64,000 nt of DNA from Liolophura sinensis (Eukaryota > Mollusca > Polyplacophora > Chitonida > Chitonidae): positions 82,132,644-82,196,643 of the forward strand of contig NC_088295.1 of the NCBI RefSeq assembly GCF_032854445.1, read 5' to 3'. The notes under the pieces are model-generated. The model had not been told where the DNA came from and did no database searches. It was given only the letters and a program-made list of their open reading frames with translations. Below are positions 1 to 64,000 of this stretch, one piece after another (position 1 is the first letter of the stretch; every line of letters begins with the position of its first letter). A program made the translations under genes and the position numbers.

Positions 1-3000
1 TGCGTTGAGCTGGACTTTGTGGTTGATGTCTGTGTTGAGGAAACTTCCGTCGCCGTTGGTGTGGACTGCGAAACATCTTGCGTTGTACTCGTATGTACCG
101 AGGCAGTGGTCTGGGTAGACACTGTAGAATCTGTTGTGGGGACAGCGGCAGACACCGTAGATTGTGTGGTCGCTGCGGAGGAAGAGGAAGTGTCCTGGGA
201 CACTGTACTGCTCAAAGTTGTTGATGGTGCAGAAGTGGATGTTAGTTGTGTGGTCGGCTCAACCGTTGTTGGCTCTTGAGTACTTGCTGTTGTAACAGAC
301 TGAGTACTGGTTACATCTTTACTGCTTGTTGTGGTACCTGCTGTGGACATGTCTGTAGTTTGGGTAGTAGGTGTCAGTGTTGGCGTTACGGATGGGGTAG
401 AAAATGTAACGGTGGTGGCGGTTGAAATGTCCGGCTGCGTTGAGCTGGACTTTGTGGTTGATGTCTGTGTTGAGGAAATTTCTGTCGCCGTTGGTGTGGA
501 CTGCGAAACATCTTGCGTTGTACTCGTATGTACTGTGGCAGTGGTCTGGGTAGACACTGTAGAATCTGTTGTGGGGACAGCGGCAGACACCGTAGATTGT
601 GTGGTAGCTCCAGAAGAGGAGGAAGTGTCCTGGGACACTGTACTGCTTAAAGTTGTTGATGGTGCAGAAGTGGATGTTGGTTGTGTGGTCGGCTCAACCG
701 TTGTTGGCTCTTGAGTACTTGCTGTTGTAACAGACTGAGTACTGGTTACATCTTTACTGCTTGTTGTGGTACCTGCTGTGGACATGTCTGTAGTTTGGGT
801 AGTAGGTGTCAGTGTTGGCGTTACGGATGGGGTAGAAAATGTAACGGTGGTGGCGGTTGAAATGTCCGGCTGCGTTGATCTGGACTTTGTGGTTGATGTC
901 TGTGTTGAGGAAACTTCTGTCGCCGTTGGTGTGGACTGCGAAACATCTTGCGTTGTACTCGTATGTACCGAGGCAGTTTTCTGGGTAGACACTGTATAAT
1001 CTGTTGTGGGGACAGCGGCAGACACCGTAGATTGTGTGGTCGCTTCGGAAGAGGAGGAAGTGTCCTGGGACACTGTACTGCTCAAAGTTGTTGATGGTGC
1101 AGAAGTGGATGTTGGTTGTGTGGTCGGCTCAACCGTTGTTGGCTCTTGAGTACTTGCTGTTGTAACAGACTGAGTACTGGTTACATCTTTACTGCTTGTT
1201 GTGGTACCAGCTGTGGACATGTCTGTAGTTTGGGTAGTAGGTGTCAGTGTTGGCGTTACGGATGGGGTAGAAAATGTAACGGTGGTGGCGGTTGAAATGT
1301 CCGGCTGCGTTGAGCTGGACTTTGTGGTTGATGTCTGTGTTGAGGAAACTTCTGTCGCCGTTGGTGTGGACTGCGAAACATCTTGCGTTGTACTCGTATG
1401 TACTGAGGCAGTGGTCTGGGTAGACACTGTAGAATCTGTTGTGGGGACAGCGGCAGACACCGTAGATTGTGTGGTAGCTGCGGAAGAGGAGGAAGTGTCC
1501 TGGGACACTGTACTGCTCAAAGTTGTTGATGGTGCAGAAGTGGACGTTGGTTGTGTGGTCGGCTCAACCGTTGTTGGCTCTTGAGTACTTGCTGTTGTAA
1601 CAGACTGAGTACTGGTTACATCTTTACTGCTTGTTGTGGTACCTGCTGTGGACATGTCTGTAGTTTGGGTAGTAGGTGTCAGTGTTGGCGTTACGGATGG
1701 GGTAGAAAATGTAACGGTGGTGGCGGTTGAAGTTTCCGGCTGCGTTGAGCTGGACTTTGTGGTTGATGTCTGTGTTGAGGAAACTTCCGTCGCCGTTGGT
1801 GTGGACTGCGAAACATCTTGCGTTGTACTCGTATGTACTGAGCCAGTGGTCTGGGTAGACACTGTAGAATCTGTTGTGGGGACAGCGGCAGACACCGTAG
1901 ATTGTGTGGTCGCTGCGGAAGAGGAGGAAGTGTCCTGGGACACTGTACTGCTCAAAGTTGTTGATGGTGCAGAAGTGGACGTTGGTTGTGTGGTCGGCTC
2001 AACCGTTGTTGGCTCTTGAGTACTTGCTGTTGTAACAGACTGAGTACTGGTTACATCTTTACTGCTTGTTGTGGTACCTGCTGTGGACATGTCTGTAGTT
2101 TGGGTAGTAGGTGTCAGTGTTGGCGTTACGGATGGGGTAGAAAATGTAACGGTGGTGGCGGTTGAAGTTTCCGGCTGCGTTGAGCTGGACTTTGTGGTTG
2201 ATGTCTGTGTTGAGGAAACTTCCGTCGCCGTTGGTGTGGACTGCGAAACATCTTGCGTTGTACTCGTATGTACTGAGCCAGTGGTCTGGGTAGACACTGT
2301 AGAATCTGTTGTGGGGACAGCGGCAGACACCGTAGATTGTGTGGTCGCTGCGGAAGAGGAGGAAGTGTCCTGGGACACTGTACTGCTCAAAGTTGTTGAT
2401 GGTGCAGAAGTGGACGTTGGTTGTGTGGTCGGCTCAACCGTTGTTGGCTCTTGAGTACTTGCTGTTGTAACAGACTGAGTACTGGTTACATCTTTACTGC
2501 TTGTTGTGGTACCTGCTGTGGACATGTCTGTAGTTTGGGTAGTAGGTGTCAGTGTTGGCGTTACGGATGGGGTAGAAAATGTAACGGTGGTGGCGGTTGA
2601 AGTTTCCGGCTGCGTTGAGCTGGACTTTGTGGTTGATGTCTGTGTTGAGGAAACTTCCGTCGCCGTTGGTGTGGACTGCGAAACATCTTGCGTTGTACTC
2701 GTATGTACTGAGGCAGTGGTCTGGGTAGACACTGTAGAATCTGTTGTGGGGACAGCGGCAGACACCGTAGATTGTGTGGTAGCTGCGGAAGAGGAGGAAG
2801 TGTCCTGGGACACTGTACTGCTCAAAGTTGTTGATGGTGCAGAAGTGGATGTTGGTTGTGTGGTCGGCTCAACCGTTGTTGGCTCTTGAGTACTTGCTGT
2901 TGTAACAGACTGAGTACTGGTTACATCTTTACTGCTTGTTGTGGTACCTTCCGTGGACATGTCTGTAGTTTGGGTAGTAGGTGTCAGTGTTGGCGTTACG

Positions 3001-6000
3001 GATGGGGTAGAAAATGTAACGGTGGTGGCGGTTGAAATGTCCGGCTGCGTTGAGCTGGACTTTGTGGTTGATGTCTGTGATGAGGAAACTTCCGTCGCCG
3101 TTGGTGTGGACTGCGAAACATCTTGCGTTGTACTCGTATGTACCGAGGCAGTTTTCTGGGTAGACACTGTATAATCTGTTGTGGGGACAGCGGCAGACAC
3201 CGTAGATTGTGTGGTAGCTCCAGAAGAAGAAGAAGTGTCCTGGGACACTGTACTGCTCAAAGTTGTTGATGGTGCAGAAGTCGATGTTGGTTGTGTGGTC
3301 GGCTCAACCGTTTTTGGCTCTTGAGTACTTGCTGTTGTAACAGACTGAGTACTGGTTACATCTTTACTGCTTGTTGTGGTACCAGCTGTGACATGTCTGT
3401 AGTTTGGGTAGTAGTTGTCAGTGTTGGCGTTACGGATGGGGTAGAAAATGTAACGGTGGTGGCGGTTGAAATGTCCGGCTGCGTTGAGCTGGACTTTGTG
3501 GTTGATGTCTGTGTTGAGGAAACTTCCGTCGCCGTTTGGTGTGGACTGCGAAACATCTTGCGTTGTACTCGTATGTACCGAGGCAGTGGTCTGGTAGACA
3601 CTGTAGAATCATGTTGTGGGGACAGCGGCAGACACCGTAGATTGTGGTGGTCGCTTCGGAGGAAGAGGAAGTGTCCTGGGACACTGTACTGCTCAAAGTT
3701 GTTGATGGTGCAGAAGTGGATGTTAGGTTGTGTGGTCGGCTCAACCGTTGTTGGCTCTTGAGTACTTGCTGTTGTAACAGACTGAGTACTGGTTACATCT
3801 TACTGCTTGTTGTGGTACCTGCTGTGGACATGTCTGTAGTTTGGGTAGTAGGTGTCAGTGTTGGCGTTACGGATGGGGTAGAAATGTAACGGTGGTGGCG
3901 GTTGAATGTCCGGCTGCGTTGAGCTGGACTTTGTGGTTGATGTCTGTGTTGAGGAAATTTCTGTCGCCGTTGGTGTGGACTGCGAAACATCTTGCGTTGT
4001 ACTCGTATGTACTGTGGCAGTGGTCTGGGTAGACACTGTAGAATCTGTTGTGGGACAGCGGCAGACACCGTAGATTGTGTGGTAGCTCCAGAAGAGGAGG
4101 AAGTGTCCTGGGACAACTGTACTGCTTAAAGTTTGTTGATGTGCAGAAGTGGATGTTGGTTGTGTGGTCGGCTCAACCGTTGTTGGCTCTTGAGTACTTG
4201 CTGTTGTAACAGACTGAGTACTGGTTACATCTTTAGTGCTTGTTGTGGTACCTGCTGTGGACAGGTCTGTAGTTTGGGTAGTAGGTGTCAATGTTGGCGT
4301 TACGGATGGGGTAGAAAATGTAACGGTGGTGGCGGTTGAAGTGTCCGGCTGCGTTGAGCTGGACTTTGTGGTTGATGTCTGTGTTGAGGAAACTTCCGTC
4401 GCCGTTGGTGTGGACTGCGAAACATCTTGCGTTGTACTCGTATGTACCGAGGCAGTGGTCTGGGTAGACACTGTAGAATCTGTTGTGGGGACATCAGCAG
4501 ACACCGTATATTGTGTGGTCGCTGCGGAAGAGGAGGAAGTGTCCTGGGACACTGTACTGCTGAAAGTTGTTGATGGTGCAGAAGTGGATGTTGGTTGTGT
4601 GGTCGGCTCAACCGTTGTTGGCTCTTGAGTACTTGCTGTTGTAACAGACTGACTACTGGTTACATCTTTACTGCTTGTTGTGGTACCTGCTGTGGACATG
4701 TCTGTAGTTTGGGTAGTAGGTGTCAGTGTTGGCGTTACGGATGGGGTAGAAAATGTAACGGTGGTGGCGGTTGAAATGTCCGGCTGCGTTGAGCTGGACT
4801 TTGTGGTTGATGTCTGTGTTGGGAAAACTTCCGTCGCCGTTGGTGTGGACTGCGAAACATCTTGCGTTGTACTTGTATGTACCGAGGCAGTGGTCTGGGT
4901 AGACACTGTAGAATCTGTTGTGGTGACAGCGGCAGACACCGTAGATTGTGTGGTAGATGCGGAAGAGGAGGAAGTATCCTGGGACACTGTACTGCTCAAA
5001 GTTGTTGATGGTGCAGAAGTGGATGTTGTTTGTGTGGTCGCCTCAACCGTTGTTGGCTCTTGAGTTGTAACAGCCTGAGTACTGGTTGATGTCTGTGTTG
5101 AGGAAACTTCCGTCGCCGTTGGTGTGGACTGCGAAACATCTTGCGTTGTACTCTTATGTACTGAGGCAGTTTTCTGAGTAGACACTGTAGAATATGTTGT
5201 GGGGACAGCGGCAGACACCGTAGATTGTGTGGTAGCTCCAGAAGAGGAGGAAGTGTCCTGGGACACTGTACTGCTTAAAGCTGTTGATGGTGCAGAAGTG
5301 GATGTTGGTTGTGTGGTCGGCTCAACCGTTGTTGGCTCTTGAGTACTTGCTGTTGTAACAGACTGAGTACTGGTTACATCTTTAGTGCTTGTTGTGGTAC
5401 CTGCTGTGGACAGGTCTGTAGTTTGGGTAGTAGGTGTCAATGTTGGCGTTACGGATGGGGTAGAAAATGTAACGGTGGTGGCGGTTGAAGTGTCCGGCTG
5501 CGTTGAGCTGGACTTTGTGGTTGATGTCTGTGTTGAGGAAACTTCCGTCGCCGTTGGTGTGGACTGCGAAACATCTTGCGTTGTACTCGTATGTACCGAG
5601 GCAGTGGTCTGGGTAGACACTGTAGAATCTGTTGTGGGGACATCAGCAGACACCGTATATTGTGTGGTCGCTGCGGAAGAGGAGGAAGTGTCCTGGGACA
5701 CTGTACTGCTGAAAGTTGTTGATGGTGCAGAAGTGGATGTTGGTTGTGTGGTCGGCTCAACCGTTGTTGGCTCTTGAGTACTTGCTGTTGTAACAGACTG
5801 AGTACTGGTTACATCTTTACTGCTTGTTGTGGTACCTGCTGTGGACATGTCTGTAGTTTGGGTAGTAGGTGTCAGTGTTGGCGTTACGGATGGGGTAGAA
5901 AATGTAACGGTGGTGGCGGTTGAAATGTCCGGCTGCGTTGAGCTGGACTTTGTGGTTGATGTCTGTGTTGAGGAAACTTCTGTCGCCGTTGGTGTGGACT

Positions 6001-9000
6001 GCGAAACATCTTGCGTTGTACTCGTATGTACGGAGGCAGTTTTCTGGGTAGACACTGTAGAATCTGTTGTGGGGACAGCGGCAGACACCGTAGATTGTGT
6101 GGTGGCTGCGGAGGAAGAGGAAGTGTCCTGGGACACTGTACTGCTCAAAGTTGTTGATGGTGCAGAAGTGGATGTTAGTTGTGTGGTCGGCTCAACCGTT
6201 GTTGGCTCTTGAGTACTTGCTGTTGTAACAGACTGAGTACTGGTTACATCTTTACTGCTTGTTGTGGTACCTGCTGTGGACATGTCTGTAGTTTGGGTAG
6301 TAGGTGTCAGTGTTGGCGTTACGGATGGGGTAGAAAATGTAACGGTGGTGGCGGTTGAAATGTCCGGCTGCGTTGAACTGGACTTTGTGGTTGATGTCTG
6401 TGTTAAGGAACCTTCAGTCGCCGTTGGTGTGGACTGCGAAACATCTTGCGTTGTACTCGTATGTACTGAGGCAGTGGTCTGGGTAGACACTGTAGAATCT
6501 GTTGTGGGGACAGCGGCAGACACCGTAGATTGTGTGGTAGCTGCGGAAGAGGAGGAAGTGTCCTGGGACACTGTACTGGTCAAAGTTGTTGATGGTGCAG
6601 AAGTGGACGTTGGTTGTGTGGTCGGCTCAACCGTTGTTGGCTCTTGAGTACTTGCTGTTGTAACAGACTGAGTACTGGTTACATCTTTACTGCTTGTTGT
6701 GGTACCTGCTGTGGACATGTCTGTAGTTTGGGTAGTAGGTGTCAGTGTTGGCGTTACGGATGGGGTAGAAAATGTAACGGTGGTGGCGGTTGAAGTTTCC
6801 GGCTGCGTTGAGCTGGACTTTGTGGTTGATGTCTGTGTTGAGGAAACTTCCGTCGCCGTTGGTGTGGACTGCGAAACATCTTGCGTTGTACTCGTATGTA
6901 CTGAGGCAGTGGTCTGGGTAGACACTGTAGAATCTGTTGTGGGGACAGCGGCAGACACCGTAGATTGTGTGGTAGCTGCGGAAGAGGAGGAAGTGTCCTG
7001 GGACACTGTACTGCTCAAAGTTGTTGATGGTGCAGAAGTGGATGTTAGTTGTGTGGTCGGCTCAACCGTTGTTGGCTCTTGAGTACTTGCTGTTGTAACA
7101 GACTGAGTACTGGTTACATCTTTACTGCTTGTTGTGGTACCTTCCGTGGACATGTCTGTAGTTTGGGTAGTAGTTGTCAATGTTGGCGTTACGGATGGGG
7201 TAGAAAATGTAACGGTGGTGGCGGTTGAAATGTCCGGCTGCGTTGAGCTGGACTTTGTGGTTGATGTCTGTGTTGAGGAAACTTCCGTCGCCGTTGGTGT
7301 GGACTGCGAAACATCTTGCGTTGTACTCGTATGTACCGAGGCAGTGGTCTGGGTAGACACTGTAGAATCTGTTGTGGGGACAGCGGCAGACACCGTAGAT
7401 TGTGTGGTCGCTGCGGAGGAAGAGGAAGTGTCCTGGGACACTGTACTGCTCAAAGTTGTTGATGGTGCAGAAGTGGATGTTAGTTGTGTGGTCGGCTCAA
7501 CCGTTGTTGGCTCTTGAGTACTTGCTGTTGTAACAGACTGAGTACTGGTTACATCTTTACTGCTTGTTGTGGTACCTGCTGTGGACATGTCTGTAGTTTG
7601 GGTAGTAGGTGTCAGTGTTGGCGTTACGGATGGGGTAGAAAATGTAACGGTGGTGGCGGTTGAAATGTCCGGCTGCGTTGAGCTGGACTTTGTGGTTGAT
7701 GTCTGTGTTGAGGAAATTTCTGTCGCCGTTGGTGTGGACTGCGAAACATCTTGCGTTGTACTCGTATGTACTGTGGCAGTGGTCTGGGTAGACACTGTAG
7801 AATCTGTTGTGGGGACAGCGGCAGACACCGTAGATTGTGTGGTAGCTCCAGAAGAGGAGGAAGTGTCCTGGGACACTGTACTGCTTAAAGTTGTTGATGG
7901 TGCAGAAGTGGATGTTGGTTGTGTGGTCGGCTCAACCGTTGTTGGCTCTTGAGTACTTGCTGTTGTAACAGACTGAGTACTGGTTACATCTTTACTGCTT
8001 GTTGTGGTACCTGCTGTGGACATGTCTGTAGTTTGGGTAGTAGGTGTCAGTGTTGGCGTTACGGATGGGGTAGAAAATGTAACGGTGGTGGCGGTTGAAA
8101 TGTCCGGCTGCGTTGATCTGGACTTTGTGGTTGATGTCTGTGTTGAGGAAACTTCTGTCGCCGTTGGTGTGGACTGCGAAACATCTTGCGTTGTACTCGT
8201 ATGTACCGAGGCAGTTTTCTGGGTAGACACTGTATAATCTGTTGTGGGGACAGCGGCAGACACCGTAGATTGTGTGGTCGCTTCGGAAGAGGAGGAAGTG
8301 TCCTGGGACACTGTACTGCTCAAAGTTGTTGATGGTGCAGAAGTGGATGTTGGTTGTGTGGTCGGCTCAACCGTTGTTGGCTCTTGAGTACTTGCTGTTG
8401 TAACAGACTGAGTACTGGTTACATCTTTACTGCTTGTTGTGGTACCAGCTGTGGACATGTCTGTAGTTTGGGTAGTAGGTGTCAGTGTTGGCGTTACGGA
8501 TGGGGTAGAAAATGTAACGGTGGTGGCGGTTGAAATGTCCGGCTGCGTTGAGCTGGACTTTGTGGTTGATGTCTGTGTTGAGGAAACTTCTGTCGCCGTT
8601 GGTGTGGACTGCGAAACATCTTGCGTTGTACTCGTATGTACTGAGGCAGTGGTCTGGGTAGACACTGTAGAATCTGTTGTGGGGACAGCGGCAGACACCG
8701 TAGATTGTGTGGTAGCTGCGGAAGAGGAGGAAGTGTCCTGGGACACTGTACTGCTCAAAGTTGTTGATGGTGCAGAAGTGGACGTTGGTTGTGTGGTCGG
8801 CTCAACCGTTGTTGGCTCTTGAGTACTTGCTGTTGTAACAGACTGAGTACTGGTTACATCTTTACTGCTTGTTGTGGTACCTGCTGTGGACATGTCTGTA
8901 GTTTGGGTAGTAGGTGTCAGTGTTGGCGTTACGGATGGGGTAGAAAATGTAACGGTGGTGGCGGTTGAAGTTTCCGGCTGCGTTGAGCTGGACTTTGTGG

Positions 9001-12000
9001 TTGATGTCTGTGTTGAGGAAACTTCCGTCGCCGTTGGTGTGGACTGCGAAACATCTTGCGTTGTACTCGTATGTACTGAGCCAGTGGTCTGGGTAGACAC
9101 TGTAGAATCTGTTGTGGGGACAGCGGCAGACACCGTAGATTGTGTGGTCGCTGCGGAAGAGGAGGAAGTGTCCTGGGACACTGTACTGCTCAAAGTTGTT
9201 GATGGTGCAGAAGTGGACGTTGGTTGTGTGGTCGGCTCAACCGTTGTTGGCTCTTGAGTACTTGCTGTTGTAACAGACTGAGTACTGGTTACATCTTTAC
9301 TGCTTGTTGTGGTACCTGCTGTGGACATGTCTGTAGTTTGGGTAGTAGGTGTCAGTGTTGGCGTTACGGATGGGGTAGAAAATGTAACGGTGGTGGCGGT
9401 TGAAGTTTCCGGCTGCGTTGAGCTGGACTTTGTGGTTGATGTCTGTGTTGAGGAAACTTCCGTCGCCGTTGGTGTGGACTGCGAAACATCTTGCGTTGTA
9501 CTCGTATGTACCGAGGCAGTTTTCTGGGTAGACACTGTATAATCTGTTGTGGGGACAGCGGCAGACACCGTAGATTGTGTGGTAGCTCCAGAAGAAGAAG
9601 AAGTGTCCTGGGACACTGTACTGCTTAAAGTTGTTGATGGTGCAGAAGTGGATGTTGGTTGTGTGGTCGGCTCAACCGTTTTTGGCTCTTGTGTACTTGC
9701 TGTTGTAACAGACTGAGTACTGGTTACATCTTTACTGCTTGTTGTGGTACCAGCTGTGGACATGTCTGTAGTTTGGGTAGTAGTTGTCAGTGTTGGCGTT
9801 ACGGATGGGATAGAAAATGTAACGGTGGTGGCGGTTGAAATGTCCGGCTGCGTTGAGCTGGACTTTGTGGTTGATGTCTGTGTTGAGGAAACTTCCGTCG
9901 CCGTTGGTGTGGACTGCGAAACATCTTGCGTTGTACTCGTATGTACCGAGGCAGTTTTCTGGGTAGACACTGTAGAATCTGTTGTGGGGACAGCGGCAGA
10001 CACCGTAGATTGTGTGGTAGCTGCGAAAGAGGAGGAAGTGTCCTGGGACACTGTACTGCTCAAAGTTGTTGATGGTGCAGAAGTGGATGTTGGTTGTGTG
10101 GTCGGCTCAACCGTTGTTGGTTCTTGAGTACTTGCTGTTGTAACAGACTGAGTACTGGTTACATCTTTACTGCTTGTTGTGGTACCTGCTGTGGACATGT
10201 CTGTAGTTTGGGTAGTAGGTGTCAGTGTTGGCGTTACGGATGGGGTAGAAAATGTAACGGTGGTGGCGGTTGAAATGTCCGGCTGCGTTGAGCTGGACTT
10301 TGTGGTTGATGTCTGTGTTGAGGAAACTTCTGTCGCCGTTGGTGTGGACTGCGAAACATCTTGCGTTGTACTCGTATGTACCGAGGCAGTTTTCTGGGTA
10401 GACACTGTAGAATCTGTTATGGGGACAGCGGCAGACACCGTAGATTGTGTGGTCGCTTCGGAAGAGGAGGAAGTGTCCTGGGACACTGTACTGCTCAAAG
10501 TTGTTGATGGTGCAGAAGTGGATGTTGGTTGTGTGGTCGGCTCAACCGTTGTTGGCTCTTGAGTACTTGCTGTTGTAACAGACTGAGTACTGGTTACATC
10601 TTTACTGCTTGTTGTGGTACCTGCTGTGGACATGTCTGTAGTTTGGGTAGTAGGTGTCAGTGTTGGCGTTACGGATGGGGTAGAAAATGTAACGGTGGTG
10701 GCGGTTGAAATGTCCGGCTGCGTTGAGCTGGACTTTGTGGTTGATGTTTGTGTTGAGGAAACTTCTGTCGCCGTTGGTGTGGACTGCGAAACATCTTGCG
10801 TTGTACTCGTATGTACTGAGGCAGTTTTCTGGGTAGACACTGTAGAATCTGTTGTGGGGACAGCGGCAGACACCGTAGATTGTGTGGTCGCTTCGGAAGA
10901 GGAGGAAGTGTCCTGGGACACTGTACTGCTCAAAGTTGTTGATGGTGCAGAAGTGGATGTTGGTTGTGTGGTCGGCTCAACCGTTGTTGGCTCTTGAGTA
11001 CTTGCTGTTGTAACAGACTGAGTACTGGTTACATCTTTACTGCTTGTTGTGGTACCTGCTGTGGACATGTCTGTAGTTTGGGTAGTAGGTGTCAGTGTTG
11101 GCGTTACGGATGGGGTAGAAAATGTAACGGTGGTGGCGGTTGAAATGTCCGGCTGCGTTGAGCTGGACTTTGTGGTTGATGTCTGTGTTGAGGAAACTTC
11201 CGTCGCCGTTGGTGTGGACTGCGAAACATCTTGCGTTGTACTCGTATGTACTGAGGCAGTTTTCTGGGTAGACACTGTAGAATCTGTTGTGGGGACAGCG
11301 GCAGACACCGTAGATTGTGTGGTAGCTGCGGAAGAGGAGGAAGTGTCCTGGGACACTGTACTGCTCAAAGTTGTTGATGGTGCAGAAGTGGACGTTGGTT
11401 GTGTGGTCGGCTCAACCGTTGTTGGCTCTTGAGTACTTGCTGTTGTAACAGACTGAGTACTGGTTACATCTTTACTGCTTGTTGTGGTACCTGCTGTGGA
11501 CATGTCTGTAGTTTGGGTAGTAGGTGTCAGTGTTGGCGTTACGGATGGGGTAGAAAATGTAACGGTGGTGGCGGTTGAAGTTTCCGGCTGCGTTGAGCTG
11601 GACTTTGTGGTTGATGTCTGTGTTGAGGAAACTTCCGTCGCCGTTGGTGTGGACTGCGAAACATCTTGCGTTGTACTCGTATGTACTGAGCCAGTGGTCT
11701 GGGTAGACACTGTAGAATCTGTTGTGGGGACAGCGGCAGACACCGTAGATTGTGTGGTCGCTGCGGAAGAGGAGGAAGTGTCCTGGGACACTGTACTGCT
11801 CAAAGTTGTTGATGGTGCAGAAGTGGATGTTGGTTGTGTGGTCGGCTCAACCGTTGTTGGCTCTTGAGTACTTGCTGTTGTAACAGACTGAGTACTGGTT
11901 ACATCTTTACTGCTTGTTGTGGTACCTGCTGTGGACATGTCTGTAGTTTGGGTAGTAGGTGTCAGTGTTGGCGTTACGGATGGGGTAGAAAATGTAACGG

Positions 12001-15000
12001 TGGTGGCGGTTGACGTTTCCGGCTGCGTTGAGCTGGACTTTGTGGTTGATGTCTGTGTTGAGGAAACTTCCGTCGCCGTTGGTGTGGACTGCGAAACATC
12101 TTGCGTTGTACTCGTATGTACCGAGGCAGTTTTCTGGGTAGACACTGTAGAATCTGTTGTGGGGACAGCGGCAGACACCGTAGATTGTGTGGTAGCTGCA
12201 GAAGAGGAGGAAGTGTCCTGGGACACTGTACTGCTCAAAGTTGTTGATGGTGCAGAAGTGGATGTTGGTTGTGTGGTCGGCTCAACCGTTGTTGGCTCTT
12301 GAGTACTTGCTGTTGTAACAGACTGAGTACTGGTTACATCTTTACTGCTTGTTGTGGTACCTTCCGTGGACATGTCTGTAGTTTGGGTAGTAGGTGTCAG
12401 TGTTGGCGTTACGGATGGGGTAGAAAATGTAACGGTGGTGGCGGTTGAAATGTCCGGCTGCGTTGAGCTGGACTTTGTGGTTGATGTCTGTGTTGAGGAA
12501 ACTTCTGTCGCCGTTGGTGTGGACTGCGAAACATCTTGCGTTGTACTCGTATGTACCGAGGCAGTGGTCTGGGTAGACACTGTAGAATCTGTTGTGGGGA
12601 CAGCGGCAGACACCGTAGATTGTGTGGTAGCTCCAGAAGAGGAGGAAGTGTCCTGGGACACTGTACTGCTTAAAGTTGTTGATGGTGCAGAAGTGGATGT
12701 TGGTTGTGTGGTCGGCTCAACCGTTGTTGGCTCTTGAGTACTTGCTGTTGTAACAGACTGAGTACTGGTTACATCTTTACTGCTTGTTGTGGTACCAGCT
12801 GTGGACATCTCTGTAGTTTGGGTAGTAGTTGTCAGTGTTGGCGTTACGGATGGGGTAGAAAATTTAACGGTGGTGGCGGTTGAAATGTCCGGCTGCGTTG
12901 AGCTGGACTTTGTGGTTGATGTCTGTGATGAGGAAACTTCCGTCGCCGTTGGTGTGGACTGCGAAACATCTTGCGTTGTACTCGTATGTACCGAGGCAGT
13001 TTTCTGGGTAGACACTGTATAATCTGTTGTGGGGACAGCGGCAGACACCGTAGATTGTGTGGTAGCTCCAGAAGAAGAAGAAGTGTCCTGGGACACTGTA
13101 CTGCTTAAAGTTGTTGATGGTGCAGAAGTGGATGTTGGTTGTGTGGTCGGCTCAACCGTTGTTGGCTCTTGAGTACTTGCTGTTGTAACAGACTGAGTAC
13201 TGGTTACATCTTTACTGCTTGTTGTGGTACCTGCTGTGGACATGTCTGTAGTTTGGGTAGTAGGTGTCAGTGTTGGCGTTACGGATGGGGTAGAAAATGT
13301 AACGGTGGTGGCGGTTGAAGATTCCGGCTGCGTTGAGCTGGACTTTGTGGTTGATGTCTGTGTTGAGGAAACTTCCGTCGCCGTTGGTGTGGACTGCGAA
13401 ACATCTTGCGTTGTACTCGTATGTACTGAGGCAGTGGTCTGGGTAGACACTGTAGAATCTGTTGTGGGGACAGCGGCAGACACCGTAGATTGTGTGGTAG
13501 CTGCGGAAGAGGAGGAAGTGTCCTGGGACACTGTACTGCTCAAAGTTGTTGATGGTGCAGAAGTGGACGTTGGTTGTGTGGTCGGCTCAACCGTTGTTGG
13601 CTCTTGAGTACTTGCTGTTGTAACAGACTGAGTACTGGTTACATCTTTACTGCTTGTTGTGGTACCTGCTGTGGACATGTCTGTAGTTTGGGTAGTAGGT
13701 GTCAGTGTTGGCGTTACGGATGGGGTAGAAAATGTAACGGTGGTGGCGGTTGAAGTTTCCGGCTGCGTTGAGCTGGACTTTGTGGTTGATGTCTGTGTTG
13801 AGGAAACTTCCGTCGCCGTTGGTGTGGACTGCGAAACATCTTGCGTTGTACTCGTATGTACCGAGGCAGTTTTCTGGGTAGACACTGTAGAATTTGTTGT
13901 GGGGACAGCGGCAGACACCGTAGATTGTGTGGTCGCTTCGGAAGAGGAGGAAGTGTCCTGGGACACTGTACTGCTCAAAGTTGTTGATGGTGCAGAAGTG
14001 GATGTTGGTTGTGTGGTCGGCTCAACCGTTGTTGGCTCTTGAGTACTTGCTGTTGTAACAGACTGAGTACTGGTTACATCTTTACTGCTTGTTGTGGTAC
14101 CTGCTGTGGACATGTCTGTAGTTTGGGTAGTAGGTGTCAGTGTTGGCGTTACGGAAGGGGTAGAAAATGTAACGGTGGTGGCGGTTGAAATGTCCGGCTG
14201 CGTTGAGCTGGACTTTGTGGTTGATGTCTGTGTTGAGGAAACTTCCGTCGCCGTTGGTGTGGACTGCGAAACATCTTGCGTTGTACTCGTATGTACCGAG
14301 GCAGTTTTCTGGGTAGACACTGTAGAATCTGTTGTGGGGACAGCGGCAGACACCGTAGATTGTGTGGTAGCTGCGGAAGAGGAGGAAGTGTCCTGGGACA
14401 CTGTACTGCTCAAAGTTGTTGATGGTGCAGAAGTGGATGTTGGTTGTGTGGTCGGCTCAACCGTTGTTGGCTCTTGAGTACTTGCTGTTGTAACAGACTG
14501 AGTACTGGTTACATCTTTACTGCTTGTTGTGGTACCTGCTGCGGACATGTCTGTAGTTTGGGTAGTAGGTGTCAGTGTTGGCGTTACGGATGGGGTAGAA
14601 AATGTAACGGTGGTGGCGGTTGAAGTTTCCGGCTGCGTTGAGCTGGACTTTGTGGTTGATGTCTGTGTTGAGGAAACTTCCGTCGCCGTTGGTGTGGACT
14701 GCGAAACATCTTGCGTTGTACTCGTATGTACTGAGGCAGTGGTCTGGGTAGACACTGTAGAATCTGTTGTGGGGACAGCGGCAGACACCGTAGATTGTGT
14801 GGTAGCTGCGGAAGAGGAGGAAGTGTCCTGGGACACTGTACTGCTCAAAGTTGTTGATGGTGCAGAAGTGGACGTTGGTTGTGTGGTCGGCTGAACCGTT
14901 GTTGGCTCTTGAGTACTTGCTGTTGTAACAGACTGAGTACTGGTTACATCTTTACTGCTTGTTGTGGTACCTGCTGTGGACATGTCTGTAGTTTGGGTAG

Positions 15001-18000
15001 TAGGTGTCAGTGTTGGCGTTACGGATGGGGTAGAAAATGTAACGGTGGTGGCGGTTGAAGTTTCCGGCTGCGTTGAGCTGGACTTTGTGGTTGATGTCTG
15101 TGTTGAGGAAACTTCTGTCGCCGTTGGTGTGGACTGCGAAACATCTTGCGTTGTACTCGTATGTACCGAGGCAGTTTTCTGGGTAGACACTGTAGAATCT
15201 GTTGTGGGGACAGCGGCAGACACCGTAGATTGTGTGGTCGCTTCGGAAGAGGAGGAAGTGTCCTGGGACACTGTACTGCTCAAAGTTGTTGATGGTGCAG
15301 AAGTGGATGTTGGTTGTGTGGTCGGCTCAACCGTTGTTGGCTCTTGAGTACTTGCTGTTGTAACAGACTGAGTACTGGTTACATCTTTACTGCTTGTTGT
15401 GGTACCTGCTGTGGACATGTCTGTAGTTTGGGTAGTAGGTGTCAGTGTTGGCGTTACGGATGGGGTAGAAAATGTAACGGTGGTGGCGGTTGAAGATTCC
15501 GGCTGCGTTGAGCTGGACTTTGTGGTTGATGTCTGTGTTGAGGAAACTTCCGTCGCCGTTGGTGTGGACTGCGAAACATCTTGCGTTGTACTCGTATGTA
15601 CTGAGGCAGTGGTCTGGGTAGACACTGTAGAATCTGTTGTGGGGACAGCGGCAGACACCGTAGATTGTGTGGTAGCTGCGGAAGAGGAGGAAGTGTCCTG
15701 GGACACTGTACTGCTCAAAGTTGTTGATGGTGCAGAAGTGGACGTTGGTTGTGTGGTCGGCTCAACCGTTGTTGGCTCTTGAGTACTTGCTGTTGTAACA
15801 GACTGAGTACTGGTTACATCTTTACTGCTTGTTGTGGTACCTGCTGTGGACATGTCTGTAGTTTGGGTAGTAGGTGTCAGTGTTGGCGTTACGGATGGGG
15901 TAGAAAATGTAACGGTGGTGGCGGTTGAAGTTTCCGGCTGCGTTGAGCTGGACTTTGTGGTTGATGTCTGTGTTGAGGAAACTTCCGTCGCCGTTGGTGT
16001 GGACTGCGAAACATCTTGCGTTGTACTCGTATGTACCGAGGCAGTTTTCTGGGTAGACACTGTAGAATTTGTTGTGGGGACAGCGGCAGACACCGTAGAT
16101 TGTGTGGTCGCTTCGGAAGAGGAGGAAGTGTCCTGGGACACTGTACTGCTCAAAGTTGTTGATGGTGCAGAAGTGGATGTTGGTTGTGTGGTCGGCTCAA
16201 CCGTTGTTGGCTCTTGAGTACTTGCTGTTGTAACAGACTGAGTACTGGTTACATCTTTACTGCTTGTTGTGGTACCTGCTGTGGACATGTCTGTAGTTTG
16301 GGTAGTAGGTGTCAGTGTTGGCGTTACGGATGGGGTAGAAAATGTAACGGTGGTGGCGGTTGAAATGTCCGGCTGCGTTGAGCTGGACTTTGTGGTTGAT
16401 GTCTGTGTTGAGGAAACTTCCGTCGCCGTTGGTGTGGACTGCGAAACATCTTGCGTTGTACTCGTATGTACCGAGGCAGTTTTCTGGGTAGACACTGTAG
16501 AATCTGTTGTGGGGACAGCGGCAGACACCGTAGATTGTGTGGTAGCTGCGGAAGAGGAGGAAGTGTCCTGGGACACTGTACTGCTCAAAGTTGTTGATGG
16601 TGCAGAAGTGGATGTTGGTTGTGTGGTCGGCTCAACCGTTGTTGGCTCTTGAGTACTTGCTGTTGTAACAGACTGAGTACTGGTTACATCTTTACTGCTT
16701 GTTGTGGTACCTGCTGCGGACATGTCTGTAGTTTGGGTAGTAGGTGTCAGTGTTGGCGTTACGGATGGGGTAGAAAATGTAACGGTGGTGGCGGTTGAAG
16801 TTTCCGGCTGCGTTGAGCTGGACTTTGTGGTTGATGTCTGTGTTGAGGAAACTTCCGTCGCCGTTGGTGTGGACTGCGAAACATCTTGCGTTGTACTCGT
16901 ATGTACTGAGGCAGTGGTCTGGGTAGACACTGTAGAATCTGTTGTGGGGACAGCGGCAGACACCGTAGATTGTGTGGTCGCTGCGGAGGAAGAGGAAGTG
17001 TCCTGGGACACTGTACTGCTCAAAGTTGTTGATGGTGCAGAAGTGGATGTTAGTTGTGTGGTCGGCTCAACCGTTGTTGGCTCTTGAGTACTTGCTGTTG
17101 TAACAGACTGAGTACTGGTTACATCTTTACTGCTTGTTGTGGTACCTGCTGTGGACATGTCTGTAGTTTGGGTAGTAGGTGTCAGTGTTGGCGTTACGGA
17201 TGGGGTAGAAAATGTAACGGTGGTGGCGGTTGAAATGTCCGGCTGCGTTGAGCTGGACTTTGTGGTTGATGTCTGTGTTGAGGAAATTTCTGTCGCCGTT
17301 GGTGTGGACTGCGAAACATCTTGCGTTGTACTCGTATGTACTGTGGCAGTGGTCTGGGTAGACACTGTAGAATCTGTTGTGGGGACAGCGGCAGACACCG
17401 TAGATTGTGTGGTAGCTCCAGAAGAGGAGGAAGTGTCCTGGGACACTGTACTGCTTAAAGTTGTTGATGGTGCAGAAGTGGATGTTGGTTGTGTGGTCGG
17501 CTCAACCGTTGTTGGCTCTTGAGTACTTGCTGTTGTAACAGACTGAGTACTGGTTACATCTTTACTGCTTGTTGTGGTACCTGCTGTGGACATGTCTGTA
17601 GTTTGGGTAGTAGGTGTCAGTGTTGGCGTTACGGATGGGGTAGAAAATGTAACGGTGGTGGCGGTTGAAATGTCCGGCTGCGTTGATCTGGACTTTGTGG
17701 TTATGTCTGTGTTGAGGAAACTTCTGTCGCCGTTGGTGTGGACTGCGAAACATCTTGCGTTGTACTCGTATGTACCGAGGCAGTTTTTCTGGGTAGACAC
17801 TGTATAATCTGTTGTGGGGGACAGCGGCAGACACCGTAGATTGTGTGGTCGCTTCGGAAGAGGAGGAAGTGTCCTGGGACACTGTACTGCTCAAAGTTGT
17901 TGATGGTGCAGAAGTGGATGTTGGTTGTGTGGTCGGCTCAACCGTTGTTGGCTCTTGAGTACTTGCTGTTGTAACAGACTGAGTACTGGTTACATCTTTA

Positions 18001-21000
18001 CTGCTTGTTGTGGTACCAGCTGTGGACATGTCTGTAGTTTGGGTAGTAGGTGTCAGTGTTGGCGTTACGGATGGGGTAGAAAATGTAACGGTGGTGGCGG
18101 TTGAAATGTCCGGCTGCGTTGAGCTGGGACTTTGTGGTTGATGTCTGTGTTGAGGAAACTTCTGTCGCCGTTGGTGTGGACTGCGAAACATCTTGCGTTG
18201 TACTCGTATGTACTGAGGCAGTGGTCTGGGTAGACACTGTAGAATCTGTTGTGGGGACAGCGGCAGACACCGTAGATTGTGTGGTAGCTGCGGAAGAGGA
18301 GGAAGTGTCCTGGGACACTGTACTGCTCAAAGTTGTTGATGGTGCAGAAGTGGACGTTGGTTGTGTGGTCGGCTCAACCGTTGTTGGCTCTTGAGTACTT
18401 GCTGTTGACAGACTGAGTACTGGTTACATCTTTACTGCTTGTTGTGGTACCTGCTGTGGACATGTCTGTAGTTTGGGTAGTAGGTGTCAGTGTTGGCGTT
18501 ACGGATGGGGTAGAAAATGTAACGGTGGTGGCGGTTGAAGTTTCCGGCTGCGTTGAGCTGGACTTTGTGGTTGATGTCTGTGTTGAGGAAACTTCCGTCG
18601 CCGTTGGTGTGGACTGCGAAACATCTTGCGTTGTACTCGTATGTACTGAGGCAGTGGTCTGGGTAGACACTGTAGAATCTGTTGTGGGGACAGCGGCAGA
18701 CACCGTAGATTGTGTGGTAGCTGCGGAAGAGGAGGAAGTGTCCTGGGACACTGTACTGGTCAAAGTTGTTGATGGTGCAGAAGTGGATGTTGGTTGTGTG
18801 GTCGGCTCAACCGTTGTTGGCTCTTGAGTACTTGCTGTTGTAACAGACTGAGTACTGGTTACATCTTTACTGCTTGTTGTGGTACCTGCTGTGGACATGT
18901 CTGTAGTTTGGGTAGTAGGTGTCAGTGTTGGCGTTACGGATGGGGTAGAAAATGTAACGGTGGTGGCGGTTGAAATGTCCGGCTGCGTTGAGCTGGACTT
19001 TGTGGTTGATGTCTGTGTTGAGGAAACTTCCGTCGCCGTTGGTGTGGACTGCGAAACATCTTGCGTTGTACTCGTATGTACCGAGGCAGTTTTCTGGGTA
19101 GACACTGTAGAATCTGTTGTGGGGACAGCGGCAGACACCGTAGATTGTGTGGTAGCTGCGGAAGAGGAGGAAGTGTCCTGGGACACTGTACTGCTCAAAG
19201 TTGTTGATGGTGCAGAAGTGGATGTTGGTTGTGTGGTCGGCTCAACCGTTGTTGGCTCTTGAGTACTTGCTGTTGTAACAGACTGAGTACTGGTTACATC
19301 TTTACTGCTTGTTGTGGTACCTGCTGTGGACATGTCTGTAGTTTGGGTAGTAGGTGTCAGTGTTGGCGTTACGGATGGGGTAGAAAATGTAACGGTGGTG
19401 GCGGTTGAAATGTCCGGCTGCGTTGAGCTGGACTTTGTGGTTGATGTCTGTGTTGAGGAAACTTCTGTTGCCGTTGGTGTGGACTGCGAAACATCTTGCG
19501 TTGTACTCGTATGTACCGAGGCAGTTTTCTGGGTAGACACTGTAGAATCTGTTGTGGGGACAGCGGCAGACACCGTAGATTGTGTGGTCGCTTCGGAAGA
19601 GGAGGAAGTGTCCTGGGACACTGTACTGCTCAAAGTTGTTGATGGTGCAGAAGTGGATGTTGGTTGTGTGGTCGGCTCAACCGTTGTTGGCTCTTGAGTA
19701 CTTGCTGTTGTAACAGACTGAGTACTGGTTACATCTTTACTGCTTGTTGTGGTACCTGCTGTGGACATGTCTGTAGTTTGGGTAGTAGGTGTCAGTGTTG
19801 GCGTTACGGATGGGGTAGAAAATGTAACGGTGGTGGCGGTTGAAGTTTCCGGCTGCGTTGAGCTGGACTTTGTGGTTGATGTCTGTGTTGAGGAAACTTC
19901 CGTCGCCGTTGGTGTGGACTGCGAAACATCTTGCGTTGTACTCGTATGTACCGAGGCAGTGGTCTGGGTAGACACTGTAGAATCTGTTGTGGGGACAGCG
20001 GCAGACACCGTAGATTGTGTGGTAGCTGCGGAAGAGGAGGAAGTGTCCTGGGACACTGTACTGGTCAAAGTTGTTGATGGTGCAGAAGTGGATGTTGGTT
20101 GTGTGGTCGGCTCAACCGTTGTTGGCTCTTGAGTACTTGCTGTTGTAACAGACTGAGTACTGGTTACATCTTTACTGCTTGTTGTGGTACCTGCTGTGGA
20201 CATGTCTGTAGTTTGGGTAGTAGGTGTCAGTGTTGGCGTTACGGATGGGGTAGAAAATGTAACGGTGGTGGCGGTTGAAATGTCCGGCTGCGTTGAGCTG
20301 GACTTTGTGGTTGATGTCTGTGTTGAGGAAACTTCTGTCGCCGTTGGTGTGGACTGCGAAACATCTTGCGTTGTACTCGTATGTACCGAGGCAGTTTTCT
20401 GGGTAGACACTGTAGAATCTGTTGTGGGGACAGCGGCAGACACCGTAGATTGTGTGGTCGCTTCGGAAGAGGAGGAAGTGTCCTGGGACACTGTACTGCT
20501 CAAAGTTGTTGATGGTGCAGAAGTGGATGTTGGTTGTGTGGTCGGCTCAACCGTTGTTGGCTCTTGAGTACTTGCTGTTGTAACAGACTGAGTACTGGTT
20601 ACATCTTTACTGCTTGTTGTGGTACCTGCTGTGGACATGTCTGTAGTTTGGGTAGTAGGTGTCAGTGTTGGCGTTACGGATGGGGTAGAAAATGTAACGG
20701 TGGTGGCGGTTGAAATGTCCGGCTGCGTTGAGCTGGACTTTGTGGTTGATGTCTGTGTTGAGGAAACTTCCGTCGCCGTTGGTGTGGACTGCGAAACATC
20801 TTGCGTTGTACTCGTATGTACTGAGGCAGTGGTCTGGGTAGACACTGTAGAATCTGTTGTGGGGACAGCGGCAGACACCGTAGATTGTGTGGTCGCTGCG
20901 GAAGAGGAGGAAGTGTCCTGGGACACTGTACTGCTCAAAGTTGTTGATGGTGCAGAAGTGGATGTTGGTTGTGTGGTCGGCTCAACCGTTGTTGGCTCTT

Positions 21001-22791
21001 GAGTACTTGCTGTTGTAACAGACTGAGTACTGGTTACATCTTTACTGCTTGTTGTGGTACCTGCTGTGGACATGTCTGTAGTTTGGGTAGTAGGTGTCAG
21101 TGTTGGCGTTACGGATGGGGTATAAAATGTAACGGTGGTGGCGGTTGAAGTTTCCGGCTGCGTTGAGCTGGACTTTGTGGTTGATGTCTGTGTTGAGGAA
21201 ACTTCCGTCGCCGTTGGTGTGGACTGCGAAACATTTTGCGTTGTACTCGTATGTACCGAGGCAGTTTTCTGGGTAGACACTGTAGAATCTGTTGTGGGGA
21301 CAGCGGCAGACACCGTAGATTGTGTGGTAGCTGCGGAAGAGGAGGAAGTGTCCTGGGACACTGTACTGCTCAAAGTTGTTGATGGTGCAGAAGTGGATGT
21401 TGGTTGTGTGGTCGGCTCAACCGTTGTTGGCTCTTGAGTACTTGCTGTTGTAACAGACTGAGTACTGGTTACATCTTTACTGCTTGTTGTGGTACCTTCC
21501 GTGGACATGTCTGTAGTTTGGGTAGTAGGTGTCAGTGTTGGCGTTACGGATGGGGTAGAAAATGTAACGGTGGTGGCGGTTGAAATGTCCGGCTGCGTTG
21601 AGCTGGACTTTGTGGTTGATGTCTGTGTTGAGGAAACTTCCGTCGCCGTTGGTGTGGACTGCGAAACATCTTGCGTTGTACTCGTATGTACCGAGGCAGT
21701 TTTCTGGGTAGACACTGTAGAATCTGTTGTGGGGACAGCGGCAGACACCGTAGATTGTGTGGTAGCTGCGGAGGAAGAGGAAGTGTCCTGGGACACTGTA
21801 CTGCTCAAAGTTGTTGATGGTGCAGAAGTGGATGTTAGTTGTGTGGTGGGCTCAACCGTTGTTGGCTCTTGAGGACTTGCTGTTGTAACAGACTGAGTAC
21901 TGGTTACATCTTTACTGCTTGTTGTGGTACCTGCTGTGGACATGTCTGTAGTTTGGGTAGTAGGTGTCAGTGTTGGCGTTACGGATGGGGTAGAAAATGT
22001 AACGGTGGTGGCGGTTGAAGTTTCCGGCTGCGTTGAGCTGGACTTTGTGGTTGATGTCTGTGTTGAGGAAACTTCCGTCGCCGTTGGTGTGGACTGCGAA
22101 ACATCTTGCGTTGTACTCGTATGTACTGAGGAAGTGGTCTGGGTAGACACTGTAGAATCTGTTGTGGGGACAGCGGCAGACACCGTAGATTGTGTGGTCG
22201 CTCCAGAAGAGGAGGAAGTGTCCTGGGACATTGTACTGCTCAATGTTGTTGATGGTGCAGAAGTGGATGTTGGTTGTGTGGTCGACTCAATTGGTGTTGG
22301 CTCTTGGGTATTTGCGATTGTAATCGACTGACTACTTGTTACATATTTACTGCTTGTTGGCGACTGAGTGGTACTAGCTGTCAACATGTCTGTAGTTTTG
22401 GTAGTAGGCGGCAGTGTTGACGTTACAGATGCAGTAGAAAATGTGCTGGTTGTGGCGGTTCTGGCCGTTGAAGTGTCCGGCTGTGTTGAGCTGTATTCTT
22501 TTGTTGATATCTTTGTTGACGAAACATCCTTCGCCGTTGGTGTGAACTGCGAAACATCTGGCGTTGTGCTCGGATATACCGAGTCAGTGGTCTGAATGGA
22601 CACGGTAGAATCTGTTGTTGGGACAGCGGCAGACACCATAGATTGTGTGTTTGTATCGGAAGAAGAGGAGGTGTCCTGGGACACTGTCATTGTTTTTGAA
22701 AATAAATTGGACAATATTTTTGTCGTGCTCGATGGAAGATTTGTTGCTGTTGTCGATGCAGGCACATTTTTGGTTTCACTGTTGACAAATG
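1..22791 (-). CDS. Giant Ser/Thr-rich mucin-like exon ('gene B'), 5' exon border visible, left end off window
   Basis: Minus-strand exon of about 7,590 codons encoding a PTS (mucin-type) domain for dense O-glycosylation. Each 145-residue unit has about 84 Ser+Thr, about 11 Pro, no Cys and almost no aromatic residues. The exon starts at 22791 after a good acceptor (TTTACTACTTTCAG, RC of 22792-22805). Its first two bases complete a split codon (phase 1) and it then reads FVNSETKNVPASTT. No ATG initiates here: the apparent start at 22765 is GTG, so the signal peptide must be on an upstream exon, which I did not find. The frame stays open across the array except for indel patches near 3390-4143 (net -1) and 17702-18410 (net 0). 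A 435-bp period and deletions that are multiples of three fit selection on the frame. Family knowledge: giant PTS exons usually precede SEA/EGF/transmembrane exons, expected here left of position 1. An alternative is a secreted gel-forming or shell-matrix mucin. Confidence 0.85.
331..1584 (-). repeat. Marker block present three times complete and once in part
   Basis: A set of consecutive units with private variants (GAGGAAATTTCTGTC with TACTGTGGCAGTGG; then GCGTTGATCTGGAC with ACTGTATAATC; then GGTACCAGCTGTGG) is found at 331/766/1201, at 7569/8004/8439 and at 17139/17574/18009. Its first member also appears near 3815-4140. The 7569 to 17139 spacing is 9570 bp (22 units). It documents long-range copying within the array. 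Confidence 0.8.
3386..4143. other. Cluster of about 13 single-base indels in the array (probable low-quality consensus)
   Basis: Two consecutive units here differ from all others by single-base gains or losses, mostly in short homopolymers. Examples are CTGTGACATG near 3390 (lost G), GCCGTTTGG at 3531 (extra T), CTGGTAGACA at 3591 (lost G), GTTAGGTTG near 3723 (extra G), GTAGAAATG near 3879 (lost A), TGTGGGACAG near 4049 (lost G) and GACAACTG near 4113 (extra A). The net change is -1. Units on both sides are clean. This looks like unpolished long-read sequence or an assembly join and not like a decayed gene. Confidence 0.75.
4236..5777 (-). repeat. Duplicated unit pair at 1149-bp spacing
   Basis: The units at 4236-4628 and 5385-5777 match in all their unusual variants: CTTTAGTGCTTG, GACAGGTCTG, GTGTCAATGTTGG and GACATCAGCAGACACCGTATAT. 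They are 1149 bp apart, equal to two full units plus the 279-bp short unit. This marks a local duplication that included or flanked the deletion-bearing unit. Confidence 0.8.
5059..5385 (-). repeat. Shortened mucin unit (279 bp) with two in-frame deletions
   Basis: The GTGGTACC landmark at 4680 is followed by the next at 5394, a spacing of 714 bp (435 + 279). Compared with neighbours, this unit lacks 9 bp after GGCTCTTGAG and 147 bp between ACTGGTT and GATGTCTGTG, a total of 156 bp (52 codons). Both losses keep the frame, and the protein runs STQTSTSTQAVTTQEPTTVE. It is the only length-variant canonical unit in the array. Confidence 0.9.
13224..17573 (-). repeat. Five-unit higher-order repeat, two tandem copies of 2175 bp
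   Basis: Units starting at 13224, 13659, 14094, 14529 and 14964 carry the same diagnostic variants, in the same order, as those at 15399, 15834, 16269 and 16704. These are GAAGATTCC at 13318 and 15493, GAATTTGTTG at 13891 and 16066, and CTGCTGCGGACA at 14537 and 16712. The spacing is 5 x 435 = 2175 bp. The second copy then passes into another block at 17139, so the duplication is recent and block-wise. Confidence 0.85.
17702..18410. other. Second cluster of indels in the array (probable low-quality consensus)
   Basis: Five length changes break the reading frame: GGTTATGTC at 17700 (lost G), CAGTTTTTCTGG at 17781 (extra T), TGTGGGGGACAG at 17813 (extra G), GAGCTGGGACTTT at 18121 (extra G) and CTGTTGACAGAC at 18402 (lost two bases). 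They sum to zero, so the frame on the two sides agrees. This is why the array appears as two long ORFs (3800-17800 and 18374-22765). Confidence 0.75.
18444..21053 (-). repeat. Three-unit higher-order repeat, two tandem copies of 1305 bp
   Basis: Units beginning at 18444 and 19749 share the rare variant ACTGGTCAAAG (normally ACTGCTCAAAG) at 18756 and 20061, exactly 1305 bp apart. The units that follow (19314 and 20184) share the TCGCTTCGG variant. The same rare ACTGGTCAAAG change also occurs in the unit at 6264. Confidence 0.7.
22331..22791 (-). repeat. Divergent 453-bp edge copy and unique N-terminal leader of the mucin exon
   Basis: The TCCTGGGACA landmark at 22221 recurs at 22674, a spacing of 453 bp (151 codons) instead of 435. 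This copy has many substitutions and three-codon insertions. It reads SVYPSTTPDVSQFTPTAKDV where the consensus has SVHTSTTQDVSQSTPTATEV. About 35 codons of non-repeat leader precede it (FVNSETKNVPAS, then SSTTKILSNLFSKTMTV). A diverged terminal copy is expected at the edge of an array homogenised by unequal crossing-over. Its frame is intact, which supports coding function. Confidence 0.85.
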
Positions 22792-25118
22792 CTGAAAGTA
22801 GTAAACTCTGTATTAGTAGCAGGCTTTAATGATTGTAGCAAAGCATGTGTCCTCTTATGAAATCACCAATTGTTTTACTTTTTTTTTAGTTTTAATTTAT
22901 TGTTTTTATTGGTATCTTGACAACGTAGTTATGAGTAATCCAGTGTTAAATATTCCTCATTTTTTGAGGTTGAAGAACCCCTGGTGGCCAGAATGGATTA
23001 ACAGGTTTTGACAAGTAAACAGTTAACTTTTTCACATGTGGCGTTCACATAAATTTTAAACACAATGGAAAATGACAAGTAGTGTCAAGTGAATTTACTG
23101 ATACGATTACGAATTATAAAACCCAAGCAGTATTTGTTTTTTTTAATTATTTCACATTGTCCTTCCTGAAATTGTTCAACTGACAATGATGAAATGAAAA
23201 TGATCAGGTGTAGGTTGAAGGTATGTTGCGGGTAGTGCTGACATTTCTATGTCGGCTTAATATCTTCCAGAATTAATACTCACGATAAAATGTTTCCACT
23301 CGCGTTAAAGACATTGTAAGGCTAGAAAGTAATTGGTGGTAGAAGTAATTCAGGCCTTGGTAAAACTATATTCGCACGGTCTGATATCTTTTAGACCGCA
23401 TATGTAGAATTATGATACTTGTGAGATAAAACTACTTATGCACAAGTAAGAAATATTTTACAAATGACTTGTGTGTATTGTGTATTAGAATTAACGTTAA
23501 ACAAAAAGTTAGGGGTTTTATCTAAAAAAGTACCACATGTATTGACTTGAAGATTTACATGTATATAAAGCACAATGACACAAGGGGGATGTTCGATCGC
23601 TGATGCTCTTTATGCTTATCATTTACCATAATTACCATATTCACCACTTCGGTACTTTGCCTGTTTGTATCGAGCTGATGTTCTTCATTTATGTGTGTCT
23701 TACAAGTGAATTGTTTTGCAGCCTTATTATAAAATATGTCTTCATTTTTCAATTGACAAAAGACGTTTTTTCCCAGGTCCACTGCTTTTATGTTGCTCAA
23801 AGGTGTGCAGTTGTTGCTATAAGAGTTGTGAATCTGTTTTCAAGTATAAGCACACTGTTGGTAATGTGAAGTGTTCAAAATTCTCCGTTGATGTATAGGT
23901 GTACAGACCATTTTGTCTCCTATAGTGGTATGATCGTTAAAATTGTGTCTTAATATCGAAATGATCAAAGAGCCTGAATGGAGCAACGTTTTGTGTGGGT
24001 GACAAAGTGTGGCAAAGTAAGATGAATTACTTCACAAAAGTCAAGTCGGCCTTCATACGGCCTGTAAGGTGTTGTTTTTACATTTTTGACTGGTTGTGCA
24101 CGTAAATCTAAAATGTCAAAGGCGACCTGAAGAACTCACTACATGGTTTATATTCTGAGGTTTTGGAAATAAAACCTTATGCCTATTAAACTATATCAAA
24201 GCATATGTGTGACTGAAAAACATGGAAAAGGGGATCGTCTAAATAAGGAACAATTGTAAAATGTAGTAGTCCAAAATATCTTGGTGCAAGGCGACTGAAT
24301 TTGAATAAAGAGACCATTGATATAGAATACTCCCTTCTAAGTCAACGGATCACTTCAGCCAACAGAAGCAAAAGGAAATATTTAAGTATAATCCGCAAAT
24401 GATATTTCTCATGGAGTGTGGACAATATCGACATCATAAAATATTCTGTGGTTCAAAAATTGTGCTTTTGTTACTCCATTGTAAAGGTGTAAAGCTCCTT
24501 TCTGAACTGTAACCGCTCTTACCCAAGACGAGGTATATTCCAAATAGAGTCACCGTTACTCTCATTCCAGGCAGGTTCTTCTACGCCATCTTAAAAGTCT
24601 ACCTGTTAAAAGATAAAACTGTATATATGTAACCCGAATAAGCCTTACCTTATACCAAACAGATATGGTCACAAATTTTTACACACTTAGATACATGTTT
24701 CTAGTTTTAAATAAAACCTATGAAAAAAACATTTATCTTTCTTGAGAACAGTTGTTTTCAAAACTTTCCATTCATTTTATTTTATTTATTCGCCAGACTA
24801 TTTAAAATATCTTTATAACATATAAATAAAGTCGGGAATAAAACCCCAATGGGTTTGTTCCATTCTATAATGGGTTATTGCATGACGTATGACTATTGGG
24901 TTTAGGCCTAATGGCCACAAACATATATAGAAGAATTTCCTCTTATTTGTATACCCGAGATATTTGCGATAGCTGCAGGTTGTACGAGCATAAACCAACA
25001 TTAAACTGGTGCTTAAGATCAATCTGCTATTGTTAAGCCATTCATTGAATTGACCCAGTTTATTAGACATTGAATCATATGGCGCCATAATGTTACCACC
25101 ACCTAGATAGATACACAC
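22792..25118. other. No gene seen; probable intron upstream of the mucin exon
   Basis: AT-rich sequence begins at the acceptor at 22792. All ORFs are short, lack splice context and show no recognisable domain. If gene B is real, this is part of its first intron. A signal-peptide exon ending in phase 1 is expected upstream but was not recognised. Confidence 0.5.
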
Positions 25119-25330
25119 TTTTATTTATTTATTTCATTTATTTAATTGTTGTTTTATATCAGCATTATGGTGGAAGCAACTGGCAGGCCTTTACACGTCC
25201 GACCGTAGAGGAAGACTTGGACTCACAACGACCGTATGGGTGAAAGGCTCCAGACTTTTTTGTGCCGCACCGGTAAAATGACCATTCGGCCACGTAGGCA
25301 CCAGCACTTTCGTCGTCAACAGTAAATATA
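25119..25330 (-). mobile_element. Degenerate SINE-2-type relic
   Basis: A TTTATTTATTT tract followed by CAGCATTATGGTGG, CGTCCGACCGTAGAGGAAG and GTGAAAGGCTCC matches, in order and reverse orientation, scattered pieces of the SINE-2 family, whose clean copy is at 45103-45359. The usual 3'-tail segment is largely missing and the rest is diverged. Confidence 0.5.
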
Positions 25331-28300
25331 TTCAGTCAATTACATTATGTCATTTTAATATACATAGATTACTGTGTGGCTCTGCAGGTTACGAAACATG
25401 AGGTAGATAAATAATAATTGAAAATGGTTCTTTATCATTTAAGAAACATCTTAATCATTGGTTGTTTTCATCACGAAATCGGCAGGTGTATAAATTACCC
25501 ATAGTGATTTGACGATAATTCTGTCGAATGCTTTGGCTAAATCTAGAAATGTTACTACGCTGTATTGTTAACTGATTGATGATTGTGCCAGAGATTTGTA
25601 AACTTTGGGATTTTGATTTGTTCATGAAAACAATAATCGTTTCCCACGACATTTGTTTAGTGCTTCGGTTTTACCTTTGCAAGACGCAAAATATGCTTGA
25701 GTTTATTTCTGTAAGGTTTGTAGTTAGTGGTAGCATCAAGATTAATACTGCTTATATGTAACGTATTCTTTTTGCGTGTTGACTTTAAGATAGCATGCAT
25801 GGTGTACGATCACCCACGGTTTGTTTATTTTCACTTTCCACATGGCTATATTTGTAAGTGGAAATCATTCATTATATATAATAGTAATATCATATCTTCA
25901 GCCCCTTCCGCTATACTCCAGTCGTGTTGTTGGATTTTAGGAACAAATTGTGCTTGCTGGTCGTCAATAAGTCTTCGATATTTGACATTACGCTGACCTT
26001 TGACAGTGGCAATTTTGTGTGTCAAAATGGAAGTGAGGATAATGGTCATTGACATGTGGCAGAAAGACGCCAGATAAAATGTTGTCGTGGAAACTGGTGA
26101 ATGTTATCGATTGAAGTGGCTTTTTAGGATTTAACTTTGGTTGGTTTCGTCACTGTAGGAAAGTAATAATGGGACTTCATCGTTTCCAGAAATTGCTTGG
26201 TTGGATAATGGCGTTCAATTTGGCGAAACCTATATTGAAATCTCACATAACACATTTGGAAGTTTCAGCTTTAATCGTATCTGACACGGTATTACGACAT
26301 TATCAAAACTTTCAGTAGATTCATCAGTTGAGTGATGCAATACCGCAAATACATACCTCTCAACGGATATGAGTATTTCAACAGTTAAAGACTCATACTC
26401 CCTATTTTCGTCAATGTGTGAAATATCTTCACAGTTTTTTTGTCTTAGCCAAAGATTTAACTTTAGTTATTTCGTTCGGACGAACTTCGTAACTTTGCAA
26501 ATCAACTTTCAATTCGGACGTCTTACCAAGTCATTATTGGGGTCATGTTAGAAAAACCGGAAATACGATGACGCGTCACCGGTATTCCAGACGTTTGACT
26601 AAAAACAAGGCCCAGTTGGACGTCAGCGGAAACGGGTGCCTTATCGGGCTATGGAAATAACTCGCGCCATTAAATTCCTCAATGTGTGCGATTTTACTTA
26701 CTTTGAAATGCGATATCTTGGCTATGTAACATCACAAAAATAATAGGGCATTCAGAGAAGTCCAGTAGGTCGCCTGATTGAGCAGTTTATAATGTTAAAG
26801 TCATTTAAATATATTTAAATATTGACCTCTAAACCAAAAAAAAAAGGTGGAATGTTTGACATTGTCATACACAGATATTATGCTGTAATTATATAGTGCT
26901 GAGATCTGGTCATCAAATCAACTAGACCAAAATTATTATACTGTCACAACTGCCCCTGTTAATCGTATGAATAAGATTGCACAGCAGTGACCTTATATGT
27001 GGTGGTAAAAAGACACTGTGAGGAGTTAGTGCACAAAGGACCTGATACGGTAAGGCGAGAGGTCGGCCCAAGTGCTAGAAACTGTGCACCTCAAGAAGTG
27101 AAACTGACTATAGCTGTGATTGACAGCTGCTGACACCTTTGTGAAGCTACTACTTTTTCAGTTCTGTTTTTCGCCTCTTTTCCTGTTGTATGACGAGTGC
27201 GTCTTGACGCCCCAAAGACCCACAGAAGCGAATCTATATTACCCGTTAGCGATGTATAGGTCATTAAATGAAGACAGGGTAGCCTACTCCAGTCAAACAA
27301 ATATATTTGTCTGCATTAGACAGTGTAGAGTGCGGAAAATTACTGTGCGACAAACGTAATCTTTCGAAATTCTTGAGGAAGGCGTTAAACAACAGTCAAA
27401 TAAACAAATGTATAATATAACTTCCAGGGCTTACAAGTCCTCTAAATATTTAACATATAATGTCACATATAATGTTACATAGAAAGTCACACAGAGTGTC
27501 ACATAGAATGACAAGCTAACGACAGACGACCACGTACTCTCAAGCAGGATTCACGTATGATTTCGGTATAGTTGTCACATGTTAAGTATTATGATGTGGT
27601 AACACTTATTTAATAAAAGTTGACCTGTCTCTTTACTCACACAGAAGTGTGTAGAGAAAAACAGAGACCCACTCGGACTCTAACTCTTGCCAAAAGTTTT
27701 ACCTGTTCTTCACAGTGACTTGGTTAATACACTGTACTATGACGACTGCCTCACCGATTATGGCACAAATTTTGAGTTAACGTTTGATAAAATACACCAA
27801 AACTGATCACGTTATGAAGTTTATGTTTTACATATGAAGACAAACGTTAACCACAACGACATTTTAAAAGCACATAGGACAATATACTTTAAAGTTTCAG
27901 CATAAATATCTTTCCGGTTAATGTCTATCTTCATACAGTAAACTAAAAACACAATGTCTCATTTCTACCAAAAATTTCCGTTTTTGATTGAGAGTGCATT
28001 ATTGGTGGATTATTACTAATAACCAACTCTACTATGGCCCTGTAACTATTTTGGCCACTTCGACCAAATTTTGTGCTTCTGATTGGGAAATTTACAGAAT
28101 TGTGCTGCAATTTGGAAATTTTCACTTTCTTATCCTAACTCTCAGGGGCGAGTTCCCCGGCTTACCGTACCAGGCCGTTTGCCGCAGAGGTATTTGATAT
28201 ACAAAAGGCGAACTGCATTTGGTAATCCATGTACTATGGAAGGCCATTTCAACCCTTGAGCTTTGAGGTAAAAAGACTTCTTTGGGCTTTGACATGCAAA

Positions 28301-31300
28301 TCGCTACCGATGATTGGCTATTTGTGTACTATGGGTCGCCAGTGTAAACACCTTAACCAACTGGACACCGCCAGCGACAGCGTCTGATCCCCCTCCCCGC
28401 CCCCCCAATCACATTCCCTCTCCTTCACTTCGTATGGTGAGCTAAAAGGTTTGCATTTTGCACTTGATGTAAGATATTTTATTGATGCACATATACATTT
28501 GGTCTAGCGTTGTTTTGCTTTAAGTAAATTGTACTGGCGTCTTGTTTTGGTATGTGACCTCATATTTCGTGGAAAAGATCAATATTTTTTACAATCTCGA
28601 ACAAACTCATCACAATAATAAGCATTTTAATAGCTTTTAAGTAATATCCGTACTTCAACCAACGCAATTTTTTTCGCGCACACTTTGTCTCTGATCGGTT
28701 GAAAGCGACCCCACGCCTCATACAATGGCGTGTGAATGTTCACAGAATGGCGTTCACTATCAACAAGGAACACAAAACCATCAGAGATAAGTGCTTTATA
28801 CTGATCTAACACAATTGGTATGTTTCTCTAGACGTGATGACGTTTCAACATGCACTGACATCAGTGCTAAATGGTCATTTCTCTTTCTTTTGCTGATCCC
28901 GTTTATTGCAGTAGTTATATACAACGTTAAATCTGCTAGAAAAGTTTCTGTTCTCCCATGGGGAATCCTAAATCCCTTTGGTCATTTACACACGAGTTCT
29001 TGTATTAAGTATCACTGTCCTGTTCATCTTTTGCATAAGGAGGGCGAATAAAGTACAATCTATGTGTAAGACCGTAGTCATCAGCCCTACAGTGTCGCTT
29101 CACTGAAATTATTGACATTTTACTCGTCTAGGTGAGTTTTCACATCAGTGTACACACACCATTTTAAGTTTTCTAAGTCTCCATCTACATAGATGGAATT
29201 AAAACACCACTTATCAAAGAAAATTTCCTTGTTCCCTGCAAAATAATCATTCGTTTCACCCTTCCGCTTTGAGGAATTCAAAATTGTTACATTTTAGCTT
29301 TTGGAACGAATCCATATTCTTGTAATGTACACCTCTTGACTGTAAGAACTTTGTTCAATAGAAAATGCCGTGTACACCTCTTGAGGTTTACCTGCAATTT
29401 CACTTTGGAGTAATAAGGTCCAGATCTATACAGACAAATTTAAACTACGAAAAGCTTTCTCAAAATGCATGAAATAGCGTCAACTTCACTCTCGTGAAAG
29501 GGAGGTTCCAGTTGTATGTGTCTACTGACATCCAAACTTGCTTCGGTCATATCTGGAATGACTAAAATCATGAGTTTGTTATACCTCTAACACATTGATT
29601 TTAATACAGGTTTCAAGCTCTCGCTTTAAATACCAACTCTTTTACACACTTTGCCTTCTCAAAATCCATTTCTTTTTCATTTCAAATGCAGAAATGTTCT
29701 GCATCCCAGAAAAAAAGTGTTTCAGATTCCAGTCATATTTTTAACACAGTATTCAAAAACCAGTTTCTTAATTTCAAGCTTTTTCATTCCCGGCTTAGCT
29801 TCAGAAATTTTATAGTAGCCGGATAATTCCAAAAGTTGATATTTTTTTCATACTGTCAATTTCAGCTACAGAGTTAGATTTTTTTAGAAAATTCGTCTAC
29901 AGTTACTTTAGCACAAACCATGGTGTTAAATGTACAATGCGACTTTTTGTAATAGCATCGCCCAGTTCAGTAAACTTCTCAGACCAAAGTCGAAACAAAA
30001 ATGTTTCGATTGTTTTTAAATTGGGTACATACATGTTTACTAAAACAATATATGCCCACAGAATTGCATCAATCGTAGCTTAAGATTGTTCATTTCCCGT
30101 ACAAGCCTCCAATTGTGTGATACGAACTTCATATGACAGTAATAGTCAAAAAGTAAAAGCTAAGAACAACTGAAAATTGTTCTTTCTACATCACAAATAT
30201 ACCTTTTTTAAAAACCATTTTAATATAACAGTTCCTGTACTTCAGTCTGTCAGGGCCCATGACGCGCGCGTGGGTGGATATCGATGTCCTCGGTAACTGG
30301 TATAAATGCGTAGCTGTCACGCAAGTGCTACTTTTTGCACCCGACACTTTGTGGGGACCGTCACACAGTTCCAATAGCAGAGGTCGGGGGTTCCAATCCA
30401 AAAGCACTATAGTGCTTGAAAAGATGTATCTGCTTAGCTGAACTGCTAGTTAGTCATTTTTGATGCAATTTTGCAGGATGTGCCATTTAACTGTCTCAAA
30501 AGATGTTACCATAACTAGGGTGTTTCTTAATAAAATAAGTTATACTCACTACCAAAATAACCTTTAGTCAGTGACACCTAACCCTGGAAGCTCTACACAT
30601 TGATATAATGTTCGTCTATATTATTACAAGAAAAATACAGATGGAATACTCTTTCTAAGTAATATTGTTGAACTCAGTGATTGTTTTGGAATACTTATGA
30701 CGTTACCCGAGGCAATAAGTTCTTAATGTCAAAAACAGGCTTATGGAATTTAACATTATAAAGTATAATAACTGCCATTTCTTTGTAATAAAATGAACGT
30801 CCAATATATGGAAATGTAAAGCTTGTGGTGTGACGTGTCACTCCTGAAAGGCTATTTTGGTAGAGAGGATGACTGAATATAGGCGACATGTTAACAGGCC
30901 ATAAAGGTTTTTCCACATGTTGTTAGCTGCTAAATAATTTATAACTGAGTAGTACATTGTCGACCAGGGTTGCAACATGTATCTAGGCCGGCACGTGTGT
31001 CCGTGACTCCGTAGGTATACAGAAAAACTATCAACGCCTCCTTAGGTGTACAGAAAAACTATAAACGCCTGAGGCGAATGCGGTAGCTTATCCAAAGCGG
31101 ATTGGCCAATCAGAAACCTAGGTTTTTCTTTACATTTTATGACTTAAATAGTTAATTATACCGATTTTCTCTGAATAATGCCTTTTTATGATACGTGCAC
31201 TGAACGGTATCTACGAAAGTGACTGGTTTTTAACAACTGATTTATCCTTAATAAAGAAATAGTGTCAAGATTTATTATTTATTGATAGTTGGTTACCCGT

Positions 31301-31368
31301 GTATGTATTGTTACAATGAGATTAAAAATGGGACATTAATCTGAGTAATATGTCTGTCTGAGTAATAA
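25331..31368. other. No gene seen in about 6 kb
   Basis: AT-rich sequence with only short ORFs in all frames and no domain, splice-border pattern or codon bias that I can support. A short 12-15-bp direct repeat based on GTCACATATAAT lies near 27460-27512. A 28-bp direct repeat (TACAGAAAAACTAT core) lies at about 31011-31070. A pyrimidine run is at 28389-28407. Confidence 0.5.
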
Positions 31369-31548
31369 GTCTGTTGCCTGAATGATGCTAGAATGTATTC
31401 TGCTATTGCAGCAAATTGTTCTGTTAAATATAACACTTATTAAATATAACATACATATTGTATTAATTCAACATAAAGATTCTATTAGACTAACAGAATG
31501 TTATGTTATATAAACAGAGTACATTCTACCATCACTCATACAACAGAT
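31369..31548. mobile_element. MITE-like element, copy 1 (TIRs about 28 bp)
   Basis: The left end (GTCTGTTGCCTGAATGATGC from 31369) is the near-perfect reverse complement of the right end, 31521-31548 (ACATTCTACCATCACTCATA followed by CAACAGAT). The 180-bp element has no coding capacity. Its interior (ATTCTGCTATTGCAG, TTCTGTTAAATATA, TATTAGACTAA) is shared with the copy at 39725-39921, so this is a family of non-autonomous DNA transposons. Superfamily is not assignable. Confidence 0.75.
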
Positions 31549-32386
31549 TTTTGGTTCAAATTAACAGATTAATTTTTTGAGTGTAAGTACCACAAAATGG
31601 AGAGAAAATAAGGTTAATGGTGTTACTAAATATAGAAATGCCCCGTTAGTGTGGGCGCAGGTATTAACTATCGCTGGGTTCTGTGCTCAGGTAAATTACA
31701 AGGATTTTAGTATTTTTATTATGTAAGTTTATTATTGAATGTAACTATTTTATGTGATTTATCTATCAACATGGCCATGTACTGCAAACAGGACAATATT
31801 TACTATTCGCGAGGTAGTACGATAAAGAGTAACATCTCTACGCGATCAGGAATAGCATTTTACCATGAACTAACGCCGTTAAACGATGTCATTAGGCGCA
31901 GCATTATTAACCACCAGAAGGTACTGGTCTTAGGCCTACATTTCTGTCTGTTGGAAATACAAATACTTTGCAAGTTTTTGCAAATACTTTTTATGTCTAG
32001 GACTCAAGTTGATAGCATCTAAGCGGACTGCTTCATCCGCTGCATGGCTGTTCTAGATATAAATATCGTCATGAGCCACATACTCGAACCCTTTGGATTC
32101 ACCCGTGCGTGTGTTGCTTCGGAGTTTGTTTTTCGTGATATGAACTTGATTGTGTTACCCCTCAGTGGTTATATGCGCGATTCCCAATGAAATTTCTTTA
32201 TAATTTTCTGCTGTTTTCTCTGGTGTTAGTAAATACTTTTTATTGAAACATTTGTCCATTTATATGTATTTTCACAGTGTTAAGTCTTATAGTCTGGTTA
32301 AAGCTATGACTGAGCGGGTGTGTAATACAAATGTGTACTCTGTAGAGATGATTTTAAAGCTCAACACGGATAATATATGTTAGCTA
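31549..32386. other. No gene seen
   Basis: AT-rich sequence. The 95-codon plus-strand ORF at 31735-32022 shows no domain and is probably spurious. Confidence 0.5.
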
Positions 32387-32470
32387 CATGCATTCTAAGG
32401 GTTCCTTTGTCGTCATATGACTGAAAAATTGTTAAGTACGACGTTAAACCCCAAACATTCACTCACTCGC
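32387..32470 (+). mobile_element. SINE-1 3'-tail fragment
   Basis: Only the 3' end of the SINE-1 family is present: ACATGCATTCTAAGGGTTCC, then GTCGTCATATGACTGAAAAA and GTACGACGTTAAACCCCAAA, then CACTCACTC. The 5'-truncated form is typical of LINE-driven reverse transcription that stopped early. Confidence 0.8.
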
Positions 32471-33984
32471 TAATAGCACCACCAATAAACGGACGCATAA
32501 AACAGATGTTTTTACGTAGACTTATTATCCGAAAAGAAGAAAAATTAAGATGGTGACTCTGTGGTGTAAAAAGTCATTTTGGCAGGCAGTGTTAGGCAAT
32601 GCGGCAGGAAATAGGCAAACGAAAGTGAAACAAGTGGACAAGTATTTGGACCATCCTGGTGCCTTTACAACTGGACATTTCGTGAAAGGGGATACATATT
32701 GCTTGAAAAAACGATTAGGGGTACTAACAGATAATACTGTAAAATATATAAAAATATTGGCTTCATCCACAGCTGTAATGAAAGGGAAACTTATTTTGAT
32801 TAGAAGTTGAAGATATCGTGCACGTCATAAAAGTGTCTAACAATAAATCTGTGAGTTTCGAAACCTTCACATCCTACAAGAGAAGCTGATCACAGAACTT
32901 ATATGCTCAGTGTCGGACGGACGGAAGAACTCATCTCATTCTCAAACTCCAAATCCTTTTGGACGGAGAACAAAACGGACAACGTGCTACAATGGGCTAT
33001 GTTCTGTGGGAAGGTCCTTGCAAATATGGCGGACCTTACAGGCAATCCCAAAAATGAATATGCACTTCACCCTTTAATAATAGGCTGTGCATTCTGAAAG
33101 TGTAATCGAAACGCCATTACGACACGTGCCTTGTGTTTTCTCCTACCTAAATATTATATAGGCGATTTAGAAATTCCGGACGAATCGTTAGCCAGGTACA
33201 ACTTTGTCTGACAGCGACCAGAAATTACTTGTATGTTTTAGTTGCTCTTTACAGAATTCAGCTGGAAAAGTTGAGGCTTACGAATATTATAGCGAATGGG
33301 AATACATATGATACATTCAGGAGAAAGTAGGTGTGTTTAATGATGTTTAAGTATTCAGGCTTCCCAGCACAGACTTCTGACCTAAAGTTTAGTCACGATC
33401 TTGAGGTGTAACCCTGACAGGTTTTCCCACAAAAATTTCCCCTGCTATATTACTGTGAACTGACTGACGCCATATCGGTGTCCAGCGTTTACACCATTTT
33501 TCAAGCTTATCGCGAAGCAGTGTAATAACGAAAAAGGTTTATTGGTGCACGACAGCTCTGACTTTCTAGCAGTGAGAGTTGACGTCATCCACAAAGGTGT
33601 TATGCTAGAAGCTGTCTCACCTTGTGTTGTGCTCTGTCAACCAAAAGGGCGTAAAGTTAATTGAATATAGGCGGCGAAGCAGACGTTCGTATACCAGCCG
33701 TCAACCATAATGGGCCTTCCGGATCAAGAATCTCAAAAGTCGAATAAAAAAAAACAAATTCCAAAACAACTTTCGACACAAACCGCCAAAGAGCTAAGAA
33801 TTGTATAAAGTAAGAAAAGGATTCGTGCAAAGAGAAGCAGTGAGACAGAATATTCTAGGTGCATTGATTAAATTAGTAACTAAATAGTCTACCATGCTAC
33901 AATAGTTCATGCTTTGTCGTTAAGTATGTTTATGTATGCGATTTGATTGCAGCTACTCATGTATCTAACATTTTCATCTTGCGA
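32471..33984. other. No gene seen
   Basis: Overlapping plus and minus ORFs near 32525-32810 are mutually antisense and have no recognisable domain. I find nothing else supportable. Confidence 0.45.
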
Positions 33985-34213
33985 TCTTAAAAGACGGTTA
34001 GGGCCATGCGAGCGCGGCGCAATGACCCAGGAGCCTCTTGCCAATGCGGTCGCTGTGAGTTCAAGTCCAGATCATGCTGGTTTCCAAGCTGGAAGATCTT
34101 CCAGCAACCTGCGGATGGCCTTGGGTTTCCCTCGGGCTCTGCCCGAATGCTGGTCACCGTCGTATTAGTGAAATGCTCTTGGGTAAGGGGCTCAAATAAA
34201 TCTATAAATAAAA
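33985..34213 (+). mobile_element. SINE-2 copy, diverged
   Basis: It contains the SINE-2 landmarks in order: GCAATGACCCAGGAGCCTCT, box-B-like GTGAGTTCAAGTCCAG, CCAGCAACCTGCGGATGG, CGTCGTATTAGTGAAATG and an AAATAAA-rich tail. The part between TGGTTTCC and CAGCAACC is altered. Confidence 0.8.
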
Positions 34214-34970
34214 TATGATCAACACTACATGGGCTTTCTTAGTATTTTAACCAGACATCTAGCCATTATTTTGCCTGCTTCATTCTTTGTGGAAATAGCT
34301 TCCAACGCCTACGATAAAACGCATTTGAGTTGATCTTGTCATTTACCACTAATAAATTTGACATCATATTAACTTATTCATTATGGTGGTATCACATTGA
34401 ATCCAGGATTGATCTTGCATAAGAGTCAAAGAAAATCGATGTTTCGCAACACAAATCCCTATAACAGACAGAAGGAAGATATATGACACGTATCAACAAG
34501 ATATGTAATTAATTAAGTAATTAATCCAATCAAAGAATTTTTACAACCGCTGAAAAGTAAAAGCTACAGGGGGAAAACACGATTATAACTTACCACAGTG
34601 GTGGGAACGAAATCAAATTGCCAGCGTCGGCTGTTCAGTAATATCCCAACTGTCGAAAGAAGGAGCCAGACCCTTCGCTTATTGAACGTCAGTAGACTAC
34701 TGGGGTATTCAGTTCAGCACGCCCACTTTTGTTATTGTGGGTAAGGGTGACCAAGGGCAGGGAGCTAACTGAAAGGGTCCGCCTTTGCTTGTGAACCACT
34801 CCTAGTTATAAAACAAACTTAAACGAGTCAATATCTTTGGACATGATGACTATTGCTGATAGCTTTGGTCTGGTCTCAATCATATAGGATATATCTGCTT
34901 TCTCTGGAGAGAATTTAGGGGTTTTAATATGTAAGTATACTGTCATTATAGCCCAGCGTCCAATCCCAGA
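34214..34970. other. No gene seen
   Basis: AT-rich spacer between two SINE insertions with only short random ORFs. Confidence 0.45.
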
Positions 34971-35297
34971 GACCGGCACAGTTGGTAGAGCGTCCGCTTC
35001 AGGAGCGCTAGACCCGAGGTCAATCCTGAGTCGAGTCACACCTAAGACCTTAGAGAGCCTCGCTTGGCGTTCAGCACGAAGGGGATAATACGACTGGTTG
35101 ACCCGTATCAGTATAATGGCTCGGGCCGGGTGGCTTACTTGGGTAAGGCGCCTCAGTGAAGCAGCACTAGATAAAAGAACGGTGGAAATCCGTCCTGCAA
35201 CAAGGAGGCACATCACATGCACTCTTTGGATTCCTTCGTCGTCATATGACTGAAAAACGGTTAAGTACGACGTTAAACCCCAAGCACTCACTCACTC
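34971..35297 (+). mobile_element. SINE-1, full-length tRNA-derived retroposon
   Basis: The head resembles a tRNA: box-A-like CAGTTGGTAGAGCGTCCGC and box-B-like GAGGTCAATCCTGAG. A unique body with GGTGGAAATCCGTCCTGCAA follows, then a tail GTACGACGTTAAACCCCAAG with CTCACTCACTC. Flanks CCAATCCCAGA (34960-34970) and CCAGTCCCAGA (35297-35307) form an 11-bp target-site duplication with one mismatch. The 161-codon minus-strand ORF across it is antisense to the SINE and not a gene. Confidence 0.88.
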
Positions 35298-35611
35298 CAG
35301 TCCCAGACGACAGTATTCATCTCAAATGACCAAATAAGAAAATCTATGAAGAATTGCCCAAATTTTAAAGAGATCATACAGAGTATAGTTTATATATGTT
35401 GAAAAGTTCTTGTGTCGTCATCATCAGAAATCAATATAAATATTTTTATAGCAGTTCTTCTGTAAATATTTTCTTCAACGAGTTTTACGTTACACATCAA
35501 CAGAAAATCATTTGATTTCTGTGTTTTCAGACAATCTGTCAGTGCGTTTGCATGGTATACCCTTCTTTTTGGGAAACACCCTGTAGTGGGGAGAAATTGA
35601 ACCTTGGTATG
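35298..35611. other. No gene seen
   Basis: AT-rich spacer between SINE copies; no ORF with support. Confidence 0.45.
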
Positions 35612-35780
35612 TATATATTTGAATGGTGTTATACGCCGTATTCAAGAGTATTTCACTTATACGACGGTGGCTTGTGTTATTTTGGGAGGAATCCGTACAG
35701 AGCCCGAGGAAAACCACGATCATCCACAGGTTGCTGGCAAAGCTGCCCACTTACGGCCGGAGAGGAAGTCAGCGTGAACA
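35612..35780 (-). mobile_element. SINE-2 copy, 5'-truncated
   Basis: Reverse-orientation SINE-2: TACGCCGTATTCAAGAGTAT, CACTTATACGACGGTGGC, GAGCCCGAGGAAAACCACGA and CGGCCGGAGAGGAAGTCAGC. It ends before the tRNA-like head. It abuts a second copy on the same strand. Confidence 0.85.
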
Positions 35781-36022
35781 GGATTTACTTACTTATTTAT
35801 TTGTTTGATTGGTGTTTCACGCCGTACTCAAGAATATTTCACTTATACGACGGCGGCCAGCATTACGCTGGGTGGAAACCGGGCAAAGCTCGGGGGAAAC
35901 CCCATTTGCTGAAGACCGTCCCACGTACGCATGAACAGGACTCAAAACGACGGCGTTGGTGAGAGGCTCCTGGGCCATTGCGATGCGCTGGCATGCTAAG
36001 ACCGTCGGGCTCGGAGGTCCCC
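35781..36022 (-). mobile_element. SINE-2 copy, adjacent to the previous one
   Basis: Starts with TTATTTATTTGTTTGATTGG, the reverse complement of the A-rich 3' tail, followed by CACGCCGTACTCAAGAATAT, CACTTATACGACGGCGGCCA and GAGGCTCCTGGGCCATTGCG toward the head. The two adjacent same-strand copies suggest insertion of one into the A-rich tail of the other. Confidence 0.85.
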
Positions 36023-36619
36023 TGTATGCATATACTGTGTTTTCTTGTGGCAGGGCGAGTGCACTATACACTGGTAAAAAAAAAACAAGTAAGTATGTAA
36101 GCCGATACCTCGCTTCACTACTTCGCTTTCTCGCTGCCTCGGCATCCAACAAAAACAGTCAGGAATCTCCCACTAGCTACGCATGGGTGTTTGGGGCCTG
36201 TTATTTGAATGTGAACTACCCCGGTGCCTCATTAAGTATTGTATTGTATTAAACAACACGCTGATGACGAACATACTAACCACGTCTTTTTCATAACACC
36301 AGCATCCGGAACTAATATTACGTAACCTCCGTGACCTCAGGACGCCACTTCAAAGCAGAGTGGGAAATGCAGCTGGATGGGGGAGTTCATTGAAACTGTG
36401 ATGAAGAGGGTTTCCTCCCACCATGTAAGATTACTAAAACATACACCAGTCATTACTCTGAGTCCATGTTTTATTTTCATGCGCACATATGGAAGAGAGA
36501 TAAATCACTCGGAGATAATCCAATATAATAGTGGCAAACTGACAAAGATGCCATCAAAGCTGTCGGAGGTTCTACAGATACAATAATACTGCATAGCACA
36601 ACACAGTTATTACCATTAC
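36023..36619. other. No gene seen
   Basis: Contains a short stretch near 36103-36142 (ACCTCGCTTCACTACTTCGC) resembling the hairpin arms at 37148-37209. I find no supportable coding sequence. Confidence 0.45.
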
Positions 36620-36822
36620 GTTCAGCTCATGCTGGTTTCCTCTCCGACCGTAAGCGGGAAGGTCTGCAGCAACCTGCGGATGGTCGTGGGTTTCCCCCGG
36701 GCTCTGCCTGGTTTCCTCCCACCATAATGCTGGCCGCCGTCGTATAAGTGAAATATTCTTGAGTACGGCGTAAAGCAACAATTGAGTAATAAATAAGTAA
36801 ACAAACAAATAATTAATAAATC
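36620..36822 (+). mobile_element. SINE-2 copy, 5'-truncated
   Basis: Contains CTCATGCTGGTTTCCTCTCC, CAACCTGCGGATGGTCGTGG, CCACCATAATGCTGGCCGCC and GAAATATTCTTGAGTACGGC, then an AATAAATAAGT-type tail. Confidence 0.85.
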
Positions 36823-37147
36823 AAATTTCAGATTCCTCCCACGAACCAGTACTGAAATATGGTGTAGTCAAGATTAATAAGACGAGCAACGATGGAGGTA
36901 AAAGCGATTACTACATATGCTCCAACAAAAATCTTACCCAGCGCCACATCCCCTACCCCCCAACTTTTGGACTCCAATTTCTAAAATTCCCTTCACATCT
37001 CAGCTAAATAGAAATACTAACTTAGGTGGGACTATTACATAACAGTTTCAGGGCCTGACAATTAGATTGTGTTTCATTTCAACCGGCATCGCACAGTGGA
37101 ATGGATGAGCCTAACAGTAAAATGATAAATAACTGCGACCTGGCTGT

Positions 37148-37209
37148 CTCGCTACTTAGCTGCCTCGCCCCTGCCAAAAGTAGATGTAGCGAGGCAGCGA
37201 AGTAGCGAG
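37148..37209. repeat. Imperfect palindrome, 21-bp arms
   Basis: The left arm (37148-37168, CTCGCTACTTAGCTGCCTCG + C) and right arm (37189-37209) are reverse complements with one mismatch, around a 20-base loop. Function is unknown. Confidence 0.8.
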
Positions 37210-39724
37210 ATGTTCTCTATCAGCTTCCATAATCAAGTTTTAATTGTAGATCTTTGGTGGACACATCGACGTCCTGAAACACTTGTGATATTTCGAAATG
37301 CGTAGTCTCTCTCGTAGTCCTCGTGGTCTCTCTGATATTTTATGTTGATTATCCTAAATTAAGTACATAAACTATAGCTCTCAATGAATAAATCAATGAA
37401 AGTCTTTGTAGAAAGATTTTCTATAGTAATGATGATGAAGATGTTAAGGCATATCTGTACTAAAATTTCAGACGTTACACAAATTTTCTATAGGGAATCT
37501 TTGTCAAGTAAATAACAATTATTTCAAACAGAATAAATAATCTTTATTATTATCATGAGCCCCACGTTGGACTATGATTCTGAGCAGTATATAGTGTCTG
37601 TAGTGCTTATTATCATCCATAGTGAAATAATATTACTCCACAGCTCTGCTAGTGCTCAAAGCTGTTCACGATGCAGCGAATAATCATCTGTTCCAGTGAC
37701 AACTGTTGACACTCTTCACCACAGATCACCATTGTTGATTCATTTCAATGTTTATGTACAGAATGTTCTGGTACAAAATCCGATACATATCCACGATTGT
37801 GTTTGTGAGCGAGCTGGATAAAAAGGTTAGTCAGGTATCTGAAATAATATTACGTCTTATTTGGAGTCCGTGACTACAAGCGGATTTGGTGCATTTTGTT
37901 GGACACAGAAACTGCATGATGTCATTGTATACAGTTGCCCCACCCGACCGTGGAGTTCACATGTCTGGGTTAAGGACATATTTGCCAAAGATATAAGGCG
38001 ATTCCGTCTTAATAGACCAGATCATCAACACGTACATGCGGCATAAACCTTGTGGAGGGGTTTGTTGACATTCTGCTGAACTGAACAGGATTAAATGTGT
38101 AAGAAAAAAGCAATGTCAGTAATTAAAACTGAATTAGCTATATAGATTTCACGTAAACTGGAATGAATTGATATCGATTTAACACGTTTTTAGGCCTAAC
38201 CATCAGTAAACGGTAGAAAAAGAAAAAAAACATATTCCCCGTCTTGAGGTCACATTCATAATTTTCATTTTACCCCTGTTCCTGCGTAGCCTACAAACAA
38301 CATACAACACTAAACCTGTAATTAGGGTGTGTAGGAATCGTTTTCTGAACATTTTGCCTATTGCGTGATGAGAATTTGACATTTTCTTGAAAATTATGAT
38401 TTGTAAGAGAGACTCCAAGTTCAGCCGAAAGCGAAAAGTTGTATCAGCACATGCGACCAAACAAGGGCCTAATGGCTAATGTAGATTTCCTAAGTAGACT
38501 TTTACGGTAGATACAATACCAGACCTGTTTACCATGAATACACGAGAGTTGCACTGTGTGCAGGTATACAAAACCACATTGTTATTCTGATAACTTAAAA
38601 ACTTACACATGCTTGGCTGACCAATACTGGTAATTCCCTGTTTGTAGTAAATTAGTAACCTGAGTACCCTACCAACGAGAAAGACTGGGTACTTGGTCCT
38701 TGCCAATACACACCACAACCACGAACATCAGTCATACTTGGGCCAATTTTCCAGTTTCTCTCAGCTTTTGTGCTTTCTTTTACAACTATGGTATCTGTCA
38801 CTTCATTCTTACATATGCTATATTTCATTCTAGATGTGAAGGACATTTCTTTGAGATTTCTTATTTATATGTTTAAATAGCGACTTGAAAGTCCGCGCAT
38901 GTTGTATTTACTGCTTATGTGACAAATCAAAAGACAATTGATCAGCTTAAAATATGAAACAGAACTTGATGATACCATACTACAACTTGAATGCCCTAAG
39001 GTTGGAAGGCATGACCTTCTACTGGATTTGTACATAATGACCAAGACGTAAGGCCCAATCTTTGAAGATATTTCAAAGATTTTAGCAGTTGGCTTTAGTT
39101 TTGCTTTGTGTTTTGTCGAACTTTTAAGTTGAACCACACAACACAGTGTATATCTTCTACATATCTTGTTTTTTTACCCCAAGGTTAGGGCCTCGTACAG
39201 TCCTCTCGACCAAATTTACCGTTAGTAATGTTTGTTTGGGCCTATATATAATCGGAAACACAATGTCGGTACACACATCAGTTTAAAATGAGTTCTTGAG
39301 GTAGGCAAACACTCAAGTGGCCTTCTTCTATAAAATCCCATCATACCAATAAGGCAACGCCCATTTAAGTCGTGCTTAAAGTCTGTAAAAACGAGGGAAC
39401 ACAGTTAAATCAAGGCACGAGCGAGAATAGCAGAACTAATATAAAGCTGGCACGCCGAATACGTATATCATACTACGTAGATAGATGATTTGTTATGGAA
39501 TGGCCAGCTTGTTGATACGATACAATCACGTCCGTTTAAATTTAAATTTAAATCCAGTCTATGCAGAGACACACTCCTTTTCGTGGACAGAATCAGAATC
39601 TAAAAAGAAACAGGCAAAACAGAATATAAATAGATCATAACTCATTATATTTGTGCTATTCGAAATAACTTGTATACAATGTCCACACTGAAAATATTAA
39701 TTAGCATAAAGTAACTTTAACAAA
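37210..39724. other. No gene seen in about 2.5 kb
   Basis: AT-rich sequence with scattered short ORFs on both strands and no recognisable domain or splice pattern. Confidence 0.5.
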
Positions 39725-39921
39725 ACGTCTGTTGTCTGCCGGAGTGCATGATGCTAGAAGGTATTCTGCTGTTGCAATAGACTATTCTGTTAAATATAGC
39801 ACACATATTCTGTTAATTCAGCTAAAGACTCCACTAGACTAATAGGATATTATGCTGAATATGACACAGTATTATGTTATACAAACAGAATAATTTTCAG
39901 CATAACTCAGACAACAGACGT
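39725..39921. mobile_element. MITE-like element, copy 2 (perfect 14-bp TIR core)
   Basis: Ends ACGTCTGTTGTCTG (39725-39738) and CAGACAACAGACGT (39908-39921) are perfect inverted repeats. The interior aligns with copy 1 at 31369-31548 (GATGCTAGAAGGTATTCTGC, ATTCTGTTAAATATA, ACTAGACTAATAGGATATTA). The shared AATTAACA(G/A)ATTAAT...TTTTGAGTGTA downstream of both suggests the full repeat may extend about 40 bp further. Confidence 0.78.
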
Positions 39922-41316
39922 TCTGTTAAAATTAACAAATTAATGTTTTGAGTGTACGTACAATCATATGTTGATGACGGGCTCTTATATACTTTGTTAC
40001 TTTCCTTATTTATGTGTACATGCGGTCGTGCGCCATGCTTACGTATTTAGAACGTGTGTACTTTACGACTTACAAAAGTGTCAGGCTAATCCTAATATAT
40101 TATCTATATAAGTAGTACATTTCTTTTCAAATAGGCAGTGGGTATATCTAGTCATCAAATTACATGTCTAAGCTATACTTATTTCCAGTTATACTTTCTT
40201 TATGTATATCTCATATTATTGATTCGTTTTCTGATGAGTGCTTGGGCTTTTGATTTTACATACTCATACGCTCAAAATGCATAAATAGAGCAAATATATC
40301 TGACCAACCGCTTTTAGACGTTGCGGTCTGTAGAATACTACAATCGCATGGAATAGCGCATGTCCCATTTTCATTCGACTAGCAGCTTAAGTTGAATAAA
40401 TGAATATGCATGTCCATCAAAGTTTAAAGCGTCTTAGATGATGCCTTTTTGTCCATACGCAACCAGCTCCGTAGTTAAGCCTTTCATGATTGTAATGTTG
40501 TATTGGTGATAAAAAAAACCTGTGTTGTAAGTGAATGACACAACCTAATTGGCTGTTAAAAGGGAAAGATGCTATAGAGAAAACCACCAGCAGTGCTATT
40601 GCTGAAAAGTGGTGTAACAAAACTGGATATATGTTGGAACATAACTACCTAATTAAGACAGTGCATGCGACTAACAGCCATAAAATTTCAAATTTTCTGC
40701 TAAATAATAAACAAACTGATAGTGACCAATGCCGTGGATTGGATGCATTGACAGCTATATCTTTTTTGCACCAGACTTCACAGTTCACTGTGTACCAGAA
40801 TGCATAGTTCACTGCTCTTACGCGAATTATTCAAGCGAACATGTGTATCTTTTTTTTTTGTGTTCACTTGAATTTTCGTGGCCCAACGTAGGGGCTACAC
40901 CCAGTATTGTTGCCATGACAGCCAGTTGAGGGCTTCGTTATCAAAGCACAATTTGCACTGCAGTTGCACAACTGATACGAATGGAACATGATCGTTAAAC
41001 TAAACACCATGGAATATAATTTACTGTGGACAAGTCTTTGGATGGCGTTAAATGGTTATTAACTCTTTTATTGTGAGGTTTACGGCGCTTGGCTTAAATT
41101 ATGTTCTGAAGTTCACACGAGAAAGCGGACTTAGTACACAATGCCGTCATGCAGGCGTGACCGGAGTTCGTAGCCTGTTACTGGTGAACAGACAAGTGTT
41201 GATTGTGACTATGGTCATGTAGTGCTCTGGGGAATGTTAGTGCATATCACCATCTACAGGACCAACCTTGTTTCCCATGTGTTGTTCCCACGATCTATGT
41301 ATCATATTAGATTACA

Positions 41317-41320
<4 letters not shown>
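39922..41320. other. No gene seen
   Basis: AT-rich. The minus-strand ORF at 40417-40620 has a hydrophobic start but begins at TTG with no upstream ATG in frame, so I do not call it. Confidence 0.5.

Positions 41321-41392
<72 letters not shown>
41321..41392. repeat. (TA)n microsatellite
   Basis: About 35 uninterrupted TA dinucleotides. Tyr-Ile repeat ORFs here are artefacts. Confidence 0.97.
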
Positions 41393-41395
<3 letters not shown>

Positions 41396-41900
41396 GTCTT
41401 CAACAGATTGCAGGCGTAAATCGTGTGACAGACATTATCAACCCTTATTGCGTTTCATGCCTATAACCTGTAAGCAGGTGACGGCAGTGTGATGATTACC
41501 CAAAATATCGGTTAAATCTTACACTGTCTTTAAAGCGAACAAAAGCATCTCTCTTACCTCTATTCTGTGCCTCGCTTAAGTGCACGAAAGTGTCACACTT
41601 AATACAGGTTTATTCTTGCTGCTACATGTCAAGTAAGTAATTGTTGTGTTTCGTCCATGTGTGACACAGTGCTATGGCCTGATATTTACAGCATGATACA
41701 GGTCGCTAAATTGGTATGGGCTTCAGCTTTACAGGGGAATATTGCTTTATTTATGTTTTTGAACGTATTTTGCTATTACTGGCGACCGCTGCTAAGTAAG
41801 ATATTTTTATTTGTGTGATGTAAATTACTTTTCATGTTCCTGTACATTAGGTGGGAACAATTTCATATATGCGTTTAAATTATGAATTGTGTTTGTGTGT

Positions 41901-41916
41901 GGGGGGGGGGGGGGGG
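41901..41916 (+). repeat. G16 homopolymer at the SINE-2 5' end
   Basis: Sixteen G residues immediately precede CTCCACGGCTCAG. A clean SINE-2 copy starts with GGGGCCTCCG (45104), so the run looks like an expansion of the element's own 5' G tract, or a base-calling artefact. Confidence 0.85.
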
Positions 41917-42150
41917 CTCCACGGCTCAGTCGTTTAGCGCGCTAGCGCAGCGTAATGACCCAGGAATCTCTCACCAATGCGGTTGGTGTGAGTCCAGGTA
42001 CAGCTCATGCTGGCTTCCTCTCCGGCCGTACGTGGGAAGGTCTGCCAGCAACCTGCGGATGGTCGTGGGTTTCCTCGGGCTGGTCGCCGTCGTATAAGTG
42101 AAATATCCTTGAGTACGGCGTAAAACACCAATCAAATAAATAAATAAAAA
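41917..42150 (+). mobile_element. SINE-2 copy
   Basis: Near full length: CGGCTCAGTCGTTTAGCGCG (box A), AATGACCCAGGAATCTCTCA, GTGAGTCCAGGTACAGCTCA, CAACCTGCGGATGGTCGTGG, CGTCGTATAAGTGAAATATC and a CAAATAAATAAATAAA tail. Part of the GGGCTCTGCCCGG segment is missing. Confidence 0.9.
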
Positions 42151-42349
42151 AAGTTTTATTACATTTGATTTCTTCATGATAAAGTAGGTTAGGTGGAAAT
42201 TTATCCATATCATATCGTCTTAATTTACCCATATGGTGCCATCCTAATTTAGCAATATGCATGGCACCGTCTTAGTTAAATCATCAATTAACACATACAT
42301 ATACAATACACCAATCAAATAAATAATATAGTCATTTCTTCATTTAGGT

Positions 42350-42609
42350 ATATGGTTAGGACGAGGTGGTTAGCGTGCCAGCGCGGCAAAATGACCCAGG
42401 AGCATCTCACCAATGCGGTGGGTGTGAATTCAAGTCCTGTTCACGATGGTTTCCTCTCCAACCGTACGTGAGAAGGTCTGCGGATAGTTGTCATTTTCCA
42501 TCCAACTTTGCCCTGTTTCCTCCCACCATAATGCTGGCCGACATCGTATAAGTTAAATATTTTTGAGTGCATTGTGAGACCCCCATCAACTGAATAAATA
42601 AATAAATTT
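42350..42609 (+). mobile_element. SINE-2 copy, diverged
   Basis: Box-A-like GAGGTGGTTAGCGTGCCAGC, AATGACCCAGGAGCATCTCA, box-B-like GTGAATTCAAGTCCTG, CCTCCCACCATAATGCTGGC, CATCGTATAAGTTAAATATT and a GAATAAATAAATAAAT tail. Confidence 0.87.
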
Positions 42610-44289
42610 AAGTATCTAGTACCGTAGCTTTTTGTGTGTGTTTGTGTATAATGGTAATTGTAGAAGCCATTTTCCTGAAAACAGTCATCTAAATGTAATG
42701 TAACCTGTAGTACCCTCAATGTGATGTACATCTGTGTAAAGTGAGTTTTTTTGTGTGTGCGTAGCCCATTTCTACTTGGTACAGGTACACTACACTTGGC
42801 GTGCTGCATGTTTCAACTCCTGTGCAGTTGAGGCTCCTGCCCGATGAAGACCTGTGTATAGTCGCTGTTTAGTGAGAGTGGTCCGGTATAGTTTATTCTT
42901 CTTTGTAAACAGATGGGGAAAACGTGACATTCTCTACATGGATGGTAGATTGGGAGTTTGCTCAGCTTGTCCTTTCGCACTAGTGGCCTTAGTGAACACA
43001 AAAGGGTACAATATTGACATTTTCCCCTGTTGAGAACAGCCAAAGTCACCCGTATCCAATTTTCAGCGCCCAAAGATGATATTCCATGATAAACACACTG
43101 ACAATCTTTATTTTCCCTCTGAGGTCACGAAACTTTCAGCCGATGACCTTGCTTGACCTTGCTCAGATATAGCTGTCATGCCTGTGGGTTAATACATGCA
43201 TGTTCTAATTCTGATATAATATACGACGCACGAGGCAATGGAGTCAGTGAGTGATGTGATGACACATGCTACACGAGTAAAAAGCACATCATTTTGCATG
43301 ATGTAATTGATAACAGATCATTCCATCTGGCCTTTATTCAACCATATCTGTAGAGAAGACAACTCCCATGGCACAGCAGCACAGCCAGCACTGGAGTAGG
43401 TGACGAGGAGATGGGAGCATGTGTCGGCATTCGGGAAAATCTCGAATAGATCTAAACTCATACAAACATGCATTTGTAGAAACACAGCTCATCCTATGTT
43501 TAACCCGCATTCTTAGACATGTAAACTATTTGAAGAATAAAGACACTGAGCTTTCCGATTTTATGCTTTAAACAGTTATGTGAGACTTCTTGTTGATGAC
43601 ATTAGCCTTAGTTCTCTCATAAGATCGACGGTCTTTCCCGTCCGACTTTACTAGATCAGGGGCTGATAAATATACGTTGATTCTCCGTTAAAGCAGCTTT
43701 GTGACAGTTATCAGAGAGTTTTCGACTGGCCAAAATGCCTGGGAGATAGGGAGAATCCATACACAAAATATAATTGGACGGTGTACGTCATGTGATCTGA
43801 GTCCACGAGCTAGCCGGGGTAAGAGACTGCCAAGGAGATTAATCTAATTTAACCAATGGATCAGATCCCAGCAATGCAGTAAACAGTGAACTGATAGCTT
43901 ATCAGGCAAATAGGTCGGAATTGAGTAAAGTTATGTAGATATGACACTTTGTGTGTGCCGAATAGCAGAGGAAAGTCACTGTGCTTCATTCTATAAGATG
44001 GCCGGGAAGCTGGATATCACGTGACTGCCGTGTTTGTACTAAAACATCACGTAAGCTGTACGGAAATACGCAGACTATCTGGAAAGCTGAAAGTTATACA
44101 ACGTATATACTATTGCTGGCAGACACTCAAAAATGGACATTTTCTTATGCTATAACTTTAAAAGGACAATTTTTTTTCGCCCACACCGTCAGGTCACAAG
44201 AGCTCTGGCTTCAGGGCTGTCTTACAAAATTGCGTTGTGGATCGACTCAGATTCCAGACAACAAAACAACAGTCGAGCAACCAGTTCGT
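42610..44289. other. No gene seen in about 1.7 kb
   Basis: Short ORFs only. The target-site copy ACCAGTTCGT of the next SINE lies at 44280-44289. Confidence 0.5.
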
Positions 44290-44599
44290 GCGTAGATCCA
44301 GGGTCAATCCTGTGTCCAGTCACATCTAAGACTTTCAAAGAGGAAGTTGTAACTTTCTCGCTTTGCGTTCAGCATGGACAGGATAGTGCAACAACTGGTT
44401 GACCCGTATCAGTATAATCGCTCGGGCGGGGTGGCTTATTTGCCTCCTGTAAGGCGTCTCAGTGAAGCAGCACTAAATAAAAGAGCGGTGGAAATCCGTC
44501 CTGCAACAAGGAGGCACATTACATGCACTCTAAGGATTCCTTCGTCGTCATATGACTAAAAAATTGTTAAGTACGACTTTAAACCCCCAGCACTCGCTC
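44290..44599 (+). mobile_element. SINE-1, 5'-truncated, with perfect 10-bp target-site duplication
   Basis: Starts within the head (GATCCAGGGTCAATCC) and runs through GGTGGAAATCCGTCCTGCAA to GTACGACTTTAAACCCCCAG. The identical flanks ACCAGTTCGT at 44280-44289 and 44600-44609 are a target-site duplication, which defines the ends and shows LINE-mediated insertion. Confidence 0.92.
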
Positions 44600-44609
44600 A
44601 CCAGTTCGT

Positions 44610-45091
44610 CCCAAATATTGGAAGGCTATATATTCTTACTGTATGTGGCTAAACTTGCTGCCAGAGGGTTTCCAGACGTGTCATGAAGAAAACCGCTATT
44701 GTCTGGGTAAACGTCCTCCGTATAATAGCCGATGTGCTTCATCGGTTGGCTGTTAAACATTAATGTCACGGGAAATTCCACATGTAAGTCTATAACTGAA
44801 AATCAAGGTATATTTATCAGCGGTTGATCGAGTAAAGTATTATGATGTAGGCCACATACATTATTAGCGTCATATAAAGAAAGGACAAATTTTTTTATAT
44901 AGGCTTGTACAAATACATGGAGCGCCAATGACGTCAAGAAGTAAAATCTCGTTTCAAATCGAGAGCGCTGTAAACTTTTTGATTTCCTTGACATCAAGGT
45001 AAATCGAGAAAATTGTTAAGTGCAGTGAAAAACTTTACTGAGGCTACTGTATGCACTATGAATGGCCATTGTACATGTTAGTACGCCCCCT
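44610..45091. other. No gene seen
   Basis: Spacer between two dated SINE insertions; short ORFs only. Confidence 0.45.
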
Positions 45092-45102
45092 CTTGCAATA
45101 TG

Positions 45103-45359
45103 GGGGGCCTCCGTGGCTCAGTTGGTTAGCGCGCTAGCGCAGGGCAATGACACAGAGGCCTCTGAGAGTTCAAGTCCAGCTCATGCTGGCTTCCTCTCTG
45201 GTCGTAAGTGGGAAGGTCATCCAGCAACCTGCGGATGGTCATGGGTTTCTGTCGGGCTCTGCCCGGTTTCCTCCCACCATAATGCTGGTCACCGTCATAT
45301 ATGTGAAATATTCTTGAGTACGGCGTAAAACACCAATCAAATAAATAAATAAATAAAAC
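45103..45359 (+). mobile_element. SINE-2, full-length reference copy with perfect 11-bp target-site duplication
   Basis: Begins GGGGGCCTCCGTGGCTCAG with tRNA box A (TGGCTCAGTTGGTTAGCGCG) and box B (GAGAGTTCAAGTCC), continues through CCAGCAACCTGCGGATGGTC and CCTCCCACCATAATGCTGG, and ends GAGTACGGCGTAAAACACC plus (AAAT)n. CTTGCAATATG occurs at 45092-45102 and again at 45360-45370. This is the best-preserved copy and defines the family here. Confidence 0.93.
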
Positions 45360-45370
45360 CTTGCAATATG

Positions 45371-45791
45371 ATAAGCAGAAAATTCTAATGGCTAACCATT
45401 TATTTCATGTCAGTATTTATTCGTATACATGCACTGAATGTTATATACTATCTCAAGCCACTTAAACAACTTAATATCCCGAAAAGAGGTTTTGTATCTA
45501 AAGAAATGCCATTATACCCATAGAAAAGAGAGTATTCAGTGAAGCGTGTATACTATGTTCTTACACACATTTTCCCTCAAAGACCACTTCGAGGGCATAC
45601 ATAATTCAGTCTCTTATAATACCCCCTTATAATCACTTCGCTGAATACTCGCTCAGTTGTGAAAATTAAAGTGTCAGTGCAACTTTTGTGTAAAAATTGC
45701 ACAATTTTCTATTTCGCTTTGAGCGGTATTGCGAATATATTCTCAGCATTTATTCCAAAGAATTCACACCACGGGCAATTTCTCTAATAAG
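45371..45791. other. No gene seen
   Basis: AT-rich, no supportable ORF. Confidence 0.45.
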
Positions 45792-46005
45792 CTATGGACC
45801 ACGCCCTGATTGCTGTGTGCACAGGGCGTTTGTAATTTATTGCATTACCTGACAACTGTTGAAACCACACACTCTCAATTCAGTCGGTGTGAGCACACAG
45901 CTATATAACCAGTCCTTACACCACTGTGTACTGTACCTTAATTTCTTTAGCCAGCAGTTCTCCAATTCCTTTATCCCACAGAAACGGTAACCGACTGTAT
46001 TTAAC
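45792..46005 (+). repeat. Dispersed repeat R, copy 1 (TATA-containing)
   Basis: About 210 bp, roughly 80% identical by eye to 48654-48865. Shared blocks are CTATGGACCACGCCCTG, ATTACCTGACAACTG, GAAACCACACAC, ACAACCAGTC-like, ACTGTACCTTAATTTCTTT and ATCCCACAGAAACGGTA. It contains a TATA-like CTATATAACCAG near 45901. Both copies can be read as YCTLISLxSSxxIPxSHRNG but without an ATG at that place, so coding is not supported. Confidence 0.7.
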
Positions 46006-46473
46006 ATGTCCTGTCTCCAGAACTACCGAGCCAAAATTGACTTCGTTCGATTTACATCTTAATTACTTGGGTCTGATCCACATCTGGAACATGACCGTCA
46101 GTATTATGATATTTTGGCATACCAAGTTTTCTCCATACACAATCTCGGGCAAAGTTAATTGGAGTTAAAGTCAGTGACAGTTTTATCAGCAGGTGGATTA
46201 ATACAGTATCCGCTGCAAGCCACTAAAATGTAAAATCATTGCGAAATAGGAATGGTGACATATCTAACACCTAAAACGTACTTTTTACAGCTTGAACCAA
46301 AACACGTTTTATCGATGATAATACGCTTATTTGGCGGCAGTTAGTTGCATGAATGGAACAGATTGGATTGCCCGGTATCAATCACCGCCGTTTTGGCTAG
46401 AAACTGACCGACTATACGTACAGATGACGTACAAATTTTTCACCCGCAGAGCGTTTTTAATGTGGATGGCACA
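46006..46473. other. No gene seen
   Basis: Spacer between repeat R and the 34-bp minisatellite; nothing recognised. Confidence 0.45.
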
Positions 46474-47690
46474 CTGACAGGGAATAACTTTGTAGAGCTG
46501 CTATTTGTCTTGACGGGATAACTTTGTAGAGCCACTTACCATCATGACGGAATAACTTTGAAGAGCCACTTACCTTCTTGACGGGATAACTTTGTAGAGG
46601 CACTTACCATCATGACGGAATAACTTTGAAGAGTCACTTACCATCATGACGGAATAACTTTGAAGAGCCACTTACCCATTGATCGTCTTGATGGGATAAA
46701 TTTGTAGAGCCACTTTCAATCTTGACCGGATAACTTTGTAGAGCATGTTCATCTTAACTTTGAAGATCTACTTACAACCTTGACGCGGTACTACCTAACA
46801 TTTTGAGGGGATAATTGAGTAGATACTTGCCCTCCTAATGGAACTATTCTGTAGAGAGGATGATCACGATAACGTGATAACTTTGTACAACTTCTTACCA
46901 TCATGACGGTAGGCCTATAGCTTTGTACAGCTGCTGGTCGTCTTGACGGGATAACTTTTTAGCGCTATTGAGAATCTGGACATGATAATATTGTAGAGCT
47001 GCTGATTGTCTTGACGGGATGACTTTGTAGAGCTATTGAGAATCTTGACATGATAATATTGTAGAGCTGCTGGTCGTCTTGACGGGATAACTTTTTAGCG
47101 CTATTGAGAATCTTGACATGATAACATTGTAGAGCTGCTGGTCGTTTTGACGGGATAACTTTAAACAGCTGATGACAATCTTGAAATGAAAACTAACTTT
47201 GTAGATCTATTGAGAATCTGGACATGATAATATTGTAGAGCTGCTGATTGTCTTGACGGGATAACTTTGTAGAGCTATTGAGAATATTGACATGATAATA
47301 TTGTAGAGCTGCTGGTCGTCTTGACAGGATAACTTTTTAGCGCTATTGAGAATCGTGACATGATAACATTGTAGAGCTGCTGGTCGTTTTGACGGGATAA
47401 CTTTGAACAGCTGATGACAATCTTGAAATGAAAACTAACTTTGTAGAGCTATTGAGAATATTGACATGATAACATTGTAGAGCTGCTGGTTGTCTTGATG
47501 GGATAACTTTGAACAGCTGATGACAATCTTGAAATGAAAACTAACTTTGTAGATCTATTGAGAATCTTGACATGATAACATTGTAGAGCTGCTGGTCGTC
47601 TTGACGGGATAACTTTGTAGAGCTATTGAAAATCTTGACATGATAACATTGTAGAGCTGCTGGTCGTCTTGACGGGATAACTGTTGAATA
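46474..47690. repeat. 34-bp minisatellite, about 35 units, with dimeric substructure
   Basis: The unit core is TTGACGGGATAACTTTGTAG followed by AGC and a variable tail. The left half uses one unit type (CATGACGGAATAACTTTGAA, GAGCCACTTACC). The right half alternates two types, one with GAGCTATTGAGAAT and one with GACATGATAACATTGTAGAG and CTGCTGGTCGT, giving a 68-bp dimer. An odd unit (TTGAAATGAAAACTAACTTT) occurs three times, near 47183, 47423 and 47529. There is no open frame. Confidence 0.93.
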
Positions 47691-47763
47691 ACTTACTAAC
47701 AGTATTTATATAGCTGCTGATAATGTAGGCTTGCAAACTTTACATGGTTATTTTACCATCTTG

Positions 47764-48119
47764 GTGAGTGAGTGAGTGAGTGCTTGGGATTTAACGTCGT
47801 AACAATTTTCTCAGTCATTTGACGACAAAGGAGTCCTTAGAGTGCATGTACGTGTAATGTTCCTCTTTCTTGCAGGACGGATTTCCACCGCTCTTTTATC
47901 TTTTGCTGCTTCACTAAGACGACTTACCGAAAGCAAGTAAGCTGCCCCGTCCTGGCCATTATACTGATACAATCTACCAGTGGTTGCATTATCCCTTATA
48001 CTGAACGCCAAGCGAGAAAGCTACAGCTTCCTCTTTAAGGTCTCGGGTGTAATCCGACCCAGGATTGACCCTGGATCTGCCGCTCCCGAAGTGGACGCTC
48101 TATCAACGGGGCCGGTACC
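47764..48119 (-). mobile_element. SINE-1, full-length
   Basis: Reverse orientation: (GTGA)n, GTGCTTGGGATTTAACGTCG, CTTGCAGGACGGATTTCCAC, GACCCAGGATTGACCCTGG (box B side) and CCGAAGTGGACGCTCTATCA (box A side). Flanks TACCATCTTG (47754) and TACCTTCTTA (48116) are a possible imperfect target-site duplication. Confidence 0.88.
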
Positions 48120-48149
48120 TTCTTAGCGGTACAACTTCATAATCATGCT

Positions 48150-48318
48150 GATCTTTATTTATTTATTTATCTATTTATTTATTTGATTGGTATTTTATGC
48201 CGTACTCAAGAATATTTCACTTATTCGACGGCGGCCAGCATTATGATGGGAGGAAACCGGGCAGATCCCGGGGAAAATACAGGACCATCCTGAGGTTGGT
48301 TTCAGACCTTCCCACAAC
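48150..48318 (-). mobile_element. SINE-2 copy, 5'-truncated
   Basis: TTTATTTATTTATTTGATTG, then TATGCCGTACTCAAGAATAT, CACTTATTCGACGGCGGCCA, GGAGGAAACCGGGCAGATCC and a diverged CAGACCTTCCCAC. Confidence 0.87.
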
Positions 48319-48653
48319 AAGTGAGGAATATTAAATATTATTCTGGTTATCATAGTATAAAATTAAGTACCGTAAAGTTACATATTACATTATACCGTGT
48401 TATAGTAGCTAATATTTGTTTTAACAATGACACTAATTCTTTTTGGTCTAAAGTGTATCCTATACACATGGGATGGATTAAGTCTTGTTGTCATCGTACA
48501 AAAGTAGTTCACTTCACAAGAAAAATTTTCGGAAGCAAATACTATATTAAGCACACAAATTATACACATGAAAATGTAGAGGAGTATCTGCGCTCATGTC
48601 AAGGAATTCATATTTTGTGCAATTTCTCTAACAAACTGATTTCCCAGGCCATT

Positions 48654-48865
48654 GCTATGGACCACGCCCTGTATACTGTGTACATAGGGTATATGTAGTT
48701 TACTGCACTACCTGACAACTGATGAAACCACACACATTCAGTTCAGTCAGTGTCTGCACACAACTTTATACAACCAGTCTTTACACTACCCTGTACTGTA
48801 CTTTAATTTCTTTGGTGAGCAGTGCTTCAATTCCTGTATCCCACAGAAATGGTAGCCGACTTTAC
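48654..48865 (+). repeat. Dispersed repeat R, copy 2
   Basis: Counterpart of 45792-46005, with GCTATGGACCACGCCCTG, CTACCTGACAACTGATGAAA, CTTTATACAACCAGTC and ATCCCACAGAAATGGTAGCC. The upstream GCAATTTCTCTAA also matches, with a 20-bp insertion between the blocks. It is 2.86 kb from copy 1 in the same orientation. Confidence 0.7.
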
Positions 48866-49663
48866 TTAAGGCACTGTCATACAGTTGGTGTTTACCTTAT
48901 GGTCACTGTACACAGAGGCACTTTGCTACCACCATTTGACAAAGAATGATTTACATCTGTAAGTCGGGGTTATGTATGCATGACTTTCATCAACAGATAT
49001 TTAGTACTGCCCAAATGCTAAGAAACAACTAGGAACTGGTGCCTAGATAATTTTGCCCCATAGACGTTCAAGAAAGACCTTTTCAAGAATCAGTTAACAA
49101 ACCAGCTTAGTTTGCACATAATATGGTGAGTTATGTATCCTTATCCCTGTGCTTGACAAAGGCTTCAAACATCATAGGGTGCCGTTTCTCAAAAAGTGTC
49201 TTAACTTTACATCGACGTAGGGTATTAACGGCGATCTAACTTTTTTTGCTACTTCGCTTTTTCAGAGCAAGTCTTAAATCTCTCCGGCCTTCTGCGATCT
49301 ACTGCGACCTAAATTTGGACAACACAACAGCAACATAAGCTTCAACTTTTCACTGAAACGTGCATAATGTTTTGTCAGTTGCTTATTACGGCGTCTACGG
49401 GCCACATTTACTCACATATTAGCATCTTTGTCACGCCCAAAATAGGACATACGCCACGGCCACCTCTATATTTACGAGGGCGCAGACTTGAAAAGACGGA
49501 CATATGCTTGAGACCATCGTGTCCCTTTGAGAAACAGCCTCATTTGAATCAATAGGCCTTAAAGGAAAAGAAAGCTAAAATATAAACTAAAACTGATCAT
49601 ACTGACTACTGAAAACTATGCCTTAAAATAAATTCATTTATTTTTTATAGATTTTTTAGGGAA
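48866..49663. other. No gene seen
   Basis: AT-rich, only short ORFs. Confidence 0.45.
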
Positions 49664-49822
49664 TTTAGGAACTCGGACGTCACATCACCTTTTTTCCTGA
49701 CGTTCAGCAGAAAGAAGGAATTTTGGGGAATCTTTACCAGTAAATCTTTTACTCATGGTTAATCAGAGTTATTCCAACATTCAGTGTTGTGAAAAACTTC
49801 CTGTGACGTCAGAGTTCCTAAA
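49664..49822. mobile_element. Short inverted-repeat element (21-bp arms)
   Basis: The left arm at 49664-49684 (TTTAGGAACTCGGACGTCAC + A) and the right arm at 49802-49822 are reverse complements with one mismatch, 159 bp overall. The right arm holds a TGACGTCA palindrome. It is MITE-like, but only one copy is seen and no target-site duplication is clear. Confidence 0.5.
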
Positions 49823-50911
49823 CTCGGATAGCATGGTCCATAAAGTCCACCTTAGAATTCAGATGTTTGGGCGCTTTTAACTCTCATCACACAAATCTAG
49901 AAAAAATAAATGAAAGTATATTTATGCATAGTATTAAGTGTTAAAGTACTGATTTTTAGAGGTCTCTTCCTTTAAAGATCTGACCGAACAAAAAATCAAC
50001 CCGTCAATCATAAAAGCTCTTAGGTGAACAAGCAGACTGTCCACTGTTGGATCTCCAGAATTAAATTTTGTATATTAAACTCAAAATAAGGATACATCCG
50101 CACTGTTTTGTTTTAAGATGGCGTTGACGTCGAAGTCCACATGCTTTCGTTATGTGTACTACATCGATTAAGGAACTCAATCCAGGATTAGGCCTACATG
50201 TGAAAATATCACATTGTCGCATCATTTTAACTTGAATATAACACCCACAATGACGCTACGACGACTTTCTTCCAATGAATAAATTAATATTGACCAATGA
50301 TTCATATCCTATACAGCTCAAGCATGTCGCTCAACTCTCCGTAGTTTACTGTACCTTTCTTAGTTCAACCCGCTGTGGCTTGTATTTGTACTGGAGGTTA
50401 CATCCCTTTACAACATACAACAATGCCACTTTGACTTCCAAGCTGATATATGTGTCTTCTGTTTTACGGAATATGCTATACCATGTCAAATGTACAACTA
50501 TACTTGTGTCATGAGTTACAGATTAACACTACTGGCCTACAACATATATGTAGGCCTATGGTTTTGCAGTTCTGACATATAGTTCTCACAGTCAAGTTGC
50601 TGACCACATTTCCATTTGTTTGTCAGGCATGATGGAGGTGACACAATAAAACAAGTTCCAGACGGAGAATCGTTTGCATAAACTATTTATATCACTGAAG
50701 AACAGGTTTTTGATTCCAAGCATACAGTATATAGCAGGCAAGAATTTGTATTAATCAATGTAACGTTAAAGAGGCTATACGGGAGGATATCGATCAAAAG
50801 TAAGGAAATAGTTTCGTAAAATGCTACCACATATGATGTGAAAACAAAGATGTAGGCTTTGATTCGTTCAAGAAAGAGTCATTGTTGGCTTGTTTTTGAG
50901 ATGCAATATTT
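49823..50911. other. No gene seen
   Basis: AT-rich, short ORFs only. Confidence 0.45.
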
Positions 50912-51030
50912 ACTTATTATTTATTTTATTGGAGATTTACGCCGAACTCAAGAATGTTTCATTTATGCAACGGCGGCAAGCATTGTGGTAGGAGTAGAAA
51001 AGGCAAAGCCCGGGAGATAAAGCAGACATG
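50912..51030 (-). mobile_element. SINE-2 fragment, strongly diverged
   Basis: ATTTATTTTATTGGAGATTT, ACGCCGAACTCAAGAATGTT, TTTATGCAACGGCGGCAAGC and GCAAAGCCCGGGAGA correspond in order to the reverse-strand SINE-2 tail and body. Confidence 0.75.
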
Positions 51031-52629
51031 TAAGCCAATCCTCGCCCAGCCGTGGGAATCAGGGCTAAGGCAAGGCCAAGAAATAAGACATTCAAAGGCG
51101 CGGGCATCCTTAAATGTTTTATTAGGTTTTGTCAGGCTCACTTGGTTGGATTTTATAGGTTTACGTACGAAAGAATGCATTATCAACACTTGGTATCTAA
51201 TTTTATGATATATACATTTTTAGATATATATGAAGAAAATTTTTATTTTATGAATGATTACTGATCGTGTTTTTTTCCTAAAAATCTACTGTATAGCCTC
51301 TTTAACTTTGGAATACTGTAATACGGTACACAGAGTTATCACTGTTTGTAATGTTATAGCATAACTGGAATTGAAATTTGAAAACAACGTAAGAAATGCA
51401 TTTACATTTGGTATGTGTAAGTATGCAGAAATTGAAATACATAGGTCAATATCATTTGAAATACAGAAAAATAAATATAACAAAAAATGTGGCTGCAAAT
51501 AGTGCAAAGTTATAAATTATTATAGTAATATCATTATTCAGATAACCGTGGACGAAAGACTTGTAAAGTGGTAATAAATAGGTTACTTTAAATGTCACGT
51601 TAGGTCGATTTGTTGTACTGGGTCTGGAGGTGTCTACTTGACACACTTTGTCATCATTGTAAACTTTGTACAGTTAACATTCATAACTGGAGAAGCAGTG
51701 CTAGTCAAGAGGCACACATCAGCGACATGTATCCACACTGAACACTTTGTCAAGAAACACATGTCATCGATGTATATCAATGAGCACTTTGTTAAGCAAG
51801 TCATATAAATAAAATCCATTTGTAACGTATAAATGATACGTTTCGGTAAATCACAATATATTTCACGTTAGGTAATTGTAGAATAGCACCAGTTTGAAGT
51901 CGTCACATAATCTCTTCCAGACAAAGTCTGATATCACCCGTCCTTAGCTGGGATCTCTGGTGAACCCCATGGTGTTGTACAGGCAAGATTGAGAGTGTAT
52001 TATGACACAGTATACAAAAGCACAAGTCTGTAAAGAAAGTTTTCCTGTAGCGATGTGAAAGTCTTGAACACCTTGGGATTCACTATCGAACGTACGAAAT
52101 CAAAACTCTTGCAGAGGCCAGCTGGTTGCATATCCGAAATAGGGGATGTTGTAGAGATAATGAATCTACATTGTGAAAGGTCCACAATCCAAACAGCCTG
52201 TCAAAATCTTCTTCCTCCTCCCTGTGGTTGCTATAACTGCTCTTGGGATTAGGTCTTCACAGATTTTCAGGTTAATTTCGCCTGGTTACAAAGGATCGGG
52301 TCCGCTCTGTTAGAAATCATGATGAAACAGAATGTCATCTTTAGCTATAGAGTGACGCCAATGGTCTAACCACATGACGCAAGAGTGCAACATTTCTAAC
52401 GACCATTTTAATTGAGGCATAACTGAGGTAAATTGAACAGACGCCCTATATCACCGGCTACGTGTAATTTTGTCAATTAACACACTGTCGTGGCTTCTCT
52501 AGTTTGACTATGTAAGACATTTATATTTTTAAGGCAGTTTGACCACACTTACAATGCATATATATTCCTTTTAACTCAACCGGGGCACCGTTTCAGATTA
52601 ATCAGTTTCTTGAATAACTCAATTTGTAA
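51031..52629. other. No gene seen
   Basis: AT-rich; ORFs at 51452-52252 have no recognisable domain or splice pattern. Confidence 0.45.
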
Positions 52630-52738
52630 ATTATGTCACGAACAGCGTCTTTCTCTTCAAAACTTGCAAGCGTTTCAGCCATGTATTTTAATTTGCGAAG
52701 GTCTTGAACTGACTATACCGGTTAATGGATACTTACAT

Positions 52739-52806
52739 GTACGTCTGCGCTCAGCAGGTTGTTAATGAGGTCTAGCGTGGACTGTTGGTTGTCATCGGGA
52801 TCTGCA
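52739..52806 (-). CDS. Orphan exon candidate (22 codons)
   Basis: Between an acceptor (ATTTATCTGCAG, just above 52806) and a strong donor (GTAAGT from 52738), a single frame is open. It reads PDDNQQSTLDLINNLLSADV in a phase-1 to phase-0 exon of 68 bp. It lies about 0.8 kb downstream of gene A's stop on the same strand. Only 24 bp further another open stretch begins (see findings). I do not recognise the protein. It could be an exon of an unannotated gene, of gene B's 5' region, or chance. Confidence 0.3.
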
Positions 52807-52810
52807 GATA

Positions 52811-53647
52811 AATCCACATATAAGTTACAGAGCAAGAAATAAAATATACGGGAATGATAAAACATTCCATAATGCCACATTTTTGTGGCGATTATGCGTG
52901 TGACAGGTACTTTTAGTCTCGTCTAAAGGAATTCTCCCAAGAAAGCGACTGTCCCTGAGTGGTGTCCATTGAAACGAAACATTGTTTCTGGTAGCGTTTT
53001 GGAATCAGCCTAATCTTTAATCTCATGTGGCTTGATGTCAGTGGCTATATGTCAGGGGTTTTAACGTGAGCCTATCAAGCTAAGATGGTTTCTTCTCTCT
53101 GCTTAGCTTCACTAAAGCCAAGCCGTCTTTATATATGTTAGTGAAATATTTCCGCATGCGACTTAAAAAACCCTATCACACAGATAAAAATTCTAACAAC
53201 TTCGTCTTATCCCATATGTAAGTTTTTGTATGAGAATGAAATATCAAAGGTGGTCATGTTTATGGGTCTTGTGATTATCGAATTAAATTATCGTCCAATG
53301 TCCTCAGACTTTACAGGCATACACGGACTTAAATTTATAGATAAATTGCAGTCTTTCAACAAATAGTTCAGCCATAGGTACACAAAACTTTGTTAGTCGG
53401 ATTTCTTGTAACTTTTTTTCGTAAATGGCTTTGTTCATGTGAAATAAGGCGACGAAATTTCCGAAAAAAGTTATGCAAAATCCATTTACGAATGGAGAGT
53501 TGTTCGCCTGACGATAACTCCATTTCAAAAATAAACTCTTCTTCCAGCAAATGCTTTTTACAGATACTGATTTAAGTACTTCTGGCAAAGTTTTCTACTA
53601 TAAATTAAGAAAACACAAGTCACTGAGAGTTTTCACTCCATGTCAAT
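52811..53647 (-). other. Probable 3' UTR of gene A and spacer
   Basis: The region follows gene A's stop at 53648-53650. Two overlapping minus-strand ORFs (53304-53588 and 53368-53550) have no recognisable domain. An ATTAAA, a variant poly(A) signal on the minus strand, occurs at 53016-53021, but nothing confirms its use. Confidence 0.4.
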
Positions 53648-53909
53648 TCAGTCGGGGAACAGTGGCAATGGCATACCTATGTCTGGTTGTGCCGCAGTGT
53701 CGCCGATGTCCTCGTCCGGGAAGTACATGCCCGGAAGAGGGTTGCGGTGGTACAGGTCCGTACCGGTTGTCGTCTCTTCCGTCTCTGCCTCATCCTCGGA
53801 ATCCTCCCAGGGGTCGGCACCGAAGTCAGACCGCGTGATGATGTGCTTCCAGTTAGGCGGCAGCAGGAAACTTCGAGGGATTCGGAATGACCCGGCTACG
53901 TTCGTTGTA
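53648..53909 (-). CDS. Gene A last exon: cytoplasmic tail and stop
   Basis: 262 bp, acceptor CATGTGTTCTCAG. Encodes 86 residues after the split codon: TTNVAGSFRIPRSFLLPPNW, then an acidic stretch (DPWEDSEDEAETEETTTGTD), then DLYHRNPLPGMYFPDED and a C-terminus PLPLFPD. It has two tyrosines in acidic/proline context, no ITAM-like pair and no class I PDZ ligand. The ORF above the acceptor is intron read-through. Confidence 0.87.
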
Positions 53910-56900
53910 CTGAGAACACATGACAACAATTCGTGATCCTCTACATTTTCATTTGGGTTTCTACTCCAAACACAAATAGTAACCACAGATAAATCAACTA
54001 CTACCGCTATGCATGCAAGGTGTCATTGGATCTGGTTAATGAGGTCAGACAATTTACATCCATTTCATACTACCAATTTGGTAAAACTGTTAACTGGCAA
54101 AACCCGTCACTGGGTACAACGCAGATCGGATTCACAAGGCCCTCTAAAGACCTTGCGAGCTCGTAACTGACAAGAGGATGTAATGTATACTGTGGTGGTG
54201 ATAGAATTGCGTGCTTTTAACGTTTAGAGGGCTTTGTGAATCCGTCTACAGGGCATTACATTCAACAAATGTCAGTGAGTGTGTAAATGAAAATGGTGTG
54301 TTTGTCATAGGACTTAACTGATGATACCAATGCGTATAATAGTAACTGACTTACAAATCATTCTCCTCTTCCTTTTTCTTCTTCCGTTTTCGTATTGCTG
54401 CGACTATTGCGTAACAGGTACAGCAGAGTGCGAGCGAGATACAGAGAGCTAAAGGCACGAACATGGCCACCCAATAGATAGGGTTCCAATCTCTATAGCC
54501 GGACAGATGGCAATAGTCTCCATAGAATTCCCCGATACAACTGAATTACAAATGACATTTATGGTCACAGAATATATCAGGCTTATAATCTGGTTGACGA
54601 AGGAACCTTCAAACTCATGAGATTTTAAAGTATATAACAAAAAATAGAAATTGTAATACGCTATTTATATTCATATTTTACACCTTGAATTATACATTCA
54701 AGCGCAGGTTCGCAGTGCTGAGATCAGTATTTGTATTTTATTAAATATGAAATGCCCATTGCTATCTGGTATAAGAAGTCAACATAAAATGCTCACCTGC
54801 AGGCGGGGTATCCGTTATCATCCATGTAACACCTGCCGTCATTCTCACAGACCTGACTGACGTCATAGAAGTAACACACGCTCCATTCCCGCTCCAGTAA
54901 AGGTACTGCAGACAAACATCATGTCGGTTACACTTTACTTCTGCACTTTTACAGGCATAATTAGCGCAGTAGTGTGTAATTATCCAACAAAGATGAGACG
55001 AGGAGTGTGAAACAAGTTCGTTCTTACAGGATTAAATCCAATAGACAAATTCTCGAGCTATTTAACCTTATAAGACATGACACCATCAAAGTCAAAACAC
55101 AAAACAAAGTATTACAAATAATTAAATAAAACACACAAAAATGATTTATATATAATAAGTACATGTTGGCAATGCTATAGTCTGTAACATTGAGTGTTTT
55201 AATAAAAAGTCCAACAGGATGAAACCGGTAATGCTTTAGTATGATTAACTCGTAATACTAGAATATATTTTACACATCGTTTTGTTATTGTAATATTTCC
55301 AATCTAAAAATTCAATAAAAATTCTAAAAAGAAGGACAGACAACGACGTAACAACCCGGTCACAATCCAATTTAACTTACCTCGATGAACAACTACCCCA
55401 TTCTCAAGAACCAGATAAGTGGCGTTCTCTATGGATCTGTTCAATGATCCCCAATCATAAAAGAGGTTGCTGTTGACGTAGTCCTTTAGTATTAGTGCGG
55501 TATCCCATTCCTGCCGTGGGGTGACGGGTCTGTTGTACATAACCCGGTGGGTAATCACCGTTTCTCCACCCTCAGTCCTTCAGCAATAAAACAGAATCAT
55601 CCAGTAAACTATGTATAACTATATATAGGGCTCTGACGCTTCGCACAAAATTACAAAGCACTTGCATGAGGTACATGTTTTATGTATTGTTATTACACCA
55701 AACTATTGGCTTATTTATTTACTGTCGTGGGAAAACGCAGAGAAGGTGTAGCCGACGCGTTTGAGAATACAGTCTTCTGAGTCAAGAAGACGCTTGAGAA
55801 AAACTCACGTTACGTTCACGATTTCAACTCCCTGGTAGTAGTCCAAACTTTTATATTTGTTTCCAAGCTGCAACAAATTGGAATAGACATCATAAAATAC
55901 GTTTAAAATCTTGTAAAATTGCTGAAAAATACATAGTTAACACAGCACAATTTAAAAACAATACTTGTCAGAAAAGTCACGGAGAAAGATGGTGTTCTTT
56001 AGAGTAAAGTCTAATCTCATTTACCTTGCCTTCGCACCTACTGTAGTTACTGCGATACCCGTGAAAGAAAAGTCTGACTGTGCTGGTGTACAAAACACAT
56101 GGTAGGTGTAACAACTTCTATACACAGTCTTACTGTTAGATCTTCCGGAATGATATTCTAACGATAAACAGTGACAGTGGGCAGTCTACTTACAAACGTC
56201 TCTATTTCGTTGTATTGGGCATCGGTGAGTGTAAACCTCCCTCCAAGGTGCAGAGTTAGCAAGGATTCTCTGGGGTAGCCAGCAGCTGATGGATGGATAA
56301 TAGCACAATTATAGACATACCTTTGAAAAAAAGTTTACAATTGCCAGATTTTCCGCCTAATATCAATCATCAATTATTTTGGCGCATTAATGCTACTAGA
56401 ATTAAACATGTACACGGCATGTATGATGTATTAAAAACAATTAGCGTTTTACAATAGTAAGTTCTATGCTTTATCTTACCATCAAGCACATTGGTGACAG
56501 CTCCTAACTGACAGAACGACCCAAACATTCCTTCTGTGCATCTGCAAGAAACGTATCAATTTAAGAATATAGATCACCACAAAGAAATCAGTTGAGACTG
56601 AAGCCATGTTATGTATAGGTAACCTATAAAAGTTTTTTTTATACAGGGCTCTAAATAGGGAGCTTTCAACGGAAGTACAATATAATGCTTCAAACTTAGA
56701 TGTGGTAGCAAGGCTACCAGATAACTCGCCTCCTGGAGACACACGAATGCAAAACTTCAGCTCAATACATTAAGAACTGAAATCGTGAAGTTGGTAATTC
56801 ACGGTAATTCCTGGCACACAAAGCATCAACGATGGATCATCCCTCTTGCGTCACTGTGTTTTATATGCATGTAAAGCTACAAGTCAATACATGCTGTACT

Positions 56901-59900
56901 TTCTCACATACCACCCCTAATTTTTTGTTTAACTTTTGTGTTTTGTTTAAATTCTAATACACAATACACTAGGTCAGGACTTCAGTGATTTACGGTATTT
57001 AATATGATCACCGTATCAACCCTGATCTCCATAAATGCAGTACTTTTTGAGATATCACTCCTAACATTTTGTTTCTCTGTTATTCGACGCTGGCGCTCAG
57101 AGTACGACATAAGCTACAGTAAAGGCGAGTTAAAAATGTACGCGACAAAAAATCTTAAAAGCAGAACGTAGTAGCCTTACCCGCACACTGGAAAGCCAGC
57201 TTCATCGATATAACAGCGACCGCCGCTTTTACAAGACTGTTTGAGGTCGTACAGGTAACAAACTTGCCACTCTCTTTCCAATAATGGTACTAAAACATAA
57301 GAGGTTATGTGTTATATATAACAGTAACATGTATCCAGATGCCGGAAAGAAAAAAAGCATTAAAAGACATGACAGGAAGTCATGTTGCTTAGTGTGTCTT
57401 CACATAGACTGTTCGATGGGAGTGTGCTGATTTGACTACTGGAACATTGAGTTTGAATGGAGAAATGAAGCAATCAGAAGAGAATACAGTGGACAAGAAT
57501 GAATGAATGATTAAGGCTGTTTGATTCACATCGGCAATATTTCAGCCATATGGTGGCGACAGTGCTCATGAAAATCCATTATTGCGCTACGTATCTGAAC
57601 GGGAGTAAATACACTTAAACATGCACACATTTAGATTATAGGGAAGATGTATGCTAAATTTCTTGGAAATAGGCTCAGTACTTTAGAAAGAGTTTCATGG
57701 ACAAAATTAGAATACATGAAAAAGCACTATTACGAATGTCCTAAATGAGGGTAACTATAAAAAATAATCACCCGATTGCCCTTAAATTTAAGGATGCGAA
57801 AGTTGAGATGATAGGCAAATTGTATGGTATGTGGTAAGTTTGGAAATCGGCGCAGTAGTTTGGGAGGAGATGCGTGGACAAAATCTTGTCTTCCGACGGA
57901 CACAAAGCGGACAGATAAGTGATTCCGGTTTCCAGTATTTCCAGTATATTCCCCCCCCTCACCCCCTCCTAACTTCGTTTAATAATACGATAATAATAAT
58001 AACTAATAATAAGTATCAGTTGTCTTTCTCAGTTTATGAAAGCGACCACATGAATGAGAAATACTATTTTAGTCCTTCACCAGCTTATTGTTCACAGTTA
58101 TTCTCTAGTCTAGTCTACAGGCGTACCCACCGAACAGCCTGTTATCAGCCGGGTACATGTATATATCAAGTCACGCTGTGCGAAAATAGCCAAGTGACAA
58201 AAAAAAAGAAAACACTTTGGACGGTATGACCCAGGGTGTGGCCTATAACAACCAGACCAAAAAATGTTCTCTTTTGAAAGTTTTGGTATCATTCCTATCG
58301 TACTGACAAATAGTGGATTATGACCTCAAACCTGTCGGGTGTTGACGGTTTAATACTATGTTCGTGCAAGAAATCTCGGAAGTACTCACTTGACGAAGTA
58401 AATATAATTAAACGATAGAAGTGGCACATAAATAAGAACTGCGGTGGGAGGGTGAGAAGGGTGCTTATCTTTTTTGACGATGACTGAACGTAAAGCAAAA
58501 GTAGGTTTAGAGTTTGGTGGCCGTCAGTCAGGTAGTCCAACGCTGGGTTCATTGTTGGTGTCAGGGAGATGGCGGGAGTTATGTTTGCACACGTGCTGAT
58601 TGTGTATGTCCACACCAAGTTACTCCAAACAGCTGATGGGTGAATTACAAAGATTAGAAAGACTATCTGTCCATACTGGCGAGTATATGGTAGAATAAGT
58701 TGCAGGTCACCAGTAAGAAGTGTTTGAACTTAACATAACTGGTCCACCATTCTTGACTCTCAAATTGTATTGACAGCCACGCCCTTGAACACCACCAGCA
58801 GGCTAAGAAAAACATCATCGATTTCGTCACGAAGACCCTTGCAAGTCTATATCATGTTCAAGCATTTCAGACACCCCGAAACCTACCTTCGTGGACGATT
58901 TGTCCCTGAGTATCGAGAACTATGTAGGTGGCGTTCTGAATGGAAGCGTTAAATGCGCCTTGGTCGAAGTATAGGTTTGAGTTGACGTAGTCCTTGAGGA
59001 TTGTCGCTGTCTGCCATTCCTGACGAGCTGTCACAGGCCGGTTGTAGTTCACAACGTGAGTGATCTTGGTTTCTCCGCCTTCATACCTGAAATCACAAAT
59101 TGACATCCATATACTGATATAATTCTTACATTGCATTCGTATCTTATATGGTTAAATAGGGTGCAAAATCTGAGAAGCTGGTACAGAAGGTGACTTCAGA
59201 AGTAGTCCACGTATGAACACTTAGGAACACTTGTTTTGCTACTAGCTTTCATGATGAAACAAAAACCACTGCCAACCCAGAAGTTTCAACGAATGAAGAA
59301 TTGGTACTTCATGTGCATGAATTATTTGTTTATTTATTTATTTTTAACGACATTGTTAAGAACTTTCACTTCTACGACTGTAGTAAAATGTAATGTTAAA
59401 GGAATCCGGAATTCCCTATGAAAAAGAACGCGTTTTGACAAGTTCGTGATGAACCTACCCACAGTGACGTCTGTGAGTCTACAAATATTTTGGCGGAACA
59501 TTATACTCACTACATCAAGTGGTGTAACTTAACTTTCTAAGTCGGTTGCCATGGGGGCAACAAAGTCCTAAAACTTGTTGCGCTGAAATATTTCACTCGC
59601 CCACAATTTTTCACACCAAAACTCATATAAATAAAGATCCCAAAACAGCATTAAAGTTGGACACGGGACAAAAATCTATCCTTGTAAGCTATGGATTAAT
59701 GTTAGTATATTGCCCATGTTAGAAAGCTGGCTAAATCCTTGCCGTAAGCCCTCTTTTTTAATTATAATTGAGATTAAAATTTTATTGGATTATTCCAGAG
59801 CTGGATAGATATAATCACAATAACGATCAATTAAAAACTCTATGGAGAGATATTACCACGTGATCAGATTATCCTGAAAGGGTTTTCCGATAATTCCATA

Positions 59901-62900
59901 TTGTTGGAGTAAGTAAAAAATGCCACAGTTATTCTCACATATGATAGTTAACGATCTCTGCAGACTGAATAGACTAACTGCCTTCACGTTACCTTGTTTA
60001 AAAAATACATCCAAGTCCTGATATGATTTATGGACAGGATTTCCTAACTTCAGGTCAAAATTTATAGGTTTGATTGTCCATAAAGGATGGTCGCTTGGCT
60101 CTTTGCCTCTGGACAATCCATGACTCAATTGGCAGGCTCTAGATCAAAGGCCTGGAATGAAGGGCCCTCAAGTTTTACAAGCAGGTGGTATTGCAAGGGA
60201 TACTGCTATAGACGGGATCTTTTGTCAGTTTTTACAACTTTCAACTAACTGAAGCCCCTTTCAGTAATAACATAACATAGTAACGCAGTAAGACATATTA
60301 ATGTTAAAAAGGCATGTCAGATTCTCACTCTCAGACTGAGAAGTCTGACTGAGGATGGAGGACCATGTAATGAGGTCTGTGTGAGCTCAATCGACATTAA
60401 GGCGGAGCAACCTTCGCATCAGTGCTCGCCATTCCACCAAGATCTCCCGACACAACTACCCCCTGTCGCTCAAGTTGATCATTAATCCAAATGATTCCCA
60501 CAAGTTCAATGATTTCACTGTCCATTCTGTCCATCCATTCTGTCCATCCATTCTGTGATTACCCAACTCCTGACACCATTACTGGATACACTTCTTAGAG
60601 TGAACAAGTTGTCTTTTTTCTACAACTTTGTGTCCAACAGGGGAGAAAATTTGTCTAATTCATTGGGATGGAATTAGAGCACCTCGTTCTCAGGCAGTCA
60701 GCCAGTAAATCAAAAAGAGAAAGTCTGTTGGCTTCATATAGGTGAAGCTTTTTGCGTGTGTTACACTGAGCTAGGTGATCTGCGTAGTCACCTCTGTAGC
60801 AATTTTTCCGCTCTATGCCATATAATGGATCTTTTCTCAAAAGCTCTAGGCGGTCAATACAACTCTCTGGTGATGACTGGATTATTGGAAAGCTGATGTT
60901 TCTTGTCTGGGTGAAGAGGAAGAAACGAGACAAAGCTTTCAACACACAAAGAGAGAAAAACCATAAACGCTACAAATTAGGTCTCCTCATTTTTTTTTTA
61001 AAAGTACCTACACTTAGACCCCTGTGCGGCACTGAATCTGTCAGTATTGTGTAATGTGTCAGGCAATAATGGTGACAGTCAATGGCATTTAGCACATTTG
61101 TGAGCGCATTTCCTGATCGTTTCTTAACATCAGCTGCATTTGTAACTGCTGTAAGCACAGCAGTGCTTGGGGTTTAACGTCGTACTCAACAATTTTTCAG
61201 TCATATCACGACGAAGGAATCCGTAGGGTGTATATAATGTGCCTCCTTGTCGCAGGACGGATTTCCTTCGCTCTTATTTTAGTGCTGCTTCACTGATACG
61301 ACTTACCGAATGCAAGTAAGCCGCCCCGCCCGAACCATTATACTGATACGGGTCAACCAGTCGTGCATTATCCCCTTCATATTGAACGCCAAGCGAGGAA
61401 GTTACAACTTCCTCTTTTAAAGTCTTAGGTGTGACTCGGCCCAGGATTGATCCTGGATCTACCGCTCCTGAAACGGGCGCTCTACCAACTATGCTATCCT
61501 GTCCGGTAACAAAAAACTTTGTGTGAATAACAGCTTGTTTGGCGTATCGGATATAAAGGATTACCTGTTCCAGATGGCTCACATCTGTGGCCTCGTGGGG
61601 AATTATGACAAAGAACTTAGCCTCCGTGAACTCCTTTACGAGTTGTTTAACATGGTGTGAACATATGTTTTCCAAATTACTGGTTACTTGTTCGGTTCAA
61701 GTAAGTTTTTCCTATGTCTAGCCCTTTTACAACATCCAATAAAAATTCGTAGTCTAACCTAGGTTTGCCCTTCTTCATGACTGCATGTGCATTTTTGAAT
61801 AAAGTCAGCTGGTCTGCTTTCAAAATCTCACTTCGTTCACCAGAAACTGCATTCTGTTTTTTTGGTGACATACTGAACATGCAGCACACTTTTTATATGC
61901 CTCAAGTGATGGTTTTCTGTATGAGCTATAACCATGAATGAAGGGATAGTTTTTGAAGCCCTGTCCACAAGTGTCCGGAGAAAGTTTGACGTCCGTAAAT
62001 TCATGGCAAATGGAGCACACAATGTATTTACGTGTGTCTGGTTCACGCCCGCATTCCACTTCAGTCGCCCTCGGGAACGTAATTATCCAAGACTCCTTTG
62101 TCGCTTGTAGTTGTCATATTCCTCATTTGCAGAAGGCAATTTAGACATCGAAGCCTGCGGGTTTCCGTTAGCCTTTGTAGGTGGGCCTTTTATTCGTCAA
62201 AAAGCGTTCCATCGTCACTTAACAATCATGAAGGCGTCATAATCAAAGGCAAAACGGAAATATATTTTCCGAGAATCGTAAAATTCCGCTGCGGTATGTT
62301 ATCGCAAGTGTGCGCGCCGACACCTACTAGAGCGTGGAGATTACAACAACAAACAATGAAGCCTCTTTCTGGTTATTCTGAAAGGTTTGTCTTGACTATG
62401 TCTCAGCGGACGATTTGCTTCAATGAATTTATTTATTTATTTATTTGATAGCATCGATGCTTAAGGCCACATCCAAGAAGCATTGTTTCAGTAAATAGAA
62501 TGATGGATACACTGCTTATTGCCGACTTGCCCGGCCGGGCAGGCAATTTGGAAAGGTTGGCTGCCCAACACATTTTCTGCTTGCCCCGTGCAATCCGGCA
62601 ACCGTCAAGTTACATAATTTATATTTTTGAGCGTTAAAGATCTCTAAGAGTTTACTTACACCATATCCAAGATCTCCACATCCCGGTAGTAGCTTAGTCC
62701 TCCATACTGCTGGCGGAACTGCAAACAACCATGAAGACAGGTGAATAACCAGATGAAAATAAAGAAATCATTAATCACCCTGTTAATTAGCAAATTTTTA
62801 AGACATATGTGAAATATTTCTTGTTTTAAGCACGAGTTATTACTTTTACCAGAGTCTCCATTAGTGTCTCCATACGTCTCCATACGTCGTATCCAACAGT

Positions 62901-63871
62901 ATAGATCTGTTGGATACGCCGTTAACGAACATAATAATGCCATTTACGCATTTATTAAGGAAATAATGATACTTACGAATTCCAAAATAGATTGATATTC
63001 GGGTGAGGATGGATCGCTTGATACATTTCCCGCCAGTGTTAATGTCAGAAGTGATTTATCCACATAATCTATTACAGAAGAGAAACACAAAAACAGTACT
63101 TGAAAGGTAAGTACAAACGGCAATGTTTACCAGGGCACATGTGATTTGCTTTTGTTTAAAGTAAGTATCAAGTATTGTTAGCGGGTTAAAAAGATCACAT
63201 TTTTAACAAATCATGAAGGAGTCGTGTCTTATAATGGTTACATAATGACAGAAAAGATTAACTTACCAGCGTATACGATGTTTGGTGTATAATACCGACA
63301 ATATTCTCCCCAGTAATTGGCAGGACATCTAGAAATAGAAAAACAGTAAACGAGATGATAGAAAAAACAATCAATTATGATTTGTTCTATGTACAGATGC
63401 TCAGCATACACTGCTGCTGTGTATGTGTGTGTGTGCATTTACGCTGATGAACCATCTGTGGGTACTACCGCCGATCGTGCATCTATGTGTACTCCTGCTA
63501 AACCTTCGCACTGGTGCTGGACGTGCTTCTGTGCGATCGTACATCTGTGTTTGTAATGACGCTGAGCGTAAATTAGCGTGTAGTCATGCTTAACGTCATT
63601 GTGTTCTGCAGCGGAACGTAAATCAGTGTGTGCTACAGTTGAACATAAATCAGTGTGTAGGCCTACTACAACTGAGCGTAAACCAGAGTGTATTACATTG
63701 TAACGTAAATCAGTGTGTACTACAGCTGCACGTAAATCTGTGTGTAGTGATGCTGATGGTACCTGCATGATGGCCGGTTGTATTGGTCTGCGTAGCAGTA
63801 GGCGCCATTCTCACACGCCGCTAACACCTGGTACAGGTAACACGTGCGCCACTCCCGTTCAAGAAGAGACA
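53648..63871 (-). CDS. Membrane-mucin-like protein, C-terminal part: EGF-SEA-EGF-SEA-EGF-TM-tail ('gene A', 13 exons, 5' end off window)
   Basis: Exons (minus strand, 5' to 3'): 63871-63763, 63328-63267, 63068-62977, 62718-62660, 59086-58887, 57289-57181, 56541-56480, 56285-56194, 55867-55809, 55577-55381, 54905-54797, 54540-54355, 53909-53648. All borders are GT-AG and phases join without a break, giving 531 visible residues and a TGA stop. Three EGF-like domains have six cysteines each (spacing C8C5C9C1C8C), two SEA-like domains lie between them, and then come a hydrophobic helix, a Lys/Arg stop-transfer cluster and an acidic tail of 86 residues. This order matches the C-terminus of vertebrate MUC3/12/17-type membrane mucins, with an extra EGF-SEA module. 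It is predicted to be a cell-surface glycoprotein. Its upstream part, perhaps a Ser/Thr-rich exon like gene B's, lies right of 64000. Gene structure is seen directly; the mucin assignment is inference from domain order and neighbourhood. Confidence 0.85.
54127..54244. mobile_element. Inverted-repeat element in gene A's last intron (22-bp arms)
   Basis: The left arm 54127-54148 (CGGATTCACAAGGCCCTCTA + AA) and right arm 54223-54244 are reverse complements with one mismatch, 118 bp overall. It lies between the transmembrane and tail exons. It is probably a tiny MITE, but could fold in the pre-mRNA. Confidence 0.6.
54355..54540 (-). CDS. Gene A exon: EGF-3 second half, transmembrane helix, stop-transfer
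   Basis: 186 bp. Reads CIGEFYGDYCHLSGYRDWNP, then a hydrophobic segment of about 27 residues (YWVAMFVPLALCISLALCCT, CYAIVAAI) and the basic cluster RKRKKKKEEEND. This is a type I single-pass anchor with a cysteine-rich helix, a candidate for palmitoylation near the membrane. The second EGF half is fused to the helix on one exon, which replaces the usual 62-bp exon of the cassette. Confidence 0.88.
54797..54905 (-). CDS. Gene A exon: EGF-3, first half
   Basis: 109 bp. Reads PLLEREWSVCYFYDVSQVCE, then NDGRC, MDDNGYPAC. Acceptor TTTGTCTGCAG, donor GTGAGC. Confidence 0.87.
55381..55577 (-). CDS. Gene A exon: SEA-2, C-terminal part
   Basis: 197 bp, one codon shorter than its SEA-1 counterpart. 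Reads TEGGETVITHRVMYNRPVTP, then ILKDYVNSNL and GSLNRSIENATYLVLE, with sequons NRS and NAT in the same places. Acceptor TTTATTGCTGAAG, donor GTAAGT. About 70% identical to SEA-1 over this exon by eye. Confidence 0.88.
55809..55867 (-). CDS. Gene A exon: SEA-2, middle part
   Basis: 59 bp. Reads LGNKYKSLDYYQGVEIVNV. Acceptor TTTGTTGCAG is by eye weaker upstream than most, donor GTGAGT. The YYxxVEI core matches SEA-1. Confidence 0.83.
56194..56285 (-). CDS. Gene A exon: SEA-2, N-terminal part
   Basis: 92 bp. Reads YPRESLLTLHLGGRFTLTDA then QYNEIETF. It aligns with the SEA-1 first exon (SLLTL.L.G...), but the DPSSPEY motif is replaced by LTDAQY. Acceptor CCATCCATCAG, donor GTAAGT. Confidence 0.83.
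56480..56541 (-). CDS. Gene A exon: EGF-2, second half
   Basis: 62 bp. Reads CTEGMFGSFCQLGAVTNVLD. Acceptor TTTCTTGCAG, donor GTAAGA. Phases equal those of the EGF-1 second half. Confidence 0.87.
57181..57289 (-). CDS. Gene A exon: EGF-2, first half
   Basis: 109 bp, phase 1 in and phase 2 out. Reads PLLEREWQVCYLYDLKQSCK, then SGGRC and PVC. Acceptor TATGTTTTAG, donor GTAAGG. Same length and phases as the EGF-1 and EGF-3 first halves. Confidence 0.87.
57505..57552 (-). mobile_element. SINE-type 3'-tail fragment in an intron of gene A
   Basis: GATTCACATCGGCAATATTT followed by CAGCCATATGGTGGCGA is the reverse complement of a tail of the pattern (CATATGGCTGAAATATTGCC...) akin to those of SINE-1 and SINE-2. 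There is no head or body. Confidence 0.45.
58887..59086 (-). CDS. Gene A exon: SEA-1, C-terminal part
   Basis: 200 bp, phase 2 in and phase 1 out. Reads EGGETKITHVVNYNRPVTAR, then ILKDYVNSNL and GAFNASIQNATYIVLD. Two N-glycosylation sequons (NAS, NAT) are adjacent. The central hairpin carries GGE where cleaving SEA domains carry G-S-V-V-V. Acceptor TGATTTCAG, donor GTAGGT. Confidence 0.88.
59853..62059 (-). pseudogene. Broken hAT-like (TTF zinc finger / DUF4371 type) transposase relic in gene A's 3.6-kb intron
   Basis: Minus-strand fragments in changing frames recall the ZNF862/KIAA1586-like hAT family. 62059-61820 has a zinc-finger-like part (IVCSICHEFTDV, then HGYSSYRKPSLEAYKKCAAC). 61889-61677 has LFKNAHAVMKKGKPRLDYEF and GLDIGKTYLNR. 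61675-61500 has FFVIIPHEATDVSHLEQVIL + YIRYA, where the usual acidic residue of the D-E-A/S-T-D motif is His. 60945-60655 has a C-terminal-like part ending LFDLLADCLRTRC. Frameshifts separate the first three parts, and a SINE-1 is inserted at 61160-61506. Family placement is from memory; no terminal repeats were identified. Confidence 0.55.
61160..61506 (-). mobile_element. SINE-1 inserted in the hAT relic
   Basis: Reverse orientation: CAGTGCTTGGGGTTTAACGT, CGTACTCAACAATTTTTCAG, TTGTCGCAGGACGGATTTCC, GGCCCAGGATTGATCCTGG, GAAACGGGCGCTCTACCAAC. It interrupts the DUF4371-like segment, so the hAT relic is older than this SINE. Confidence 0.88.
62424..62446. repeat. (TTTA)n tract
   Basis: TTATTTATTTATTTATTTGA resembles the reverse complement of a SINE-2 3' tail but no body follows, so it may be just a microsatellite in the intron. 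Confidence 0.5.
62660..62718 (-). CDS. Gene A exon: SEA-1, middle part
   Basis: 59 bp, phase 0 in and phase 2 out. Reads FRQQYGGLSYYRDVEILDM, the SEA segment 'Y...l..Y..VeIl' that precedes the central hairpin. Acceptor GGTTGTTTGCAG, donor GTAAGT. The following intron is 3.6 kb and holds the hAT relic. Confidence 0.85.
62977..63068 (-). CDS. Gene A exon: SEA-1, N-terminal part
   Basis: 92 bp, phase 1 in and phase 0 out. Reads SLLTLTLAGNVSSDPSSPEY then QSILEF. This fits the SEA start: a beta strand, then (D)PSSxEY and a helix. Acceptor CTCTTCTGTAATAG, donor GTAAGT. Confidence 0.85.
63267..63328 (-). CDS. Gene A exon: EGF-1, second half (C5-C6)
   Basis: 62 bp, phase 2 in and phase 1 out. Reads CPANYWGEYCRYYTPNIVYA. 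The aromatic-Gly-x-x-Cys end is typical of EGF domains. Acceptor TATTTCTAG, donor GTAAGT. Confidence 0.85.
63429..63757. repeat. 27-bp minisatellite in gene A intron, beside the EGF-1 donor
   Basis: Units of the form ACGTAAATCAGTGTGTACTA + CAGCTGC recur at about 27-bp steps from 63530 to 63757 and decay leftward. It ends a few bases from the donor of the EGF-1 first-half exon. The HTDLR-rich minus-strand ORF across it is an artefact of the repeat. Confidence 0.8.
63763..63871 (-). CDS. Gene A exon: EGF-1, first half (C1-C4)
   Basis: 109 bp, phase 1 in and phase 2 out. Reads SLLEREWRTCYLYQVLAACE, then four more cysteine-bearing positions ending PSC. Acceptor GTGTGTTGTGACAG, donor GTACCA. The SLLEREW / PLLEREW start is shared by all three EGF first halves. 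Confidence 0.85.
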
Positions 63872-64000
63872 CTGTCACAACACACAAAATATTTCACATC
63901 ATATTGAGCGAAACGGAAAGAGAAAGTTCACAGAAACTGATTTTATTTAGGTTTATGGACGTGTTTTACTGTGAATCCTTCGAGTAGTTTTAACGCAACA

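Follow-up and report, generated by a model that had tools for sequence, protein, structure and literature searches.

The closest described systems to the locus analyzed here are MUC4 and the cnidarian mucin4-like proteins, in which a giant Ser/Thr-rich repeat exon is followed by NIDO, AMOP, VWD, EGF, and transmembrane (TM) parts (PMC8660890, PMC9080433). MUC4 carries a putative GDPH site (PMC8660890), and its alleles reach 27,843 bp (PMC13345508). The cnidarian mucin4-like proteins contain NIDO, AMOP, and VWD, and one form also contains SEA; the same paper includes the proposal of a SEA-domain loss in MUC4 (PMC9080433). Another tethered mucin with a single repeat exon is human MUC12, which is predicted to reach up to 23,080 residues and, in some people, forms the largest single coding exon in the genome (PMC13345508).

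Here, we analyzed a chiton locus with a comparable layout. The window, that is, the whole stretch of 64,000 bp under analysis, corresponds to C1:82,132,644-82,196,643 (C1, contig NC_088295.1), and its left part is occupied by a Ser/Thr-rich tandem-repeat exon that stands before a NIDO domain, as in MUC4-type mucins. Judged from the DNA sequence, the locus is likely (probability about 0.8) to be a functional gene for a MUC4-like type-I membrane mucin, whose stalk exon would measure ~95 kb as assembled. It is called MUC4-like, and orthology is not claimed, because GDPH is absent and the AMOP match lies under the cut-off.

The 5' quarter of the mucin exon spans window positions 1..22791 on the minus strand. 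The phase-1 acceptor at 22,791, which the first-pass annotation had placed there, was confirmed, as was the 435-bp (145-residue) minus-strand tandem unit, which fills positions 22,687-1 (53 anchors; TRF). The unit consensus contains 57.9% Ser+Thr, matching the proportion of ~58% given earlier, together with 6.9% Pro and no Cys. The array had been expected to run past the left edge, and it extends 72.3 kb beyond it; the whole exon runs from window position 22,791 to -72,337 (C1:82,155,434-82,060,306; negative positions lie left of the window), measuring 95,129 bp or ~31,700 codons as assembled, including one 200-N gap. At its 3' end, the repeats give way to a divergent Ser/Thr-rich tail, which is followed by a phase-1 donor. 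The earlier proposal of a single exon of at least 7,590 codons is therefore supported as to a giant mucin exon, but the size had been understated ~4-fold. One open frame was not confirmed: as assembled, the minus strand of the window carries three long ORFs, with 1,483, 4,696, and at least 1,202 codons. Likewise, the reported absence of Cys holds for the consensus, but Cys is rare rather than absent in the array, with one distinct Cys-creating variant in the clean units and 0 to 6 Cys per ORF, the latter probably in out-of-frame ORF ends.

Unit lengths were then determined along the whole array, in which 222 anchors defined 221 intervals. As observed, 185 intervals were 435 bp long, nine were 279 bp, five were 288 bp, and 22 had other lengths, such that 199/221 fell into the first three classes. 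Every one of the 14 short units was a multiple of 3 (279 or 288 bp), with the 279-bp units on the N-terminal side and the 288-bp units on the C-terminal side of the array. Among the 22 odd-length intervals, 20 lay inside three patches (A-C, described below), and the rest were the first unit, which is divergent (453 bp), and one isolated unit of 434 bp at -41,444. Most apparent 434/436 interval pairs were anchor artefacts; an anchor tolerating substitutions only left the single 434-bp unit at -41,444. Divergence between units hardly rose with distance, from 3.8% between neighbours to 4.1% for those more than 60 units apart (185 units). When the genome was searched with the unit at the protein level, the 150 matches scored, from 726 candidates, all lay inside this array.

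ORF length alone was set aside as evidence, since any in-frame unit, once repeated, is by construction open in all its copies; the tests relied on the depletion of nonsense and on unit lengths instead. The 181 clean full units contained 325 distinct variants, comprising 226 missense, 99 synonymous, and 0 nonsense variants, whereas 225.3, 90.5, and 9.2 were expected, respectively, and zero nonsense was reached in 0/2,000 spectrum-matched simulations. Therefore, the frame is under selection. The same depletion was observed when all 185 full units were counted (338 variants, nonsense 0 vs 9.5 expected). Cys-creating variants were also fewer than expected in the clean units (1 vs 4.9, P 0.03), and constraint on Ser/Thr content was not detected there (101 losses vs 101.8 expected). 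These variant counts indicate that selection maintains the open frame, and none was seen on missense change.

The same data bear on whether the array is translated as one exon at all. It could be spliced out or spliced within, or it could be a satellite beside a normal gene, and vertebrate MUC4 indeed has a splice variant, MUC4/Y, that is without the repeat. However, nonsense is depleted in this very frame, the short units are in frame, and the array runs into splice-compatible unique coding sequence at both ends. Coding on the opposite strand was rejected, the longest plus-strand frame in the exon being 276 residues. We regard an array that is not translated as one exon as very unlikely, and as the least probable of the alternatives weighed here.

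Next, the frame breaks present in the assembly were compared with intact units. All lie on the minus strand. In patch A (window 17449..18754), each of three units has 1-3 indel bases, through which the frame is shifted and then restored. Patch B (3251..4555) also comprises three units, which carry 3, 7, and 5 indel bases, and it shifts the frame. The breaks in the window, at ~18,376-17,893 and ~3,800, are small, clustered indels. Patch C (-6,163 to -14,531) surrounds the 200-N gap at -10,276 to -10,077 and includes both contig ends, and the isolated break at -41,444 is a change of CCCC to CCC in the 434-bp unit. Between these breaks, the longest frames in the exon have 10,170, 9,275, 4,696, 3,364, and 1,471 codons, and the left contig holds the uninterrupted frames of 10,170 and 9,275 codons. 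Twenty-one units (20 from the patches plus the isolated one) were each compared with the nearest clean unit, leaving out those shorter than 400 bp, longer than 460 bp, or containing N. In these, 45/52 indel bases were in homopolymer context. No substitutions were found in 7/7 units compared from patches A and B, whereas the 13 units from patch C had 0 to 11 each, and the isolated unit had 15; clean units differed from their own nearest neighbour at 0 to 21 positions, mostly fewer than 10. The frame breaks look like uncorrected read error. According to the Liolophura japonica genome paper, the assembly was made with hifiasm and YaHS from 14X HiFi reads with a mean length of 8,347 bp (PMC11068029); the word "mucin" is absent from the main text of that paper. 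The data deposited with it include the HiFi reads (SRX20411988) and five tissue transcriptomes.

Were the frameshifts genuine, the locus would be a decaying pseudogene. The broken frame at patches A, B, and C and at -41,444 could be taken in this sense, as could the substitutions in patch C and the NIDO1 exon of the neighbouring paralogue, which is likewise frame-broken as assembled. The homopolymer context and the unsubstituted units of patches A and B argue against decay, however, and patch C adjoins the scaffold gap, with substitution counts within the clean-unit range. Moreover, the 181 clean units carry no nonsense variant, and the 3' exons are open. We therefore consider decay very unlikely and retain the reading as a functional gene.

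The length of the array is a more serious concern. The gene may be real and its array length wrong, through tandem-joined haplotypes or contig ends or through collapsed repeats, such that the true exon would be more than 10% off 95 kb. The 14X coverage with 8.3-kb mean reads (PMC11068029) points in this direction, as do the 200-N gap inside the array and a 4,230-bp exact pair that flanks patch B on either side. In one register, the two contig ends may also overlap, over 2,775 bp with 70 mismatches, 45 gaps, and an offset of 4.3 kb, but higher scores are obtained in other registers. On the other hand, no other exact repeat exceeds 1,922 bp, a length that 8.3-kb reads can span, and the left contig by itself holds 62.1 kb of exon up to unique NIDO sequence; the right contig holds 32.9 kb. 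An error of this size is a real possibility, somewhat short of even odds, and we cautiously give the exon length as 60-95 kb plus a gap of unspecified size.

Both ends of the proposed gene were modelled. At the 5' end, a candidate exon 1 (window 24523..24565, minus strand) encodes MRVTVTLFGIYLVL, is followed by a phase-1 donor, and joins the mucin exon as A-FVNSETK; intron 1 would then occupy 22792..24522 on the same strand, separating this candidate signal-peptide exon from the mucin-exon acceptor. When 41 kb of minus strand was scanned for a signal peptide ending in a phase-1 donor, this was the one match, lying 1.7 kb from the acceptor; the plus strand gave none. Random sequence would give 0.88 matches per 41 kb or 0.04 per 2 kb. 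The donor of this candidate is weak, scoring just above the threshold used. At the 3' end, the mucin tail and 16 further exons, 17 pieces in all, splice together stop-free across 1,234 residues. Simple scores and inspection by eye guided the choice of splice sites, several of which, including the acceptor of NIDO1 and the donor of VWD1, are weak.

Pfam analysis covered 1,050 of the 1,234 spliced residues. The spliced model matched NIDO (PF06119; E 1.2e-32, 113.9 bits, cut-off 25), VWD (PF00094; E 2.9e-13, 50.9 bits, cut-off 22.9), and EGF_CA in four stretches (E 1.6e-22). An AMOP-like match reached E 0.001 with one exon and 0.0066 with two exons spliced, both under the Pfam cut-off, and the long model, searched at E 0.01, did not list it; C8-3_MUC4 (PF23263) gave E 7.5e-4 and 1.4e-4, both also under the cut-off. 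By sequence, the VWD part was closest in the PDB to FCGBP and von Willebrand factor. The position of the putative GDPH of MUC4 reads GGPH in the spliced model. Further phase-matched exons downstream encode a SEA-like segment, EGF, a putative transmembrane helix with RRKKKKKK, and then a tail running past the analyzed stretch. The hydrophobic run followed by RRKKKKKK was recognized by eye, and its exon is conserved in the paralogue. The SEA-like segment is encoded by three minus-strand exons with consistent phases (L029:1483-1755, 2000-2150, and 2895-3110). Its likeness to SEA was judged by eye; no Pfam match was found, and the best PDB match (E 0.6) was an unrelated kinase.

Many mucins are cleaved at their SEA domains, and the SEA-like segment precedes the helix, so most of the protein might be secreted or shed instead of being tethered. 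However, the helix is followed by a basic stop-transfer run, and the tail resembles that of the paralogue. Cleaving SEA domains carry G-S, whereas the segment here has G-K or G-E, as read by eye, and GGPH stands at the GDPH site. A mainly secreted or shed product therefore appears unlikely, albeit less so than decay of the gene.

Taken as a tethered mucin, the product would be built from one exon carrying a Ser/Thr-rich stalk of ~31,700 residues with ~220 repeats, and from downstream exons that, in a splice-compatible open model, would supply NIDO, AMOP-like, VWD, EGF, and SEA-like parts, the transmembrane helix, and the tail. The candidate signal peptide would route it into the secretory pathway. 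Judging from composition, ~18,000 Ser/Thr residues may be densely O-glycosylated. Mucins extend by ~0.25 nm per residue, and the stalk would be a stiff bottle-brush several micrometres long. Such a molecule could be anchored in epithelial membranes as a glycocalyx or mucus scaffold, without the GDPH cleavage of MUC4. The array itself would evolve through gain or loss of whole units or of in-frame part units.

Neither the MUC4-like transmembrane layout nor a second array in an adjacent paralogue was within view of the first-pass annotation. tblastn located counterparts for 18/19 target exons upstream on the same strand, with none for VWD2. They extend between the TM exon, at window 54.4 kb, and NIDO, at C1:82,214,473, and we infer that they make up one gene. 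The minus strand of the window also holds an ORF resembling the cytoplasmic tail (53648..54022; likeness to the target tail by eye), and tblastn placed there the transmembrane exon (54360..54539; 58% identity to that of the target over 60 residues), an EGF-like exon (54799..54903; 80% identity to target exon E20), and a SEA-like exon (55403..55567; 62% identity to target exon E19). tblastn also gave a second E20-like EGF exon (57183..57287), a second E19-like (SEA-like) exon (58906..59076), and a third E20-like EGF exon (63765..63866), all on the minus strand; E19-like and E20-like exons occur in five copies each near the paralogue, E19 being the last of the three exons that encode the SEA-like segment of the target. 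The NIDO1 exon (C1:82,214,473-82,214,159) is the one noted above and contains stops as assembled. GDPH was not seen when the paralogue stretch was read in three frames.

A Ser/Thr array that seems to belong to the paralogue lies just right of the window, upstream of the paralogous NIDO-to-TM exons (C1:82,323,343-82,217,743, minus strand), and covers 105.6 kb with no N. It holds ~35,000 residues in frames of 15,785, 9,312, 6,771, and 1,590 codons, with four frame-change zones. Its repeats have periods of about 408 and 153 bp and look unrelated to the 145-residue unit. A spacing scan of this array matched two places per unit and was left out of the results. The array also contains an overlapping 5,407-bp exact pair, possibly an assembly duplication, and a signal-peptide scan of the 1.8 kb upstream of it found nothing. 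We put at about an even chance the broader proposal that two adjacent genes each encode a cell-surface mucin of more than 30,000 residues in single exons of ~95 and ~105 kb, with unrelated repeats amplified independently, anchor domains kept, and GDPH lost.

Compared with MUC4, the chiton exon measures ~95 kb as assembled against alleles of at most 27,843 bp, its unit has 145 residues, GGPH replaces GDPH, AMOP is weak, and the EGF exons outnumber the three of MUC4 (PMC8660890). The SEA-like segment recalls the cnidarian mucin4-like form with SEA (PMC9080433) and is relevant to the proposed SEA loss in MUC4. MUC12 differs in size, its 23,080 residues standing against ~31,700 for the target exon as assembled and ~35,000 for the paralogue array, and the chiton genes have the NIDO/VWD architecture. 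Searches of open-licence PMC papers yielded no report of the chiton gene and none of any larger exon in an animal, and we know of no larger animal coding exon. Proteins of tens of thousands of residues include titin and PKZILLA-1; titin is assembled from hundreds of exons, and the PKZILLAs have been described as algal polyketide synthases. Provided that these lengths hold, an animal would transcribe, splice, and translate coding exons of ~100 kb, with implications for where exon definition, translation, and protein size reach their limits. The paralogue pair would also serve as a natural experiment on repeat-array growth under selection for the frame, not the residues, and micrometre-long tethered brushes would supply a physical basis for part of the chiton surface or mucus. 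Such genes would easily be overlooked in short-read or low-coverage annotation.

Genome-wide, the NIDO family gave at least 16 exon matches. Four stretches upstream of other NIDO exons were checked for Ser/Thr-rich frames. At C1:30.36 and 77.1 Mb, frames of 252 and 449 codons were found, and the C13 stretch upstream of its NIDO exon had no such frame. In C1:30,319,148-30,329,147, a Thr-rich repeat frame of 1,686 codons (TTTTTTAEP-like) lies upstream of another NIDO exon, at positions 1525-6582 on the plus strand. Elsewhere in the window, a minisatellite of ~34 bp, with higher periods of 174 and 242 bp, occupies 46,475-47,682. Similar WCFTPYSRIFHLYDGGQ-like ORF pieces recur at 35,516-35,962, 36,572-36,867, 42,005-42,271, and 45,126-45,404, and these probably represent a dispersed repeat.
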